Shown here: positions 1 to 56,324 of the stretch, piece by piece | How the letters are laid out: each line of letters starts with the position of its first letter | Position numbering within the stretch: position 1 is the stretch's first letter | NCBI RefSeq assembly: GCF_003967355.1 | Contig: NZ_BIFH01000050.1 | Location: forward strand, 1-56,324 | DNA: 56,324 nt | Direction of reading: 5' to 3' | DNA from: Embleya hyalina | GTDB taxonomy: Bacteria > Actinomycetota > Actinomycetes > Streptomycetales > Streptomycetaceae | The notes under the pieces: model-generated | What the model saw: the letters and a program-made list of their open reading frames with translations, nothing else | Databases searched by the model: none | Told to the model about the DNA's origin: nothing | Translations under genes and position numbers: made by a program

Positions 1-550
1 GCCGCGCACGCTGCCGGAGATCAGCCTGCAGCGCGACCGCGCCATCGCCGCGATGGCGTTCGCGATCGCCGGCCGCTCCTCCGAGGTCTCCGCGCTCACC
101 GTCGCCGGCATCCGCCGGGTCGCCGAGGGCCTGGAGGTGCACGTGCCCTCGGTGAAGGGCCGGCCCGCCCGCGACGTGGCGGTCCACCACGGCGCCAACC
201 CGCTCACCTGCCCGGTGCGTTGCTGGCTCGCCTGGCAGGCCGCCGCCGATCTCGTCGACGGCCCCGCGTTCCGCGCGGTCGACCAGGTCGGCCGCGTCGG
301 CGCCGGCCCCCTGTCCCCGGACGGCTGTCGCATCGCCATCACCCGCGCCGCCGAACGCGCGGGCTTGGACGTGAAGTTGACCGGCCACTCCGCCCGGCGC
401 GGACTGATCACCACCGGCCGCAAGCGCGGCAAGAAGCCCGAGAAGCTGCGCAAACAGTCCGGACACGCCGCGAACTCGCCGGTGTTCTGGTCCTACGTCG
501 AGGAAGGCGAGATGTGGGAGGACGCCGCCACCGAGGACATCGGGCTGTAG
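1..550 (+). CDS. Tyrosine recombinase (integrase), C-terminal part
   Basis: This is the catalytic half of a tyrosine site-specific recombinase. The frame is open from base 2 and, if the molecule is circular, continues the gene that begins at 55711. The joined protein has 387 residues. Numbered in that protein, the visible catalytic residues are Arg230 (AGRSSEV), the HSARR box (His334, Arg337), His360 and the nucleophile Tyr370 (FWSYVEEG). This order and spacing fit the lambda-integrase fold. Such enzymes insert and excise mobile DNA or resolve plasmid multimers. Family membership is clear. Whether this copy integrates the plasmid or only resolves dimers cannot be read from the sequence. Confidence 0.9.
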   Translation, partial: PRTLPEISLQRDRAIAAMAFAIAGRSSEVSALTVAGIRRVAEGLEVHVPSVKGRPARDVAVHHGANPLTCPVRCWLAWQAAADLVDGPAFRAVDQVGRVGAGPLSPDGCRIAITRAAERAGLDVKLTGHSARRGLITTGRKRGKKPEKLRKQSGHAANSPVFWSYVEEGEMWEDAATEDIGL

Positions 551-585
551 GGCCGTCCGCGGGCCGTCGGTACCGAGCCCAGCGG

Positions 586-1488
586 TCACCGCTGGTCCTG
601 CCGCTGTTTCCGGGTTCGGGACGCAGCGTCGAGGGTGGCCTTGGCAACGGCGGCGTAGATGGTGGTGACCGCGCCGACGAAGTCTTCAGTCGACTTCTCG
701 CTCGCGCGCGAGTCGCACAAGATCGGGCGGGACAGCGGGAACGTCGCGTGAGACAGGACATCAGCAGGACCGACGCCAGATTTCGTCCGGGCGGGTGTGG
801 TCGACGAGTTCGGCGATGCCGGGTCGCGGCGCCGGCGGCCTGCCCGTGGAGGAACCGGTGTGCCAGCGGGCCGGCCGCTTTCGGGTGAATCGGCGCCGGC
901 GCCCGATGCCCGGGGCCATCCGTGTCGTTGGGCCCGGGGAAGGGATAGGGGCCGGCACGGGGTGGTGCCCGTGCCGGGTCGGCGTTCGGTCCTCGCGTGT
1001 ACCTCCCGCGAGGATCCGGGCGTGTGGGTTGCCGCGGGGCCCATCGCGTGGGGGCGGGCCCCACGGCGACCCGTGGAACAACCGGGGTCGGCATGGCCGG
1101 TACCACTGCGAATCGCCGAGAAAGCGGTGGGCAGGCCCTGAGCCGCGGTGAACCGTTCCCACACCCGCCACGCCTTGGCGTAGGTGTCCGTCGTGTTGGC
1201 CGAGACGATCGCCTCGGCGACGGCGGTCGGCCGGGTCCTCAGTCTCGACCAGGCGGCGGGCGACATCGACGCGTGCCGGGCGGCCCACCGTGTCAGGAGT
1301 TCGCCACACGGGTCGGCCGGCTCGGGGCCGCCTTCGAGGACGTGTGTCGCCCTCGGGTGGTGACGCGTCCGGTTTGTCGCGTTGGGTAGGGGGAGGTTAT
1401 CCGACGTGATGCCAACAGGGTTGGCACGACTCGGCGGCAACGACCCGTCGGGTCCCGACGTCCCGGGCGCCTCGCCGTTCGACCACAC
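586..1488 (-). pseudogene. Decayed tyrosine-integrase-like remnant
   Basis: The minus frame is open for 300 codons, but only parts look like protein. A segment read from about 1320 to 1130 resembles the N-terminal core-binding domain of actinobacterial integrases: it is helical and includes SANTTDTYAKAWRVWERF and then GLPTAF. The rest is Arg/Pro-rich out-of-frame-looking sequence, and no catalytic Arg, HxxR or Tyr box follows. A last stretch before 586 (STEDFVGAVTTIYAAVAKAT) again looks coding. No ribosome binding site supports the first ATG. I read this as a frameshifted, deleted relic of a second integrase next to the intact one. It could also be a chance open frame. Confidence 0.35.
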
Positions 1489-1738
1489 CTTCTACGCGAT
1501 CGCCTCCGACGGCGACATGGCGGACGACGTGTACATCAGCCACGCGGGGACCGATGTATGCGTGGCGACGGCACCCGGCGACGGACGCGGAGCCGGCTCC
1601 TTCGGCCTGATCCACGAGTTCCTGCATACAAATGTGATGTCTTTTCGAGTGACTTCGACGGGCGTTGTCCACAGGCGCGTTCGCCCCTCGACCTGGGTGT
1701 TTCGACCGGGAAGGCCACGATCGCCTGTCCAGGATTGA
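1409..1738 (+). CDS. Doubtful small hypothetical protein
   Basis: This is an open frame of 109 codons. Its middle (FDHTFYAIASDGDMADDVYISH) has a more protein-like composition than its neighbours, but the last 35 residues are Arg/Pro-rich. There is no clear ribosome binding site before the ATG and I recognise no domain. It overlaps the 5' end of the decayed integrase relic on the other strand. It may be a fragment of a lost gene. The roughly 280 bases after it, up to 2022, hold no gene that I can support. Confidence 0.18.
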   Translation: MPTGLARLGGNDPSGPDVPGASPFDHTFYAIASDGDMADDVYISHAGTDVCVATAPGDGRGAGSFGLIHEFLHTNVMSFRVTSTGVVHRRVRPSTWVFRPGRPRSPVQD

Positions 1739-2022
1739 ACGCGCGGCGTGAGCGTCCGCCGCAGGTCGCGCCCCTGCGGCGTCCTCCGACCATGGACAGG
1801 GCGGGCCGGCTTTCAACGCCAGTGGGCGAATGTTCAACTCCACGGCGGACGCGTTCAACCCTGATCGGTGGTCCACAGAGGGTGCGGGATGCGGTGATCG
1901 CACGCGCGCGGCCGGCCTAGTCTGCTGTCGAGCTCATCGGGCCGCCGTCGGAAAACGGCGACGGCCCCCGGTGCCAGCCGGGAGCCGCCATATCGCAGAT
2001 CCGTCCGATCGAGGAGGCAGCG

Positions 2023-2229
2023 TTGCCGCCCACCATCACCGACGAACCGCCCCCATGCTGTCACGCCGACCCACCGCCGGTCAGCCGGCCGTCCCGAAGC
2101 AGGTGGCGCCGACGCGCGTACACCGCGCTCGCCACCCTGCTCCTGGCCGTGCTGATGGGCATCGGTGAGGAGGCCGGCCACCACCTGGTGACCGACACCG
2201 TCCCCACCGTCGCGAGCATCGCGAAGTAG
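2023..2229 (+). CDS. Small single-span membrane protein
   Basis: This is a 68-residue protein read from a TTG start preceded by a strong GAGGAGG ribosome binding site at the right distance, which decides the start. The N-terminal third is Pro/Arg-rich and ends in RSRWRRRAY. One hydrophobic segment follows (ALATLLLAVLMGIG, about residues 34-47), then a short polar tail. The positive-inside rule suggests a cytoplasmic N-terminus. No family is recognised. Small one-span proteins of this kind are common on Streptomyces plasmids. It stands alone and converges with the minus-strand gene that ends at 2320. Confidence 0.55.
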   Translation: MPPTITDEPPPCCHADPPPVSRPSRSRWRRRAYTALATLLLAVLMGIGEEAGHHLVTDTVPTVASIAK

Positions 2230-2319
2230 TCCCACACGGGCCCGGCGGCGTTCCCGACCAGGAATGCCTCCAGGCCCGTGTGGGCCGGCCGGAGAGGGCG
2301 CGGTCGCCGACGAGCCGAC

Positions 2320-2697
2320 TCACCACCCCTTGGACAGCGTGGCGAGAATCGCCTTCATGTCCCGGTCGGAGACGGCCCGGACCGCCTGCCACAGGTTCAC
2401 CCGATAGCGGGTGCTGCCGATCGACGCCGCCACGGCCAGTACGGCCACCTCGCTGGTGGACTGCGGCAGTCCCCGGTCGATCAGCTCGCCGACCGTGTCC
2501 CACTCGACCCACGGCCGGCCTTGGTCGTCCCGCGTTACCGCGGAGGCCAGGGCGCCGTCCCGGTCCAGCAACTCCCGCAGCCAAAAGCCCTTCCGGTGGC
2601 CGGCGAGCAGGCCCACGGCGGCGTGGACGGCCTCGTTGCCGACGTGCTGCAGGAGGATGCTCGCCGGATCGGACAGGGTGGCGTCGGTGGTGGTCAT
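2320..2697 (-). CDS. Hypothetical 125-residue protein
   Basis: The start at 2697 (MTTTDATL) is chosen because GGAG sits about 6 bases upstream. The longer frame upstream reads through a CA/GT repeat and is not believable. The protein is soluble and helical, beginning DPASILLQHVGNEAVHAAVG and ending DMKAILATLSKGW. I recognise no domain. Good GC at third codon positions and the ribosome binding site support a real gene. It may share a transcript with the minus-strand gene ending at 3001, although the repeat region lies between them. Confidence 0.6.
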   Translation of the reverse strand: MTTTDATLSDPASILLQHVGNEAVHAAVGLLAGHRKGFWLRELLDRDGALASAVTRDDQGRPWVEWDTVGELIDRGLPQSTSEVAVLAVAASIGSTRYRVNLWQAVRAVSDRDMKAILATLSKGW

Positions 2698-2834
2698 CGC
2701 GGTTCTCCGCTCGCTCGTTCGACTGCCCGGGTCAGGCCACCCGTTCGGGCCCGGCCGGGGAGGGGAAGCGGCCCGACGACCTCGGGGGATGGGCCGTCGG
2801 GCACACGGCGCCGGCCACGGGGAACGGACCGACC

Positions 2835-2955
2835 GCACACACGCACAACGACGCACGCACACGCCGGTGACGCACACACGGCCGTGCGTGTGTGCGGTCT
2901 TGTGCGTGCGCACGTTCTGTGTGTGCGCCTTCGATACACACGCACAGAACGTGTG
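2835..2955 (+). repeat. CA/GT-rich alternating repeat with inverted repeats
   Basis: About 120 bases are built from CACACG, CGCACAC and their complements. The stretch includes a CGCACACACG / CGTGTGTGCG inverted repeat with 6 bases between the arms. There is also an imperfect one, GTTCTGTG ... CACAGAAC. It lies between two minus-strand genes. Alternating purine-pyrimidine DNA of this kind can flip to the Z form. It could be a protein-binding array or a replication or transfer site. Confidence 0.6.
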
Positions 2956-3000
2956 AACACGGCTAAGCGCACGCCCTCGCCCGGAGCCGGCGTCAACGAC

Positions 3001-3243
3001 TTACGCGATGCGTTCGGGTTCGTCGTCGTCCTCGGGCGCACAGGACGGGAGGGGACAGGTGCCCTCCTCTTCTCCGCAGCGGCCCAGCACGTTCAGAATC
3101 TCGTGGGCGAACGCGCGGGCCTCGATCCGGCCGTTGGGTGTGCCGGTCTCCGGGTCGTAGGTCGGCAGGTAGAAGCCCTCGCGGTTGATGACTCCCGTGC
3201 CGCGAAAGACCTGGAAGAGAGCCGAGTAGTCCTCGCCGTGCAC
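3001..3243 (-). CDS. Hypothetical acidic 80-residue protein
   Basis: This GTG-start frame gives a compact protein beginning MHGEDYSALFQVFRG and ending with an acidic tail (APEDDDEPERIA). Two cysteines lie close together near the end (GTCPLPSC). No family is recognised. The ribosome binding site is weak, and the real start could lie elsewhere. The composition looks coding and clearly better than the overlapping frames. It is transcribed towards the CA/GT repeat and the 2320-2697 gene. Confidence 0.5.
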   Translation of the reverse strand: MHGEDYSALFQVFRGTGVINREGFYLPTYDPETGTPNGRIEARAFAHEILNVLGRCGEEEGTCPLPSCAPEDDDEPERIA

Positions 3244-3483
3244 GGTCGCCGCCTAGGTCCTGGTGGTCGGGTTCGTCTTCTTCAACATCGGTGCCGGTTC
3301 TCCCAGGCTCCACATGAATCCCCCGACGTCGACAACGAGCGCGGGTCCGACGGCGGCATGCGCCTTCCGGGTGACACGGCGCGGTTCGCCCCGCACCCTT
3401 CGCCGGCCGGCGCCCACCCCCTTAATCGGACCGGACATCGGCGCCGGATCGTGGAGACGAGCTGGGCGGCAACGGCGTCGGGC

Positions 3484-3560
3484 CTGTAGGTCGGGCCGTG
3501 GGGGCGGACCTACACCCGGACCTACAGCTCTACGTACGCGCGCGGGCGCGCGCGTAGAGC
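3484..3560. repeat. GGACCTACA repeats and GC-alternating palindrome
   Basis: CTGTAGGTC at 3484-3492 faces GGACCTACA at 3506-3514 and GGACCTACAG at 3518-3527. Next is a palindrome at 3535-3556 with arms TACGCGCGCG and CGCGCGCGTA around GG. The outer arms GCTCTACG and CGTAGAGC extend it to 3527-3560. The site lies upstream of the plus-strand gene at 3621 and is a candidate operator. The 7-mer GGACCTA recurs as four tandem copies at 14684. Confidence 0.5.
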
Positions 3561-3620
3561 GGTCCGAATATTCCGAAAACCCCGTCACCGCCGGTCGACG
3601 GCGGCCGTAGCGTGCCGGGC

Positions 3621-3935
3621 ATGACTTTCACGAACACCCGCGGGACGGACGCCTTTCCCGACGCGCAGCACGCGGCGATGGCGTTGGCCGACGCGTTCAC
3701 CGAGCGGGATCGGGCGCGGTTCCTGACGTTGACCGCCGACGAGCGCGATGCCCAGCTCCTGGCTCGGCACGAACTCGCCTCCTACGTGGACGCGTTGTGG
3801 GAGGAGGCCAAGGCGGCCGGGCTGAACCCTGCGCTGGATTCCGCGTGGAAGGGCGTGGCTGGCATGCGGGACCTTCTGAGCGGCCTGAGCACCACCGCCG
3901 CGTTCCTGCTGCACGAGGGCCTGGACGACGAGTAG
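3621..3935 (+). CDS. Hypothetical helical protein
   Basis: This is a 104-residue protein starting MTFTNTRGTDAFPDAQ. A GTG three codons upstream is also possible, and neither start has a good ribosome binding site, so the mRNA could be leaderless. The sequence is strongly helical (ARFLTLTADERDAQLLARHE, then DALWEEAKAAG) and has no membrane segment. I do not recognise a family. It is followed by a strong hairpin at 3998-4037 and converges with the gene ending at 4143. Confidence 0.55.
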   Translation: MTFTNTRGTDAFPDAQHAAMALADAFTERDRARFLTLTADERDAQLLARHELASYVDALWEEAKAAGLNPALDSAWKGVAGMRDLLSGLSTTAAFLLHEGLDDE

Positions 3936-3997
3936 ACGCGTCGGGCGTGGGCCGGCTCGCGCCTGTGCGGCCGCGCCGCGATCCGTACAGGCGACGA

Positions 3998-4037
3998 CCC
4001 TCCTTTAGTCAAGATCCGGAACTTGACCAAAGGAGGG
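3998..4037. terminator. 16-bp inverted repeat between convergent genes
   Basis: The arms at 3998-4013 and 4022-4037 read CCCTCCTTTAGTCAAG and CTTGACCAAAGGAGGG, with one mismatch and an 8-base loop. The site lies between the 3' ends of a plus-strand gene and a minus-strand gene, which fits a bidirectional terminator. The low-GC arm ends are unusual here, and an operator role is possible. Confidence 0.6.
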
Positions 4038-4142
4038 GCTCGTTCGCATCACCCCTGGTGGGGCGGGTTCGGGCCCTCGCGCGCGTACGCGCGCGAGGGT
4101 GGTCTCACAAGTCTCACAACCCGGGTCGGAAAGCGGGCTCGA

Positions 4143-4727
4143 TCACGGCCGGGGCACGGGGCCGAAGTCGTGGCCGGGCGCCATCCACTCGTGCACTGCC
4201 ATCCGCCGGTAGACGTTCGGCCCGACGACCCTGTCGTACTCCCCGGGGCCCGATCGGTCCAGGGCGTCGTTCCACTTGTGCATCCAGTAGCGGTCCGCGA
4301 CCCAGTAGGCGGCCTCGGCGACGGACGACCCGTCGTAGAAGAGGAGGCTGTGGTCGCGGACCCGGCGCAGGGCCTCGGCGAGGACGGCCGGGGTGATCGG
4401 CACCCCCTTGCTGGCGGCGACGGCCGCGAGCCCGTCGTCGACCGCGTCCACCCCGTGTCCCAGGGCGTACTCCAAGGCCTCGATCGCGGCCTGGTGGCCG
4501 GCGACGAGGTATGCGGCGTACTTGGGGCCGCCGCGCTGCAGCCGGTCGGCGAACTGCTCGGCGGTGAACTCGGCACGGCAGCGGGCGACCAGCCCGGCCA
4601 GCATCGCGGGCCCGAGGGGATCGTCGGTGGTGTCGGTGGTCAGGCGCCGGCGGGCGGCGGTGTACGAGATGCCGTCGGCGGTGGCCAGTTCGCGGGCGGC
4701 CTTCTTGCGGTGCTTGTCGCTGGTCAC
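4143..4727 (-). CDS. Hypothetical plasmid protein with basic N-terminal motif
   Basis: The GTG start at 4727 follows GGGAGAG at a good distance. The upstream open frame is Arg/Pro-rich and rejected. The 194-residue protein opens with KHRKKAARELATADGISYTA, a basic helix seen at the N-terminus of various actinomycete plasmid and phage-like proteins, which may bind nucleic acid. The remainder is helical (ADRLQRGGPKYAAYLVAGHQ) and ends with a Trp/Tyr-rich part (YWVADRYWMHKWND). I know no function. It is transcribed away from the 5047 gene, so 4728-5046 is a divergent promoter region in which I see no clear repeat. Confidence 0.7.
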   Translation of the reverse strand: MTSDKHRKKAARELATADGISYTAARRRLTTDTTDDPLGPAMLAGLVARCRAEFTAEQFADRLQRGGPKYAAYLVAGHQAAIEALEYALGHGVDAVDDGLAAVAASKGVPITPAVLAEALRRVRDHSLLFYDGSSVAEAAYWVADRYWMHKWNDALDRSGPGEYDRVVGPNVYRRMAVHEWMAPGHDFGPVPRP

Positions 4728-5046
4728 GTCTCTCCCGAGTCCCGGGGACGGCGGCGACCCCACGCGTTGCCGCCGCGGGCACGTGGCCACGGACAGACGG
4801 ATACCGGCGTGAGGCACTACCCCTTGTCCTCGGCGCCGTTCGCGGCGTGGGCGCGATACGGCTCGGAGTCGGGCCGACGCGAGGCGGCCGACCCTCACTG
4901 TAGGACGCCGCTGCTCCCGGCACCCACACCGCCGGGACCGGACCCGCCGTGTGTCGGCCGGCGGCGCACCGCCCCTTTTCGTCACGGCGCCGGGTGTGAC
5001 GGTTTCTCGTCGTGCGGGGTGCCGGCCGGCGGGGTGTGCTGGAGGC

Positions 5047-5241
5047 ATGGACGAGCATCCGATCGTGACCCTGACCCACCGTGTGATGGCGGCGACCGGC
5101 CTGGACCAGGCGGCCGCCGAGGCGCTGGTGCGGCAGGCGTGGGAGGCCGGTGTCGCCGAGGGCACACGGCGCCTGGCCGCCGATCTCGCGGCCGCACACC
5201 GCGAGATCGCCGAACTTCGCGTCGAAGCCGGCCACGACTGA
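5047..5241 (+). CDS. Small hypothetical helical protein
   Basis: This is a 64-residue protein with a textbook GGAGG 1 base short of ideal spacing before the ATG (CTGGAGGC-ATG). It is entirely helical and acidic to neutral (MDEHPIVTLTHRVM, QAAAEALVRQAWEAG) and ends in a likely short coiled coil (LAADLAAAHREIAELRVEAG). It could be a small regulator or adaptor. No family is recognised. It stands alone on the plus strand. Confidence 0.6.
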   Translation: MDEHPIVTLTHRVMAATGLDQAAAEALVRQAWEAGVAEGTRRLAADLAAAHREIAELRVEAGHD

Positions 5242-5662
5242 CCCGACCGGTCCCCGCGGTCCCACCTCCGGTACCGGCCTGGCGGCACCCCGCACCGTCC
5301 GAACGCGGGCGAACATGCTGGTAGGGGCCGCGTGGGGCGGATCCGGTGAGGGCGGGACACAAACGGGTGGGACCTGGCACGCGCACGCGGGCGCGCGTCG
5401 GTCGGTCCCATTGGTCCCACCTCACGGCGCCGGCGAACGCGGGCGAGCAGAGGCGGCGGCCTGGACCGGCGTCGCCCGACGGTGCCCACCGACGCGGGCC
5501 CGGGCGGCCGGTGCGGACACGCCGGGGATCGGGGCCGGCGGGAGAGGCCCCGATGCCGCCGAAGGTGGCATGGCGCCGTAGGCGAACACACAGCGCCGGC
5601 CGCGGAAGGCGCTACGGGCCGCCCTCGGTGACGCGCCAACGCGCATCGCATCGAGCGCGCTT
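5242..5662. other. Gene-free stretch
   Basis: These 420 bases are extremely GC-rich. The open frames on both strands are Arg/Pro/Ala-rich and lack ribosome binding sites. I see no convincing gene, RNA or repeat here. Confidence 0.5.
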
Positions 5663-6004
5663 CTAAGGGGTGTTGCTCTGGTCGCCCGGAGTCGGCGGTG
5701 GCGACTCCGGCGCGGGTGGTTCGGGGGCGTCCTGTATCCGCATCGCCTCGGTGATCGCGGCGGTGCGTTCCTGTGCGCTGAGGGAACTGGCGGCGTTCTC
5801 CAGCGCGGTGAAGTGACGTCGGCGATCCGCGCAGAGGTTCCGGGTGCGGGACCACGCGGTAAGGGCCGGAATGGCCGCGACGAGGATCCACAGGACGGCC
5901 AGGAGGAAGAAGGCCGCGACGATCCAGGCCGGCGCGTCGACGAGTACTGCGAGCACCGAGCCGACTCCGAGGCCGAGAGGTGGAATGGGGTTGGGGGCCT
6001 GCAC
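5663..6004 (-). CDS. Small membrane protein with two spans and Pro-rich tail
   Basis: The GTG start at 6004 has AAAGG about 9 bases upstream. The 113-residue protein has two closely spaced hydrophobic segments (LGVGSVLAVLVDAPAW and IVAAFFLLAVLWILVAAIP, roughly residues 10-45). A basic stretch (WSRTRNLCADRRRH), a helical part and a Pro/Glu-rich C-terminus follow. This layout resembles small Spd or Tra membrane proteins of Streptomyces plasmids, but no direct family assignment is possible. It lies downstream of the hairpin and repeat region that separates it from the relaxase gene on the same strand. Confidence 0.6.
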   Translation of the reverse strand: MQAPNPIPPLGLGVGSVLAVLVDAPAWIVAAFFLLAVLWILVAAIPALTAWSRTRNLCADRRRHFTALENAASSLSAQERTAAITEAMRIQDAPEPPAPESPPPTPGDQSNTP

Positions 6005-6185
6005 TGGGCCGCCTTTCGGGCATGGCGGCAACCTCGCCGCCGATCTGGGCAACCGGGGTGTCCCGGTGGTGGCAGAGGTGGTGGGGCGGCGAGCGTCCGA
6101 GCGCGTCGCGGGGGGCGAGCGGCTTCGGCCGGACCCGAGCGGTCGTCGCGTCAACGTCGCGCTCTCGGCTGCGGGCATGAAGAAA

Positions 6186-6208
6186 GGCCCGAACCGGTGG
6201 TTCGAGCC
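6186..6208. terminator. Short GC hairpin
   Basis: The arms GGCCCGAACC and GGTTCGAGCC are separated by GGT, with one mismatch. The right arm contains GGTTCGA and mimics a tRNA T-arm, but no tRNA surrounds it. It may be a terminator or an RNA-processing hairpin upstream of the 5663-6004 gene. Confidence 0.4.
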
Positions 6209-6551
6209 TCGGAGTTGCGGGCGAGAAGATCGCCAGCCAACACGACGGTATGTTCGGTCCGCGCCGCCCGCAAGTCGGGACACGCTTTTCCACGGCGCCG
6301 ACGTGGTAACCGCGTTCGTGGTCCGGGTCGGATGCGCCACCCGCCGCGCGCAACACAGGGGGACACGCGAAGACGCTGCCGACCCGGACCGCGCCCCGAT
6401 ACCCGGCCCCCGACCGGCACATGCGCGTTGTTGGGCTGTTCGGGCCGCAGTCGTTCAGGGCGTCGCCTGCCCCGTCGTTACGGGTGTCGCCTGCCCCGTC
6501 GTGCTTGGAGACGACGCCCCAGGCGCTGGCCGGATCGCAGGTCGGCGGGCT

Positions 6552-6616
6552 TTATGCACCCCCCGGGATGCGCAGTCTGTATATGGGTTCAGTCACGTGA
6601 ACAACCCAATCCACCC
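6552..6616. repeat. Third copy of a dispersed element
   Basis: TATGCACC, then GCGCAGTCTG, and later CAACCCAATCCACCC occur in the same order and spacing as in the two copies at 17240-17298 and 17418-17476. Each of the copies at 6552 and 17418 lies just beyond the 3' end of a minus-strand gene. Confidence 0.5.
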
Positions 6617-6629
6617 TGCGCCGGCGGAG

Positions 6630-6713
6630 GTTGCCCTTCGTATTGCTTTTCACGTTGCTTTTCCTGTTGCCGTTCCTGTTGCCTTTCAGGTTGCTTTTCC
6701 TGTTGCCTGCCTC
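6630..6713. repeat. Seven 12-bp tandem repeats, iteron-like
   Basis: Seven consecutive 12-mers follow the pattern GTTGCYTTTCCT with few changes; for example GTTGCTTTTCCT is at 6654-6665 and 6690-6701. The array is pyrimidine-rich on the plus strand and locally AT-richer than its surroundings. It lies between the 3' end of the relaxase gene and a copy of the dispersed element. Iterons, a protein-binding array or an oriT accessory site are possible. Confidence 0.65.
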
Positions 6714-6830
6714 GTCCGTCCGCGGCCGGGAAACAGGCTGGTCAAGCCCCTTGTCCAGGGTCGGTCACGCTGCTGACTACTTCCCCTGGAGGGGGTGTCG
6801 GCCGGGGCGGGCCGCCCCGGCACCCCTCGA

Positions 6831-9800
6831 CTACAGGGAGAACCCGTGCCCCGGCGCTGGCCCGGCGGGCGTCGGCGGCCGCCGATGCCGCTGCTGCTGT
6901 TGTTGGCGTTCGCGTTCCGCACGCTGCCGGCGGACCTGCTGCTCGCGGCGTTCGCGGTCGAGGTCGACGCGGAGGGCGTCCTCGGCGGCGGACCGCTCCG
7001 CGGGCATGTCGGCGCGCAGCGCGGCCTCTTCGCGCAGGCCTCGGGCGCGGTCGAGGTCGGCCTGCGCCTCGGTGCGGGCGGTCTCGGCGCCGGCGGCCGC
7101 GCGGGCGACCGCGTGGTGTGCGGTGGTGGTGTCGGCGGCGAGGGCGTCGGCGTGCAGGTGCGGCCAGTCGCGGTGCAGCGTCGCCAGCTCGGCGCGGGCG
7201 TCGATCGTGGCCGGGACCAGGCGGTGGGAGTCGCCGATCTCGCGGGCCCGGTGGCCGTGTTCGATGCCCGCGGCGTGGTCGGCCTGGTCGACCTCGGCGC
7301 GCACGGCCTCGATGCCGGCGGCGACCTGCGCGCGGGTGAGGCCGGCGTGCCACAGCCCGATCCTGCCGAGCCGACCGAGGCGTTCCAGCTCGCGCAACCG
7401 GGCGCGGGCGTCGTCCGCGCGGCGGCGGTGCTCGTCGGCCCACGCCTGGTGGTGGTCGGCGCGGTCGAGGTGGTCGGCGGCGGTCGCGGTCGTGCGGTAC
7501 CGCTCCTCAAGGCGGCGCACGGCCGGACCCTGCCCGGCCTCGGCGGTGCGCAGGCCGGCGTCGGCCGCCAGGACCCGCTCGTGCGCGTCGTGTTCGGTGC
7601 GGGCGGCGCGGGCCTCGTGCTGCTGCGCGTGCGGGATGAGCACGTCGGTGGCGCGGCGGCCGAACGGGCGGGTGCGCATCGCGGCGAGAAGGTCGGCGCG
7701 TTCGCGGTCGGCGGCGAGGCGGGCCAGGGTCGCGCGGGCGCGGGCGAGCCGGTCCACCGCCGGCGCCGGTGCCGGCGCGGCGGGTTCCTGGAGTTCGTGG
7801 GTGGCGAGGGTGTCGGGTCGGTCGTGGGCGATCCGGTCGACGCAGGCGTCGACGGCGCGCACCAGGCGCTCCGCGTCGCCGCGCGGGGCACCGAGGCGGG
7901 CCCGGGTGGTGTCGTCCTCCAGCGGGGTCAGGGCGAGCCAGGTGTCGGTGCGCTCGCGGGCCCGAGTGATGCCCGGGTAGAGGGTGTGGGCGTCGGCGTC
8001 CACGCCGTAGGTGACGGCGCGGTCGCAGGTCAGGCCCTGGGCGGCGGCGATGGTCATCGCGTAGCCGTGGGACAGGTCGCCGCGGGCGATCCGCGCGGGG
8101 GCGATCCACGCCCGGGACAGGACGGGGCCGTCGGCGCCGTCGCGCCGCCACTCGATCCGCACACCCCGCTCGTCCTGGGCCAGGACGATGCCCCGGTAGC
8201 CGTTGAGGACGTCGGGGCCGGCTCCGCGCGACCAGGTGTTGCGGCGCACGCGGACGACGTCGCCCACGGCGAGGACCAGGTCGTCGCCGTCCGCGCGGCG
8301 GTACCGCACGTCGGGCCCGGCCAGTTCACCGCTGGTGCGGGCGTGTTTGCGGGCGAGGGCGTTGAGTTTTTCGGTGTCGGTGTTGCGGGCGGCGAGCATC
8401 AGCACCCGAGCGATGCGTTCGTGCGGGTCGGTGTCGATGTACTCGGTCCTGGCGTCGGCCCACGCGGTGACCATCTCGGCGTGGGCCTGCTCGGGCAGGT
8501 CGGTGGCGTGGATGCGGCTGGCGGCGGCGAGGGTGTGCAGGGCGCCGTGCCGGTCGCCCTCGCGCCACGCGGCCAACGCGTCGCGTTCGGCCGGGTCGCG
8601 TTGGCGGCGGTTCTCGGCGAGCGAGGGGCCTGCGGTGAGGCGGTGAACCTCGGCGAACAGGCCGCCGACGCCGATCGCGCGCAGCTGCAGCGGGTCGCCC
8701 ACGAGGGCGATTTTCGTGTGGGAGCGGGCGGCCTCGACGCACAGGCGGGCGAGCATGCGGTCGTCGGACATCGCGGCCTCGTCGACGACCAGGACGTCGA
8801 CGCCGTCGAACGCGTCACCGGCGTCCATGGCCATCGCCCACTGGGCGAGGTTGCGGGAGGCGATCCCGGCCTCGGAGTAAAGGTTCTCCGAGGCGACTGC
8901 GGCGGTGCTGGCGCCGCGCACGACCAGTCCGCGTGTCTCCCACGCCGCGCGGGCGGCCGTCATGAGCGTGGTCTTGCCCGCGCTGGCGGCGCCGGCGACG
9001 GCGTCGATCGCGTTCCCGCCGACCAACAGCCGGTCCAACGCTTCGACTTGTTCGGGGGAGTACTCCCAACCCTGGGCGACCTCGGCCACGCCCAGGGCGG
9101 CGGCGGCCGCGTCCGGGTCGACCTGCGCAAACCGCTCGCCCAGGCAGCCGGCGATGGTGTGGTCGATGACGGTCTGCTCGGCGGCGAGGATGTCGGCGGT
9201 GGTGTACCGGTCGGCGTGGGTCAGGCGGGTCGTACCCTCGTCGGGCAGGCGCACCGCGGCGTACAGGCCCGGCTCTCGCAGCACCGCGTCGACCAGGTCC
9301 TCGGCCTGGGCGACGTCGACCAGGCCGACGGGGATCGCGTCGATCACCGACGCCAACAGGTCCGCGCGCGTGAACGATTTGCGGTGCGCGGTCAGGCCGT
9401 TCTCCGGGTCCAGGACGATCGCGGCGATCTCGGTCGGCGTCGGCAGGATCGGCGGCGGCGTCCCGTACCCGGCCGGTGCGGGGCCGTCGGGTCCGCGCGG
9501 AATGGCGGCGCGGATCATCTCGTCGACGTCGACCAGGGCGGCGGCGCGCTCGCGCCACTCGGCGCGGACGTCCCGCTCGGCCGTCTCGTCGAGCTTGGCT
9601 TCCCGGCCCCGTGCTGCGGCGAGCTTCTTCTGCGCGGTCGAGGCGTCCTTCCCGGCTTCCTTGACCGCGTCGATCGAGCGGCGGCTGAACGCGGTGCGTA
9701 CCGCCCGGTCGATGCCGACGACCTCCCACGCTCCGGTCGTCGCGTCCCGCTCCCACCGCATGCCGAAGCGTTCGCGGGTGAGGGTGCGCAGGCGGGCCTT

Positions 9801-10745
9801 GACCAGGCTGTCGGCCGCGCGGGCGTGCCGGTACAAGTCGCGGCCGCCGGAGCCGAAGACGCGCCATTTGCCGTCGACGGAGCGGACCATCGACGCCAGG
9901 TTCAGGTGGACGTGCAGGTGCGGATCCCCGGCGGTCGTGCCGATCGGGCGGGCGGAGCGGTGCACCGTCATCCACCCGAGCAGGCCCGAGGACTCAACCC
10001 GGTCCGGGGTGTGGCCGTCGCCGCTGTGGCCGCTGAGGGTGTACCCGACCCACGACTCCACGGCCGTCCCGGCCTCCCATGCGGCCTCCAGGAACGTCCG
10101 CTCCAGCGCGTCGGCCAGGTCGTCGGGGGCGAGGGCCACGGCCGCGCTGAACGACTTCGGCAGGTCCAGGACGAGGTCGGCGCCGCGGTTGCCGATGCGG
10201 ACCCGGGCACCGGCGTGCTCGCGCGCGGTCGCCAGCTCGTCCGCCGGATACAGGTCGTCCAGCGTGGTGCCGGTGGCGTGTGCAGCCGCCGCCGCGATCT
10301 TCTCCAGGTCCTTCACCGGCACCCGGTAGGCATCGCCCTTGCGGCCGTTGATGCCGCGTTCGGCCCGTTCCACCCGCTCGACCAGGCGCGGGTCGCCCAG
10401 CACCTCGACCAGCGGCACGCCCGCCTCGGCGGCGGCCGCCCGGACCGCCTGCAGCAGCGGTCCGGGCGCGAGCTTGCCGGCCGGGTCGACGGCCATCTTC
10501 GGGGCCAGGAGCACGGTGCCGTCGCGGGGGTCCTTGCCCGACATCAGCAGCCGCGCGGCGTCCGGATCGACCTGGCTGCGGGCCTCGATGCCGACCTCGG
10601 CCAAGCCCTTGCCGAACCAGATGAGGTCGCCGGCCGCGCCGGCGGTGCGGTACGCGACGGGGGCGTCCTGGTCGCATCCGCACTCGGCGGTGAGGCGGTA
10701 GTCGACCTGGGCCATGTCGGGGCCGATGGCGGTCACCCATGCCAT
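6831..10745 (-). CDS. traA: MobF-type conjugative relaxase-helicase (TraA)
   Basis: This 1304-residue protein nicks and unwinds plasmid DNA for transfer. The start at MAWVTAIG places a candidate catalytic Tyr at residue 16, as in MobF (TrwC/TraI) relaxases. The three-His metal motif HLHVH lies near residue 275, after LSGHSGDGHT. The second half is a RecD-like superfamily 1 helicase with Walker A GAASAGKTT near 585, Walker B VLVVDEAAM near 650 and a C-terminal GYAMTIAAAQGLT box near 900. The tail is coiled-coil, Arg/Gln-rich and ends in a Pro-rich stretch. Length and order match actinobacterial TraA proteins. Finding it on a plasmid that also has an FtsK-type TraB is notable, because TraB alone suffices for transfer of classical Streptomyces plasmids. 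Confidence 0.93.
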   Translation of the reverse strand: MAWVTAIGPDMAQVDYRLTAECGCDQDAPVAYRTAGAAGDLIWFGKGLAEVGIEARSQVDPDAARLLMSGKDPRDGTVLLAPKMAVDPAGKLAPGPLLQAVRAAAAEAGVPLVEVLGDPRLVERVERAERGINGRKGDAYRVPVKDLEKIAAAAAHATGTTLDDLYPADELATAREHAGARVRIGNRGADLVLDLPKSFSAAVALAPDDLADALERTFLEAAWEAGTAVESWVGYTLSGHSGDGHTPDRVESSGLLGWMTVHRSARPIGTTAGDPHLHVHLNLASMVRSVDGKWRVFGSGGRDLYRHARAADSLVKARLRTLTRERFGMRWERDATTGAWEVVGIDRAVRTAFSRRSIDAVKEAGKDASTAQKKLAAARGREAKLDETAERDVRAEWRERAAALVDVDEMIRAAIPRGPDGPAPAGYGTPPPILPTPTEIAAIVLDPENGLTAHRKSFTRADLLASVIDAIPVGLVDVAQAEDLVDAVLREPGLYAAVRLPDEGTTRLTHADRYTTADILAAEQTVIDHTIAGCLGERFAQVDPDAAAAALGVAEVAQGWEYSPEQVEALDRLLVGGNAIDAVAGAASAGKTTLMTAARAAWETRGLVVRGASTAAVASENLYSEAGIASRNLAQWAMAMDAGDAFDGVDVLVVDEAAMSDDRMLARLCVEAARSHTKIALVGDPLQLRAIGVGGLFAEVHRLTAGPSLAENRRQRDPAERDALAAWREGDRHGALHTLAAASRIHATDLPEQAHAEMVTAWADARTEYIDTDPHERIARVLMLAARNTDTEKLNALARKHARTSGELAGPDVRYRRADGDDLVLAVGDVVRVRRNTWSRGAGPDVLNGYRGIVLAQDERGVRIEWRRDGADGPVLSRAWIAPARIARGDLSHGYAMTIAAAQGLTCDRAVTYGVDADAHTLYPGITRARERTDTWLALTPLEDDTTRARLGAPRGDAERLVRAVDACVDRIAHDRPDTLATHELQEPAAPAPAPAVDRLARARATLARLAADRERADLLAAMRTRPFGRRATDVLIPHAQQHEARAARTEHDAHERVLAADAGLRTAEAGQGPAVRRLEERYRTTATAADHLDRADHHQAWADEHRRRADDARARLRELERLGRLGRIGLWHAGLTRAQVAAGIEAVRAEVDQADHAAGIEHGHRAREIGDSHRLVPATIDARAELATLHRDWPHLHADALAADTTTAHHAVARAAAGAETARTEAQADLDRARGLREEAALRADMPAERSAAEDALRVDLDRERREQQVRRQRAERERQQQQQRHRRPPTPAGPAPGHGFSL

Positions 10746-10936
10746 CCCCACCACCCCCGACCGGTCGCTTCGCCCCGATTCGTCACCCGGCGCGCATTGC
10801 GCATCGCGAGATGCCTTGGTACTTACCGATGTTGATCTTGATGCGCGACGTGGGTCGATCCTATGGTGTTGTCGTCGGCCATGAAAACGTCTGCGGGTTT
10901 TGCCAGTCGGTGTCAGCGGTTCCGCCATGAGGTTTG
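10746..10936. promoter_or_regulatory. Region upstream of traA
   Basis: This intergenic stretch holds an AT-richer patch around 10815-10895. A weak minus-strand promoter-like pair, TTCATG and TAGGAT 16 bases apart, can be read near 10857-10884. The oriT often lies near a relaxase gene, but no clear nic site or matching inverted repeat was found. Confidence 0.3.
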
Positions 10937-11044
10937 TCAGCGGCGGTGCCGTGGCCAGCGGCTGCGGTCGGTGAGCGGTAGCTCGCGGAGGTCGAGGCTG
11001 TAGAAGGCGGCCAGTCGGTCGTCTTTCCGCAACCGGCGGCTCAC
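10937..11044 (-). CDS. Possible 35-residue peptide or gene fragment
   Basis: A GTG-start frame reads MSRRLRKDDRLAAFYSLD and ends TDRSRWPRHRR. The composition looks coding (KDDRLAAFYSLDLRELPL), but the GGAG just upstream is too close to the start to be a good ribosome binding site. It could be the 3' end of a lost gene. It sits between traA and the divergent pentapeptide-repeat gene at 11065. Confidence 0.3.
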   Translation of the reverse strand: MSRRLRKDDRLAAFYSLDLRELPLTDRSRWPRHRR

Positions 11045-11064
11045 TCCGGGTCGTCCTCGACGGC

Positions 11065-13056
11065 ATGACGTCGCCCCTGGCACCTTCGCCCACACCCCCA
11101 CCGTGGCCGCACTGCGCCGAGGGAGCCACCCCGGGCGACCCGGTCGGCTGCCGAGGCATCCACGTCACCGGGCACACACGATGCCTCGCCCACCTCAACA
11201 CCGCCGACCGGGCCACATACCTCGCGACCGTGACTCCCGGCTCCGACGTCGACCACCGCGGTACCACCTTCGACGAACCCCTGCTGATCGAACTTCTCGC
11301 CGCGCTCCGCGACCCGACCACCTACCGGCCGCACCTCGGCAACGCCCGGTTCGACCACGCGACGTTCTCCGCCCACGCCCGCTTCGACAGGGCGACGTTC
11401 TCCGCCGACGCCCGGTTCGACCGCGCGACGTTCTCCGCCTACGCCGGGTTCGGCGGCGCGACGTTCTCCGCCAACGTCCGGTTCGACCACGCGACGTTCT
11501 CCGCCAACGCCCGGTTCGACAGGGCGACCTTCTCCGCCCACGCCCGCTTCGACAGGGCGACGTTCTCCGCCAACGCCGGGTTCGGCAGCGCGACGTTCTC
11601 CACCAACGCCCGGTTCGAACACGCGACGTTCTCCGCCAACGCCGGGTTCGGCGGCGCGACGTTCTCCGCCCACGCCCGGTTCGATAAAGCGACCTTCTCC
11701 GCCGAGGCCGGGTTCGACGGCGCGATATTCGCCGCCGACGCTCGATTCGACAGCGCGGCGTTTTCCGCCCATGCCCGGTTCAACTACGCGACGTTCTTCA
11801 CCCACGCCTGGTTCAACCACGCGACGTTCTCCGCCGACGCCCGGTTCGACCACGTGACGTTCTCCGCCCACGCCCGGTTCGAACACGCGACGTTCTCCAC
11901 CAACGCCGGGTTCGGCTATGTGGTGGTGGGCGGGGATGCCGGTTTCCGGGGTGTCCGGTTCGAGTCTGCGTCGGTGTTGGGGCCGTTGTGGTGTTGGGGG
12001 GTGTTGGATCTGTCGGGAGCCGTGTTCGCCGCCCCGGTGGTGATCGAGGCCGCGGCCGCGAGGATGTGGTGTGTGCGGACGCGGTGGGAGGCGACCGCGA
12101 CGTTGCGCCTGTGGCATGCCACTCTCGACATGAACGGCGCGGTCCTCAACTTCCCCTTGGCCGTCGTCTCGGCCGCCGGCGAGACCGACCCGGTGCGGGT
12201 GGAGACCATCGGCGGTGTCGACGCCGCGCACCTGGTCCTGACCGACACCGACCTCACCACCTGCCGATTCCTCGGCGCGTTCCACCTCGACCAACTCCGT
12301 CTGGAGGGCGACACCCGCTTCGCCCGCACACCCACCGGAACCGACCCACTCCGCGGAGTACCCCTACGCTGGACCGGCCGCCTGGTCCTTGCCGAGGAAC
12401 ACCACTGGCGCGCCCTGCCCTTGCCCGGCCGCCGCCCGCGACAACGCGCCGGCTGGACCCCCGCCCCACCGCACCCCACCGGCTCCGCGCCCACCATCCC
12501 GGGGCCGGCCGCGCTCGCCGCGCTGTACCGCCAACTCCGCAAAACCTTCGAGGACGGCAAGGACGAACCCGGCGCCGCCGACTTCTACATGGGCGAAATG
12601 GAAATGCGCCGCCTCGACCGCCGCCCCGGCCGCTCCCGCGCCGAACGAGGACTCCTCACCGCCTATTGGGCCCTGTCCGGCTACGGCCTGCGCGCCTCCC
12701 GCGCTCTCGCCTGGCTCGGCCTCGCCATGACCACCACCGTTCTCGCCATGATGCTGTGGGGTCTGCCCACCAGCGACCCGAAACCGAAGGTGACAGGCAC
12801 GCTCCCCGCCGCGGGACAAGCGGTGGACCTGACCGTCGATACCGGCGACCCCACCCTCACCGGCACCACCCACGACCACCTGACCGGCATACGCGCCGAG
12901 AAGGCCACCCGCGTCGTCCTCAACTCCGTCGTCTTCCGCTCCAGCGGCCAAAACCTCACCACCGCAGGCACCTACATCGAGATGACGTCCCGCTTCCTCG
13001 AACCCGTCCTCCTCGGCCTCGCAGCCCTCGCCATCCGAGGCCGCGTCAAACGCTGA
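11065..13056 (+). CDS. Membrane-anchored pentapeptide-repeat protein
   Basis: This is a 663-residue protein. Residues 1-85 contain a Cys-rich opening (HCAEGATPGDPVGCRGIHV). From about 90 to 295 there are some 20 ten-residue units of the type ARFDHATFSA, the A-x-F pentapeptide pattern that folds into a right-handed beta helix. A mixed region follows, then a conserved block (LYRQLRKTFEDGKDEPGAAD). Next come a hydrophobic span near 548-567 (LAWLGLAMTTTVLAMMLWG) and a final hydrophobic segment. The same repeat-plus-anchor layout occurs in Streptomyces proteins of unknown role. The DNA repeats are nearly identical, suggesting recent expansion. The function is unknown; DNA mimicry, as in gyrase-protecting Qnr proteins, is only an analogy. 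Confidence 0.85.
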   Translation: MTSPLAPSPTPPPWPHCAEGATPGDPVGCRGIHVTGHTRCLAHLNTADRATYLATVTPGSDVDHRGTTFDEPLLIELLAALRDPTTYRPHLGNARFDHATFSAHARFDRATFSADARFDRATFSAYAGFGGATFSANVRFDHATFSANARFDRATFSAHARFDRATFSANAGFGSATFSTNARFEHATFSANAGFGGATFSAHARFDKATFSAEAGFDGAIFAADARFDSAAFSAHARFNYATFFTHAWFNHATFSADARFDHVTFSAHARFEHATFSTNAGFGYVVVGGDAGFRGVRFESASVLGPLWCWGVLDLSGAVFAAPVVIEAAAARMWCVRTRWEATATLRLWHATLDMNGAVLNFPLAVVSAAGETDPVRVETIGGVDAAHLVLTDTDLTTCRFLGAFHLDQLRLEGDTRFARTPTGTDPLRGVPLRWTGRLVLAEEHHWRALPLPGRRPRQRAGWTPAPPHPTGSAPTIPGPAALAALYRQLRKTFEDGKDEPGAADFYMGEMEMRRLDRRPGRSRAERGLLTAYWALSGYGLRASRALAWLGLAMTTTVLAMMLWGLPTSDPKPKVTGTLPAAGQAVDLTVDTGDPTLTGTTHDHLTGIRAEKATRVVLNSVVFRSSGQNLTTAGTYIEMTSRFLEPVLLGLAALAIRGRVKR

Positions 13057-13206
13057 AACCACTGACATCTGGTCATGGCGGAAGGCACTGACAAGTTCAT
13101 GTCCGACAACACCCGTGGTGCCGGTGGTAGGGCCGTGGCCGCGTGTCGGCGGGCCGGGATGCGGGGGTGTACGGGCGGTCGGAGGATGGTCGTAGAGGTG
13201 ATCGCC

Positions 13207-13425
13207 ATGGGCAAGTCGAGCAGCGGAAAAGGCGGCCACAAGGGTGGCGGCGGGCACGGCCGGTCCGGCGGGCACACGCCGATGACGTCGGCGGCCGCGT
13301 CCCGGATCCAGTCCTCGTCGGCGAAGAACCCGAGCAGCCGGTCGGCCGAGACCGACTTCGCGCCGCGCGCGCAGTCGGCGGCCGCGTCGAACGAGTCGGG
13401 CACCGGGGGCTCGGGGCGGAGGTGA
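13207..13425 (+). CDS. Small Ser/Gly-rich seed-maturation-like protein
   Basis: The start at 13207 follows GAGGTG. The 72-residue protein has a Gly/Lys/His-rich opening (GKSSSGKGGHKGGGGHGRSG) and then MTSAAASRIQSSSAKN and FAPRAQSAAASN. The paired AASRIQS and FAxRAQSAA motifs are those of the actinobacterial small proteins related to plant seed maturation proteins (SMP domain). Their role is not established and a stress-related role is assumed by analogy. Its stop codon falls inside the ribosome-binding region of the next gene at 13434, so the two are probably co-translated. Confidence 0.7.
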   Translation: MGKSSSGKGGHKGGGGHGRSGGHTPMTSAAASRIQSSSAKNPSSRSAETDFAPRAQSAAASNESGTGGSGRR

Positions 13426-13433
13426 CCACGGCC

Positions 13434-13760
13434 GTGACGTCCGCCTCGCCGCGCCGATGCGTGCAGTGCGACGAACGGCTGCCGGTCGGGGCGCGGTCGG
13501 ACGCGGTGTTCTGCTCGGCCGCGTGCGCGGCCAGGGCGCGGCGTCGGCGCCGGGCGTTCGACGAGTACGCCGCGATCCACGCCGCACTGACCGGCGGCGA
13601 ACGCGACCGCGTGGCGGTGCGGTGCCCGGTGTGCGGTCGGCTGTTCATCCTGGGCCACCCTCGTCGGCGGGACGCGGTGTACGACCGGGACGCGTGTCGA
13701 TCCGCGGCCTACCGGGCTCGGCACGGCCACGGAGTCCCTACGCGCACCCGTGACGGGTGA
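13434..13760 (+). CDS. Two-finger zinc-ribbon protein
   Basis: This is a 108-residue protein whose GTG is preceded by GGAGG at 11 bases. A GTG at 13422 is an alternative. It has two cysteine clusters: CVQCDE followed by VFCSAAC near residues 9-31, and CPVCGR followed by DRDACRS near 69-92. The second ends in AYRARHG, close to the finger of the 15009-16739 protein (CSAACKQTAYRQRHA). This suggests nucleic-acid binding. Its last codons contain the first copy of a 20-bp direct repeat (13736-13755), so repeat growth has shaped the C-terminus. Confidence 0.7.
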   Translation: MTSASPRRCVQCDERLPVGARSDAVFCSAACAARARRRRRAFDEYAAIHAALTGGERDRVAVRCPVCGRLFILGHPRRRDAVYDRDACRSAAYRARHGHGVPTRTRDG

Positions 13761-13795
13761 CCTGGCCGACCGAGCCCCTACGCGCACCCGTGACG
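13736..13795. repeat. 20-bp direct repeat
   Basis: CCCTACGCGCACCCGTGACG occurs at 13736-13755 and again at 13776-13795, 40 bases apart. The first copy overlaps the end of the zinc-ribbon gene. Confidence 0.7.
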
Positions 13796-13806
13796 CACAC
13801 GACCGG

Positions 13807-13953
13807 CCGGCGCACCGCACGGTGCGGTGCGCCGGTGACCGCACGGTGCGGTGGGCAGCGCACCGGTGCGCTGCAGGTCGGACCGGTGACCGCGCCGACC
13901 GGGTGGGCGGTGGGTGACCCGGTCGGTGCGGTGGCGACCGCACGGTGCGGTCG
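13807..13953. repeat. Cluster of ACCGCAC-G-GTGCGGT palindromes
   Basis: The palindrome occurs at 13814-13828, 13838-13852 and 13937-13951. The first sits inside a 29-bp near-perfect palindrome (13807-13835, arms of 14). GCGCACCGGTGCGC (about 13858-13871) and several GGTCGGTGCG repeats lie between and after them. The array has the look of a set of operators or replication/partition sites. Confidence 0.65.
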
Positions 13954-14040
13954 GTCGGTGCGGTCGGTGCGGTCACCGGGTGCGGTGGGGTGCGCGATGA
14001 TCCGGGGGTACGCACCGGTGCGGTCGAGGGGTTGGGGTCG

Positions 14041-14244
14041 ATGGTCGACGACGCGGGACGACGGCGACTCGGACGAGGACCGGCCGCGCCGCCGGACGGC
14101 GATCCGATCGACCGCGGGGACCATCGGCGCCCCGGTCCGTTCGAGCACCTGGCGGGCATCCGGCCAGCCGAGACGGCTCCACCGGCGCCCGAACCAACGA
14201 GTCGCCGGAGTCTGGGACGCGGCAGCAGCGGGCGGAACAACTAG
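14041..14244 (+). CDS. Doubtful 67-residue basic protein
   Basis: An ATG with GAGGGG upstream opens a 67-residue frame beginning MVDDAGRRRLGRGPAAPP. The composition is low in hydrophobic residues and rich in Arg, Pro and Gly, and it lies within a repeat-rich island. It may be real or a chance frame. Confidence 0.2.
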   Translation: MVDDAGRRRLGRGPAAPPDGDPIDRGDHRRPGPFEHLAGIRPAETAPPAPEPTSRRSLGRGSSGRNN

Positions 14245-14268
14245 CCGGCGCGTCGCGCAGCAAGTTGT

Positions 14269-14358
14269 CCCGAGAGCAATGCTCTCGGGGGCGGCCGACG
14301 TCGGCCGAGCAAGTTATGCCCAATGCAATGCACGCCGGCGGGCTGCATTGCTTTGGGC
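14269..14358. repeat. Three consecutive hairpin-forming palindromes
   Basis: CCCGAGAGC-AAT-GCTCTCGGG is at 14269-14289 and the perfect 16-mer CGGCCGACGTCGGCCG at 14292-14307. GCCCAATGCAATGCA pairs with TGCATTGCTTTGGGC at 14318-14358 (one mismatch, 11-base loop). The first and third are each preceded by AGCAAGTT, so the unit looks repeated. Confidence 0.65.
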
Positions 14359-14523
14359 AGGCACGCCCCGGGGGTGGCGGGCTCGTCCGCGCCTTCGGGC
14401 GGCCGCCGCGCTGCCCCCGGCACGGCCTCCTTCGGACACTCCTCGCCCGCTTTGCGTGGCGTGGAGTTTCCGAAGGGACAGCTTGCTGTGCGAGCCGTCG
14501 CCGGACCTTCGGCGAGCGTTCGT

Positions 14524-14656
14524 CGAGGACTCGGCGAGGCCTCGGCGAGGGCTCGCCGACTTTCTGCGAGGGCTCGTCGAATTTGCCGCCTGTCCGGTGT
14601 TCTTGCTGGTCGGGCCGCATTCGTCGAGCCCTCGGCGAGGCCTCGCCGAGGGCTCG
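14524..14656. repeat. CGAGGNCTCG repeats with a 32-bp perfect palindrome
   Basis: Several copies of CGAGGNCTCG run from 14524, ending in a perfect 32-bp palindrome at 14625-14656 whose half is CGAGCCCTCGGCGAGG. Frames through the region are Arg/Ser-rich and not credible genes. Confidence 0.65.
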
Positions 14657-14683
14657 TGGAGGCCTCGCGGGGATGGGGCGCCT

Positions 14684-14711
14684 GGACCTAGGACCTAGGA
14701 CCTAGGACCTA
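14684..14711. repeat. Four tandem copies of GGACCTA
   Basis: This is an exact 7-bp tandem array, 28 bases long, containing three CCTAGG palindromes. Slippage could change its copy number. The same 7-mer occurs twice at 3506-3524. It lies beyond the 3' end of the minus-strand gene 14767-14994. Confidence 0.7.
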
Positions 14712-14766
14712 TCCCTGCGGGGCCGCGCCTGTGGCACGAGCACCGGTGCGGACCGATGCCGACCTG

Positions 14767-14994
14767 TCACCTCAGCCTGCCGCCAGCACACCCGCTGCGG
14801 CGGCACAGCCGGGACTCGTCGGCGTCGACTTCGAGGACCAGGTGCTCCCGGTCCAGGCGTCCGGGCCGGCTGCATCCCGCGCTGGGTAGGGACCTGCCCT
14901 TCAACACCACCGCGCGGTGGAGTCGGCCCCCGGGGCGGCCCCACACGGGCCCGTACACCGGTGCTCGTCCGTCCAGCAGATACGCGTCGGCCAC
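14767..14994 (-). CDS. Small hypothetical protein
   Basis: The GTG at 14994 follows GAGGGG with 7 bases between, which fixes the start. The gene begins 14 bases after the stop of the 15009-16739 gene, so the two form an operon. The 75-residue protein reads VADAYLLDGRAPVYGPVWG and ends with LVLEVDADESRLCRRSG. No family is recognised. The two Cys residues near the end, with Arg-rich surroundings, are not a clear zinc site. Confidence 0.6.
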   Translation of the reverse strand: MADAYLLDGRAPVYGPVWGRPGGRLHRAVVLKGRSLPSAGCSRPGRLDREHLVLEVDADESRLCRRSGCAGGRLR

Positions 14995-15008
14995 TCTCGA
15001 ACCCCTCG

Positions 15009-16739
15009 TCAGTCGGCGTACAGCTCGCGGTAGGTCTCGGCGTGCTCGGCGTGGTGGGCCAGGCCCTCCTCGGTGGGCCACACGATCCACAGCCGTGCCC
15101 CGTCGTCGACGCTGTATCGGCGGCCGTTGAGGTCGGTGACCTCCCGCTCGGCGGCCAGCGCGACGCCGCGGTGGTCGAGCAACCGGTCCAGCGCGCCGGC
15201 CGACCGGGCGACGTGGGCGAGCGCGGCGCGGCTCGACCCGTGGGGCAGGTCCGCGATCGCGGGCGGGCGCGTCTCGTCCCGGTGGCTGCCGAACAGGTAA
15301 TAGCGCAGATGGTTCTCACCGGCCGCGTGGCAGCCCACCAGGTGGTCCAGCGCCCGCCACGCGGTGCGGCCGAGCAGTCCGCGCGGGCGCGGCGGGGCCT
15401 TGTGGTCGACCAGGCCGGTGTGGGCGCCGTCGAGGCGGTGGGCCGGCTCGGGAGCGTCGACGCCGGGATGCAGTTCGCGGTAGCAGGCCCAGTGCGTCTC
15501 GTAGTGTTCGCGGCCGGCGTCGTTGATCCGGTGCGTGCCCCGGGGCCCGTCCTCGATCCACTCCTCGCCCCGCCGGTTGTACAGCTGCAGGCAGGCGTTC
15601 CAGCTCGGCTCGCGCAGCCCGCCGCGTTCGCTGGAGAACCCGCCGAGCAAATCCGCCCGGTAGAACGCACTCAGAGTGGACCACACCCACTCGCTGACCA
15701 GGCCGCGCGGCGGCGAGACCGGCGCGGTGATCCCCCGGCCAGCCCGGGCCGCCGCCCGCCCGGCCGGGGTGAGCCGCACCCGCACGCACGGGGTCGTGCC
15801 GAACAGACTCTGGATCCAGTCGTCCTGACGCTCGACCAGTCCGCGCGAGGCCAGAGCGGCGAGGGTGGAGCCGGCTCCGGGGTCGAGGTGGCCCCGGTAG
15901 GAGATCGTCGACTGGATGGTGGTGTGTCCCGAGTCCGCGCTCGCGACGGTGTACAGCAGCCACCGCCACTCCGACGCCGGCCGGGACGGAGCCCAATCCG
16001 TCGCGCTGCCCCGCGCGTTGCGCTCGGCCGCCTGGTCCGCGTCGTAGATCGTCGCGAGGTAGAGCCGCTGCCGGTCGTTGAGGCCGTTCCACGCCTCGGC
16101 GGCGCGGCGCCGGCGGGCGTCGACGTTCTCGGGCACCTCCACCGGCCCCGGCAACGCCGGCTCCCTCCGAGCCGAACGCGCGGGCCGCGCCGCGGGCTTC
16201 CGCTGCGCGGCCCGCGCGTTGGGCTCCGGGGCCGGCGCCGGGTCGGGCATCGGTGGCGGGTCCTCGACCGGTACCGGAGCGACCTCGGCCGCCGGCGCCG
16301 GGCCCGGCTCGACGTCGACGACGGCGGGCGGGACGGGCGGGGCCTCGGCCGGGTCGGTGTCGGGCGGGACCAGGCGGGCGAGCGCCCGCAGGCCGGCCAG
16401 GGCGCGCACTGCGGCGGCGGCCGCGACCGCCTGGCGGTGCGCGACGCGCAGCTGCTCGCCGGTCAGGCCCAGGCCCGACAGGTCGGCGGCCAGGGCGCCG
16501 TCGCGCAGGCCTGCCCGCACGTCGTCGAGCGCGACCGCCAGCTCGTCGCGCAGCTGCTGCTCGCCCGGCGCGTGCCGCTGCCGGTAGGCGGTCTGTTTGC
16601 ACGCCGCGCTGCAGTGCCGGCGGGGCCGCCCACGCCGAGTCTTGCCGCCGAGTGTCGTCCCGCACACCTCGCACCGCCACGCGCCCGCCTCGGCGGCCGC
16701 GCGCTCCGGAGTCCCCGCACCGATTTTCGTCACAGGCAC
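15009..16739 (-). CDS. Zinc-finger and winged-helix-like plasmid protein
   Basis: This is a 576-residue protein. A GTG at 16739 with AGGT upstream is preferred; a GTG two codons later is possible. A zinc finger near residues 22-50 has CEVCGTT and then CSAACKQTAYRQRHA. A helical segment and a long Pro/Ala-rich linker (about 125-200) follow. A second, globular half opens with LNDRQRLYLATIYDADQ. It contains a winged-helix-like stretch (LAALASRGLVERQDD ... RVRLTPAGRAAA) as in MarR-type regulators. The C-terminal part is His/Trp-rich. The order suggests a DNA-binding regulator or replication accessory factor. I do not know its function. A repeat-rich region lies just upstream (16959-17476). Confidence 0.75.
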   Translation of the reverse strand: MPVTKIGAGTPERAAAEAGAWRCEVCGTTLGGKTRRGRPRRHCSAACKQTAYRQRHAPGEQQLRDELAVALDDVRAGLRDGALAADLSGLGLTGEQLRVAHRQAVAAAAAVRALAGLRALARLVPPDTDPAEAPPVPPAVVDVEPGPAPAAEVAPVPVEDPPPMPDPAPAPEPNARAAQRKPAARPARSARREPALPGPVEVPENVDARRRRAAEAWNGLNDRQRLYLATIYDADQAAERNARGSATDWAPSRPASEWRWLLYTVASADSGHTTIQSTISYRGHLDPGAGSTLAALASRGLVERQDDWIQSLFGTTPCVRVRLTPAGRAAARAGRGITAPVSPPRGLVSEWVWSTLSAFYRADLLGGFSSERGGLREPSWNACLQLYNRRGEEWIEDGPRGTHRINDAGREHYETHWACYRELHPGVDAPEPAHRLDGAHTGLVDHKAPPRPRGLLGRTAWRALDHLVGCHAAGENHLRYYLFGSHRDETRPPAIADLPHGSSRAALAHVARSAGALDRLLDHRGVALAAEREVTDLNGRRYSVDDGARLWIVWPTEEGLAHHAEHAETYRELYAD

Positions 16740-16958
16740 GATTGTTACCTAATCGGGGTGGGCGTGGGTTGGGGTTCACCCGATCGGTTCCGCCGTCGGA
16801 TCGGTTCCAAGAATCCGACCGGCCGTGAGGCCGGCACCGGCCGCCAACCGGTCGGCCTGCACGAAGGTTGCGCGGAAGGTGCATGGGCTCGTGGTAAGGC
16901 CCGGCGCGGGTTGGCGGGTTGCTCCTGGGCGGCCGGTCGGACGCCGCCGGCCGACTCC

Positions 16959-17010
16959 GGACAAGGGGTGGGGAATTCGTGACGGTTTCCCCCTTGACCA
17001 CCCCTTGTCC
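16959..17010. repeat. 13-bp perfect inverted repeat
   Basis: GGACAAGGGGTGG at 16959-16971 faces CCACCCCTTGTCC at 16998-17010 with 26 bases between. This is the wide spacing of a possible dimeric operator or recombination site. Confidence 0.55.
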
Positions 17011-17181
17011 TCCCGGTTCGTCCACCTCGCGTGGCCACCCGCAGGCCCGCCGCACCGCCCAGGAGTTTCCCGGCGGGCGGGGCCGGGGTTTCGCGTTCCG
17101 ACGCCCGACGGACCGGTGCGAGTCGGCGCCGGTGCCCGGCCGTTCGGGGTTCCATTCGGGGGCGCAATCGGGGGCGCGTTC

Positions 17182-17476
17182 GGGGGTCCGTTTTAGATCG
17201 GACCCCCTGGCCCGTGCGTCACCGCAGGTCACCGGGCCTGTATGCACCCTGATTCGGCGCAGACTGGTACGGGATATCGAGAATCGGTCCCGATCCACTG
17301 CGGCGGCGGTCTGCTGCGCGTTACCCCCCGCAATACGGGGTCCGTTACGAGGTCCGATACGGGGTCCGTTTTATATCGGATACCCCAGCGGATCCGTCGT
17401 CGCAGGTCACCGGCCCCGTATGCAACCTTGTTCGGCGCAGACTGGTATCGAATTCACGATGTGCAACCCGATCCAC
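17182..17476. repeat. Imperfect 114-bp direct duplication
   Basis: Two copies, about 17185-17298 and 17363-17476, are offset by 178 bases. Each starts with a hairpin around GTCCGTTTTA and continues through GCAGGTCACCGG, a TATGCA box and TTCGGCGCAGACTGGTA to GATCCAC. The first hairpin, GGGGGTCCG-N8-CGGACCCCC, is perfect at 17182-17207. Copy two ends just before the stop of the 17482-17910 gene. Confidence 0.65.
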
Positions 17477-17481
17477 CCGGT

Positions 17482-17910
17482 TCAGCCGTGCGCCTCGGCG
17501 AACGCGTCGTCCGCCCACCGGACCGCGCGGGCCAGCTCGTCCGCTCCGGCCGGGCCGGGCAGGTCCTCGTCCCCGTCGACGTCGACCACGGCCACGATCC
17601 GCCGGCCGTCGGCGACCTCGGCGGCGACGCGTTCGGCGTACACCGCGACCGCCGCCGTGTCGTCGGGTACGCCGCTCGCGCCGGAGATTCCGTGCCACTC
17701 CCCCGGGTCCCAGACCACCAGGACCTCGCCCAGGTGCACGCCGCACCCGGGCGCGCTGTTCTCCGCGCCACCGCACGCGGCCACCCACCCGAGCAACGGC
17801 GTGCCGTCGTCGCCGGTCGGGCCGCCGCACGGATGCGTCGACCGGGCTCCGAGCGGGCACCGCCGACCGGCGGCCGGCTCCTGGTCCTGGTCGTGCTTGT
17901 TCGTCGTCAT
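17482..17910 (-). CDS. Hypothetical acidic protein
   Basis: This is a 142-residue protein from ATG 17910; a GTG seven codons upstream lacks a ribosome binding site. It begins MTTNKHDQDQEPAAGRRC and has four Cys in the first half (RRC, HPC, AAC, PGC). The second half is more globular (LVVWDPGEWHGISGASGVP, then IVAVVDVDGDEDL). No family is recognised. It ends next to the 114-bp duplication and is divergent from the GntR gene at 18070. Confidence 0.6.
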   Translation of the reverse strand: MTTNKHDQDQEPAAGRRCPLGARSTHPCGGPTGDDGTPLLGWVAACGGAENSAPGCGVHLGEVLVVWDPGEWHGISGASGVPDDTAAVAVYAERVAAEVADGRRIVAVVDVDGDEDLPGPAGADELARAVRWADDAFAEAHG

Positions 17911-18069
17911 GCGTCCCAGCCTGGCCTTCACACGAGACGTGCCGCCGAAGATCGTGCGAAGTCTTCGCTCGGGCGCCGTCCTTGGGGCGGAACTCTGAGG
18001 ATTCGCCCGACACGGTCCTTAGTCGCGTGTTCTGATCCTGATACCCAACGGCGACGAGGGGCGGGGATT

Positions 18070-18831
18070 GTGGGACGGATCGAGCGACCGGCTCCGCCAT
18101 ACATGCAAGTAGCCACCCATCTGCGCGACCGGATCCACTCCGGCGAGCTTCGACCGGGCGACCCGCTTCCCTCGGATCGCGATCTGTCCGAGCAGTGGAA
18201 GATCTCCCGGGTCACCGCGCAGAAGGCGCTGGTGTATCTGGCGGCCGAGGATCTGATCGAACGAAGGGTCGGTGTCGGCTCGTTCGTGAAGCGCCCGGCG
18301 CCCGGCGAGCCAGCGGCGGACGAGTCCTCACCGCCTCGCCGGGTCTTCCTCGGGTATGCGTTCGACGGTGCTTCGTCGAGCCACGTGATCGCGGCGAGCA
18401 TGGCCCCGGCCACCAGCAGCGCGGCGGTCGCGTTCGGCGTCGAGGAAGGCACGCCGCTGTTCGCCCGGCGAACGGTCGTCCTCGGTGTGTCCGGGCCGGT
18501 GGCGCTCGTCACGACCTGGTGCCGCGAGACGGATGCGGACACGATCCCCGAGTTGGCGAAGAGGACGCCGCTTCCCGTACCGATCCAGGATCTCATCGCC
18601 GTCGACGGCCCGGCCGGGCGACAGGTACGGGAGACAACGGACGCTCGCGGCGCCACACCGGCCGAGGCGGCGGGCCTGAACATTCCCCCGGCTACGCCGG
18701 TTCTGACCGGCCACCTCGTTCACACCAGCCGCGAGGGCGCCACCGTCGTGTTCATCGAACACGTCACCACCAACACCGTGACCATCAGCTACGCCCTCGC
18801 CCGCAATGCCAGTCCCCCGGCCCGAACGTGA
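18070..18831 (+). CDS. GntR-family regulator with UTRA domain
   Basis: This is a 253-residue transcription factor. The GTG start lies after a G-rich stretch (GAGGGGCGGGG). Residues 10-75 form the GntR winged helix (YMQVATHLRDRIHSGELRPG, LPSDRDLSEQWKISRVTAQK, ending VGVGSFVKR). Residues about 90-245 form a UTRA ligand-binding domain (HutC subfamily), with the usual LFARRTVV and PVLTGHLVHTSREG blocks. KorA and KorSA of Streptomyces plasmids belong to the same group and control transfer or replication genes. Its targets here are unknown. It stands alone, upstream of the 3' end of the dnaB gene on the other strand. Confidence 0.9.
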   Translation: MGRIERPAPPYMQVATHLRDRIHSGELRPGDPLPSDRDLSEQWKISRVTAQKALVYLAAEDLIERRVGVGSFVKRPAPGEPAADESSPPRRVFLGYAFDGASSSHVIAASMAPATSSAAVAFGVEEGTPLFARRTVVLGVSGPVALVTTWCRETDADTIPELAKRTPLPVPIQDLIAVDGPAGRQVRETTDARGATPAEAAGLNIPPATPVLTGHLVHTSREGATVVFIEHVTTNTVTISYALARNASPPART

Positions 18832-19055
18832 CCTCCGATTCTCTTCGGGCGGGCAGGGCCGGTGTCCCCCGAGCGATCACCGCGCGGCCCCAAGCCCGGT
18901 ACTCGCCGGGCTCTTGATTACGCCTGTGACTCGTGATGCCAATGGGTCACAGACGCCCTGTGTGGCGCGCTGTCGCGTCCAAATGCGGCCAGCGCACCCG
19001 AGTGGCCGGGCGCCCACGATCGCCACGGAGACGGCCGCAGGCCGCTCGGCCCGAC

Positions 19056-20441
19056 TCACGCTCTGGGCATGTCCCGGAATCGGGAGTAATGCCCCTGGAA
19101 CGCGAGGGTGATCGTGGGGGTGGCGCCGTTGCGGTGTTTGGCCACAATCACATCCGCCTCGCCCGCGCGGGGAGACTCCTTGGTGTAGGCGTCGTCGCGG
19201 TGCAGCAGGAAGACGACGTCCGAGTCCTGTTCGAGCGAACCCGATTCGCGCAGCTCAGCCAGGCGGGGCGTCTTGTCCTCGCGGTTCTCGGCGCCGCGGT
19301 TCAACTGGGACAGGGCCAGAACCGGGATCTCCAACTCCTTCGCCAGGAGTTTGGTGTTGCGGCTGATCTCCGACACCTCGGCCTGGCGGTTCTCTGCGCG
19401 GCCGCCGCTGCCGCCCAAGAGTTGCAGGTAGTCGATGACGATCAGGTCTAGGCCGCCGTGGCGCTGTTTGATCCGGCGGCACTCGGCCTTGATCTGGGTC
19501 AGGGTCGTGTTGGCCCCGTCGGTGATGAACAGGTTGTCCGAGCTGAGCTTGTTCATGGCGGCCGTGACGCGGTCCCAGTCGTGCGGGGTCATCTCAGTGC
19601 CGCGCAGGTGGTGCAATGCCACGCGGGCCTCGGCGGAGATAATGCGCTGCACCAACTCGTCGCGGTGCATCTCCAGGCTGAAGAACGCGACCTTGCGGCC
19701 ACAGGCGAGAGCGGCATGGCGGGCGATATCGATCGCGAACGTTGTTTTCCCCATGCCCGGCCTGCCCGCGATGATGATCATCTGACCGGCCTGGAGGCCG
19801 TTGGTCAGGCCGTCCACGTCGGCGAACCCGGTCATCACGCCCTTGGTGCCGCCCTCGGTCTGGTTGCGCTCGATGTCGGCCAGAACACCGGGCAACAGCG
19901 CGCCCAAAGTGTTGGTGACGTCGCGTTGTTCGCCGCCCTGGCCGACCCTGGCCAGGTCGTCAGCTGCCCGGTCGAGGACCTGGTCGACGTCGTCCGGGGC
20001 GGAGTGCGCCATCTGGACGATGCGGGTGCCGACCTCGGCCAGGCGCTTCAGCGTCGCTTGCTCAACGACGATGCGCGCGTAGTACCCGGCACTGCCAGTC
20101 GTGGGCACGGACGAGATCAGCGTGTGCAGGTACGGCGCTCCGCCGACCCGGTCGATCTCGCCGCGTTTGGTCAGCTCGTCCCGCAGGAGGATCGCGTCCA
20201 CGGGGTTGCCGCGGGCGTACAGGTCAACGATCGCGGCGTACACCAGCACGTGGGCGGGCCGATGGAACTGTTGGCCGCCGCGCCGGCCCAGGACCTCGAC
20301 GACCTCCTCGATGGCGGCCTTGGACAACATCATCGAGCCGAGCACGGATTGCTCGGCCTCGATGTCGTTCGGGGGCATGGGGCCCAGGCCGCCGTCGTCG
20401 GACGCGTCGTGGCCGCCGGAACGGGGAGCGATTACGGTCAT
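19056..20441 (-). CDS. dnaB: DnaB-type replicative helicase
   Basis: This 461-residue protein has the full length of DnaB. It unwinds the fork ahead of the polymerase. The N-terminal domain (NDIEAEQSVLGSMM to LISSVPTTGSAGYYAR) is followed by the RecA-like domain. That domain has Walker A GRPGMGKTT near residue 227, FFSLEM, Walker B LIVIDYLQLLGG near 332, LSQLNRGAE and the arginine-finger region FQGHYSRF. The start MTVIAP at 20441 is chosen over upstream Arg/Pro-rich frame. It lies 83 bases after the iteron-containing rep gene on the same strand. This is the arrangement known for pSLA2, in which a helicase gene follows an initiator gene that contains the origin. Confidence 0.93.
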   Translation of the reverse strand: MTVIAPRSGGHDASDDGGLGPMPPNDIEAEQSVLGSMMLSKAAIEEVVEVLGRRGGQQFHRPAHVLVYAAIVDLYARGNPVDAILLRDELTKRGEIDRVGGAPYLHTLISSVPTTGSAGYYARIVVEQATLKRLAEVGTRIVQMAHSAPDDVDQVLDRAADDLARVGQGGEQRDVTNTLGALLPGVLADIERNQTEGGTKGVMTGFADVDGLTNGLQAGQMIIIAGRPGMGKTTFAIDIARHAALACGRKVAFFSLEMHRDELVQRIISAEARVALHHLRGTEMTPHDWDRVTAAMNKLSSDNLFITDGANTTLTQIKAECRRIKQRHGGLDLIVIDYLQLLGGSGGRAENRQAEVSEISRNTKLLAKELEIPVLALSQLNRGAENREDKTPRLAELRESGSLEQDSDVVFLLHRDDAYTKESPRAGEADVIVAKHRNGATPTITLAFQGHYSRFRDMPRA

Positions 20442-20524
20442 GGTGGAGGACTTCCGATCGCGAGAGGGTCGGGGGAACTCACGGGCGGCCCCCGGCACGG
20501 GGCCGCCCATCTGCGTCTTCGTGC

Positions 20525-21898
20525 TCAGGAGCCGGCCGACGGATCAAGCAGGAGTTCGGCGGCCCGCCGGTTGCGCGCCTCCTCGGCTTCGCGTTCGGCA
20601 CGGCTCGGCCTGCGCGGCGGCTGCAACGTGCGGGTCGTCGACGGAGCGCCGGCGGACGCCTGCAACGCCCTGACGCGCTCCATGGTGATCGCCCGACGCG
20701 CGGCCGCCTCCTCCGGCGATTCGGCGGTGTCGGTTGGCGGAATCACCTCGTCGTCGATGCGGCAGGGCAGGCACTCGGCGACGGTGCGGTGCGGATGTTG
20801 CGGGCAGGCGTCGTCCACCGGGACACGCGGGCCGGGGATCTCATCGGTTGAGGCCGGGGCGGCGGCAATGCGGCGGGGCAGGTCGTTGACCCTGAACGTC
20901 AGAAAGTTGACGCGGTTCTTCAACGGCGACGGCGGGTTCTCCGTCAGCCGCGCGAACAGGTCGCCGTCCAGAGTCCACGACTTCTCGGCAATCCTGCGCG
21001 CCAACAACGGTGCGAGCTTGGTTGCGCTGACCTCGCCCAGGGTCCACGGCGAAGGCAGTGACTGGAGCCAATCCTCGGCCGCGACGATCCCCGGATCCCG
21101 AGTTGCGGGGGGTTGATTTTCGCCCGAAGGGCATCGCCCACCTCCCCCCTCCGAGACGGTGCCCACTTCGGACGTGGGGGGGAGGGGGGTGGGTGTACCA
21201 CCCACCGGGGGGGTGTGGGGGGGGATGGTCGCATTGGGTACACGTGGTGCCACCTGCGGAAACGCCGGATCCACCTCGTTACCCCATCGCCACGTGGTCG
21301 CATTGGGTACACGTGGTGCCACCTGCGGAAACGCATTTTCGCCCCGCCACGTGCCCCCATTGGGTACATGTGGCGCCACCTGCGGAAACACCGAGTCGTC
21401 CGGAACGATCGGAATGCCTGACTGAGCCGGGCCCGGCCGGGTCGAGACCTCGTAGCGGATGCCGAGCAGACCGCCCTTGCGGACCCGGACCTCACCGGTC
21501 GCCGGATCGACCACGTCGGCGGTCGCGCGGATCCGGTGCGCGCGGACGTACCCGGCGTCGCGGACCAACTTGAGTTCGCCGCGGACCGCCTTGACACCGA
21601 TCGGCTGACCGTTGCCGCTCTTCCAGCCCAGCCGCGCGAGCCAGGCCGTCAACTCCTCAACGGTGAACTGCGCGCCCGGCGGCAGGAACCACAACGCGCC
21701 GAGGAACGCGATCGTCAACGGCTGCCAGCCGTGACCGAAGAACGTCTCCTCCCGCAACGTGATCTGTGCGGGAGGCTCGACCGCCACACTCCAGGTCGAA
21801 GCGACCGAGGCGGCGGGAGGAACGGGAGGAACGTCGCCCTCGACGGCGGCGGCCTGGCTGCCAGCGGTGGAGGGAGGGCGGTGGGGTGCGACGTGCAT
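20525..21898 (-). CDS. Replication initiator-like protein with internal iterons
   Basis: This is a 457-residue protein. Residues about 45-145 contain a helix-turn-helix-like segment (FTVEELTAWLARLGW ... KAVRGELKLVRDAGY), then a central Pro-rich region with three copies of FPQVAPxVPN. A helical domain follows (GIVAAEDWLQSLPSPWTLGE, LAPLLARRIAEKSWTLDGDL). A Cys/His stretch (ACPQHPHRTVAECLPC) and a basic coiled tail close the protein. The three peptide repeats are encoded by 40-bp DNA repeats that look like iterons, so the origin may lie inside this gene, as in the pSLA2 replicon and in lambda O. The initiator role is inferred from layout and from dnaB following directly, not from a recognised Rep family. 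Confidence 0.7.
   Translation of the reverse strand: MHVAPHRPPSTAGSQAAAVEGDVPPVPPAASVASTWSVAVEPPAQITLREETFFGHGWQPLTIAFLGALWFLPPGAQFTVEELTAWLARLGWKSGNGQPIGVKAVRGELKLVRDAGYVRAHRIRATADVVDPATGEVRVRKGGLLGIRYEVSTRPGPAQSGIPIVPDDSVFPQVAPHVPNGGTWRGENAFPQVAPRVPNATTWRWGNEVDPAFPQVAPRVPNATIPPHTPPVGGTPTPLPPTSEVGTVSEGGGGRCPSGENQPPATRDPGIVAAEDWLQSLPSPWTLGEVSATKLAPLLARRIAEKSWTLDGDLFARLTENPPSPLKNRVNFLTFRVNDLPRRIAAAPASTDEIPGPRVPVDDACPQHPHRTVAECLPCRIDDEVIPPTDTAESPEEAAARRAITMERVRALQASAGAPSTTRTLQPPRRPSRAEREAEEARNRRAAELLLDPSAGS
21174..21228 (+). repeat. G-tract block beside the iterons
   Basis: Runs of 5 to 8 guanines alternate with TGGGTG-TAC-CACCCA, directly next to the first iteron. The plus strand could form a G-quadruplex. 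It encodes a Pro-rich part of the Rep protein. Confidence 0.6.
21226..21389. repeat. Iterons, candidate replication origin inside rep
   Basis: Two identical 40-bp repeats lie at 21226-21265 and 21295-21334 (core CATTGGGTACACGTGGTGCC, then ACCTGCGGAAAC). A slightly changed third lies at about 21354-21389. Each has a GTGG-NN-CCAC dyad. The spacings are 69 and 57 bases. They encode the repeated FPQVAP peptides in the initiator-like gene. Confidence 0.7.
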
Positions 21899-22011
21899 GC
21901 GCTGTGGGAGTCCTCTCGGAGAGGTTCACTCCGGGTACGCCACGCTGACCAGGGGGATCTGTCGCTGGGGTATGTCGACAGGTACTCTGGGGTCAGCGCG
22001 CGGGGCCCGGA

Positions 22012-22120
22012 ACTTTGGAGAGTTGGCGGGACAAGCGTTGAGGCAGGACGAAAGTCCAGTGCCTCCTTCGGAAGCGGCCGGTCTCAGGGGTGAGACTCAA
22101 CGGCCGCTTTCGTCGTTTTT
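22012..22120 (+). ncRNA. Candidate structured small RNA upstream of rep
   Basis: Hairpin 1 at 22040-22065 has stem GAGGCA/TGCCTC, an inner stem GGAC/GTCC and a GAAA tetraloop. Hairpin 2 at 22071-22111 has outer stem GAAGCGGCCG/CGGCCGCTTTC, inner stem GTCTCA/TGAGAC and a GGGG loop. A T-run (22116-22120) follows, as in an intrinsic terminator read on the plus strand. No protein frame fits. It points away from the divergent rep gene. It could be a regulatory RNA of replication; no known RNA family is recognised and the 5' end is a guess. Confidence 0.45.
22071..22120 (+). terminator. Intrinsic terminator of the candidate small RNA
   Basis: This is a nested GC-rich hairpin followed by GTCGTTTTT, the best Rho-independent terminator in this part of the window. 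T-runs are rare in such GC-rich DNA, which adds weight. Confidence 0.6.
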
Positions 22121-22381
22121 AGTTGTCAATCGGTCCTACGGAATCACAGGGATGACTCCAGGTTCACGGCATCATCCCATGAGCACTACCGTGGGTGAGC
22201 AGACCCCATCTGACCAGCCCGAACAGTGCAGGGGCATGCCTACACACCACGCCGTGCTTACGTCGCGCGCTCCGAGCCGATGCATCTGGGTCCATCTCGT
22301 TCGATACCAGTTGCGGATTATGATCTACGGATAATCCGAATGAGTCCAGTCATCTTGTGTTGGCGCATTGTTGGCGCATTT

Positions 22382-22918
22382 TCATGTCGAATGCGCGTCG
22401 ATCGCTTCAGCGAAATCCGTCTGCGCGGGCTGTGAGCGTCGTTGGGCCACCCAGCCAGATACGACATCAGGAGACTTAACGGTCCTGACGTGCGCGAATC
22501 CGTGGTCTAGGTAGTAACGGTGAAGCCTGGGATTTGTGGTCCATGCATCGATGCGCAGCCAGTCATGCCCATGGCGGTAGGCGTAGTCGCCGGCCCAGTC
22601 GAGAATTTTCCCGCCGAGATCGACGCCCGCATATGCCCGATCTACAGACAGTTTGTGCAAATACAGCGCACTGTCTGATTGCTCGTTTTCGTCCCATAGT
22701 CGGGTGTCGATGTCATGGTCGAGCGTGACCGTGGCCGCAATGGTCTCGCCATCTTTGAACAGGTAGACCTCACCAGCCTCGATGCTGGCTGCTATGTGGT
22801 CCGGTGGAAACGGATTCGACCACTGGTCGATCCCCCGGGCACTCAGCCACTTTGCTGTGTCGCGCCTGAACTGAATCAAACGAGGAAGGGCATCCTGACC
22901 TGCACGTACGATGATCAC
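22382..22918 (-). CDS. GNAT-family N-acetyltransferase
   Basis: This is a 178-residue enzyme that would transfer an acetyl group from acetyl-CoA to an amine. The GNAT motif A region is visible as LHKLSVDRAYAGVDLGGKIL near residues 88-107, followed by a motif B-like WLRIDAWTTNPRLHRYYLDHGF. The GTG start overlaps the stop of the GntR gene (GTGA), so the two are translationally coupled. GntR-GNAT pairs are common in actinomycete mobile elements. The substrate is unknown. The codon use is less GC-biased than in the neighbours (many T and A third positions), a hint of different ancestry for this pair. Confidence 0.88.
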   Translation of the reverse strand: MIIVRAGQDALPRLIQFRRDTAKWLSARGIDQWSNPFPPDHIAASIEAGEVYLFKDGETIAATVTLDHDIDTRLWDENEQSDSALYLHKLSVDRAYAGVDLGGKILDWAGDYAYRHGHDWLRIDAWTTNPRLHRYYLDHGFAHVRTVKSPDVVSGWVAQRRSQPAQTDFAEAIDAHST

Positions 22919-23682
22919 TGATTACTTTCTGCTTGAGGCCGGATGCGTTCGTAGACGATGACGTGGCGGTCGCCAGCGAGGACGTTCACCACGCACTGGA
23001 CCGGTCTTTCGTCACCGTCAAAACCTGTGACGATATGCACCGCCACGGGGGTCCCGGGCAGTAGTTGCAGGCGATGGGATTCGTCAGGGGTGGGCATCCG
23101 GACGTAGATCTCGTCCAAGCACTTGGCCTGTCCGATGCCCAGCTCATCCATTACTTGGTTGGTCCCGCGCTCAACGTTCGCCGGGTGCATGATCTCGCTG
23201 CCTTGAACATCGGACAGTCGAAAGTAGCTGTCGTTGATGTTGTAGGGCTCGCCCTCGACCTTCCGGACTCTCCGGCGAACTGCTGCGAGTTCTCCGTCGG
23301 CGAGTTGAAGGCGTTGCCGAACATCCGGGCTGCCCTCGACGATCGCCACGTCGATGTCCTGCGCGGCCATGCGACCGTCGTCGGCCATCAGGGTCATGAA
23401 GATGTCCAGCTCCGGCGGCTTGCGCTTGAACTCCGACTGGGGCCGGTACACCATCGGCCGCCGTTCACGCACGAAGTGTCCCCGGGGCCGCCGGCTGATC
23501 ACCAGCCCTTCCTGGACTAGGTGGGCGATCGCGGTTCGAGCAGTGTGCCGAGAGGTGTCGTACCGCTCCTGCAGCTCGGCCTCGGTGGGCAATTGGTCCC
23601 CCGCGACCAGGGTCCCGTCCGCGATCTGTGCACGGATGTCATCGGCGATCTGTTGGTACAGATGCCTGCTGCTGCTGGTCAT
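22915..23682 (-). CDS. GntR/UTRA regulator, likely transfer repressor (KorA-like)
   Basis: This is a 255-residue regulator. The GntR winged helix occupies residues 5-75 (LYQQIADDIRAQIADGTLVAG, LPTEAELQERYDTSRHTART, ending GHFVRE). A UTRA domain follows (VRRRVRKVEGEPYNINDSYF ... HIVTGFDGDERPVQ). KorSA and KorA proteins of this subfamily repress transfer genes of Streptomyces plasmids. Here it is divergent from the long transfer operon starting at 23895. Two copies of ATTGTCC-RG-YCAAT lie in the shared promoter region. I infer autoregulation and repression of the tra operon. There is no good ribosome binding site before ATG 23682, so the mRNA may be leaderless. Confidence 0.88.
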   Translation of the reverse strand: MTSSSRHLYQQIADDIRAQIADGTLVAGDQLPTEAELQERYDTSRHTARTAIAHLVQEGLVISRRPRGHFVRERRPMVYRPQSEFKRKPPELDIFMTLMADDGRMAAQDIDVAIVEGSPDVRQRLQLADGELAAVRRRVRKVEGEPYNINDSYFRLSDVQGSEIMHPANVERGTNQVMDELGIGQAKCLDEIYVRMPTPDESHRLQLLPGTPVAVHIVTGFDGDERPVQCVVNVLAGDRHVIVYERIRPQAESNQ

Positions 23683-23710
23683 GGCCCATGTCTACCGGCG
23701 CAGTCGATCT

Positions 23711-23797
23711 ATTGTCCAGCCAATGCGGACGATGTCCTTGACGTGTCGCCACGCTCGGTGCAAGAGTCCTCGCAGCGGGCATTGTCCGGTCAATCCG
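23711..23797. promoter_or_regulatory. Two candidate GntR operators in the divergent promoter
   Basis: ATTGTCCAGCCAATGCG at 23711-23727 and ATTGTCCGGTCAATCCG at 23781-23797 match at 14 of 17 positions. Each is a dyad ATTG-N6-CAAT. They lie 70 bases apart between the GntR gene and the tra operon. TTGACC on the minus strand of the second site could be a -35 box of the regulator gene. Confidence 0.6.
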
Positions 23798-23805
23798 AAC
23801 CATGG

Positions 23806-23863
23806 ATGAGCGGTCGATCCATGCCTGAAACAGGTGAGGCCCGGCGGTAGGACGCCGGGCCTC
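23806..23863 (+). promoter_or_regulatory. Leader peptide and hairpin before the tra operon
   Basis: A 14-codon frame at 23806-23850 (MSGRSMPETGEARR) ends within the left arm of a perfect 11-bp hairpin, GAGGCCCGGCG-N6-CGCCGGGCCTC (23836-23863). Translation of the leader would open the hairpin, the layout of an attenuator. The first gene starts 32 bases later. Confidence 0.4.
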
Positions 23864-23894
23864 GCATGGCCGCACCTCTTAGGGAAGGCACGCC

Positions 23895-24254
23895 ATGAGA
23901 ACCATTGTTGCTGGTCAGTTCGTGTACACCGAGACCGACGTCGTCGAACTCGCGATGGGCGTCGTCGACGAGCTGCCGGTCCCGATCGACCCGATCGAGG
24001 CCGAGCTGGTCGTCGGCCCCGTCGGCGAGTCGCTCCTCGAGGCGGCCGCGCGGCGCGCCGCGCTCGTCGACATCACCGCCACGTACACCGCCGAGGGCCG
24101 CGAGGACCTGGCCGAGCTGGTCCGGATCCGGCTGGTGCAGGCGGGCCGCATGCCCGGCCTGGCCGCCGAGACCGGCTGGGAGCGGCGTCGCCGCCGCGCC
24201 GCGCAGCCGGCACGGGTCGTCACGCCGTCGATTCCGTGGGCGGTGGCGGCATGA
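23895..24254 (+). CDS. Hypothetical protein, first gene of the transfer operon
   Basis: This is a 119-residue protein with GGAAGG well placed before the ATG. It begins MRTIVAGQFVYTETDVVELA. A helical middle (SLLEAAARRAALVDITATYT, AELVRIRLVQAG) and a basic tail (WERRRRRAAQPAR) follow. There is no signal or membrane segment. Similar small proteins open transfer operons in actinomycete plasmids, but no named family is evident. Its stop overlaps the next start (ATGA), beginning a chain of seven coupled genes. Confidence 0.7.
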   Translation: MRTIVAGQFVYTETDVVELAMGVVDELPVPIDPIEAELVVGPVGESLLEAAARRAALVDITATYTAEGREDLAELVRIRLVQAGRMPGLAAETGWERRRRRAAQPARVVTPSIPWAVAA

Positions 24255-24640
24255 GGAACCGGATCGAGTCGCTGGTCGAGCGGACGCGGGTGCGTGCCGC
24301 CGAGGCCGAGCGGCAGTGGCAGGACGACCCGACCACCCCGGAGTTCGCGACCGCCGTCGCGGCGAGGGTCCACCACTACCTGCACCACGAGGTCGACGGG
24401 ATCGCCTACGACCTGCACGAGGTGATGGTCGACCGGCTCGGCCGCGAGTGGACCCACACCGGCCGCTGGACCGAGAACGAGACCGCGCCGCTGATGACGA
24501 CCGAGGGCCCCTCGTGGGGCGCGCCGGTCCCGCTGCCGTCGGTGATCGCCGAGTTCGGCCCGATCTACCCGCTCGTCGTCGACCCGACCGACCCGGTCAG
24601 CTACCCGGCGGCGACCCGCCGGATCGGCGGTGTGTTGTGA
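24251..24640 (+). CDS. Hypothetical protein of the transfer operon
   Basis: This is a 129-residue soluble protein coupled by ATGA to the gene before and by GTGA to the gene after. It starts MRNRIESLVERTRVRAAEAE with a charged helix and continues with VAARVHHYLHHEVDGIAYDL. The second half is Pro/Trp-containing and possibly beta (TTEGPSWGAPVPLP). No family is recognised. Confidence 0.7.
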   Translation: MRNRIESLVERTRVRAAEAERQWQDDPTTPEFATAVAARVHHYLHHEVDGIAYDLHEVMVDRLGREWTHTGRWTENETAPLMTTEGPSWGAPVPLPSVIAEFGPIYPLVVDPTDPVSYPAATRRIGGVL

Positions 24641-24915
24641 GCGCGGCCGGGATGGCCCGGCTGATCACGATGCTCGCCCGGGTCCGCTACCTGCTGGGGA
24701 TCGCTGGCGCGATGTGGCTGGTCGGCGTGACCGCCGGCACCGGTCTGCGCGTGGTCCTGGTCGTGCTCGCCGGACTGCTGCTCGGCCTGGACGCGGCGGT
24801 CGACGCGCACCGCCGCCCGGCCCGGCGCCCGGCGGCGGGCCCGCGCTACGTGACGTTGCCCGCGCCCCGCTCGGCAGCGCCGGTCGGATCGATCCCCACC
24901 GGAGGTGCCCGATGA
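24637..24915 (+). CDS. Small membrane protein, Spd-like
   Basis: This is a 92-residue protein with two hydrophobic segments (YLLGIAGAMWLVGVTAG and LRVVLVVLAGLLLGLDAAV, about residues 14-53) and a basic Pro/Ala-rich tail. Small proteins with one or two spans, encoded in coupled clusters beside traB, are the Spd proteins that spread plasmids within recipient mycelium. Position and topology support that reading; the sequence alone does not prove it. GTGA and ATGA overlaps link it to its neighbours. Confidence 0.65.
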   Translation: MSAAGMARLITMLARVRYLLGIAGAMWLVGVTAGTGLRVVLVVLAGLLLGLDAAVDAHRRPARRPAAGPRYVTLPAPRSAAPVGSIPTGGAR

Positions 24916-25328
24916 CGATCCGTGCGCTCGTACGGCTGTACCACGCCGACCTGAACGGCCTCCGGATGCTGGCCGGCGCGCTGGTGGGCGTGCTGATCGC
25001 GGTGGCGCTGGGCCTGTTCGACGCGGGCGACCCGTGGCTGTGGGGCGCCCTGGCCGGCGGCGTCGTCGGGTGGGCCGGCCTGAGCCGGGTGGCGTGGCGG
25101 ACGCACTGGTTCGCGACCGGCGGGGACGACGGTTGCGAGGTGTGCGCGGACCGCGAGTTCGAGGACCTGGTCGGGTACTGGCCGGCGATGTTCGACGCGG
25201 CCGCCCAGGCGTACCCGGACTCCCACGCCCGCCTGTTCGGCGCGGACGACGCGGACGACGAGGCATACCCGGAATCCCACGCGAGGGCGTTCGGTACGGA
25301 CGCGTCCGAGGCCGGGGAGGCGCGGTGA
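24912..25328 (+). CDS. Membrane protein with acidic tail, Spd-like
   Basis: This is a 138-residue protein with GGAGGTG before the ATG. Two hydrophobic segments lie at about residues 17-55 (MLAGALVGVLIAVALGLF and LWGALAGGVVGWAGLSRVAW). A CxxC pair (DGCEVCAD) follows, then an acidic tail with a repeated phrase, AYPDSHARLFGADD and AYPESHARAFGTDA. The duplicated tail comes from DNA repeats. A role in intramycelial spread is inferred from context. Confidence 0.65.
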   Translation: MTIRALVRLYHADLNGLRMLAGALVGVLIAVALGLFDAGDPWLWGALAGGVVGWAGLSRVAWRTHWFATGGDDGCEVCADREFEDLVGYWPAMFDAAAQAYPDSHARLFGADDADDEAYPESHARAFGTDASEAGEAR

Positions 25329-25960
25329 ACCCGGACGAGAGGCCCAGCGCCCCGGAGGGTCGCGTCGATGCCGCCGCGTCGGTGGCGTTGGCGGCGGCGA
25401 TGTTCGAGCGGTTGTTGACGGAGGGCGTCACGGCCGGGGAGGAGGAGCCCGAGGGGTTCCGCATCCCGGAGGTGTCGTGGCGATCCCACGACGATCAGCA
25501 GCGGTGGACCTCCGTGTCGGTCCTGGCGATCGACGACCACGTCAGCCTCCGGTACTTCCCGGCTGACAGGTGGTGCTCCGAGGAGCGGCTGATGATCGGC
25601 ATCCGTGGTCACCAGCAGTGGCACCGGATCACGACGCTGGGGGACCTCCAGGGTTGGTTGGGTCGGGTGAACCGCGGGCGCGAGGTGGGGCTGATCGGCC
25701 TGGGGCGGCCGGAGCCGACCCGCTACATGAGCGGCGGTGTCGTCTACCCGGTCGTGACCGGCCAGGTCTACGCCTCGGCCGACGGGACCCGGTGGGTGCA
25801 TCGCGGCGTGTGGCGCCACGACGCGCCGGTGCTCTCGTGGGTCGAATCCCCGGACACCGACGCGGGTGTGTCGCTGGACGTGGTGGCCGAGTCGAACGGC
25901 CCGCTGGTCGCGGTCCCGGTGTGGTTCGTGCCGGTGCCCGGCCCGGAGGTGACGCCGTGA
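25325..25960 (+). CDS. Hypothetical protein of the transfer operon
   Basis: This is a 211-residue soluble protein, coupled by GTGA on both sides. It is predicted mostly beta in the centre (WTSVSVLAIDDHVSLRYFPA, VVYPVVTGQVYASADGTRWV) with an acidic helical N-terminus. It has no membrane span and no recognised domain. Its length and position between Spd-like genes suggest a transfer accessory role. Confidence 0.65.
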   Translation: MNPDERPSAPEGRVDAAASVALAAAMFERLLTEGVTAGEEEPEGFRIPEVSWRSHDDQQRWTSVSVLAIDDHVSLRYFPADRWCSEERLMIGIRGHQQWHRITTLGDLQGWLGRVNRGREVGLIGLGRPEPTRYMSGGVVYPVVTGQVYASADGTRWVHRGVWRHDAPVLSWVESPDTDAGVSLDVVAESNGPLVAVPVWFVPVPGPEVTP

Positions 25961-26151
25961 ACCGGTACCCGAAGGTGTCGACGACCGCGCTGGCCGATCG
26001 CGCGCTGGCGCTGCCGTTGACTCCGAACACGGACGCCGAGCGGCGGGACGCGGTGGCCTGTGTGCGCCGTCGACTCGCGTACCCGCCGGACCGGTTGCTG
26101 GTGTTCGCCGCGCTGGGCCTGGACGACGTCGAGGAGGGGGAGCGGGGATGA
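25957..26151 (+). CDS. Small hypothetical protein of the transfer operon
   Basis: This is a 64-residue protein with a GTGA-coupled start. It reads VNRYPKVSTTALADRALALP, then VACVRRRLAYPPDRLLVFAA, and ends DDVEEGERG. It is a helical, soluble protein of unknown role. Its last bases contain the ribosome binding site (GAGGGGGAGCGGGG) of the next gene. Confidence 0.65.
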   Translation: MNRYPKVSTTALADRALALPLTPNTDAERRDAVACVRRRLAYPPDRLLVFAALGLDDVEEGERG

Positions 26152-27686
26152 GCGAGGAGATGAGCTGGGGAGCCCGCCGCCGCCTGGAGGCCGCCGCGAC
26201 CGATAAGGCGAAGGCCGAGGCGGCGAAGACGGCCGCGCAGGCCGCGAAGGAGCAGGCCGAGGCCGAGATCGCCCAGGCCGAGGCCGAGGCGGCGAAGAAG
26301 CTCGCGGCTCTCAAGGTCGAGGAGGCGACGACCCGGGCCGAGGACCGTGCGGAGGATCGCGCGGAGACCAAGGCCGAGAAGAAGGACGAGAAGCGGAAGA
26401 AGCGCAAGGGCGAGCGCAAGGCCGCGCGGGCGAAGCGGCGCGGCGAGATCGCCGCCTGGATCAGCACGCGGCGCGCGTTGCTGGCGACGATCGCGGTGGT
26501 GACGGCCAGCGTGGTGATCGCCTGGCCCGCACAACAGAAGTCGTTCGCGCACATGGGCCCGTTGACCTCGTTCGGGATCCCGGTCCTCCTCGAGGGCCCG
26601 ACCTGGCTGATGGCGATCCTGACCTACCTGGCGGTCACGGCCCGGCCGAAGCCGAGGCCGGCCACCGTCTACCGCGTGATGACGTGGGCGTTCGCGGGCA
26701 CAGCGGCCGGGATCAACTTCGCGCACGGCTACTCCGACTACGGCGTGCTGGGCGGGGTCGTCCTGGCGCTGGCGTCGCTGGTGGGCGTGGCGGCGTGGGA
26801 CCTGTACATGCACTCGCTGACCGCCCACGTCGAAGGGCGTTCGCTCGCCGAGGTCCGGTTCCGCCGCAAGCGCCGTCGCACGCACAAGACGGTGGCGAAG
26901 AAGGCGGACTGGATCCGGCGCGGGGCCGGCTGGGACCTGCCGGAGGAGATCGCGTGGGACCTGGCGTGGCGCGCGGAGTACGGCGCGGCGCCTGGCTTGT
27001 CGAAGGCGCTGCTGGAGCACCAGCAGCAGGCTGTGGCCGAGGTCGACGAACTGCTGTCGGAGCGCACGGTACCGGTGCGGCCGCGCCCGGACTTGACCGA
27101 ACTCACCGCGTCGGCGGGCGGCCTGGACGTGCTCGCTCCGCCCGCCGAGATGACCGAGGGCGCGGCCGTACGGGCCATGCTCGAAGAGGCGTTGAACGCG
27201 GCCCGGCCGATCGTGGTCGAGCGCCGTACGGACGGCCCGGACGTACGGCCGCAGCCGCTGCCGCAGGGCGCTGTCCGGATCGTCGCCGGAGCCGGCGAAA
27301 AGGCATCGAAATCCGACCGTACCGACGCTGTTTCCGGTCAGAAAACGCGCAGGTCACTGCCTGTATCCCCCCCGTCCGCGCAGGGTCGCACAGGGCCCCG
27401 GAAAACACCCTCCAGCACGGCCGCCCGTACGGCCGCCAAGGAGACCGCGACGCTGTCGGTCGCGCAGAAGGCCGAACTCGAAAAGAAGCGCCTGGAAGCC
27501 CGTACGGAGGCGGCTCGGATCCTGCGTGACGGGGGTACTCCGCGCCCGTCCGAGATCGGCCGTACGCACGGGATGAGCCCCGAGTGGGGCGCCAAGCAGA
27601 TCAAGGCCGCCCGCGACGAAGTGAACGCCGCCCGTGCAGGCCTGCACCTGGTCGACGGCGACGAGCCGAAGGCGGTGAACGACTGA
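26148..27686 (+). CDS. DUF2637/SpdA-like membrane protein
   Basis: This is a 512-residue protein in three parts. Residues 1-100 are an Ala/Glu/Lys coiled coil. Residues about 108-225 carry four hydrophobic segments (ALLATIAVVTASVVIAW, FGIPVLLEGPTWLMAILTY, VMTWAFAGTAAGINFAHGY, VLGGVVLALASLVGVAAW). Their pattern (FAHMGPL, LLEGPTWL) matches the DUF2637 family found beside tra genes. The C-terminal 280 residues are soluble and basic and end in a helix-turn-helix-like stretch (SEIGRTHGMSPEWGAKQIK). Spd proteins of this kind interact with TraB and with each other in S. lividans plasmids. It is ATGA-coupled to the gene before. Confidence 0.75.
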   Translation: MSEEMSWGARRRLEAAATDKAKAEAAKTAAQAAKEQAEAEIAQAEAEAAKKLAALKVEEATTRAEDRAEDRAETKAEKKDEKRKKRKGERKAARAKRRGEIAAWISTRRALLATIAVVTASVVIAWPAQQKSFAHMGPLTSFGIPVLLEGPTWLMAILTYLAVTARPKPRPATVYRVMTWAFAGTAAGINFAHGYSDYGVLGGVVLALASLVGVAAWDLYMHSLTAHVEGRSLAEVRFRRKRRRTHKTVAKKADWIRRGAGWDLPEEIAWDLAWRAEYGAAPGLSKALLEHQQQAVAEVDELLSERTVPVRPRPDLTELTASAGGLDVLAPPAEMTEGAAVRAMLEEALNAARPIVVERRTDGPDVRPQPLPQGAVRIVAGAGEKASKSDRTDAVSGQKTRRSLPVSPPSAQGRTGPRKTPSSTAARTAAKETATLSVAQKAELEKKRLEARTEAARILRDGGTPRPSEIGRTHGMSPEWGAKQIKAARDEVNAARAGLHLVDGDEPKAVND

Positions 27687-27925
27687 TGGCCGAGTACTGG
27701 GAGCCGGGGACGCTGCGGGTGTCGCTGGAGCTGACCTGGACCACGACCGGCCGCACGGAGCGGTTCAGCGCGGACGCGGTGATCACCGAGGTCACCGAGG
27801 CCGAAGACCTGATCCGCCAGGCCGCCGAGGCGGCCTACGAGGGGCGCGGCGGCAGCCGCCCCAAGCACCGCACGCCGGACGGCCACTACATGTACACCGG
27901 CCGGGTCGAGCGCCGACTGCGCTGA
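27686..27925 (+). CDS. Small hypothetical protein before traB
   Basis: This is a 79-residue protein; its ATG shares a base with the previous stop (TGATG). It begins MAEYWEPGTLRVSLELTWTT, with an apparent beta hairpin followed by an acidic helix (EVTEAEDLIRQAAEAAYEG). No family is recognised. It is followed by a perfect 11-bp hairpin (27955-27996) and then traB. Confidence 0.65.
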   Translation: MAEYWEPGTLRVSLELTWTTTGRTERFSADAVITEVTEAEDLIRQAAEAAYEGRGGSRPKHRTPDGHYMYTGRVERRLR

Positions 27926-27954
27926 CCCCGCCACCCACACACCACCACCGAACT

Positions 27955-27996
27955 GCGGGCCCCGGCCCACGCCTGGCAGCCGATGCCGGGGCCCGC
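27955..27996 (+). repeat. Intercistronic stem-loop (type B)
   Basis: The stem GCGGGCCCCGG/CCGGGGCCCGC has a 20-base loop containing GGCAGCC. It lies in the 95-bp gap between a small gene and traB. It resembles the stem-loops at 32736-32781 and 37058-37104. Confidence 0.5.
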
Positions 27997-28020
27997 CACT
28001 CCAACCAGGGAGCACAGTCA

Positions 28021-30267
28021 ATGTCGCACAACATCGAGACCCCGCCCGCAGTGCGGGTGGAGTCCACGGACGTGGAAGTGCCGGCCCCCACGATGGGTGA
28101 CGTCGTGGAGATCGAGCCGCGCCGCCGGGTCGTCGACCCGCTCGACGCGGAGGAGCTGCTGTTCACCAAGCCGGTGACCCTCCTGCCGGCGCAGGCCGGG
28201 CCGGACCGGGCCGACGACGAGGACCAGGAGGAGCCTGCGGACGCGGGTGACGGCGGGGACGACGACGGTTTCGACGACGACGCGGACGCCGGTGAGGACG
28301 AGGGCGACGACGAGGATCCGTCGTGGATGGCGCAGTTCGTCGTGCCGGACGCGGCCCCGGTGCCCGAGTGGCTGGTCAGCTCGGAGGTGCGCAAGGCCCA
28401 GGCCGAGCAGGTCAAGGTGTGGGCGGCGTGGCACGCGAAGTACCACGCCGCGCGGTTGCCGGTGTACGCGGCGCGGATGATCGGGATGGCGCTGCGCGGT
28501 CTGGGCCGGGGCATCGCGTGGACGTGGCGGTATGCCACGGCGGCCGATCACGCCCCGGAGATCCGCGACGCCCGCAAGGCGGGCGACTACCGGATGGTCA
28601 AGACGCTGGTGAAGGACCGTACGAAGACGGCCAAGAAGCGGTTGATCACCACCGGGATCGTGGCCGGCGCCGGAGTCGTCGGGGTGATCGTCACCGCCGC
28701 GCTCGCGGGGCTGATCGCAGTGACCGCGCTGGGCGCGGCGGCGATCACGGCGGCCGTGCTCGGCGGCCGGACGACCCGCGACGGCGAGATCGCGCCGATC
28801 GTGGACACCCCCGCCGTGCCGGTCGAGGTCGAGCTGGGCGCCGACATGCTCCGGGCGGCGATGGTCGACGCGACCATGATCAAGCCGACGCAGGAGATTC
28901 GGCTGGTGGGCCCGATCCGCCCGGACGGCGACGGGTGGGCCGCGACGGTCGATCTGCCCAGCGGTGTCGCCGGTGAGGACGTGGTCGGGAAGGTCACCAA
29001 GTTGGCGGCGGCGCTCAACGTGTCGGCGGCCCGGGTGGTGCTCACCGCGCTCGTCGAGGCGGACGGCGAGGACGTGCCCGAGGGGCGGGTGGAGATCTGG
29101 GTCGCCAAGCGCGACCCCTACGCGAAGACGTACGCCTCGCCGCTGGTCGACCGCATCGAGCCGACCGACATGTGGGGCAAGGTCCCGCTGCTGCGCGGCG
29201 TCAAGGGCCAGTTGATCGAGGTCGAGACGTTCGAGAAGAGCTTCCTCTTCGCGGGCGAGCCGGGCGCGGGCAAGAGCATGACGGCGGCGTCGTTGCTGAT
29301 GGCGATCGGCCTGGACCCGCACGCCGAGTTGTGGCTGGCGCCCGCGAAGCAGGGCGTGGACACGCAGGACTGGGAGCCGATCTGCGCGCGGATGTGCGAG
29401 CCGGACGACCCGGAGTCCTTCCACGAGATGCTGCAGGAGCTGCGGGCGGAGATGGACGACCGCTACGCGCTGATCCGCAGCCGTCGGGCGAAGAAGCTGC
29501 ACCGCTCGATGGGCAAGCCGTTGTTGTTCCTGTGGTGTGACGAACTCGCCTTCTTCATTCAGGACGAGGACTGGGGCAAGAAGATCCACAAGGCGCTCCG
29601 GGACATCCTGGCCCGGGGGCGCGCGTCGGGGATCGTGCCGGTGCTGGCGACGCAGAAGCCCGCCGCGACGGTGATCCCGACCGACCTGCGCGACCTGATC
29701 GCCTACCGGTGGGGCGGGCGCTGCGCGACCTCGCAGGCCTCGGACACGATCCTGGGCCAGGGCATGGCGTCGCTGGGGTACAACGCGGCCCGGATCCGCC
29801 GCCGTCACCGGGGCGTGGGCTGGTGGTTCGCCGAGGAGGCGGCGCCCGAACTCAGCCGCGGGCAGCTGGTGGAGGACGACGAGCAGAAGGCGGTCGCCGA
29901 GCGCGCATACGAACTCCGCCGGGCGGCGGGCACGTTGCCGGAGGCCCCGGAAGAGGTCGCCACGCCGACGCTGGACCTGGTGCGCGCGGCGCTCGCGGAC
30001 GCGGGCGACCCGGTGGGCCTGGCCACGGCCGAGGTGCTGGAGTACCTGGCCAAGGTCGACCCCGACACCTGGGACCTGTCGCACTTCGAGGGCAAGCCGC
30101 TGCGGGCCGCGAACCAGCTCTCCACCCGCCTGGCGGCCGAACTCGCGCCCTTCGGGACCGAGTTGAAGCCGGAGAAGTTCCGCCCCGGAACGGGCGCGGC
30201 GTCGGTGCGCGGCTACCGCCTGGAGGACGTGCTCGCGGTCCTCGACGAGGAACCCGCCGCTGTCTGA
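28021..30267 (+). CDS. traB: FtsK/SpoIIIE-type DNA translocase TraB
   Basis: This 748-residue conjugation motor pumps double-stranded plasmid DNA between hyphae. GGGAG precedes the ATG. Residues 55-100 are a very acidic stretch. A membrane region lies at about 205-249 (LITTGIVAGAGVVGVIVTAA). The AAA-type motor has Walker A GEPGAGKS near 414-421 and Walker B LLFLWCDE near 501-508, followed by ARGRASGIVPVLATQKP as in FtsK. The C-terminal 90 residues form a winged helix (TAEVLEYLAKVDPDTWDLSH ... VRGYRLEDVLAVL). In other TraB proteins this domain recognises 8-bp TRS repeats at the clt locus. No tandem GACCCGGA array, the TRS of pSVH1, was found here, so recognition may differ. Confidence 0.93.
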   Translation: MSHNIETPPAVRVESTDVEVPAPTMGDVVEIEPRRRVVDPLDAEELLFTKPVTLLPAQAGPDRADDEDQEEPADAGDGGDDDGFDDDADAGEDEGDDEDPSWMAQFVVPDAAPVPEWLVSSEVRKAQAEQVKVWAAWHAKYHAARLPVYAARMIGMALRGLGRGIAWTWRYATAADHAPEIRDARKAGDYRMVKTLVKDRTKTAKKRLITTGIVAGAGVVGVIVTAALAGLIAVTALGAAAITAAVLGGRTTRDGEIAPIVDTPAVPVEVELGADMLRAAMVDATMIKPTQEIRLVGPIRPDGDGWAATVDLPSGVAGEDVVGKVTKLAAALNVSAARVVLTALVEADGEDVPEGRVEIWVAKRDPYAKTYASPLVDRIEPTDMWGKVPLLRGVKGQLIEVETFEKSFLFAGEPGAGKSMTAASLLMAIGLDPHAELWLAPAKQGVDTQDWEPICARMCEPDDPESFHEMLQELRAEMDDRYALIRSRRAKKLHRSMGKPLLFLWCDELAFFIQDEDWGKKIHKALRDILARGRASGIVPVLATQKPAATVIPTDLRDLIAYRWGGRCATSQASDTILGQGMASLGYNAARIRRRHRGVGWWFAEEAAPELSRGQLVEDDEQKAVAERAYELRRAAGTLPEAPEEVATPTLDLVRAALADAGDPVGLATAEVLEYLAKVDPDTWDLSHFEGKPLRAANQLSTRLAAELAPFGTELKPEKFRPGTGAASVRGYRLEDVLAVLDEEPAAV

Positions 30268-30351
30268 AACATCCCGGTTTGCACCCGGAACGCCGACCGG
30301 AACCGCCGGCGAAAGCCCAGGTCGGCATCCGGAACGGCTGCGGAACACGAG

Positions 30352-30410
30352 CCCTTGGGCCGGAACGCTGTTCCGGCCCAAGGGGCCCTGTTCCGGCCCT
30401 GTTCCGGCCC
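30352..30410 (+). terminator. 15-bp perfect hairpin and CTGTTCCGGCC repeats after traB
   Basis: CCCTTGGGCCGGAAC-GCT-GTTCCGGCCCAAGGG is perfect at 30352-30384. CTGTTCCGGCC recurs at 30368, 30388 and 30399. It is either a terminator or attenuator after traB, or an operator array, since more GGAAC/GTTCC motifs flank it on both sides. Confidence 0.6.
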
Positions 30411-30515
30411 TTCGCGCCGCTCTGACCTGCACGTTTGCTGATCGTTCCACTCCTGTACCGGTCCGAAAGATCCTTTTTGGCCGAACCGGAACAGGCCTTC
30501 CCCAGGGAGATCCCG

Positions 30516-31253
30516 ATGCCTGCGAAGCAGTCCAGGATTCCGTACGACCCCCGGTTCACCGTCGACCAGCTCGCCGAGGCGGTGAAACACCGCAAGTCCC
30601 TCCCGGCTGCGCCGAAGCCCGCGAAGACCGCCTCCGGCAGGCCGGCCCGCAGGCCCGCGCCGGCCACCCCGGCCGCGGCGGTCGTCCGCAAGGCGGTGAC
30701 CCGCGAGCAGGCCGCCGCCAAGCGCGCGGCGGCGAAGAAGACGACGAAGACCGCGCCGAAGCAAACCCGGAAGGCCACCGTCGCGAAGACTCCGGCGAAG
30801 AAGGCCGCGGCCGCCAGGTCGGCGCCCCGGGCGACTCGTCCCGCGAGCCCACGCCCCGCCGCGCCGACCGCGTCGGCGAAGTCGCCCGCGAGGAAGGCGG
30901 GTTCGGCGAAGGCGGTGGTCACCGCCCGGTCGAGCCGGGCGCGGGCGAACGCGAAGTGGGTGCGCAAGCACCCGGTGTTGGCCACCGTCGTGGTCCTGGT
31001 CGTCGTCGGCCGGCTCTCCGCCCGCGCCGCCCGCGCGATCCACCACCAGGTCGTCCGCCGCGTTCGCGCCGCACAGGCCCGCCGCACGTCCCGCATCGCC
31101 ACCGCGGCGAAGAACAGGAACGTCGGTGCGCACGCGGGCTGCTCGGCCTGCGGCGGCACCGGCACCGTCGCGGTGCACGCCTCCGACGGCTCGTTCGCCG
31201 GGTCCCGTAGCTGCCCGCGCCCGCGCCGGGCCCCGGTCGGAGCGGCCGCGTGA
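30516..31253 (+). CDS. Lys/Ala-rich histone-like membrane protein with zinc knuckle
   Basis: This is a 245-residue protein with GGGAGAT before the ATG. Residues 20-150 are a histone H1-like Lys/Ala/Pro tail (AAAKKTTKTAPKQTRKATVA). One hydrophobic span follows (VLATVVVLVVVGRL, about 155-168). The basic C-terminal part carries a DnaJ-type knuckle, CSACGGTGTV, and a later Cys. The layout suggests a membrane-tethered DNA-binding protein acting with TraB. The role is inferred. GTGA couples it to the next gene. Confidence 0.65.
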   Translation: MPAKQSRIPYDPRFTVDQLAEAVKHRKSLPAAPKPAKTASGRPARRPAPATPAAAVVRKAVTREQAAAKRAAAKKTTKTAPKQTRKATVAKTPAKKAAAARSAPRATRPASPRPAAPTASAKSPARKAGSAKAVVTARSSRARANAKWVRKHPVLATVVVLVVVGRLSARAARAIHHQVVRRVRAAQARRTSRIATAAKNRNVGAHAGCSACGGTGTVAVHASDGSFAGSRSCPRPRRAPVGAAA

Positions 31254-31450
31254 GCGCCGCCGACCTGTGGACCCTCGACACCTCGCACCTGCTGAGCGCG
31301 GCGAACGCCGCGCGCGTCGCCGGGGTCGCCGTCGCGCTGTGGCTCGCGGGCGCGATGGGACGCGCCGCCCGCCGCGCGTTCGGCCCCGGGACGGCGGTGG
31401 TGTCGGGGCTCCTGGTCGCCCTCGTGGTCGGCCTGATCCTCCGGGGCTGA
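31250..31450 (+). CDS. Small two-span membrane protein
   Basis: This is a 66-residue GTGA-coupled protein. Two hydrophobic segments (ARVAGVAVALWLAGAMG and GTAVVSGLLVALVVGLILRG) are separated by RAARRAFGP. This is typical of small Spd-like transfer proteins. No named family is recognised. Confidence 0.65.
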   Translation: MSAADLWTLDTSHLLSAANAARVAGVAVALWLAGAMGRAARRAFGPGTAVVSGLLVALVVGLILRG

Positions 31451-31483
31451 CGGCCCCGAGAGGTCGGCGGAGGGATCACCTCC

Positions 31484-31560
31484 ACATAAATGCCAAATTA
31501 GATTTGGCCAAGTCTTGCTAGGCCAAATTGGATCTGTCACCTTGGAAATGCGGGACACCG
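31484..31560 (+). promoter_or_regulatory. AT-rich operator/promoter with GCCAAATT repeats
   Basis: GCCAAATTAGATTTG (31492-31506) and GCCAAATTGGATCTG (31522-31536) are direct repeats 30 bases apart. Each also holds a small dyad around CCAAAT. This is the most AT-rich intergenic spot in the operon and probably an internal regulated promoter for the 31587 gene. Confidence 0.55.
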
Positions 31561-31586
31561 AACACACCGAATCGCGAGGGAATCCG

Positions 31587-31874
31587 ATGAACCTGCACCT
31601 CGTCACCATCGCCGCGGCCGGTCCGGCCGAGGGCGTACCCGCCCAAACGCCGAACGGAGTGACCGTGAACGGCACGGTCACCATGTCGATGGGCGTGCTG
31701 TTCCTGCTCCTGGGCGCGTGGGCCTGGAAGAGCAACAAGCACAACGCCGGCCTGGCCCTGCTGATGACGGCGTCCGTGCTGCTCGGCAGCGGCGCGATCG
31801 GCCGCCTCGTCGCACAGCTCGGCAGCCAGCTGGGCACGAGCGCCGTCCAGGCCGCGAACGACGTCGTCGCCTGA
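31587..31874 (+). CDS. Small two-span membrane protein, pilin-like size
   Basis: This is a 95-residue protein with GAGGGAAT before the ATG. An N-terminal segment (MNLHLVTIAAAGPAEG) is followed by two hydrophobic helices (MSMGVLFLLLGAWAW and LALLMTASVLLGSGAIG) separated by KSNKHN. The size and two-helix layout recall VirB2-type pilins, but there is no sequence motif to prove it and no type IV secretion genes are present. It may have its own promoter (31484-31560). Confidence 0.6.
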   Translation: MNLHLVTIAAAGPAEGVPAQTPNGVTVNGTVTMSMGVLFLLLGAWAWKSNKHNAGLALLMTASVLLGSGAIGRLVAQLGSQLGTSAVQAANDVVA

Positions 31875-31887
31875 ATTCCGATGACAC

Positions 31888-31950
31888 TCCCTGTCCTCAT
31901 GATCCGGCTGCCCCTGCCCGGGGCGGTCCGGGTCACGGGCGCAGGGCCCG
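31888..31950 (+). repeat. Intercistronic element type A, copy 1
   Basis: This 63-bp element starts TCCCTGTCC and runs through ATGATCCGGCTGCCCC and GGGCGGTCCGGGTCACGGGC. Copies 2 and 3 are at 33103-33165 and 34303-34366. It contains an internal hairpin of the GCCCC/GGGGC type. Confidence 0.6.
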
Positions 31951-31976
31951 ACCACACCGCACCCAAAGGAGTTCGC

Positions 31977-32729
31977 ATGATTCGCAAGTTCGTCGCCGAG
32001 ACGGCCGGCCCGTTGTGGGTCGACCTGCACTGCCCGATCGGGACGGTCCTTGTCGCCGCCGGCGCCGACCTGGAGTACGCCGAGGTCACCGTGTCCACCA
32101 CCGACGAGACGGGACCCCTGGCCGAGGCCGTGCGCAACACCACCGGCATCACCCGACAGGAGCCCGGCGTCCGCGCGCTGCAGGTGCGGGTGCCGGAGAC
32201 ATCCGGCGGCGGCGTCACCGCGATGAACATGGGCGACGTCACCATCTCGGCCAGCGGCGGTGGCGTCGCCGCGATGAACATCTCGGGCGGTGTGAGCATC
32301 GTCAACGGCCGGGTCCACGTCGGAGGGCATGTGGTCTCGGGTAATCAGGTCCTCGTCGATTCCCGGGCGACCGTCTCGGTGTTGGTGCTGGTGCCCGCGC
32401 GGTCGGCGATTCGCCTGACCACACGCAGCGCGGACCTGGATACGAGCGGCGCCCCGCTGCGGGCGGTGGAGGCCACGTCCGTGTCCGGTGACGTCCGGGT
32501 CGGATCCGTGCAGGCCCTGACGGTGCACACCACGTCGGGCCACGTGAGCGCGGACCACGTCACCGACCTGGTCCAGGTGGTCTCGGTGGCCGGCGACGTC
32601 GACATCGACCGCTACGAGGGCACGCGGTGCACGGTGAGCAGCACCTCGGGCGACGTGCGGATGCGCGCGTACCCGACGGCGACCGGCACCATCACCGCGC
32701 GCAGCGTCTCCGGCGACGTCCGCCGATGA
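31977..32729 (+). CDS. DUF4097-like beta-solenoid protein
   Basis: This is a 250-residue protein with a perfect AAAGGAG before ATG 31977. The N-terminal 70 residues are globular. From about 75 the sequence shows repeating beta turns (GDVTISASGGGVAAMNISGG) and then the SVSGDVRVGSVQALTVHTTS, STSGDVRMRAY and SVSGDVRR units. These are typical of DUF4097 (putative adhesin-fold) proteins, which fold as a right-handed beta helix. It has no signal peptide, so it is probably cytoplasmic. The role in transfer or host control is unknown. Confidence 0.75.
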   Translation: MIRKFVAETAGPLWVDLHCPIGTVLVAAGADLEYAEVTVSTTDETGPLAEAVRNTTGITRQEPGVRALQVRVPETSGGGVTAMNMGDVTISASGGGVAAMNISGGVSIVNGRVHVGGHVVSGNQVLVDSRATVSVLVLVPARSAIRLTTRSADLDTSGAPLRAVEATSVSGDVRVGSVQALTVHTTSGHVSADHVTDLVQVVSVAGDVDIDRYEGTRCTVSSTSGDVRMRAYPTATGTITARSVSGDVRR

Positions 32730-32735
32730 CCCCGC

Positions 32736-32781
32736 CCCGGGACGGCCGCCACAGCCGGCAAGCGTCGTCGGCCGCCCCGGG
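32736..32781 (+). repeat. Intercistronic stem-loop (type B)
   Basis: The stem CCCGGGACGGCC/GGCCGCCCCGGG has one mismatch and a 22-base loop containing GGCAAGC. Its near-twin is at 37058-37104. Confidence 0.55.
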
Positions 32782-32845
32782 CCCGAAACCGCCCCGGACG
32801 GGGCGATGGGACATCCATCGTCCCAGCCCCCGAAGGAGCACCGAC

Positions 32846-33094
32846 ATGAGCCCTGGCCGACCCACCCCCGACGAGACCACCCGCACCGCCGGTATCGAGC
32901 GGATCCGCGCGGCGAAGGCCAAGCGCGACCGCGACCGCGAGGCCGCGATCGAGCGCATCGAGCGCGAGTTCTGGGTCGCCGTCGCTGCCGAGATCGACGG
33001 CGGCGTCCTCCAGGGCGACGCCGCCCAGGCCGCCGGCTACACGCGCGAGACCGTTCGCACCTCGATCAAGAAGTACACCGCCCCCGCCGAATAG
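32846..33094 (+). CDS. Small helix-turn-helix-like protein
   Basis: This is an 82-residue protein with GGAG before the ATG. The first half is a charged helix (IRAAKAKRDRDREAAIERIE). The C-terminal part looks like a helix-turn-helix (VLQGDAAQAAGYTRETVRTS), with the A-GYT-RETVR pattern of many plasmid regulators. It probably binds DNA. The target is unknown. Confidence 0.65.
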   Translation: MSPGRPTPDETTRTAGIERIRAAKAKRDRDREAAIERIEREFWVAVAAEIDGGVLQGDAAQAAGYTRETVRTSIKKYTAPAE

Positions 33095-33102
33095 GCCCCC
33101 GT

Positions 33103-33165
33103 TCCCTGTCCCCATGTTCCGGCCGCCCCGCGCGGGGCGGCCCGGTTCACGGGCACACGGCCCGG
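33103..33165 (+). repeat. Intercistronic element type A, copy 2
   Basis: This copy has the same order of blocks as copy 1. The internal hairpin here is a perfect 22-bp palindrome (GGCCGCCCCGC and its complement). Confidence 0.6.
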
Positions 33166-33190
33166 CACCCGACTACCGGGAGACGCAGCA

Positions 33191-33593
33191 GTGGATTTGA
33201 ACCGCAGCCCCTACGAGATCGCCGACGACGCGGAACAGGCGATGCGCGCCCTGGAACGCCGCGTTCGCGACACAGGCGCATGGACCTCGACCGGCGACAT
33301 GGCCGACACGGTGCAGGCACTCGACACCGTCGTCACCCCGCCTGCCCGCGATCCTCACGGCCCTGGGCACCCGCCTCGAGGACATGGCCCGCAGGGGCCA
33401 CCTGCGCCCGTCCGCCGCCGGACGCACCGTCAATGGCCTCGTCGAGGACGCCCGCCGGGCGCTCACCGAGGCCGACTGCGCCACCCGCGGACTGCACGAG
33501 GACCTGCGTGGCGTGCACCAGGCCCTCGACGGCCTCGGCCACGACCCGAGCACGACCCTCCTGTCGGCTCCGACCGCCCCCTTCGAGAGGTAG
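33191..33593 (+). pseudogene. Frameshifted small helical protein gene
   Basis: GGGAGA precedes a GTG opening MDLNRSPYEIADDAEQAMRA. At about 33346-33349 a CCCC run shifts the frame. With one C fewer, the reading continues as VVTRLPAILTALGTRLEDMA and ends at TAPFER (33593), giving 133 residues. The continuation has good codon bias, so one extra base is the simplest explanation: a mutation, a sequencing error or programmed slippage. The protein resembles the intact gene at 44134-44505 (EIADTAAEAIRELNHRTL ... SLPQALEQLRSHLARM), so it is a paralogue. Both are paired with genes of the plasmid backbone. No function is known. Confidence 0.7.
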
Positions 33594-33595
33594 CG

Positions 33596-34297
33596 ATGAC
33601 TCCCGCACAGCACCCGTTCACCGCCGTCACGAGCGAGTACACGCCCGAGGACGTCACGCCGCCCGAGCTGCGGCCGTCCGCACTGGCCACCCACGTGCCC
33701 GCCTGGGCGGAGGCGGCCCCTACCCCGGCCGACGTGCACGACTGGCCGGAGCGCCTGGCGAGTGCCCTCGTCCCGTTCCGGCTCGACGACCGGGGCTGGC
33801 CGATGCACCCGCACGGCCGCACCGGCAAGTGCGGCCGGAACCTGGGGAAGTGGGGCGAGAATGCCGCCGCGGACCCGATCGTCGTGGCTGGCACCGGTGA
33901 CCGGCGCCGGGTGCTGCTGATCACCCGGGACGACATCGCCGTCGAGGCGATCCCCGGCGGCATGGTCGACCCGGGCGAGACTGCCCCGGCAGCACTCGTC
34001 CGCGAGTTGCGCGAGGAGACCGGTGTCGACCTGGCCGACCACCGGCCGATCATCCTCGGCCGGGAGATCGTGGACGACTGGCGCGCCAGCGATCACGCGT
34101 GGGTCGCGACCACCAGCGCGCTGTACCTGCTGCCCGCCACCGTGACCGCCGTCGCGGGCGACGACGCGGCCGACGCCGCTTGGTGGCCATTCGGCGACCT
34201 GGACCAGCTCGACGCCGCGATCACCGCCGCCGGACGCACCCTCTACACCGCGCATCGCCCTCTGCTGCGTCGCGCCCTGGACCACCTCGCCGAGTAG
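33596..34297 (+). CDS. Nudix hydrolase, NUDT9-like
   Basis: This is a 233-residue protein with GAGAGG before the ATG. The Nudix box GGMVDPGETAPAALVRELRE continues into ETGVDL (about residues 120-145), with all the expected Gly, Glu and Arg residues. Upstream, GRTGKCGRNLGKWGENAAAD matches the conserved block of NUDT9 and the TRPM2 C-terminal domain. That makes ADP-ribose the likeliest substrate, cleaved to AMP and ribose 5-phosphate. Why a plasmid carries it is open; ADP-ribose or NAD signalling in defence is one idea. It starts three bases after the frameshifted gene. Confidence 0.85.
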   Translation: MTPAQHPFTAVTSEYTPEDVTPPELRPSALATHVPAWAEAAPTPADVHDWPERLASALVPFRLDDRGWPMHPHGRTGKCGRNLGKWGENAAADPIVVAGTGDRRRVLLITRDDIAVEAIPGGMVDPGETAPAALVRELREETGVDLADHRPIILGREIVDDWRASDHAWVATTSALYLLPATVTAVAGDDAADAAWWPFGDLDQLDAAITAAGRTLYTAHRPLLRRALDHLAE

Positions 34298-34302
34298 TCC
34301 GC

Positions 34303-34366
34303 TCCCTGTCCCCATGATCCGGCTGCCCCGTCTCGTGGCGGTCCGGGTCACGGGCACACGGCCCGG
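34303..34366 (+). repeat. Intercistronic element type A, copy 3
   Basis: It begins 6 bases after the Nudix stop. The blocks TCCCTGTCCCCATGATCCGG and GTCACGGGCACACGGCCCGG match copies 1 and 2. Confidence 0.6.
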
Positions 34367-34395
34367 ATCCGCAACTCCCGCCGAGAGGTATTGAG

Positions 34396-34605
34396 ATGAC
34401 CCCCGCACAGCGCCTGTCCACCGCCCGCGAGATCGACCCCGGCGCCACTGACAAGACCGATGCCGTGTTCGGCCACCTGATCAAGTGCGCCGACGCGGCC
34501 ACGGCCTCCCGGGTCGCCGACCTCCTGCGTGCGCGGGGCGAGACCCGGACCTGGTACTCGCCGCGCATCAACCAGGACCGCGTGTTCTTCGACATCAAGG
34601 GCTGA
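34396..34605 (+). CDS. Small hypothetical protein
   Basis: This is a 69-residue protein with GAGAGG upstream of the ATG. It begins MTPAQRLSTAREIDPGATDK and has a helix (HLIKCADAATASRVADLLRA) followed by a strand (RTWYSPRINQDRVFFDIKG). The fold could be a small ferredoxin-like or swapped-hairpin domain. No family is recognised. Confidence 0.65.
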   Translation: MTPAQRLSTAREIDPGATDKTDAVFGHLIKCADAATASRVADLLRARGETRTWYSPRINQDRVFFDIKG

Positions 34606-34623
34606 CCCGACGCCCTCTCCGGT

Positions 34624-34663
34624 CCCGGTGACCATCCGCCCCCACAGGGCCGCGGTCACCGGG
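34624..34663 (+). terminator. Intercistronic hairpin
   Basis: The perfect 10-bp stem CCCGGTGACC/GGTCACCGGG has a 20-base loop, in the 167-bp gap before the 34773 gene. No T-run follows; RNA stabilisation or attenuation is as likely as termination. Confidence 0.5.
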
Positions 34664-34772
34664 GCACGGGGAGGACGCCGGGACGGCCCCGGGTCCCCGA
34701 AGAACCAGACACCGCGCGGTGGTCCACCCGCTGCGGCCGGTTCTTTCGACATCTCCCGAATGGAGTTTCTCC

Positions 34773-35420
34773 ATGCACCTGCGCTTACGCCTGCCCTGGA
34801 TGAGCCGGAGCGACCGTCGCCGCTGGGGGGCTGCCCGAACCCTCGGCGATCTGTGCGGCCTGACGGCCCTGTGGCTGACCGGGCACATCCGGTCCGTGCC
34901 CGGGACCGTACCCAACTACGGGCCCGACGAGGAGACCGCGGCGATTACTCCGGCCCTGGTCGCGCTCTGCCACGCGGGCGTGCTGACGACCTGGTCGCAG
35001 CCCGGCCTGTCGGAGACCGTCGGCGGCGCGCCGTGGGACCAGCGCGCGGTTCTCGAGGGGTTCGTGCGCCCCGGCGTGGTCGACCGGCTGGTCGACGCGG
35101 CGACGGCGGCCGGCCTCATCGTGATCGTCCAACCGCCCGCCGGGGGTCCCCCGCTCGGCGCCAGGGTCGACGTCACCCTCTACGACGGCGACCCGTACAC
35201 GATGGTCGGTCACCAGCTCGACCGCGACCTTTTGCGCGGGGAGTGGTCGGTGGTGTCCGACGCCGCCTACGCGGAGCTGGCCACCGCCGTCCAACTGACC
35301 CTTATCAGCCCCGAGTTCGGGCCCGGCGGAAACCGCCTCTGGCCCATCCTGCTCACCGCCGTCGGCGTCGACCCGGCAACGGTCGGCATGCACGCGGAAC
35401 CGGTGGGGAGTTCGCGGTGA
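34773..35420 (+). CDS. DUF6919-like hypothetical protein
   Basis: This is a 215-residue protein with GGAG before the ATG. The opening block (MSRSDRRRWGAARTLGDLCG, LTALWLTGHIRSVPG) and the later VALCHAGVLTTWSQPGLS and WDQRAVLEGFV match a domain common on Streptomyces plasmids and chromosomes that I associate with DUF6919. The name is from memory and should be checked. Its role is unknown. GTGA couples it to the next gene. Confidence 0.7.
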   Translation: MHLRLRLPWMSRSDRRRWGAARTLGDLCGLTALWLTGHIRSVPGTVPNYGPDEETAAITPALVALCHAGVLTTWSQPGLSETVGGAPWDQRAVLEGFVRPGVVDRLVDAATAAGLIVIVQPPAGGPPLGARVDVTLYDGDPYTMVGHQLDRDLLRGEWSVVSDAAYAELATAVQLTLISPEFGPGGNRLWPILLTAVGVDPATVGMHAEPVGSSR

Positions 35421-35920
35421 GCGTCACCGTCACCGGGTCGGACCGGGTCGCCGCACTGGCACCGCACGTTGCCGCCGCAGTCACCGCGACGGTCGGCCCG
35501 CTGCCCCACCGCACCTGGCTGATCGTTGCCTCGCCGCGCGAGTTGCGCGCGCACCACCGCTCGGTGGTCCGAGTGGTGTGCGGCGGGACCGCTCCGCAAC
35601 GGCGCCGGATCCGCCTCGCGTTCCCCGGCGACCAGGCCGCGCTGGCCATGCCGGGCCCCGACGGCGACGTCGTGGTGCTGCTGCGGGCCCGGACCTGCGC
35701 CCGCGCCCGCCCCGACGACCTGGTGCGCCTGATCGGCGGCGCGCTGGTGTACGCCGCCCAGTTCGCCCGCCCCGGCGTGCGGGACCTGGTGCTCGCCGGG
35801 ATCCGGCACAACCACGACACCCACGAAGCCGAGGCGGACGCCGCCGAGGCCGCCCTGCTCGCGCACGTGCGCACCACCACCACCACCACCACCACCACCA
35901 CCACCGGAGAGCACCTGTGA
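35417..35920 (+). CDS. Hypothetical protein with poly-Thr tract
   Basis: This is a 167-residue GTGA-coupled protein. The body is alternating beta/helix and includes LIGGALVYAAQFARPGVRDL, which parallels LLGHHLVHAAQLHAASPVWI in the 38284-38865 protein, so the two are probably distant paralogues. The C-terminus carries 11 consecutive Thr encoded by 11 ACC codons (35873-35905), a microsatellite that can change length. The next gene overlaps the stop. Confidence 0.65.
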   Translation: MSVTVTGSDRVAALAPHVAAAVTATVGPLPHRTWLIVASPRELRAHHRSVVRVVCGGTAPQRRRIRLAFPGDQAALAMPGPDGDVVVLLRARTCARARPDDLVRLIGGALVYAAQFARPGVRDLVLAGIRHNHDTHEAEADAAEAALLAHVRTTTTTTTTTTTGEHL

Positions 35921-36402
35921 ATCCCCCCACCACCACCCTGGGCGAGGTGATGCGGCTGCGGGCCGACCTCGCCGCCACCCGCGCCGCCTGGGAGGCCGCA
36001 ACCACCTCCCGTCGTCGGATCGCCCACACCCCCACCTGCTACGGCGCCACCCTCGTCGACGACGGACTTTGCGCCGACTGCCGGGCGACGGAACGCAAGG
36101 GCGTCCGCCCGGCCGACCTCACCCGACTCGTCCACTGCGTCTACACCGACGAGGGCTTCGCCGGCCACGTCGCCTCGCTCACCCGCAAGCACGGCCCGAG
36201 CGACGGCGTCGGCGCCGCTCTCCTGGACGACCTCGCCGGCGGCCGCCGGGAACGCATGACGTCCTGCGAGGCGGACGCGATGGTCACCGCGATGCGGGCC
36301 GCGATCGCCTCGGAAAGCATCGACGACTACTACCGCCCCCACCTGGAGAGCGGCCTCGCCGAACTGCTCGGCGTGCTCCGCCGGAACCGGGACGCCGCGT
36401 GA
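35917..36402 (+). CDS. Hypothetical protein with Cys motif
   Basis: This is a 161-residue GTGA-coupled protein. A helical N-terminus (LGEVMRLRADLAATRAAWEA) is followed by PTCYGATLVDDGLCADCRAT. The spacing of the three Cys, with YGA, resembles the end of the 36563-37051 protein (CTPGCYGARTSDTCGECHRR), and both look like zinc-binding knuckles. The C-terminal half is helical. No family is recognised. Confidence 0.65.
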   Translation: MNPPTTTLGEVMRLRADLAATRAAWEAATTSRRRIAHTPTCYGATLVDDGLCADCRATERKGVRPADLTRLVHCVYTDEGFAGHVASLTRKHGPSDGVGAALLDDLAGGRRERMTSCEADAMVTAMRAAIASESIDDYYRPHLESGLAELLGVLRRNRDAA

Positions 36403-36551
36403 ACCACGACCGCGACGAGGACGTGACGATCACCATCGTGCTGCCCGACGACTCGGGCGCCCGCCTGCCGAACTGCACCCGCACGAGCGGGTGCCTGCTG
36501 CCGCAGGGCCACCCGTCCCCCCGCTGCATGGTCCCGAACACCCGCCGATAG
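36399..36551 (+). CDS. Microprotein, 50 residues
   Basis: This GTGA-coupled frame reads VNHDRDEDVTITIVLPDDSG and ends with three Cys (NCTRTSGCLLPQGHPSPRCM). It has a predicted strand and a Cys/His cluster that may bind zinc. It is one of several Cys-rich microproteins in this part of the operon. Confidence 0.6.
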   Translation: MNHDRDEDVTITIVLPDDSGARLPNCTRTSGCLLPQGHPSPRCMVPNTRR

Positions 36552-36562
36552 GAGCAGAGACA

Positions 36563-37051
36563 GTGAACGAAACCACCACCACCGACGTCGACATCCGCAC
36601 CCCGATCGAGACGCCGACGCTGACGTGGACGCGGATCGACACCGCGACCGGCGCCGAGAAGGGCGTCTACGCCACGCCCGACGAGGCCCTGGTCGCCGCG
36701 ATGGGCACCCACACCCGAGTGCAGTTGCGCCTGGACGTCACCGGCGCGGTGTACCTCGTCGAGGCGCTGGACCGCATGACCGGGAACACGGAACCGATCG
36801 GCGAAGAGATCGCCCCGACCGCGCTCGCCCTGTGCGGCAGCGGCGTGGAGTACTCCGGCCCCGAGGTCCTGCCTACGCCGGTGGACGCGATGAGCGTGAC
36901 CGAGCTGCGGATGGTCGTGCTGCAGCTGCGGGGCGAGGTCGACGCGTACCAGCAGTGGGCGAGCGACCAGATCACCGAGGGCTGCACGCCGGGCTGCTAC
37001 GGCGCCCGCACCAGCGACACCTGCGGCGAGTGCCACCGCCGCTGGACCTGA
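36563..37051 (+). CDS. Hypothetical protein with C-terminal zinc knuckle
   Basis: This is a 162-residue protein; the GTG is preceded by AGGAG. The N-terminal two thirds look globular (TPDEALVAAMGTHTRVQLRL, AVYLVEALDRMTGN). A helix (VTELRMVVLQLRGEVDAYQQ) leads to CTPGCYGARTSDTCGECHRR with four Cys and one His. The knuckle is shared with 35917-36402. The function is unknown. Confidence 0.65.
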   Translation: MNETTTTDVDIRTPIETPTLTWTRIDTATGAEKGVYATPDEALVAAMGTHTRVQLRLDVTGAVYLVEALDRMTGNTEPIGEEIAPTALALCGSGVEYSGPEVLPTPVDAMSVTELRMVVLQLRGEVDAYQQWASDQITEGCTPGCYGARTSDTCGECHRRWT

Positions 37052-37057
37052 GCACAC

Positions 37058-37104
37058 CCCGGGACGGCCGCCAGCGCCGCCAAGCAGAAGTCGGCCGTCC
37101 CGGG
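37058..37104 (+). repeat. Intercistronic stem-loop (type B)
   Basis: The perfect 12-bp stem CCCGGGACGGCC/GGCCGTCCCGGG has a 23-base loop containing GCCAAGC. It is the near-twin of 32736-32781 in both stem and loop. Confidence 0.6.
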
Positions 37105-37142
37105 CCCCACCACCCGATCTCTCAGGAGAGGGAGTCTCCATC

Positions 37143-37322
37143 GTGGGTCCCGTCACCGCCTCCCGTCCACCGACTCGACCGACCCCGCCCCGCCCGACGC
37201 AGCCCGCGCCCAGGACCAGGCCCTGCCGGGCCTGCCTGCCGAGCAACCCCGGCCGGGTCACCGTCAAGGGCGAACTCGCCGCGTGCCCGACCTGCCACGG
37301 CACGGGGGTCATCCCCTGCTGA
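37143..37322 (+). CDS. Zinc-ribbon microprotein
   Basis: This is a 59-residue protein from GTG 37143 with GGAGAGGGAG upstream. After a Pro/Arg/Thr-rich opening it has two CxxC knuckles (PCRACLPSN and ACPTCHGTGV), the spacing of a DnaJ-type zinc ribbon. It belongs to a run of such proteins (37436, 40307, 30516 C-terminus). It could bind nucleic acid or a partner protein. The ribosome binding site and knuckles make it a credible gene despite its size. Confidence 0.6.
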   Translation: MGPVTASRPPTRPTPPRPTQPAPRTRPCRACLPSNPGRVTVKGELAACPTCHGTGVIPC

Positions 37323-37334
37323 CGCCGCCGATCG

Positions 37335-37381
37335 CCTCGCCGTGTCCGGGCCCGCCCCCGGTGGTCCCGGACACGGCGAGG
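37335..37381 (+). terminator. 16-bp perfect hairpin
   Basis: CCTCGCCGTGTCCGGG and CCCGGACACGGCGAGG pair perfectly around a 15-base loop. It lies between two zinc-knuckle microprotein genes. There is no T-run, so it may be a terminator or an RNA-stability element. Confidence 0.55.
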
Positions 37382-37435
37382 GGACCGGACGGCCCCGAGA
37401 CCCACATCGACCTCCGTGTCGAAAGGACCGATCTC

Positions 37436-37546
37436 GTGAGCAGGAAGACCAGCCGCGAATGCCGCTCGTGCAACAACGGCTACAACATCCGCAAGAACCA
37501 GAAGTGCGTCCACTGCGGCGGCGACGGACGGGTGGGCGGCCAGTGA
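37436..37546 (+). CDS. Zinc-knuckle microprotein, 36 residues
   Basis: GAAAGGA precedes a GTG. The protein reads VSRKTSRECRSCNNGYNIRK and ends QKCVHCGGDGRVGGQ, with two CxxC pairs and the GxG turn of a DnaJ-type knuckle. Its stop overlaps the start of the WhiB-like gene (GTGA), so translation is coupled. Coupling to a redox regulator suggests a linked role, which is inference. Confidence 0.65.
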   Translation: MSRKTSRECRSCNNGYNIRKNQKCVHCGGDGRVGGQ

Positions 37547-37830
37547 TCGTCACCGCCCCCGCGCCCACGACCAGGCCCGTCCTCGTCGTGCCGTACCCGC
37601 CGACCACCGGCACCGAGCCCTGCCGCACCGACCCCGAGGACTGGTTCCCCGAGAAGAACCCGGCCGCGCTCGCTCGGGCGCAACTGGGCTGCGCGGAGTG
37701 CCCGATCCGGATTGCGTGCCTGGCCTGGGCCCTCGCCCACCCCCGGGACGCCGCCCACGGCGTGTGGGGCGGCCTCACCCCGGAGGATCGCACCTCCCTG
37801 ATCGCAACCCTCGCCGCACCCGCGGCCTGA
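37543..37830 (+). CDS. WhiB-like iron-sulfur regulator
   Basis: This is a 95-residue protein. Four Cys in the WhiB pattern are visible: EPCRTDPEDWFPEK, then LGCAECPIRIACLAWALAH, followed by the GVWGGLTPEDR turn. WhiB-like proteins carry a 4Fe-4S cluster and bind the primary sigma factor to change promoter choice. Plasmid- and phage-borne copies can reprogram the host. It lies inside the accessory end of the transfer operon, coupled to the microprotein upstream. Confidence 0.92.
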   Translation: MIVTAPAPTTRPVLVVPYPPTTGTEPCRTDPEDWFPEKNPAALARAQLGCAECPIRIACLAWALAHPRDAAHGVWGGLTPEDRTSLIATLAAPAA

Positions 37831-37843
37831 CCCGAGGAACCCG

Positions 37844-38287
37844 ATGACGAACCACACGACCGCGACGGCGGCCGAGGTGATCGACCTGGCCACCCGAGCC
37901 GTGCGCGAATCCAACGCCCAGCCCGACCCGCGACCGCTGCTGACGTGGGCCCGCGGACACGAGTCGGCGTCCGTGCGCGCGCTCGCCGACCGGGCCGACG
38001 CCGCAATCGAGGCCGTCGCCGAACGGCGGCGCCGCGAGAAGGACATCGTCGCCGCCGAACAGCGGGTGAAGGAGGCCGAGAAGGAGCTGGCCGCCGCCCG
38101 CCGCAAGCTCCAGGCCAACAAATCCGGCAAGGCGGCGGCCCAGGCCCGGCTCACCGAGGCGGCCCGCGAGGAGGGCCGACGCGCCCGCGCCTGGGCCGTG
38201 GCCCACGACATCCCGGTGCCCGACCGGGGCCGCGTCTCCACCGAGATCATCACCAAGTACCGCGCCGCGACCGGCGGCACCCCATGA
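37844..38287 (+). CDS. Coiled-coil protein with Lsr2-like C-terminus
   Basis: This is a 147-residue protein with GAGGAAC before the ATG. The middle is a long Ala/Glu/Arg coiled coil (EQRVKEAEKELAAARRKLQA). The C-terminal end, ARAWAVAHDIPVPDRGRVST followed by EIITKYRAA, matches the DNA-binding domain of Lsr2, including the RGR that enters the minor groove. A plasmid-borne Lsr2-like protein may silence the plasmid's own genes or compete with host Lsr2. ATGA couples it to the next gene. Confidence 0.75.
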   Translation: MTNHTTATAAEVIDLATRAVRESNAQPDPRPLLTWARGHESASVRALADRADAAIEAVAERRRREKDIVAAEQRVKEAEKELAAARRKLQANKSGKAAAQARLTEAAREEGRRARAWAVAHDIPVPDRGRVSTEIITKYRAATGGTP

Positions 38288-38865
38288 GCCGCACCACGAC
38301 CACGACCGCCACCCGCCCGGGACGCATCACCTACGTCGGCCGCGACCGCCGGATCCGCGCCCTCCTGCCGCGCGTAATCGCCGCCGTCCGCGCCCAAGAC
38401 CTGGTCCTGCCCGACACCGTCATCTCGACGGCGATCGGCCCGGCCAACGTCGACCGGGCCATGCTGACCGCGATGCGGCGGGCCACCGACTGCCACGACC
38501 CGAAGGACAACGAACTGGACCCGGCCCCGATCGGGCCCTGGCCCGCGGACCGGGCGGCCGGCGCGGTCACCACCCCGGCCTGGCGGGGCAACGCGGAAAT
38601 CGTCCTCGACCGCGACATCGTCGGCCGCACCCCCGAGGACGACCTCATCCGCCTGCTCGGCCACCACCTGGTGCACGCCGCACAACTCCACGCCGCCAGC
38701 CCGGTCTGGATCGCGGTGGCCTCGCACCACACCGGGATCCGGAAGCTCGCGCCGCAATGGCTGTCCCGCAGGCGGGACCAACTCGCCGCCGACGAGAGAG
38801 CCGCCCACACCCTGGCCCCCACGATCCTCGCCGCGGTTCGTCACCGCCTGCCGACCCTCTTCTGA
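38284..38865 (+). CDS. Hypothetical protein with HHxxH motif
   Basis: This is a 193-residue ATGA-coupled protein. A helical segment carries LLGHHLVHAAQLHAA near residues 120-134, which could bind a metal (HHxxH) but lacks the Glu of a true HExxH protease. The equivalent stretch of the 35417-35920 protein (LIGGALVYAAQFA) has lost the His residues. No family is recognised; a protease-like fold without activity is possible. Confidence 0.6.
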   Translation: MSRTTTTTATRPGRITYVGRDRRIRALLPRVIAAVRAQDLVLPDTVISTAIGPANVDRAMLTAMRRATDCHDPKDNELDPAPIGPWPADRAAGAVTTPAWRGNAEIVLDRDIVGRTPEDDLIRLLGHHLVHAAQLHAASPVWIAVASHHTGIRKLAPQWLSRRRDQLAADERAAHTLAPTILAAVRHRLPTLF

Positions 38866-38922
38866 ACCCACCCACGGAAGAACCGGCACGGTCCGGCCGC
38901 CACGCCCTCGAGGAGGAGAACG

Positions 38923-39357
38923 ATGACCGACACCATCACCCCGGCGACCGCGTCGGTCGCCGCCCTGCACCGCCACATCGACGACCTGATCGCCAACATC
39001 CGCGCCGCCGACGCCAAGGCCTCGCTCGTCCTGGTCGGCGTCGGCGTCGGGGCGGGAGCCCTCGACCGCCTCCCGACCACGGCCGCCTGGGTCGCCGCGG
39101 CCGGTCTCGCCGCGACCGCGACCCTCCTGGGCCTGGTCCTGCTCCCACGCGTGGCCGGCTGGCTGGACGACGACCCCGATCCCGACACGATCCTGCGTCG
39201 GATCGCCGATGCCGACCACCCCCGGGCGCTCGCCACCCACTACGCGACGCTGCGCGTCCTCGTGCACCGCAAATACCGGCTCATCCGCGGCGCGCTCCTC
39301 ACCCTCGCGGCCACCGTCGCCGCCACAGCCCCGCTCACCGTCGCAACCACCCGCTGA
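38923..39357 (+). CDS. Pycsar-effector-like membrane protein
   Basis: This is a 144-residue protein with GAGGAGGAGA before the ATG. The motif HIDDLIANIRAADAKASLVL, then two hydrophobic segments (LVGVGVGAGALD plus AAWVAAAGLAATATLLGLVL), a soluble loop, VHRKYRLIRGALLTLAATVA and a last hydrophobic helix follow the plan of Pycsar transmembrane effectors (PycTM). These damage the membrane when a cyclic pyrimidine nucleotide is sensed during phage attack. No uridylate or cytidylate cyclase gene lies nearby, so it may be an orphan, may serve a host cyclase, or may belong to a wider family with another role. Confidence 0.65.
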   Translation: MTDTITPATASVAALHRHIDDLIANIRAADAKASLVLVGVGVGAGALDRLPTTAAWVAAAGLAATATLLGLVLLPRVAGWLDDDPDPDTILRRIADADHPRALATHYATLRVLVHRKYRLIRGALLTLAATVAATAPLTVATTR

Positions 39358-39379
39358 TCCCACCGATCGGAGCGCGTTC

Positions 39380-40036
39380 GTGACCACCGCACCCCCCGCC
39401 ACCGACCACGCCCTGGTGCTCGACCTGGTCGGGCAACTGCTCGACACGATCCCGCACACCACCCACCACGACCACCCCACCTCGGCACTGCCGCTGTGCG
39501 GCGTGCACCTGGAGGCCACCGGCCACACCCTCTACGCGATCGGCACCGACCTCCACACCCTGGCCGCCACCCGACGCTACGCCGGCGGCATCGGCACCTG
39601 GGAGTGCTTCCTGCCCGCCGAGGACGTCCGCGCGCTCCTGGCCCTGGCCCGCGCGTGCGACGTCCGCAACGGCCGCGTGCGGTTTGAGGAAACCGCCGGC
39701 CCCGGGCCCGACCGACTGCACGTACGCCTGGCCGGCCACACGCTCGCGCTCCCCGCGTGCGGACCGCTGCGCTTCGACTGGCGCGCCAAAATCGCCGAGG
39801 CCCTGGCCGTTGACCCCGCCCCCGTGGACGCCCAGTCCATCCCCGTCGACCAGTTGCGGCGGTGGACTCGTCAACCCGCCGGCACCCGCCTGCACATCTG
39901 GGACGCCGACGGCACCGCCGTGATCACCCGCTACGACGACCCCAACTACATCGGCCTGCACGGCCTCGCCCGAACCGCCGTCTCGAACGTGCCGCACCCG
40001 CGCACCGCCGCCCTCGACGCCTGGACGCACCGGTGA
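39380..40036 (+). CDS. Sliding-clamp-like protein (DnaN-related)
   Basis: This is a 218-residue protein. LPLCGVHLEATGHTLYAIGT, then DLHTLAATRR and WECFLPAEDVRALLALARAC, resemble the repeated fold of DnaN (VLLEA...L.ATD..RLA). The length fits about two of DnaN's three domains. It may be a plasmid clamp, an inhibitor that competes with the host clamp, or a relative with a new job. The match is by pattern only. GTGA couples it to the next gene. Confidence 0.55.
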   Translation: MTTAPPATDHALVLDLVGQLLDTIPHTTHHDHPTSALPLCGVHLEATGHTLYAIGTDLHTLAATRRYAGGIGTWECFLPAEDVRALLALARACDVRNGRVRFEETAGPGPDRLHVRLAGHTLALPACGPLRFDWRAKIAEALAVDPAPVDAQSIPVDQLRRWTRQPAGTRLHIWDADGTAVITRYDDPNYIGLHGLARTAVSNVPHPRTAALDAWTHR

Positions 40037-40236
40037 CCGCCGACGAGTTCAACGAAGAACATCCCGTGGGCACCGAGGTGACGGCGTATCCGGGTGTCCG
40101 CGGCCAGGAGCCCGCGCTGATCACGCGCACACGGACGCGAGCGTGGACCTTGGGACACGGCGCGGCCGTGGTGGCCGTCGACGGTCACGTCGGCGGCATT
40201 GCACTCACGCACGTGGACGTCCGTCGCGACTGCTGA
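40033..40236 (+). CDS. Small beta-rich hypothetical protein
   Basis: This is a 67-residue GTGA-coupled protein: VTADEFNEEHPVGTEVTAYP, ALITRTRTRAWTLGHGAAVV and IALTHVDVRRDC. Short strands suggest a small barrel of the SH3 type. This kind of protein is frequent on Streptomyces plasmids and in phages. The function is unknown. Confidence 0.6.
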   Translation: MTADEFNEEHPVGTEVTAYPGVRGQEPALITRTRTRAWTLGHGAAVVAVDGHVGGIALTHVDVRRDC

Positions 40237-40306
40237 TCTCAACCAGAACACCGAGAACCACGCGATGCCCGGAACACCCGACCACTCCCGGAGACGAGAA
40301 CACGAC

Positions 40307-40429
40307 ATGGGCCAAACCATCCTGATCGAGACCTGCCACTGCGGGCACACGGTCTCGGGCTCACCGAACGGCTGGACCACCTGCCCCGCCGGACACAGGA
40401 TCCAGCTCAGCCCCGGAACCGGCACCTGA
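40307..40429 (+). CDS. Zinc-knuckle microprotein, 40 residues
   Basis: GGAGACGAGAA lies 8 or more bases before ATG 40307; an upstream in-frame ATG at 40265 is less likely. It reads MGQTILIETCHCGHTVSGSP and then TTCPAGHRIQL, a CxC...CxxxH zinc site. It is the last gene of the long operon and is followed by two terminator-like hairpins. Confidence 0.55.
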   Translation: MGQTILIETCHCGHTVSGSPNGWTTCPAGHRIQLSPGTGT

Positions 40430-40442
40430 CAACCCCGACCAA

Positions 40443-40475
40443 CGGCGGGCCTGATCACGAGGATCGGGCCCGCCG
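40443..40475. terminator. Operon-end hairpin 1
   Basis: CGGCGGGCC and GGCCCGCCG enclose a GATC/GATC inner stem. It lies directly after the last gene of the plus-strand operon and before convergent genes. Confidence 0.6.
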
Positions 40476-40498
40476 TCGTCGTGCCCGGCGAAGACCAG

Positions 40499-40528
40499 GA
40501 AGGGGCGCCCAGACGGGGGCGCCCCTTC
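40499..40528. terminator. Operon-end hairpin 2, bidirectional
   Basis: The perfect 11-bp stem GAAGGGGCGCC/GGCGCCCCTTC lies between the plus-strand transfer operon and the minus-strand par operon, and probably stops both. Confidence 0.65.
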
Positions 40529-40569
40529 GGTGTGCAGGGCGTCCCCGGCGGCCGTTGTGTCAGAAGGCT

Positions 40570-41430
40570 CTAGGCATCGAGAGTCGGATCGTCGCCGAGA
40601 GGGCTGCCGTTCCTGGAAACGGTCAGGCCCAGGGCGTTTGCGATCGAGACGAGATCGTCGGTGAGATCCAGGACTAGGCGCCGGGCATGAGCGGGATGTT
40701 CGGCATTGGCGTCGTGCACCGCTGTGCGGGTCACTGCGGCGGACACCCGGGTGAGGCGTTCCTGAGCGAGCTGCAGGCGCTCGAAGACCGACGAGCGGGG
40801 ATTCGAGGAGGCGGCCCGGGGCGACGGCTCCGGGGCGAACCCGGCCGCCTTGCGCGCGTCCCGCAACGATGCGCCGGTGACCTTCCCGGCTTCCTGGGCC
40901 TTCGCCACGACAGCCTTGGCGGCCTCGATGCCGTGCTGTTCCATCACCGGTGCCAGGATCCGGCCGTGGGACTCGGCGAGCGGCGTGTCAAAAATTTTTG
41001 TCAACGCGAACATGACGGGAGCGGCTTCGAGGATCTGATAGGCGCGTTGTCGGCTGAGCTGGAACCGCTGCTCGACGTACGACTCGAACGTCGCGTGCGT
41101 GACCTTGTACAGGTCGCGGGAACGGATCTCCTGAAGTGCCATCCCGATCTCGACGGTCACCCGCGCCTTCGCCGCCGCCATCGAGTTGCGATGGTTCTCG
41201 GCGGCCGCGTCGATCGCCGCCTCGTAGAAGCGCAGTTGCTCGGCCGGTGTGCCGGTCACTCCGGCGGGATCGACGACCTGGGCCTGACGGGCGCCGGGAA
41301 CCAGCGCGGCCGCGCTCGACGCCGCCGCCGCGATCTGATCGCCGACGAGGATCTGCGTCCTGCTCGGGGCGGGAGCCTGCGGCGTGGGCCGGCGCCGCGT
41401 GGCGCGTGGAGATTTCCCGCCGCCGCTCAC
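40570..41430 (-). CDS. ParB-like partition protein
   Basis: This is a 286-residue protein. GTG 41430 overlaps the parA stop (GTGA), so it is coupled to parA. It has a basic Pro-rich N-terminus, a helical segment (LRFYEAAIDAAAENHRNSMA) and a helix-turn-helix-like FESYVEQRFQLSRQRAYQIL. A C-terminal part with FERLQLAQERLTRVSAAVTR follows. It lacks the ParB/Spo0J N-terminal CTPase motifs, so it is a partner DNA-binding protein of the plasmid (type Ib or HTH) kind rather than canonical ParB. It is expected to bind a centromere site. Candidate sites include the 12-bp array at 43216-43299. Confidence 0.75.
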   Translation of the reverse strand: MSGGGKSPRATRRRPTPQAPAPSRTQILVGDQIAAAASSAAALVPGARQAQVVDPAGVTGTPAEQLRFYEAAIDAAAENHRNSMAAAKARVTVEIGMALQEIRSRDLYKVTHATFESYVEQRFQLSRQRAYQILEAAPVMFALTKIFDTPLAESHGRILAPVMEQHGIEAAKAVVAKAQEAGKVTGASLRDARKAAGFAPEPSPRAASSNPRSSVFERLQLAQERLTRVSAAVTRTAVHDANAEHPAHARRLVLDLTDDLVSIANALGLTVSRNGSPLGDDPTLDA

Positions 41431-42218
41431 GACGTCGCCTTGATCAGACGCTCGGCAAGCTGCCCGAACCACGCACGAGCCTCGCGGCCGCCCTCAGACT
41501 TTTGCGCGACGAGCGGCAGTTGCGACTCGTCCGCGTCCTGGATGGCGGTGCGCACCGGGATGACGGGCTCCCACAACAACGGTCCGAACGTCTCGGGCAG
41601 CGTCTCCAGTTGGCCGACGTGCGCCGGCTTGCGGACGTCGTACCCCGCCACGATCACACCGATCAGGTGCAGCTCCGGGTTCGACAGGTTCGTCCCCTGC
41701 GCCTCCACGAACGCCCGGAACCGCAGCGCGCCCTCGATCGAGTAGTACTCGGGCTCCGTGACGGCCACCGCGTTCGGTCCCGCGGCCAAGGCCAGCTGCG
41801 TCAGGTGGAACAGGCTGGGCGGGCAGTCGAAAAGCGTGAAGTCGTAGCCGTCGTCGGCACCGTCCAAGGCGATCGCGAGGCGGCGGTACGCACCGATGAC
41901 GCCCGCCTCGCTCATCCGGTCCTCCAGGTCCAGAGTGGACGGACACACCGAGATCCGCGACGCGTACTCGGCATCCCACCCGCAAGGCCAGATCGAATCC
42001 GCCACCGCACCGCGGCGGTTCTCCTTGATGGCCTCCGAGACGGTCCGTGCGCCCAGGTCGCCGACAACGCCCAGCCGGCCCGAAGAGTTGCCCTGCGGGT
42101 CGAGGTCCATCACCAGAACCCGCTTGCCCAGGACCGCCAGCGCCTCGGCCACGCGGACCGTCACGGTGGTCTTGCCCACCCCGCCCTTGTTGTTGCCCAT
42201 CGCGACCCGCGTCGCCAT
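41427..42218 (-). CDS. parA: ParA-family partition ATPase
   Basis: This is a 263-residue protein from ATG 42218 with GGGAGCGG upstream. The deviant Walker A KGGVGKTT at residues 11-18 is followed by VMDLDPQGNSSGRLG, FTLFDCPPSL (Walker B) and EPEYYSIEGALRF. ParA forms ATP-dependent dimers on the nucleoid and moves plasmid copies apart. The short length without an N-terminal regulatory domain is type Ib-like. The next gene is the ParB-like partner. Confidence 0.93.
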   Translation of the reverse strand: MATRVAMGNNKGGVGKTTVTVRVAEALAVLGKRVLVMDLDPQGNSSGRLGVVGDLGARTVSEAIKENRRGAVADSIWPCGWDAEYASRISVCPSTLDLEDRMSEAGVIGAYRRLAIALDGADDGYDFTLFDCPPSLFHLTQLALAAGPNAVAVTEPEYYSIEGALRFRAFVEAQGTNLSNPELHLIGVIVAGYDVRKPAHVGQLETLPETFGPLLWEPVIPVRTAIQDADESQLPLVAQKSEGGREARAWFGQLAERLIKATS

Positions 42219-42334
42219 TTCCGCTCCCGTCCGTCTCTGCCGGCCCTCGCGGCCGCCAAGGGGCACCGTAGCGGGACGGAGTGGATCGTCTTGCCCGACA
42301 TGCCCCAAACCGGCGTCCTTCACCGGCAGGAAAC

Positions 42335-42374
42335 CATCGAGGCCCGCCAGAAGCGTGTCCGGCGGGCCTCGATG
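42335..42374 (-). terminator. Terminator after the toxin gene
   Basis: The perfect 14-bp stem CATCGAGGCCCGCC/GGCGGGCCTCGATG lies between the toxin stop at 42447 and the parA start. On the minus strand a short TTT follows the stem. Confidence 0.6.
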
Positions 42375-42446
42375 CGATACGTCACGCCGAGAGACTGTGA
42401 CGAAAATCGGCGCCGCGCTCTCGGCGATCGGCACGTCGGGTCGTGT

Positions 42447-42695
42447 CTACGGCGGTCCCTGGAGTCGGACCACGGTGATCTGCAGAATGCCCCGGCTCAC
42501 GTAGAAGACGATCAGGCAGTCCCCTGCCAGGGCCTGGCGACGGTCGGGCTCGGAGGAGCTGATGGCCTGGGACCCGCCGTAGGGGTCGTCGGCGAGCCGG
42601 TCGACCGCCCGGTCGAGGCGGGTTCGTATGTCGGCGCGTAACGCGTTGCGGGACGAGGCGGCCACCGGGGCGTACTCGACGCGGTAGCGGCTCAC
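42447..42695 (-). CDS. RelE/ParE-type toxin
   Basis: This is an 82-residue protein whose GTG overlaps the antitoxin stop. MSRYRVEYAPVAASSRNALR, LDRAVDRLADDPYGG and the closing strand IVFYVSRGILQITVVRLQ give the RelE/ParE fold pattern. Such toxins cut mRNA on the ribosome (RelE) or block gyrase (ParE); the sequence does not decide which. With the gene upstream it forms a plasmid addiction module next to the par operon. Confidence 0.82.
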   Translation of the reverse strand: MSRYRVEYAPVAASSRNALRADIRTRLDRAVDRLADDPYGGSQAISSSEPDRRQALAGDCLIVFYVSRGILQITVVRLQGPP

Positions 42696-42979
42696 CCCGT
42701 GTACCCGTCCAGCTCCTCGGCAGGGATCATCCCGGAGTGGTCACCGGCCTCCAGGCGCCGGAAGATTGCCTCGTCCTCGTCGATCGCCTCCTGCGGCAGA
42801 CCCCACCGGGCCGCGATCAGCGGGACCTGCGTCAGCGGGGCCGCGTCGATCTCCGCGTCGAACGCCTCACGCGCTGCATCGTCCGGAAGCCCGGCTCTGA
42901 TTCCCCCCAGGCTCCCCGGGAGTTCGACCAGCTCGCCGCCGATGTGGGTGATCAGTACCGGGTCGCCGTGCTCGGCCAT
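42692..42979 (-). CDS. Antitoxin of the RelE/ParE pair
   Basis: This is a 95-residue acidic protein; GGAGGGG precedes ATG 42979. It reads MAEHGDPVLITHIGGELVEL and ends RLEAGDHSGMIPAEELDGYT. It precedes and overlaps the toxin gene, the usual antitoxin-toxin order. The N-terminal part may bind the operator and the C-terminal part the toxin. The antitoxin identity rests mainly on context. Confidence 0.72.
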   Translation of the reverse strand: MAEHGDPVLITHIGGELVELPGSLGGIRAGLPDDAAREAFDAEIDAAPLTQVPLIAARWGLPQEAIDEDEAIFRRLEAGDHSGMIPAEELDGYTG

Positions 42980-43353
42980 GATGGGTGTCCCCTCCGGGTC
43001 GGGTCCGGGTCGTCGCCCACCAGTGTGCGCTTCCACCTCGAGGTGCCGGCAGTGGCGCACGGCGGCGCTCGGGCGCGCGGCCCGCCGCAGGCAGAGTCGG
43101 GGGGCCGGGGAACCACGACAAACGCCTTACCCCCGTAGAGAAGTAGTCGGCTGTTTCTTCACCCCTGTCTACGCCCCTGATCAGGCGCTTTACCGCGAAG
43201 GTCCTCGGGCCCGACGGGACCCGAGCTGGGACGTGAGGCAAGCTCCGACGCGAGTCCCGAACCGGGACCCGGATCGGGACTCAAGCCGGGACCTCGGCCT
43301 CGCACGCGGGGCGTGACGGCGGTAACGGACACCCGCCGCAGGTCACAGGCGGT
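42980..43353. other. Intergenic region with a 12-bp repeat array
   Basis: This 374-bp gap upstream of the toxin-antitoxin operon contains no supported gene. It holds the array at 43216-43299 and presumably the minus-strand promoter of the operon. Confidence 0.5.
43216..43299. repeat. Seven 12-bp units around GGGAC
   Basis: Consecutive 12-mers read GGGACCCGAGCT, GGGACGTGAGGC, two inverted-looking units (AAGCTCCGACGC, GAGTCCCGAACC), GGGACCCGGATC, GGGACTCAAGCC and GGGACCTCGGCC. The array lies 1 kb upstream of parA and next to the toxin-antitoxin operon. It may be a partition centromere, an operator array or iterons. Confidence 0.55.
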
Positions 43354-43680
43354 CTAACTGTCCGAATCGGCGGTAGCGGTGGTGGGGAACAACTCCAGCG
43401 GAGCGACGTCGACGAGCGCCTGGTCCCGCTCGCCGCGTTCCTCCGGGCCGGCGTCGGCGGGTTCGGCAGGCGCGAAATCGGCGAGCGGGAGCAGATCGAG
43501 TTGGCGCGGGCCGTCGACGTCCGGAGCCTCGGTCGCGGGGGTCCACGAACCTCTGCAGGAGATGGGTGCGCCGGCGAGGCGGCGGGCGTGGGTCGGGTCG
43601 TCGTGGCGCCACACGTCGTGCGACTCGGTGAGCGCGACCCGGCGGCCGCACACACCGCACGTGCCCCGAGGTCGCTGCAT
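43354..43680 (-). CDS. Hypothetical protein with N-terminal zinc knuckle
   Basis: ATG 43680 is chosen because GGAGG lies 8 bases upstream; ATGs at 43686-43698 overlap that site. The 108-residue protein begins MQRPRGTCGVCGRRVALTES, with an HDVWRHDDPTHARRL His-rich stretch and a further Cys. An acidic Pro-rich tail follows. It could be a small HNH-like or zinc-ribbon protein, but the catalytic pattern is incomplete. It has its own promoter region shared with the hairpin at 43726. Confidence 0.6.
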   Translation of the reverse strand: MQRPRGTCGVCGRRVALTESHDVWRHDDPTHARRLAGAPISCRGSWTPATEAPDVDGPRQLDLLPLADFAPAEPADAGPEERGERDQALVDVAPLELFPTTATADSDS

Positions 43681-43725
43681 GCTCATGCCCTCCATCATGC
43701 GGGCCGGGGTCCGGCCGGGACGGGC

Positions 43726-43767
43726 GAACGGCCGCCTCCCCGTCGTATCGCGGGGTGGCGGCCGTTC
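43726..43767 (-). terminator. Terminator between two minus-strand units
   Basis: GAACGGCCGCC-T-CCCC and GGGG-T-GGCGGCCGTTC form a 15-bp stem with one T-T mismatch and a 10-base loop. It follows the stop of the 43808-44137 gene. Confidence 0.65.
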
Positions 43768-43777
43768 GCGGTTCGTC

Positions 43778-43811
43778 GAAGTGGAAGGTGTCAGGAAGTG
43801 GAAGGTGTCAG
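43778..43811. repeat. 17-bp perfect tandem duplication
   Basis: GAAGTGGAAGGTGTCAG occurs twice without a gap (43778-43794 and 43795-43811) across the stop codon of the 43808-44137 gene. Confidence 0.75.
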
Positions 43812-44137
43812 GGCTGGTGGGTGATGCGGGCGCGGAGGTCGCGCGCGAGGGCGGCGAGGTGTTCGGAGTCCGACACCGCGACGCCGTTCAACAACTGGGC
43901 CAGGCTCGCGGCGATGCTCGGGATCTCGGGGACGACGTCCAGGCCGCCGTGGTCGAGGAGGGTGAGGGTCTGGCCGGGGATCGCGGCGGTCCACGAACCG
44001 CCCGGGCGCCCGTCCCGGAGGTACAGCAGCACGGACCCGTCGTCGGCGGACAGGGGCGCGATCCTCCAGTCCGTGTCGGCGAGCCACGTCTGCAACTCGG
44101 CGCGGCCGCCGCGGACGACCTCGAACTCGTTGCTCAT
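43808..44137 (-). CDS. Hypothetical protein of a four-gene operon
   Basis: This is a 109-residue protein, ATGA-coupled to the gene before. It reads MSNEFEVVRGGRAELQTWLA, SVLLYLRDGRPGGSWTAAIP, and ends HLAALARDLRARITHQP. It is probably an alpha/beta protein. No family is recognised. Its 3' end is altered by the 17-bp duplication, which adds no residues because the stop comes first. Confidence 0.65.
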   Translation of the reverse strand: MSNEFEVVRGGRAELQTWLADTDWRIAPLSADDGSVLLYLRDGRPGGSWTAAIPGQTLTLLDHGGLDVVPEIPSIAASLAQLLNGVAVSDSEHLAALARDLRARITHQP

Positions 44138-44505
44138 CCTTCGCGCCCTTCGGTGGTGGGGCCGGTCCACGAGAGCAGGGACAGAGCGCCGTGGGCTCGG
44201 GCGATCGCGGCATGGGCCTGCCCGAGGGCGGCCGCGGTGTCGGTCAACGCGAGGTCGGCGCCGGCGAGCCGGCCGTCGGTGTCGCCGTCGTCGGCCTTGA
44301 CGTTGCCGGTGGCGGCCATGCGTGCCAGGTGGGAGCGGAGCTGCTCCAAGGCCTGCGGCAGGCTGGCCAGGAGGTCGTTCACACCGCCGACGGTGTCGTA
44401 CACCTGCGACGGGTACGCGAAGGCGTCGCCGACCAGGGTGCGGTGGTTGAGTTCGCGGATCGCCTCGGCGGCGGTGTCGGCGATCTCGGACGGGGTGCGG
44501 GTCAT
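44134..44505 (-). CDS. Helical hypothetical protein, paralogue of the frameshifted gene
   Basis: GAAGGGA precedes ATG 44505. The 123-residue protein is all-helical (TPSEIADTAAEAIRELNHRT, VNDLLASLPQALEQLRSHLA) with an Asp/Gly-rich loop. The same helical pattern occurs in the interrupted gene at 33191-33593, so the plasmid carries two versions, one broken. The shape recalls small WXG-like helical hairpins but lacks the WXG motif. It is coupled to the next gene. Confidence 0.65.
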   Translation of the reverse strand: MTRTPSEIADTAAEAIRELNHRTLVGDAFAYPSQVYDTVGGVNDLLASLPQALEQLRSHLARMAATGNVKADDGDTDGRLAGADLALTDTAAALGQAHAAIARAHGALSLLSWTGPTTEGREG

Positions 44506-44516
44506 CGGTGGTCCCT

Positions 44517-44630
44517 TCAACGGTGTTCGGGTCGCGCGCTGACGTCGTGCGTGGTCGTGGCCTGCCGCGCGGATGTGGGGTCGCGGGTCGGCGCGAGGAT
44601 CACGGGCACCTCGAACAGTGCGGTTTTCAT
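44517..44630 (-). CDS. Microprotein, 37 residues
   Basis: The ATG overlaps the stop of the upstream gene (ATGA). It reads MKTALFEVPVILAPTRDPTS and ends DVSARPEHR. Tight coupling is the main support. There is no known family. Confidence 0.45.
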   Translation of the reverse strand: MKTALFEVPVILAPTRDPTSARQATTTHDVSARPEHR

Positions 44631-45316
44631 TCGCGGTTCGCGCGCAGCTCGGCGGCGCGGGCCCGGTTCGCGGCGGCCTCCTCGGCGGCGCCGGGGTTGT
44701 CGCCGAGCGCGGCCGCGCGATCCCAGGCGTCGGCGCGGCGGTCGTACACCGCCGCCAGGCGCTCGCCGGTCCACCCGGCCTCGACCGCGGAGGCGGTCAG
44801 GCCGATCAGGGCCGCGATCTCGTGGGAGGGGTGGGCCTCCGTCGGGGCCCGTAGGTCGATGCGGTGGTCGGCCGTCCATTCGCCGATCGTGGCCAGGATG
44901 TCGGCGGGGGAGCGGCCGGGCCGGTCGGGGTCGAGCGCGGCCAGGGCGTTGTCGCGGATCGCGGCCCAGGTGCGTGCCTGGTCGCCGTAGGCGCCCTCGA
45001 CGGACTGGGCGGTGACGCCGATGCGGCCGGTGCGGGCGTTGGGCAGTTCGTCGCCGATGCGGCGCCAACTGGTGCCGGCCTCCCGTTCGGCGAGGACCGC
45101 GGCGGTCAGGACCTCCTGGGCGAGTTCCGTGAGCCACACCGCGCGGGCGACCAGGTCCCCGGGCTCCTCGTCCGCGTCGACCAGGAACACGTGCGCGGCC
45201 GAGGACGCGTGGACGGCGGCCTGCTGCAGGAGCAGACGCCGAAGGGCGATGCGCCCGTACCGGGCGCGGTCGAGCAGGGCCCGGTCGGCGGGCTCGGCTC
45301 CGGTGGTGTTCGTCAT
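44627..45316 (-). CDS. Hypothetical helical protein
   Basis: This is a 229-residue protein, the first gene of a four-gene minus-strand operon. It reads ALLDRARYGRIALRRLLLQQ, LVARAVWLTELAQEVLTAAV, SWRRIGDELPNARTGRIGVT and ends in an Ala/Arg/Glu helix. The stretch EAGTSWRRIGDELPN looks like a helix-turn-helix used by plasmid regulators (it recurs as GxSWxxIGxxLGxx in other proteins). It probably binds DNA. No named family is recognised. Confidence 0.65.
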   Translation of the reverse strand: MTNTTGAEPADRALLDRARYGRIALRRLLLQQAAVHASSAAHVFLVDADEEPGDLVARAVWLTELAQEVLTAAVLAEREAGTSWRRIGDELPNARTGRIGVTAQSVEGAYGDQARTWAAIRDNALAALDPDRPGRSPADILATIGEWTADHRIDLRAPTEAHPSHEIAALIGLTASAVEAGWTGERLAAVYDRRADAWDRAAALGDNPGAAEEAAANRARAAELRANRE

Positions 45317-45354
45317 GGACGCACCGTGCCCCCGACACCATGGTCAACTCAACC

Positions 45355-45370
45355 TCAATCTGAAGATTGA
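45355..45370. promoter_or_regulatory. Operator-like dyad in a divergent promoter
   Basis: TCAATCT-GA-AGATTGA is a perfect 7-bp dyad in an AT-rich stretch between divergent genes (45316 minus and 45533 plus). It probably controls one or both. Confidence 0.5.
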
Positions 45371-45532
45371 ACACTTTCAGGATGGGATTGATAGATCGGT
45401 CTTTGGTCACGATCGATTCCGGGACGAAAAGACGCGGACCCGCCAGGCGTTCGCACCCGGTGCGACACACGCCCTTCGTGGGCAACGGGCAACTCCTCCC
45501 GGTGCCGCCCGGTGCCGGCCAGGGTGGGATCC

Positions 45533-45943
45533 ATGACGACACACACAGGGCTCGTACGCGTCGTGATCAGCAGCATCGGCACCCTTCACCCGGGCGCGAT
45601 CGGCGAGGTCGGCGACGGCGGCCTGTACTTCGACGTGCAGCGATTCCGCGACCCGTTGCACGACCCCGCGCTGCGGGAGTTGACCGGACTCGACGCGCCG
45701 GTGAGGGCACACGTGCTCGCCACCCCGGGCGTGACCGCGCTCGTGGCGCGGATCGTCGGACGGGTGCAGGCGCTCGTGAACGCCGAACCGGACCATCGGC
45801 TGGTGCGGGTCACGATCGCGTGCCGGGGCGGCCGGCACCGATCGACAGCGATCTCGGAACGGGTCGCCGAGTGCCTGCGGGTGTGCGGGATCGGCGTCGA
45901 GGTCGACCATCGGCACATCGATCGCCCGGTGGTGACCGTCTGA
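45533..45943 (+). CDS. Stand-alone RapZ C-terminal-domain protein
   Basis: This is a 136-residue protein with AGGGTGGG before ATG 45533. QRFRDPLHDPALRELTGLDA, PVRAHVLATPG and VTIACRGGRHRSTAISERVA match the C-terminal domain of RapZ (YvcJ), including the GGRHRS loop that resembles a P-loop. In RapZ this half binds RNA and metabolites, and the usual N-terminal Walker ATPase half is absent here. The role of such short versions is unknown. A strong terminator follows. Confidence 0.8.
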   Translation: MTTHTGLVRVVISSIGTLHPGAIGEVGDGGLYFDVQRFRDPLHDPALRELTGLDAPVRAHVLATPGVTALVARIVGRVQALVNAEPDHRLVRVTIACRGGRHRSTAISERVAECLRVCGIGVEVDHRHIDRPVVTV

Positions 45944-45950
45944 TCCGAGC

Positions 45951-45980
45951 GCAACGCCCCGGGCAATGCCGGGGCGTTGC
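45951..45980. terminator. 12-bp perfect hairpin
   Basis: GCAACGCCCCGG and CCGGGGCGTTGC enclose GCAATG. It lies between convergent genes ending at 45943 and 46008 and can serve both. Confidence 0.7.
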
Positions 45981-46007
45981 GTCGTTTCGCGGGATCGCGC
46001 CGTGCGA

Positions 46008-47585
46008 TCAGGGGGTGCGGGCGCGGCCGTACTTGAGTCGGTCGAACAGGCCGAGCCTGTCCCGGCCGTTCGCGCGGACGTTCTCCAGGAGGCGCCGGGG
46101 CAGGCGTGTGCCGCGCGGGTGCTTCAGCTGCAGGAACGCCTCCAGGTTGGATTCGTCCCGGGCGCGGCCGTCGCGGTAGGTCACGGCGGGGGCCGCGCCG
46201 TCGTCCAGGAGCGCGCCGACGAGGGTGGCCAGGGTTCCGGGTCCGGATCCGCTGTATCCCCAGGACACACCCGGCGCGTCCAGGACAGGGGCCGGGTGCA
46301 CGACGCCGTCCTGGGTGCGGACCCAGATCGGGTCGTCGAGGACGACCTCGGTGATCCGGCTGCCCTCGGGCAGGCGGCGCGGGGCGTAGGAGTGGAAGCT
46401 GACCTCGTCGGCGGGCCGGCCCATGTACGCGCCGTCCTTGGTGACGACCGGGCTGTTCGTGACGGGGTCGACGAACGTCCCGGTGACCTCCTTGCGGGAC
46501 TTCGAGCCCTCCCAGAGGAGGTGGATCGCCGTCGGCTCGACCCGCCGCAACCGGCCGATCCACTCGCCGGCGGCGGCGGTGGTGTTCAGGGCGGTCACCG
46601 AGAACGAACCGGCGAACGGCATGTAGCGGCCGCTCCACATGCCGATGTGCTCCAGGCACTCCACGGCCAGGTCGTCCGTGCGCCCGCACAACACGGCGAC
46701 GCCCGCCCTGATCGCCTCCTCGTCGTCCACCGCCTCCGACCCGGCCGGGTCGCTGTCGTCGGGGAAGGCCGGGATGACCATCGAGGCCCGCTGCGTCGCC
46801 TGGCGCCGGGCATAGCCGTCGGAGCCGCCCGGTTCCGCGAGTTCGTTCATGTGGTCCAGCTCCCACCGGGCGTACTCGACCGCGCCGGCGCGGATCTCGT
46901 GCCCGATGGAGATGCAGGCGATCCGCACCGGTGTGCCCTTGGCCTCGCGGTAGGCCATGTCGTACAGCGGCTCCCACTTCGGCCAGGACACCGCCTGCAC
47001 CGCCTCCGGGGCGTGGGCCGGGAACCACGCGGTCAGGTGCCCGGGACGGCGCAACGCCGAGGGCCACCATGGAACTTCGGTTCCGATGTGCGCGGCGACC
47101 TCCGACCAGCGCGGTTCGTACACCAGGTTCGGGCGGTCCCGGTCGGCCGCGTCGAGGTTGGGCAGGCCGTAGAGGTTCCAGTCGTTCTGGACCACGACGA
47201 CGATCGCGGCTCCCGGCACCTGCTCCAGGACGACGGCGGGGGAGAACGCCTGCTCGCGCGGATAGGCGATGACCAGGCGGCCGAGGTCGGTACGCCAATG
47301 GCCGGCGAAGTACTCCGGATAGTCCTCGTTGTGGTACACGCCCCCGTGGTACTGCGCCGCCACCCTCCCGGCCGGGCGCAACAGACACGGGGTACTGCCG
47401 GCCAGCTCCGGATGACGGGCGGCGAGCCACCGCACGAAACCCGGGACCGGCCACTTGGTCACGCCCTGGGTGTCCTTCGGATCCAACGGCTCGAACATCC
47501 CCGGGTCGGCCGTGATCCGCCGCCAGTCCGCCCGGCTGATCGCGAACCTCTCCTGCAACTCCGCGGCCGTCATGCTGTCCAACAA
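46008..47585 (-). CDS. Large hypothetical protein, 525 residues
   Basis: A TTG start at 47585 is chosen because GGAAGGGGTG lies 7 bases upstream; ATG 47573 would be too far. The protein is soluble and globular. LQERFAISRADWRRITADPG opens a helix-turn-helix-like segment, followed by beta-rich blocks (LGRLVIAYPREQAFSPAVVL, IVVVVQNDWNLYGLPN). Later blocks include VRIACISIGHEIRAGAVEYA and SWGYSGSGPGTLATLVGALL. The last block resembles a motif for a domain seen in several actinomycete plasmid proteins. I cannot name the family. It is transcribed alone. Confidence 0.7.
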   Translation of the reverse strand: MLDSMTAAELQERFAISRADWRRITADPGMFEPLDPKDTQGVTKWPVPGFVRWLAARHPELAGSTPCLLRPAGRVAAQYHGGVYHNEDYPEYFAGHWRTDLGRLVIAYPREQAFSPAVVLEQVPGAAIVVVVQNDWNLYGLPNLDAADRDRPNLVYEPRWSEVAAHIGTEVPWWPSALRRPGHLTAWFPAHAPEAVQAVSWPKWEPLYDMAYREAKGTPVRIACISIGHEIRAGAVEYARWELDHMNELAEPGGSDGYARRQATQRASMVIPAFPDDSDPAGSEAVDDEEAIRAGVAVLCGRTDDLAVECLEHIGMWSGRYMPFAGSFSVTALNTTAAAGEWIGRLRRVEPTAIHLLWEGSKSRKEVTGTFVDPVTNSPVVTKDGAYMGRPADEVSFHSYAPRRLPEGSRITEVVLDDPIWVRTQDGVVHPAPVLDAPGVSWGYSGSGPGTLATLVGALLDDGAAPAVTYRDGRARDESNLEAFLQLKHPRGTRLPRRLLENVRANGRDRLGLFDRLKYGRARTP

Positions 47586-47812
47586 GACGAATCACCCCTT
47601 CCGTGACGATGCCCGTGGCCCGAGGGGAGCGGCCGGTTTCATGGTGATGGGACGCCGTCGACGACCGCCGGGAAGTCTCGGATTTCGTCTCAAAGGCATT
47701 CGCCGAGTCGAAAAAGAGGGGCCGGGGAGCACCTGCGCCGCCCCGCGAACTTCACGCCCTGATAGTGGGATTACCGGGGCGGGTGGCCTACCGGGTGGGC
47801 AGGATCGAGTAC

Positions 47813-48202
47813 ATGACCTTCAACTGGACGACCCCACCGTGGCTCCGGCACGAGGACTGCACACACATGGCGACGACGCTCACCCACGTGGGCGACGGGG
47901 AGATCAACCCCCTCTCGGAGGGCGTGCGAGGCGTCGACGCCACCGAGGCGCTCGCCGACCTGATCATGGGCCCCGGCGGCCGGGGCGGCATGCTGATTCA
48001 CCCCGGCCTGGTGGGCGTGGTGATCCGGCGCGGCATCGACGTGATGTGGATGGCGAAGCCTCCCGTGCGAATCGGGCTCGGCGACCGCGAGGGCGAGTGG
48101 AGGATCGACGTCGACGCGGACGACGCCGAGGTGACCGTGTTCTCCGCGCCCGAGGTCCGCGAGTTGTCCGCGCGCCTGCGGGAGGCATACGGCACCACAT
48201 AG
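47813..48202 (+). CDS. Hypothetical protein
   Basis: AGGATCGAG precedes ATG 47813. The 129-residue protein begins MTFNWTTPPWLRHEDCTHMA. It contains EALADLIMGPGGRGGMLIHP and ends with a charged strand-helix (VTVFSAPEVRELSARLREAY). It is probably alpha/beta. No domain is recognised. It is divergent from the large gene ending at 46008 and followed by an 18-bp terminator. Confidence 0.6.
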   Translation: MTFNWTTPPWLRHEDCTHMATTLTHVGDGEINPLSEGVRGVDATEALADLIMGPGGRGGMLIHPGLVGVVIRRGIDVMWMAKPPVRIGLGDREGEWRIDVDADDAEVTVFSAPEVRELSARLREAYGTT

Positions 48203-48215
48203 CCGACCGGGACAT

Positions 48216-48262
48216 GGACCGACGAGCGGCAGGGCCCGGTCGGTCCTGCCGCTCGTCGGTCC
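48216..48262. terminator. 18-bp perfect hairpin, bidirectional terminator
   Basis: GGACCGACGAGCGGCAGG pairs perfectly with CCTGCCGCTCGTCGGTCC around an 11-base loop, between the convergent genes ending at 48202 and 48335. Directly after it, GCAAGTGCTTCCGCT partly matches the elements at 53507 and 55367. Confidence 0.75.
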
Positions 48263-48334
48263 GGACGCAAGTGCTTCCGCTAAGGCGTCTCGTCGGGGTG
48301 TCGTTGTACCTCCGGCTCGCCACCGCCCGGGAGA

Positions 48335-49540
48335 TCAAGGCCCACCGCCGAGTTGCAGGTCGCGGCGTTGACCGTTCACCACGGCGATCCGCTGTCCGGG
48401 GGCCGCATGGCCGGCCAGGACGTCGACGTCCTTGTCCGCCAATACGTAGAGCACGACCGATGCCAGCCGGTCCAAAACCGCAGGAACGGCAGTGGGATCC
48501 GGGCAGATCACCGCCCGCACCCGCCCACCGATGGACACCGGCACGCCCCACGCCCACCGTGCGTGTGGCGGGTCGAACACCGCGGGCTCCCCGGTCTGCC
48601 GAGGCGCCTCCTCGGCGACCAGTTGCGCGATCCCCGCCTGATGGAGTCGGCGGCGCCGCACATCCGGTGGTGGAGGCGCCGGAGGAAGACCGCGCCGGTA
48701 GGCCGCGAGCGCCGCAGCCTGCGCGGCCTCCGCCACCTCCGTCGCCGCCACCTGTTCGGCTTCCAGCGCGGCGTACGCGGCGGTCGTCCACCGCACCACC
48801 CGGTCCTGCTCCCGCCACGCCTGGTGAACACCGCTGCGCAGGCGTAGCGGCCGGGTCGTGTCGTCGCGTATCGCGGCCGCGAAGTGCACCAGCGGCAACG
48901 GCTCCACCTGCTCCCAGTGCCCATGTCCGGGACACGGGCCCACCGCGGCCAGGCGGCTGCACTTGTGCCGCTTCGGGCACCATTTCGGCACGAACCGGGC
49001 CAGCCCGTCGACGACCATCAAGGTGCCGTCGTCCGCCCGTTCGACGCGGATCGACGGGGCCTGGCCCAGCCACGGCGGGTTGCGGTCGCTCACCCAGCAC
49101 ACCCCGACGCCGTCCTTGTGCATCCGGCGGCTGCGTTCGTCGACGTCCTCGATGGTGATCGCCGCCAACTGCGCCTCCCACGCCAGTGCGCGTCCTTGCG
49201 TGGGGTGGGTGGACAGGACGTCGGCCCGCCAGCCGTTGCCGGCCACCTCCAGCGCGCACACCCACCCCGCTTCCCGGGCGGCGCCGGCGAGTTCGGCCTT
49301 GAGCAGGTGGTGGGCCAGGCTCTCGCCGTTGTGCGGGCAGTCGGGCGTGACGACGTCGTGGGCGAAGAACCGCAGTTTCTTCGATGACCGCTTCGCGCGC
49401 ACCGCCCCCGTACACCCCGGGCAGGTCAGCGGAGCCCGCGGCCGCACTCGGTGAATGTCCTCCCAGCGCGCGCCGCACCCCAGGTCCGGCAACGTCGCGT
49501 CCACCGGCCCCAGATCGGCATGCACCGCCGTCAACGGCAC
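48335..49540 (-). CDS. CoiA-like nuclease-domain protein
   Basis: This is a 401-residue protein; GGAGGGAGGTGGG precedes GTG 49540. A zinc knuckle (LTCPGCTGAVRAKRSSKKLR) leads to FFAHDVVTPDCPHNGESLAH. Then HLLKAELAGAAREAG, WRADVLSTH and LAWEAQLAAI follow. This is the CoiA competence-protein plan, whose core is a PD-(D/E)xK nuclease fold with catalytic D and E-x-Q. Four more Cys/His (KWCPKRHKC) and an Ala-rich helical tail follow. It probably cuts or processes DNA. It is divergent from the UvrD-like helicase at 49765, and the pair may act together. Confidence 0.8.
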   Translation of the reverse strand: MPLTAVHADLGPVDATLPDLGCGARWEDIHRVRPRAPLTCPGCTGAVRAKRSSKKLRFFAHDVVTPDCPHNGESLAHHLLKAELAGAAREAGWVCALEVAGNGWRADVLSTHPTQGRALAWEAQLAAITIEDVDERSRRMHKDGVGVCWVSDRNPPWLGQAPSIRVERADDGTLMVVDGLARFVPKWCPKRHKCSRLAAVGPCPGHGHWEQVEPLPLVHFAAAIRDDTTRPLRLRSGVHQAWREQDRVVRWTTAAYAALEAEQVAATEVAEAAQAAALAAYRRGLPPAPPPPDVRRRRLHQAGIAQLVAEEAPRQTGEPAVFDPPHARWAWGVPVSIGGRVRAVICPDPTAVPAVLDRLASVVLYVLADKDVDVLAGHAAPGQRIAVVNGQRRDLQLGGGP

Positions 49541-49764
49541 GGAACGCCCACCTCCCTCCACACGGCAGGGCACCCGCCCGGATTCTCACCCGGCCCCTGT
49601 ACGCACCAACCCCACCGACCGGAAGAGACCGCCCCACCACCACATTCGGGCCGGCCTCGTTCCGAACCGGACCGAATGCCTCAAACCCCGGACGTACCGG
49701 GCCCGGGGCTGCAACCGTTCGGGTGCGCCTTCGAGGCGCACCCACCCCATCGAGGAGTGTGACC

Positions 49765-51306
49765 ATGCCGAAGCCCACGGCCGAACAGGCAGCCGCCGTC
49801 GACGCGTTCAGCACCCGAGACGACCTCGTCCTGCAGGCCGGCGCCGGAACGGGTAAGACGACCACGCTCACCATGCTCGCCGCCGGCGACCGGCGGCCCG
49901 GCAAATACCTGGCGTTCAACCGCTCGATCGCGCACGCCGCCAAGCGCGTGTTCCCGCAACAGGTCGACTGCCGCACCGCGCACTCCCTGGCGTTCGCCGG
50001 CGTCGGCCACCGCTACGCCCACCGCCTCGGCGGCGCCCGTGTCCCCAGCTGGAAGATCGGCGAAAGGCTCGGCATGCGGCCGATGAGCATCGCCATGGGC
50101 GCCCGCAAGGTGACCCACAAGGCGGTCTCCTACACCGCGCTGCAGACCGTCATCCGGTTCTGCCAGTCCAGCGCGGACGAGATCGGCCGCCACCACGTCC
50201 CCCACCTGCGCGGCCTCGACCCCGACTGGCACCACCACCTCGTCGACCTCGCCCTGCCGTACGCGCACAGGGCCTGGGCCGATGTCCAGAACCCCGAGAG
50301 CGACATCGTGAAGTTCGGCCACGACCACTACCTGAAGATCTGGGCACTGCAACGCCCCCACATCCCGGGCGACTTCCTCCTCCTCGACGAGGCCCAGGAC
50401 ACCAACCCCGTCGTGGAGCGCGTCTTCCTCGATCAACGCCACCACGCCCAGCTCGTCATGGTCGGCGACTCCGCCCAGGCCATCTACGGCTGGCGCGGCG
50501 CCCGCGACGTCATGACCGACTTCGACGGCAACCAGCTCACCCTGTCCCGGTCCTTCCGTTTCGGCCCGGCCCTGGCCACCGAAGCCAACCGCTGGCTGCG
50601 GATCGTCGACGCGCCCCTGCGGCTGACCGGAACCACCGCGCTCAACACCGAACTCGGACCGGTGGACAGGCCCGACGCCATCCTGTGCCGGACCAACGCG
50701 GGCTCCATCCTCGAAATCATGCAACTGCTCGAACAGGGCACGCGGGTCGGTCTCGTCGGCGGCGGCGGGCCGCTCAAGTCCCTCGCCCTCGCCGCCCAGG
50801 ACCTCAAGGCCGGCCGACGCACCAGCCACCACGAACTGTTCCTGTTCGAGTCCTGGGGCGAGGTCCAGGAGTACGCCGAGGAAGACCCCGGCGGCCGCGA
50901 CCTCAAACCCTTCGTCGACCTCATCGACGACGTCGGCCCCGAAGCCGTCCTCGCCGCCGTCGACGCGCTCACCGACGAGAAGCGGGCCGACATCCTCGTG
51001 TCCACGGCCCACAAGGCCAAGGGCCGCGAATGGGACACCGTCCGCATCGGCGACGACTTCGCCGACTGCGAACCCGAAGACATCGAAGCCGACGACGGCC
51101 ACGCCTACCCCGGCTACATCCCCGACACCGAAGCCCGCCTCGCGTACGTCGCCGTCACCCGCGCCCGCCACCGACTCGACCTCGGCGGCCTGAACTGGAT
51201 CAACCAACACCCCGACGGCCAACCCGACACCGGCGAAGCAGGCCCCGGCCACCAACCACCGGACGACGCATCCCCCTGGGACTCTCTCGGACACCCACCC
51301 GCCTGA
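49765..51306 (+). CDS. UvrD/PcrA-like DNA helicase
   Basis: This is a 513-residue superfamily 1A helicase with GAGGAG before the ATG. Q-motif TAEQAAAV, Walker A AGAGTGKTT (residues 25-33), motif Ia FNRSIAHAAK, Walker B LLLDEAQD near 206-213 and motif III MVGDSAQAIYGWRGA are all visible. Motif IV (SFRFGPAL), motif V (STAHKAKGREWDTVRI) and motif VI (YVAVTRARHRL) complete the set. It is shorter than PcrA (about 720 residues) because insertion subdomains are reduced. Such short helicases occur in mobile elements and defence systems with partner nucleases. Here the divergent neighbour is a CoiA-like nuclease. Confidence 0.9.
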   Translation: MPKPTAEQAAAVDAFSTRDDLVLQAGAGTGKTTTLTMLAAGDRRPGKYLAFNRSIAHAAKRVFPQQVDCRTAHSLAFAGVGHRYAHRLGGARVPSWKIGERLGMRPMSIAMGARKVTHKAVSYTALQTVIRFCQSSADEIGRHHVPHLRGLDPDWHHHLVDLALPYAHRAWADVQNPESDIVKFGHDHYLKIWALQRPHIPGDFLLLDEAQDTNPVVERVFLDQRHHAQLVMVGDSAQAIYGWRGARDVMTDFDGNQLTLSRSFRFGPALATEANRWLRIVDAPLRLTGTTALNTELGPVDRPDAILCRTNAGSILEIMQLLEQGTRVGLVGGGGPLKSLALAAQDLKAGRRTSHHELFLFESWGEVQEYAEEDPGGRDLKPFVDLIDDVGPEAVLAAVDALTDEKRADILVSTAHKAKGREWDTVRIGDDFADCEPEDIEADDGHAYPGYIPDTEARLAYVAVTRARHRLDLGGLNWINQHPDGQPDTGEAGPGHQPPDDASPWDSLGHPPA

Positions 51307-51350
51307 CCGACCGACGATGCGCCTGCCGGTTTCCGTAGCAGTCGTCCAGG

Positions 51351-51389
51351 CGTATGGCCATACGCAGGCTGTATACAGCCTGCGTATGG
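51351..51389. promoter_or_regulatory. Nested palindromes, 32-bp perfect dyad
   Basis: A perfect 32-bp palindrome at 51358-51389 has the half CCATACGCAGGCTGTA. A second palindrome, CGTATGGCCATACG, overlaps it at 51351-51364. CGTATGG or its complement occurs three times. This is a strong candidate operator, or a terminator for the helicase gene that ends 51 bases upstream. Confidence 0.65.
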
Positions 51390-51459
51390 GTTCGCGGCTC
51401 TCGGTGGCGCAGGATCGCAACAAGCGCGGAGCAGACGCACCGCAACGATCCGGAAGGCC

Positions 51460-51906
51460 TTGATGGGCAGGCACCAGACCCGCCTCGGCGGTCTCAGCGG
51501 TGGACATGGGCCAGGATCCAGTCCACGGCGGCGCGGACGAGGGCGGAGACGACACCGCCCGCCACGAGCTGCAGCAGACGCGGACCTTCGGAAGTACGCG
51601 GGGGCCGGGCATGCGGCATCAACGAAAGTCCCTCCCAACCCCCAGCTCGCCCTGGAGAGCGGCAACACCGCCTGGCGCTCGCTTCCCGAGTCCTATCGCC
51701 ACGGGGAACTGCAGGCGCTGCGGGCGATGAACGCCGCCGGACGCCTGGCTTGTCTCGATGCCACGAACGTGGAGGCCCTGAAGGTGCTGGAGACGCAATC
51801 GGGCCACCTGTGCGAACCCGCCCGCAGCATCCTGGAATCGGTGCCCACCCCGCGAGGTTCAGTCGAGCCGACCCCGGCGATCGACACCGAGGGGAACCGT
51901 CGATGA
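51460..51906 (+). CDS. Doubtful protein, C-terminal half looks coding
   Basis: The frame is open from TTG/ATG at 51460-51463 with GGAAGG upstream. The first 55 residues are Arg/Gly-rich and overlap a better-supported minus-strand microgene. From about 51640 the sequence is clearly protein-like (LALESGNTAWRSLPESYRHG, ALRAMNAAGRLACLDATNVE). It may be a truncated gene whose true 5' part was lost or frameshifted. Confidence 0.35.
   Translation: MMGRHQTRLGGLSGGHGPGSSPRRRGRGRRRHRPPRAAADADLRKYAGAGHAASTKVPPNPQLALESGNTAWRSLPESYRHGELQALRAMNAAGRLACLDATNVEALKVLETQSGHLCEPARSILESVPTPRGSVEPTPAIDTEGNRR
51494..51619 (-). CDS. Microprotein with one hydrophobic helix
   Basis: GGGAGGGA lies 9 bases before ATG 51619. 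The 41-residue protein reads MPHARPPRTSEGPRLLQLVA and continues with a hydrophobic helix (GGVVSALVRAAVDWILAHV). It could sit in the membrane or bind a partner. It overlaps the plus-strand frame at 51460 and only one is likely to be real; the ribosome binding site favours this one. Confidence 0.45.
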   Translation of the reverse strand: MPHARPPRTSEGPRLLQLVAGGVVSALVRAAVDWILAHVHR

Positions 51907-52323
51907 GCCCGCAGGAAACCCCGGTCCCGTCCATCGTCCGGATCAACTGACCACCGCCCGCGGCCTGTAGTGAACCGTGCCGTTGTGCTACCCAACCGGG
52001 GTGGCACGGACGAGGGCGGAGACCTTCGTACCAGGCGATATACCACCGTGGTATGGGATCGGCTGCCGGGGGCGTGCAGAATCGTCGGGTACTGCAAAAA
52101 AAGATCGAATGAGATGAACAAAAAGCCGAAAAATTTGGCCAGTTCGATGATCAGCCGATCCCGGTAGTGCTCTGACCTGCGGAAACGCTCGCGCGAATAT
52201 CGGGTCGGGTGCTCGCGCCTGTACGATTCGCCATGGTGCAACTCCCCTCCGTCGACCGGGCGTCCGTGGACATCCGATCGGGCCCACGGAATCGAGATCG
52301 GGCTCGGGGGAGGGGGTGATCCC
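51907..52323. other. Gene-free stretch with an AT-rich patch
   Basis: There is no supported gene in these 417 bases. A dyad ATACCAC-C-GTGGTAT is at 52040-52054. An unusually AT-rich patch (about 52088-52170) follows, and it may hold a promoter for the small gene at 52324. Confidence 0.45.
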
Positions 52324-52455
52324 ATGTCGTTGTCCACCCGGACTCGGCAGCGGGATCTGCGCAGGCGAGCTGGGCGGCTCGGGGAGCCGATCCGCCGGTG
52401 GGGCCCGACGGCCTACACGCTGTTGCGTGTGGTCTGGGACCTCTTCAACAGCTAG
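52324..52455 (+). CDS. Small basic protein, 43 residues
   Basis: GGGAGGGGGTG precedes ATG 52324 at a good distance, strongly supporting translation. The protein reads MSLSTRTRQRDLRRRAGRLG and ends TAYTLLRVVWDLFNS: a very basic helix followed by an amphipathic or membrane-associated helix. It has no family. It could be a peptide that acts on membranes or nucleic acid. A GC hairpin overlaps its stop (52455-52483). Confidence 0.55.
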   Translation: MSLSTRTRQRDLRRRAGRLGEPIRRWGPTAYTLLRVVWDLFNS

Positions 52456-52483
52456 GCCCCGGTAGCGACAACTACCAGGGCCC
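52455..52483 (+). terminator. Hairpin at the end of the 43-residue gene
   Basis: GGCCC-C-GGTAG and CTACC-A-GGGCC pair around a 7-base loop with one mismatch, starting at the stop codon of the gene. Confidence 0.55.
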
Positions 52484-52670
52484 GCCCGCACAACCGCACG
52501 TAGGTCCCGTCGTCTTGGTCTGCAGCCGAGGATGGCGGGGCCTTCGTGTTCTCCTCGGCATCCACATGTGGACGCCGAACACGTCCGCAGGCGACGCGCC
52601 GAGGCGTCCCATTGCATACGTGCAATTCCTCCATCATGACGTACGCTAGCGCCGCCACAAAAGCGGAAGG

Positions 52671-52705
52671 ACCCCACGGACCGTGCAACGGGTGCACCGT
52701 GGGGT
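52671..52705 (-). terminator. Terminator of the DUF4145 gene
   Basis: The perfect 9-bp stem ACCCCACGG/CCGTGGGGT has a 17-base loop. It lies 39 bases beyond the stop of the minus-strand gene at 52744. Confidence 0.55.
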
Positions 52706-52743
52706 GCGATTCCGGTGGCCGTGCCACGTCCCCGAACGACGCT

Positions 52744-53457
52744 TCAGGGGCCTTGCTGCGCGGCCTTGTGTGCCGCGCGGCGGGTACTCCGGGCTTGGCG
52801 CATCCGTGCCCGGTCGGCCGGCTGGACGTACAACACCTCCGTCGCCTCCTGGATGAGTTCGGCGACGTCCGCCACCTCGTCCGGGGCGTAGGCCAGGCCG
52901 TCGTGCAGGCTGTCGTTGCCCAGGTACCGGGCCTCGTCGAAGGCGTCGGCCAGGTCCTGGGCAATCACCCCGCGCGTGCCGAGGTCCTTGATCTTGGCGA
53001 ACAGGTTGTTGCCCTGCGCGCCCTGGTCCTTGCATATCTCCTCGACGGTCGCCCGGTAGCCCGCCCCGGCCAAGCGATAGGCACCGACGTCCTCGGCCCG
53101 GGAGGACTCGACGAACAGGCCGCGGATTTTCTCGGGGACGTCGGTAGAGAGTTCGCGAGGACTCTTCGCGGGCCACGTCAGGCGGCCCTCGACCACCTCC
53201 GGAACTTGGGCACCCTCCGGGATTTCGTCCGCGTAGGTGACGATCTCGGCCATGGTCCGCTTGCAGTACTCGCAACGCCACATCTGGATCTCGGTCCCAC
53301 CCGGGGCGATGGACCCGACAACGCCTTGCGCAAAAACGGGGGCGAGCCGAGACGTGCCGACGTGTTGCATCGACACGCCCACGGCGCACTCGGGATGAGG
53401 GCACGTGTCCTGGCGCCAGCCGGACCTGGAATCGATTCTGGGGAAGCTTCTCACCAT
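52744..53457 (-). CDS. DUF4145-domain protein with zinc-binding N-terminus
   Basis: This is a 237-residue protein from ATG 53457; the upstream frame is Arg-rich and rejected, and no ribosome binding site is visible, so the mRNA may be leaderless. The N-terminal part has TCPHPECAVG and WRCEYCKRTM, a split zinc finger. The C-terminal 120 residues (AYRLAGAGYRATVEEICKDQ, then DLGTRGVIAQDLADAFDEAR and YLGNDSLHDG) match DUF4145, a domain often fused to or beside restriction and defence proteins. As a stand-alone plasmid gene its role is unknown. One copy of the 64-bp element lies 50 bases upstream. Confidence 0.82.
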   Translation of the reverse strand: MVRSFPRIDSRSGWRQDTCPHPECAVGVSMQHVGTSRLAPVFAQGVVGSIAPGGTEIQMWRCEYCKRTMAEIVTYADEIPEGAQVPEVVEGRLTWPAKSPRELSTDVPEKIRGLFVESSRAEDVGAYRLAGAGYRATVEEICKDQGAQGNNLFAKIKDLGTRGVIAQDLADAFDEARYLGNDSLHDGLAYAPDEVADVAELIQEATEVLYVQPADRARMRQARSTRRAAHKAAQQGP

Positions 53458-53506
53458 GGCCCGGACGCTACCCGCAGTACGTCTCACGGTCCGCGCGTTT
53501 TCCCCC

Positions 53507-53570
53507 GTTCCGGAGGCACGTGCTTCCGCTTCCGGCCAACCGCCTCGGATAAGACCCGGATATCCGAGGC
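53507..53570. repeat. 64-bp element, copy A
   Basis: GTTCCGGAGGCACGTGCTTC, CGCTT, a 6-base spacer, AACC and the dyad GCCTCGGATA-N9-TATCCGAGGC. Copy B is at 55367-55429 in the same orientation. The two copies flank the sigma-factor operon. Confidence 0.65.
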
Positions 53571-53697
53571 GATGGCGAGCCCGGTCAGGGGCGGGGCAAA
53601 TAGCCAGGAGCACCCGGCTGTCGGGCGACGACGGTCCTTAGTCCGTGCCCCGAGCGCGGCTCCCGACACGGTCGGTGTCGAGAACCGCGCTGAGGGG

Positions 53698-54453
53698 TTA
53701 CACGCACAGGTGATCGCGATCGTGGGGGCTCTCCCCTAGGACCTGGTAGACGCCTGCGGCGATGCGCCGAGAGCGCATCACGACCATGTCGTAGGCCCGT
53801 GGGGACCAGCGGGTCGCGTCCGTCCACACCACGTTCTCCAGCAGCCAGGGGCCCTCGAACGTCATGTGGGACAGGTCCTCGCCGGAGACGTCCATCGTCA
53901 TCTCGAACAGTCCGCGTTCGTGGGCGATTGCGGCGGCCATCGCGCCTTGGGCGACCCTCCGTAGACGTTCCTCGCAAGCGCCCAGGGAGGTGAGGACCGA
54001 CGCCAGGTTCGTCTCGTTCAGTCGTTGGCGCTGCAGGATGATGAATTGAACCGCCCACTGGCACTCGTTCATCCATCTCTTGTCCGTGGGCACGTGTTCG
54101 TTGACGTAGCGGGTACGGAGCCTGCCGAGGTTGGATCCGCACGAGGCGAGGACGGGCGCCAGACGGTCGAGGGACACCTCGTTGAACACGCCGGCCACGA
54201 GTCCCTCGGACGCCTTGGCCAGGTAACGCAGCTTCACCGCACGCCGCCGGCGCTCGAACGCTTCCCTGGTCACGACGCTGGGCGGCGAGGGGGAGTCGGT
54301 GCGGCGACGCTGGCCCAGGCCGGCGTGCAGGATCCTGATGGTGTCGAAGGGGTCGGTGACGGCCCGTGCGTGGGCCAGGAGTTCGGCGTCTGCGGCCTCC
54401 AGCATGGCGTCCAGCGCGTCGTCGTCGAGGGAGCGTCGGAAGAAGGCGGTCAC
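53698..54453 (-). CDS. Hypothetical protein coupled to the sigma factor
   Basis: This is a 251-residue soluble protein whose GTG overlaps the sigma-factor stop (GTGA). It reads MTAFFRRSLDDDALDAMLEA, then RAVKLRYLAKASEGLVAGVF and QWAVQFIILQRQRLNETNLA. It ends with a more beta-like part (SHMTFEGPWLLENVVWTDAT). There is no membrane span, so it is not a standard anti-sigma factor of the membrane type. It may be the effector or partner of the sigma factor. Confidence 0.7.
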   Translation of the reverse strand: MTAFFRRSLDDDALDAMLEAADAELLAHARAVTDPFDTIRILHAGLGQRRRTDSPSPPSVVTREAFERRRRAVKLRYLAKASEGLVAGVFNEVSLDRLAPVLASCGSNLGRLRTRYVNEHVPTDKRWMNECQWAVQFIILQRQRLNETNLASVLTSLGACEERLRRVAQGAMAAAIAHERGLFEMTMDVSGEDLSHMTFEGPWLLENVVWTDATRWSPRAYDMVVMRSRRIAAGVYQVLGESPHDRDHLCV

Positions 54454-55049
54454 AGGGTCCTCCCCTCCGGGGACGGCTGCTCGGATGCGAGTGTTCGGCG
54501 CAGGCGTCGGCGGGCCTTCTTCAGCAGGTCGCGCGCCTGTTGGTCGGTGACGCCAAGGATCTGCGCGCTCTCGGCCGAGGTGAAGCCGTCCATCTTCAGG
54601 GCCAGTGCGATGCCCTCGTTGCCGGGCAGACTCGCCAGCGCGGATCTGGTGGCCAGGGTGGCGAGGGTCAACTCCGATCCGTCACTCGGGCGGGCGTGTG
54701 GTTCGGGCACCTCCGCCGTCGGGATCTCGCGGTCGCGGCGGCGGCACCCGTTGGGGCGCTGCCACGACCGCAACGCGACGTGGCGGATCCAGCCGCGCGG
54801 CTCGCGGACCTTGAACCACAGTCCCCGGTTCAGCATCTGCCACGCCCGGATGAACGCCTCCTGTGCGGCGTCCTCCGCGTCCGACGACGTGGCGCCGAGA
54901 CGCATGAGGAACCTGACGACGAACGGCTGTTCCGCGACGAGGAATTCCACGAACACGTCGCGCTCGTGGATGGATGCCTGCGGGAGGATGAGCGCCGCTC
55001 GTAATTGTTCGAGCCCCGAGGCATCGCCCCCGTGTTGGGGCCCCGTCAC
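54450..55049 (-). CDS. ECF-type RNA polymerase sigma factor
   Basis: This is a 199-residue protein. Region 2 is visible as FVVRFLMRLGATSSDAEDAA followed by QEAFIRAWQ and WIRHVALRSWQR. Region 4 is the helix-turn-helix KMDGFTSAESAQILGVTDQQ followed by ARDLLKKARRRLR. The size and two-region plan are ECF. It directs RNA polymerase to a small set of promoters. The GTG start overlaps the stop of a small membrane protein upstream and its stop overlaps the next gene, forming a three-gene unit. No typical anti-sigma gene is present, unless the small membrane protein plays that part. Confidence 0.9.
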   Translation of the reverse strand: MTGPQHGGDASGLEQLRAALILPQASIHERDVFVEFLVAEQPFVVRFLMRLGATSSDAEDAAQEAFIRAWQMLNRGLWFKVREPRGWIRHVALRSWQRPNGCRRRDREIPTAEVPEPHARPSDGSELTLATLATRSALASLPGNEGIALALKMDGFTSAESAQILGVTDQQARDLLKKARRRLRRTLASEQPSPEGRTL

Positions 55050-55249
55050 GAACGGTCCTGCGGGGTGCCGATCTCGACCATGACGCCGCTGCGCAGATCG
55101 ACGAGCCGGCTGCCGACGGGCAGCGTGCTCACCTGGTGTCGCAACGTCAGTTCCCGGAGCCGGCGGGCACGGAAGTGGCCGTGCGCGATCCTGCCGGCGA
55201 GGGCCACGGCGGCGCCGAGTACGGCCAGCGCCCCGGTGATGGGTTCCAC
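55046..55249 (-). CDS. Small membrane protein upstream of the sigma factor
   Basis: This is a 67-residue protein from a GTG. An N-terminal hydrophobic helix (ITGALAVLGAAVALAGRIA) is followed by a basic stretch (GHFRARRLRELTLRHQ) and a short beta part (VGSRLVDLRSGVMVEIG). GTGA couples it to the sigma factor. It could tether or inhibit the sigma factor, but this is only inferred from position. Confidence 0.65.
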   Translation of the reverse strand: MEPITGALAVLGAAVALAGRIAHGHFRARRLRELTLRHQVSTLPVGSRLVDLRSGVMVEIGTPQDRS

Positions 55250-55304
55250 GAGATGGTGCCTCCCCGAGGCGATCGCGGCCGGGCGTCTCCCGGCTTGCGT
55301 CGTC

Positions 55305-55415
55305 TCATTCCATCAGTGGGCACCGGCCCGGGGTTTTGGGACACGAAGAACCCGCCTTTTTGACGGGTTCCGGAGGCACGTGCTTCCGCTTCTCGCTAAC
55401 CGCCTCGGATAACAT
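55305..55415 (-). CDS. Possible 36-residue peptide in element B
   Basis: ATG 55415 opens a frame reading MLSEAVSEKRKHVPPEPVKK and ending TPGRCPLME. Copy A of the element encodes the similar VLSEAVGRKRKHVPPERGKT in the same frame but without a start codon. The similarity may come from DNA-level conservation rather than a real peptide. No good ribosome binding site is visible. Confidence 0.25.
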   Translation of the reverse strand: MLSEAVSEKRKHVPPEPVKKAGSSCPKTPGRCPLME

Positions 55416-55429
55416 GCCATATCCGAGGC
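55367..55429. repeat. 64-bp element, copy B
   Basis: The first 27 bases are identical to copy A. The dyad GCCTCGGATA-N8-TATCCGAGGC is also kept, with different spacer bases. It lies between the sigma operon and the integrase operon. Confidence 0.65.
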
Positions 55430-55480
55430 AGTTATGGGCTCGGACGATCACCGATCCGGTCCGGGAGGGGAACCCGCCGC

Positions 55481-55714
55481 ATGCCCACACCCACACCCGA
55501 GGAACGACGCGCCGTACTGCGCGACGCGATCGAGACCGCCCGCAGCACCCGCGCCGCCGCCCGCTGGCGTTCCGCCCGCGACACCGGGTCGTCGATCGAG
55601 CACCTGCGCGGGGAACTCGACGACCTCGACCGCGTGCTGCAGCACGTGCTCGCGGCCGCCGAACCGTTCGCCGACCTCGACCTGGACGTGCCGCAGCCGG
55701 ACCGGCGCCGGTGA
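55481..55714 (+). CDS. Small protein coupled to the integrase
   Basis: GGAGGGGA precedes ATG 55481. The 77-residue protein is a helical, charged coiled coil (MPTPTPEERRAVLRDAIETA, LRGELDDLDRVLQHVLAAAE) with an Asp/Pro tail. Its stop overlaps the integrase start (GTGA). The position fits an excisionase or regulator of recombination, but there is no helix-turn-helix typical of Xis, so the role is open. Confidence 0.65.
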   Translation: MPTPTPEERRAVLRDAIETARSTRAAARWRSARDTGSSIEHLRGELDDLDRVLQHVLAAAEPFADLDLDVPQPDRRR

Positions 55715-56324
55715 ACGCGACGGGCGGCGCCGCCCGCGACACCTCGCACCCCCGCCTCGACCTCGAGCGCGCGGCCGCGCCGCGGGCGGGCTCCGACGCG
55801 GAACTCGTGGCCGAGCTGGAGCCGTTCGACGCGCCGGCCCCCGGCGCGATCGCCGTGCCGGACGCGTCCGCGGCCGTGCTCGCCGCCCTGGACGAGGCCG
55901 CCTACGAGCACTTGGACGACATCCGCCCCACCAAGACGGTCACCGGCTACGCCCGGGACTGGCAGCTGTGGGGCGAGTACCACGCCTGGCTCGCCGAACG
56001 CACCGGCCACGCCCTGCCCTCGACGACGGTCACCCCCGGCACGCTGGTCGGGTTCGTCCGCTGGCTCGACCAGGTCGCGTTCGCCGCGCCCAACAGCATC
56101 GAGCGGCGGATCACCGGGGTCACGGTCACCGCCCGCCGGCTCGGCGCCGAGGTCCCCAAAGCCGCCACCCTCGCCGCCCGCCAGGCGCTCAAGCCGTTGC
56201 TGCTCGACCCGCAGCGCCTCGCCCGGGGCCGGGGCAGGGCCGTCGCGGCCACCCCCGCGCACCTGCGCCAGATGGCCACCGCCGACCCGGTGATACAGCC
56301 CCGGCCCGACGCCAAGCGCCGCAA
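55711..56324 (+). CDS. Tyrosine recombinase (integrase), N-terminal part
   Basis: A GTG coupled to the gene before opens this frame, which is still open at the end of the window two bases into a codon. The part seen (204 residues) holds an acidic N-terminus and a core-binding helical domain (TVTGYARDWQLWGEYHAWLA, LVGFVRWLDQVAFAAPNSIE). A linker with RMATADPVIQPRPDA-type sequence follows. Added to bases 1-550, which are in the matching phase, it gives a complete 387-residue recombinase. It would act on an att or resolution site that is not identified; the repeated elements nearby are candidates. Confidence 0.9.
   Translation, partial: MNATGGAARDTSHPRLDLERAAAPRAGSDAELVAELEPFDAPAPGAIAVPDASAAVLAALDEAAYEHLDDIRPTKTVTGYARDWQLWGEYHAWLAERTGHALPSTTVTPGTLVGFVRWLDQVAFAAPNSIERRITGVTVTARRLGAEVPKAATLAARQALKPLLLDPQRLARGRGRAVAATPAHLRQMATADPVIQPRPDAKRR

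Follow-up and report, generated by a model that had tools for sequence, protein, structure and literature searches.

A probable circular plasmid of a Streptomyces-family actinobacterium, opened within its tyrosine recombinase gene, and a candidate lox-like site upstream of that gene

Cre acts at loxP on P1 to resolve multimers. In PMC4957104, loxP, nox and pox are described as sites with 13-bp arms and an 8-bp spacer near the recombinase gene, and Nigri/nox and Panto/pox were found by the same kind of search as used here, then tested for recombination. The window, as we call the whole stretch of 56,324 bases analyzed here, shares with Cre/loxP, Nigri/nox and Panto/pox a phage- or plasmid-borne tyrosine recombinase with one nearby site that has inverted arms and an 8-bp spacer. 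It differs in the architecture of the site, which is 12-8-12 instead of 13-8-13, and the present system is known from sequence alone. AICEs combine a tyrosine recombinase with an FtsK-type transfer ATPase (PMC3218068), as does the window; unlike AICEs as described there, the window is without a chromosomal flank. Over the C-terminal half, the recombinase shows 40.8% identity to the integrase of Streptomyces phage ZL12, which was the only phage matched when this half was compared by protein to 50,697 phage records (two records of one phage). The right end of the contig, compared by DNA to the phage records, gave no match.

Three circular Streptomyces plasmids, NZ_CP108626.1 (33,551 bp), LN997845.1 (76,089 bp) and NZ_CP108117.1 (84,297 bp), carry a recombinase of the same subfamily with C-half identities of 76%, 61% and 51%, respectively. 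All three have the 12-8-12 site in common with the window, and NZ_CP108626.1 likewise has mobF, ParA and FtsK genes. Among the matches listed for Streptomyces plasmid dimer or multimer resolution, the titles and abstract openings do not describe this site, nor is it described among the matches listed for Cre-like or novel Cre-type recombinases and lox-like searches. No paper on an Embleya plasmid was found in the literature.

The split recombinase gene

The gene of the tyrosine recombinase is distributed over the two ends of the window. Its N half (55711..56324, forward strand) begins with a GTG start and comprises 204 codons plus two bases of codon 205, whereas the C half (1..550, forward strand) supplies the last base of codon 205 and the 182 codons of the catalytic domain, ending with the stop codon TAG at 548-550. 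A previous, sequence-only reading had proposed that the frame joins across the ends, and this is what we found, with AA at bases 56323-56324 and G at base 1. No stop interrupts the frame between the GTG at 55711 and the right end, or between base 2 and the TAG, which gives the total of 387 residues (204+1+182) counted before. The catalytic boxes occur in the order claimed: the C half has GRSSE, HSAR, SGH and WSY in sequence, which we take to be the Arg, HxxR, His and Tyr boxes. The R...HxxR...H/W...Y catalytic set is complete and ordered, and its motifs fall in the same alignment columns in the relatives. From the designation as an integrase we retain the family name, together with the tyrosine recombinase motifs; no sign of integration was seen here. 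Matches of the C half were obtained with PF00589 (E 1.2e-4, 22.3 bits, under the Pfam cut-off of 27.1 bits) and with the PHROG 216 integrase (1.5e-9), and the N half matched no family in Pfam or PHROG. Solved structures, searched by sequence with the recombinase alignment, gave no match at E 0.01, and the structure model of one relative (L014) was too poor for use, with a mean pLDDT of 45.5 and residues 155-368 below 50. Its length and the alignment suggest that the recombinase is too short to accommodate an arm-binding domain ahead of the core-binding domain, so that a simple two-arm site should suffice for it. The gene is preceded by a small ORF on the forward strand (55434..55714, alternative start 55481), which overlaps the recombinase start by 4 bases and has no match in Pfam or PHROG. 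In ten of the named relatives, too, an annotated gene overlaps or directly adjoins the start of the recombinase.

The join was then compared to relatives by tblastn with the two halves kept apart. Both were found in all 21 named loci (7 genome contigs and 14 plasmid records, two of the loci being nearly identical), and in 20 of them they form one open reading frame; in the broken exception, L015, the N half is matched only in part and in another frame. Zero missing bases at the join predict a spacing of 37 codons from RGRG to LPE. In the 20 loci with both motifs this spacing is 37 in 17 cases, 38 in two and 39 in one. The raw tblastn gap between the halves was 12 bases, as predicted, in 11 loci and 15 bases in six, for which the fixed motifs give 37 codons too; gaps of 36, 39 and 54 were obtained in three loci where the N match ends early. 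Among 27 further genome loci, seven matched the motif expression (37 codons in five, 25 in one and 39 in one) and 20 did not. Within the variation of the family, the contig ends would thus abut with nothing lost or repeated. The earlier argument that an in-phase join is unlikely to arise by chance is strengthened, as the join now fits the relatives with 0 bases missing and is no longer judged by phase alone. In the plasmid records, where the gene is mostly annotated as hypothetical, the C half matched 393 records and the N half 45. Many of the best-matching records are common to both halves, which adjoin there, and both circular and linear records carry relatives of the recombinase.

Contig ends, gene content and the putative ring

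The window is one complete contig (C50, 1-56324 of 56324) of a 12.05-Mb assembly in 78 contigs. The end-overlap check that had been suggested was run on the C50 ends and revealed neither an exact overlap, for lengths of 5-399 bases, nor an approximate one. The classic sign of a circle in short-read assemblies is hence absent, as it would also be after trimming. The terminal 400 bases of C50 have no 21-mer in common with any of 137 other stretches of the genome, among them the heads of 77 other contigs and the tails of 66 (11 tails were left out, and 14 stretches are wholly N). Among the other contig ends, 27 pairs have 31-mers in common and 105 more pairs were attributed to N. Whole-genome DNA searches with the C50 ends, for which the best 40 candidates were scored per search, gave no other match including the last 138 or the first 45 bases.

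These data bear on the possibility that the contig broke at a repeat, for example an insertion sequence, inside the recombinase gene, in which case the molecule would still be a circle, one larger than 56,324 bases with an interrupted gene. Some insertion sequences leave no target duplication, and the two halves would then abut exactly. Contigs that stop at a repeat, however, usually carry part of that repeat, whereas at C50 the alignment to relatives reaches the last base of either end or stops only a few codons short of it, and no further copy of the terminal bases turned up in the genome. We consider an interruption of this kind improbable.

The N half was found once in the 12-Mb genome, at C50. 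For the C half, paralogous DNA stretches from base 290 onward were detected on C34 (86%) and C44 (80%); the genome contains two truncated paralogues and one distant one, none with an N-half match. The truncated paralogues, L221 on C34 and L226 on C44, reach 87% and 66% over the matched part and are perhaps remnants of related elements. Their presence, as well as the membership of the gene in the integrase superfamily, could be taken to point to an element inserted in the chromosome, or to halves from two different copies of the gene. The contig, however, carries no chromosomal flank and the N half is single-copy; halves of separate copies would have to be broken at complementary bases. Integrated elements are moreover split at the attachment site and not within the integrase gene. 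Both versions of this explanation appear highly improbable.

Contigs C13 to C77 are listed in falling size order except for C50, C57 and two small swaps, and C78, the last in the list, departs from the order as well. C50 occupies the slot of a contig of 106,336-112,452 bases, corresponding to 1.89-2.00 laps of the ring, which hints weakly at a two-lap contig trimmed to one lap. The argument is only weak because the size order is also broken by C57, for which nothing here indicates a circle. C57 and C58 have identical first 400 and last 400 bases, yet are 53,390 and 71,607 bases long; they are possibly two versions of one region, and the equality of their ends indicates that contigs in this assembly were also shortened for other reasons.

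The gene content was assessed with 57 translations from the window compared to Pfam, ten of them also to NCBIfam. It includes a MobF/TrwC relaxase-helicase (6831..11321, reverse strand), a DnaB-type helicase (19056..20510, reverse strand), an FtsK/SpoIIIE-type ATPase as a candidate for transfer (28021..30267, forward strand) and a ParA-type partition ATPase (41427..42434, reverse strand). Further families are a pentapeptide-repeat protein, a GntR-UTRA regulator, a NUDIX protein, a UvrD-like helicase, a CoiA-like protein, a sigma factor and a general GNAT acetyltransferase. A GntR regulator is a trait shared with AICEs. Among the 57 translations, no replication initiator was recognized, no RepAM or Prim-Pol family was present and no drug-resistance families were seen; we know of no Pfam model for RepSA. 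ARAGORN found no whole tRNA gene in the window, a search that is blind to the 3' fragments carried by attachment sites. By megablast against 72,556 plasmid records, no record covered more than 6% of either of two 25-kb queries (positions 25001-31324 left out). A stretch in the region of the NUDIX gene (33624-34297) resembles many Streptomyces plasmids among the matches listed, with a DNA identity of 79-83%. The CoiA-like gene (48335-49573, a weak match) lies next to the UvrD-like helicase gene on the opposite strand (49384-51306), and these neighbors could be a defence or DNA-processing pair. The relaxase, ParA, the FtsK-type ATPase and the DnaB helicase would fit a plasmid, with genes for maintenance and transfer and without chromosomal genes.

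Based on the whole contig, the gene halves at both ends, the zero-gap fit to the relatives and the plasmid gene set, we infer with a probability of roughly 0.9 that the window is the entire 56,324-base circular plasmid of a Streptomyces-family actinobacterium. The assembler would have linearized the ring at an arbitrary point within the plasmid-borne recombinase gene; the cut point of the ring is ordinary. The proposal of a complete circular plasmid cut inside this gene, made originally from the continuity of the frame, is now supported by the relatives, the single-copy N half and the plasmid gene content. A finished ring would provide a complete plasmid without a close relative at the sensitivity of megablast in the plasmid records and with the two queries given above.

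The 12-8-12 site upstream of the recombinase

About 280 bases upstream of the recombinase, directly before the small ORF that overlaps its start, we found a candidate lox-like site (55400..55431) with 12-base arms and the 8-base spacer ACATGCCA. The full sequence is CCGCCTCGGATA-ACATGCCA-TATCCGAGGCAG, and the arms mirror each other at 11 of 12 positions. The inner 10-base arms with a gap of 4-10 bases are absent elsewhere in the 12-Mb genome. A second copy of the palindrome lies at 53540..53572; it has the left flank in common and a spacer of 9 bases, and is probably decayed or regulatory. Both copies are in direct order, each preceded by the common stretch TTCCGGAGGCACGTGCTTCCGCTT, and the 1.9-kb segment between them includes the sigma-factor gene. 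The window hence has one copy with an 8-bp and one with a 9-bp spacer, and there is one copy in the whole 33.5-kb NZ_CP108626.1.

Accepting at least 20 of 24 arm bases and spacers of 5-11, the site was detected upstream of the recombinase, usually of its operon, in 20 of the 21 named relatives, with a best spacer of 8 in all 20; in seven of them it appeared only once longer upstream sequence was included. Shuffled controls (2.43 Mb) gave 0 sites at a score of 20 of 24. The site was also present in two further genomes, G317 and G379. In this first clade the arms mirror at 8-12 of 12 positions around an asymmetric 8-bp spacer. Several pairs of loci, such as L014 with L016 or L204, match over about 45 bases around the site, and the match extends on neither side. 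No first-clade site was found in L015, L211, L213 (1.9 kb upstream covered), L214, L215, L217, L218, L219 and L222-L226, and L221 gave only scores of 19. Four of these loci (L214, L215, L217 and L219) are members of a second clade with a site of its own, and L218, L221, L222, L225 and L226 have no N-half match.

The association of site and recombinase was also examined across genomes. The exact arm pattern occurs in three of 394 family genomes, two of which have the recombinase, one being the window and the other coinciding with the named relative L020. In the third (G078, locus L227, near 7450, in a chromosome-size contig), the same arms with the spacer TGGGATGT precede a gene that, judged by eye, looks like a TetR regulator, and the surrounding 16 kb contain no recombinase match. 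When the spacer was included, the pattern was found in nine of 392 Streptomyces genomes, and its reversed control in 0. The recombinase (E at most 1e-30, best 8 candidates scored per genome) is present in 23 of the 392 and in eight of the nine with the pattern (p 3e-10). As three of these eight coincide with named relatives used to define the pattern, the count without them is five of six (p 1e-6). In all eight, the recombinase is on the same contig, 0.6-5.1 kb downstream of the site and in the same orientation. In one genome, G534, a site with one mismatch is accompanied by no recombinase that reaches the cut-off; G360, G484 and G079 show neither the first- nor the second-clade site pattern.

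The second clade and possible roles of the site

The second clade comprises 14 genomes. Their recombinases match the C half from its residue 9 or 10 on, and several lie far inside chromosome-size contigs. A site with other arms was found in all 14, at 0.8-2.0 kb upstream of the recombinase in 13 and at 126.7 kb from it in G372, by a pattern that was drawn from three of the 14 and fixes the spacer at 8. The spacer is ACATGCCA, AGATGCCA or one base different from these. The left arm ends with CTCGATA in 11 of the 14 and the right arm starts with TATCGCGGG in eight. Mirror symmetry between the arms extends to only 6-10 of 12 positions, and an uninterrupted stretch of 5 on the inner side is seen in 10 of 14 loci. 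Flanks match in 13 of 91 pairs on the left and in 60 of 91 on the right, the left flank being the more varied.

The candidate site is probably where the recombinase binds and would probably be its recombination site, in the manner of lox. The recombinase would bind the 12-8-12 site that precedes its operon and would recombine two such copies, and the most likely purpose would be the resolution of plasmid multimers, as for Cre at loxP on P1; for this complete scheme, binding, recombination and purpose together, we see the chances as evenly balanced. Five relatives of the recombinase are on linear plasmid records and the second clade is partly chromosomal, settings in which resolving multimers is not an evident requirement; together with the weak symmetry in that clade, this argues against multimer resolution as the sole role.

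Alternatively, the site may not serve recombination but be an operator, bound either by a regulator that controls the operon or by the recombinase itself in autoregulation. The position of the site is that of the promoter region: in those relatives for which the distance was read off, 40 to 125 bases separate it from the first annotated gene downstream. In nine of the 14 second-clade loci the site is followed by a TACAAT box and, shortly after, an ATG. Regulation would also account for the exact palindrome with another spacer before the apparent TetR gene of L227, and for the fact that there is usually one copy of the site per locus. On the other hand, no protein family besides the recombinase occurs near all 22 site-bearing loci, the best being found in 14, although these loci were chosen for having the recombinase, their flank lengths vary and L039 was omitted as a near copy of L038. 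Furthermore, the arms differ between the two recombinase clades. An operator function is a credible but doubtful explanation.

The second clade might also be viewed as the integrated form of an element for which the site is the attP of the integrase. Its left flank varies between genomes whereas the right flank falls into few families, and in most loci the two arms agree poorly outside their inner 4-5 bases, as would be expected if the left one were a host half-site. An integrated element should nevertheless leave two copies, and 13 of 14 genomes have one at up to one mismatch, a search that a half-site with a changed arm would escape; the second copy in the 14th genome, G372, has a different spacer. 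We regard an attP as unlikely.

Taking the recombination reading further, the pieces may form a lox-like system on circular and linear plasmids of Streptomyces and its kin, with a partly chromosomal sister clade that uses a variant site, a proposal we hold slightly below even, its odds being lowered by the poorly mirroring arms of the second clade. With similar reserve, the system can be outlined as a tyrosine recombinase of roughly 370-400 residues with a 12-8-12 site heading its operon. The sister clade, also put forward tentatively, would have a site close upstream of the gene, in which the spacer core is the same and the arms are different and less symmetric. If the site is the recombinase's own, enzyme and site would make up a recombination pair for high-GC actinobacteria that lends itself to direct testing, and a gene family mostly called hypothetical in plasmid records would gain a role.
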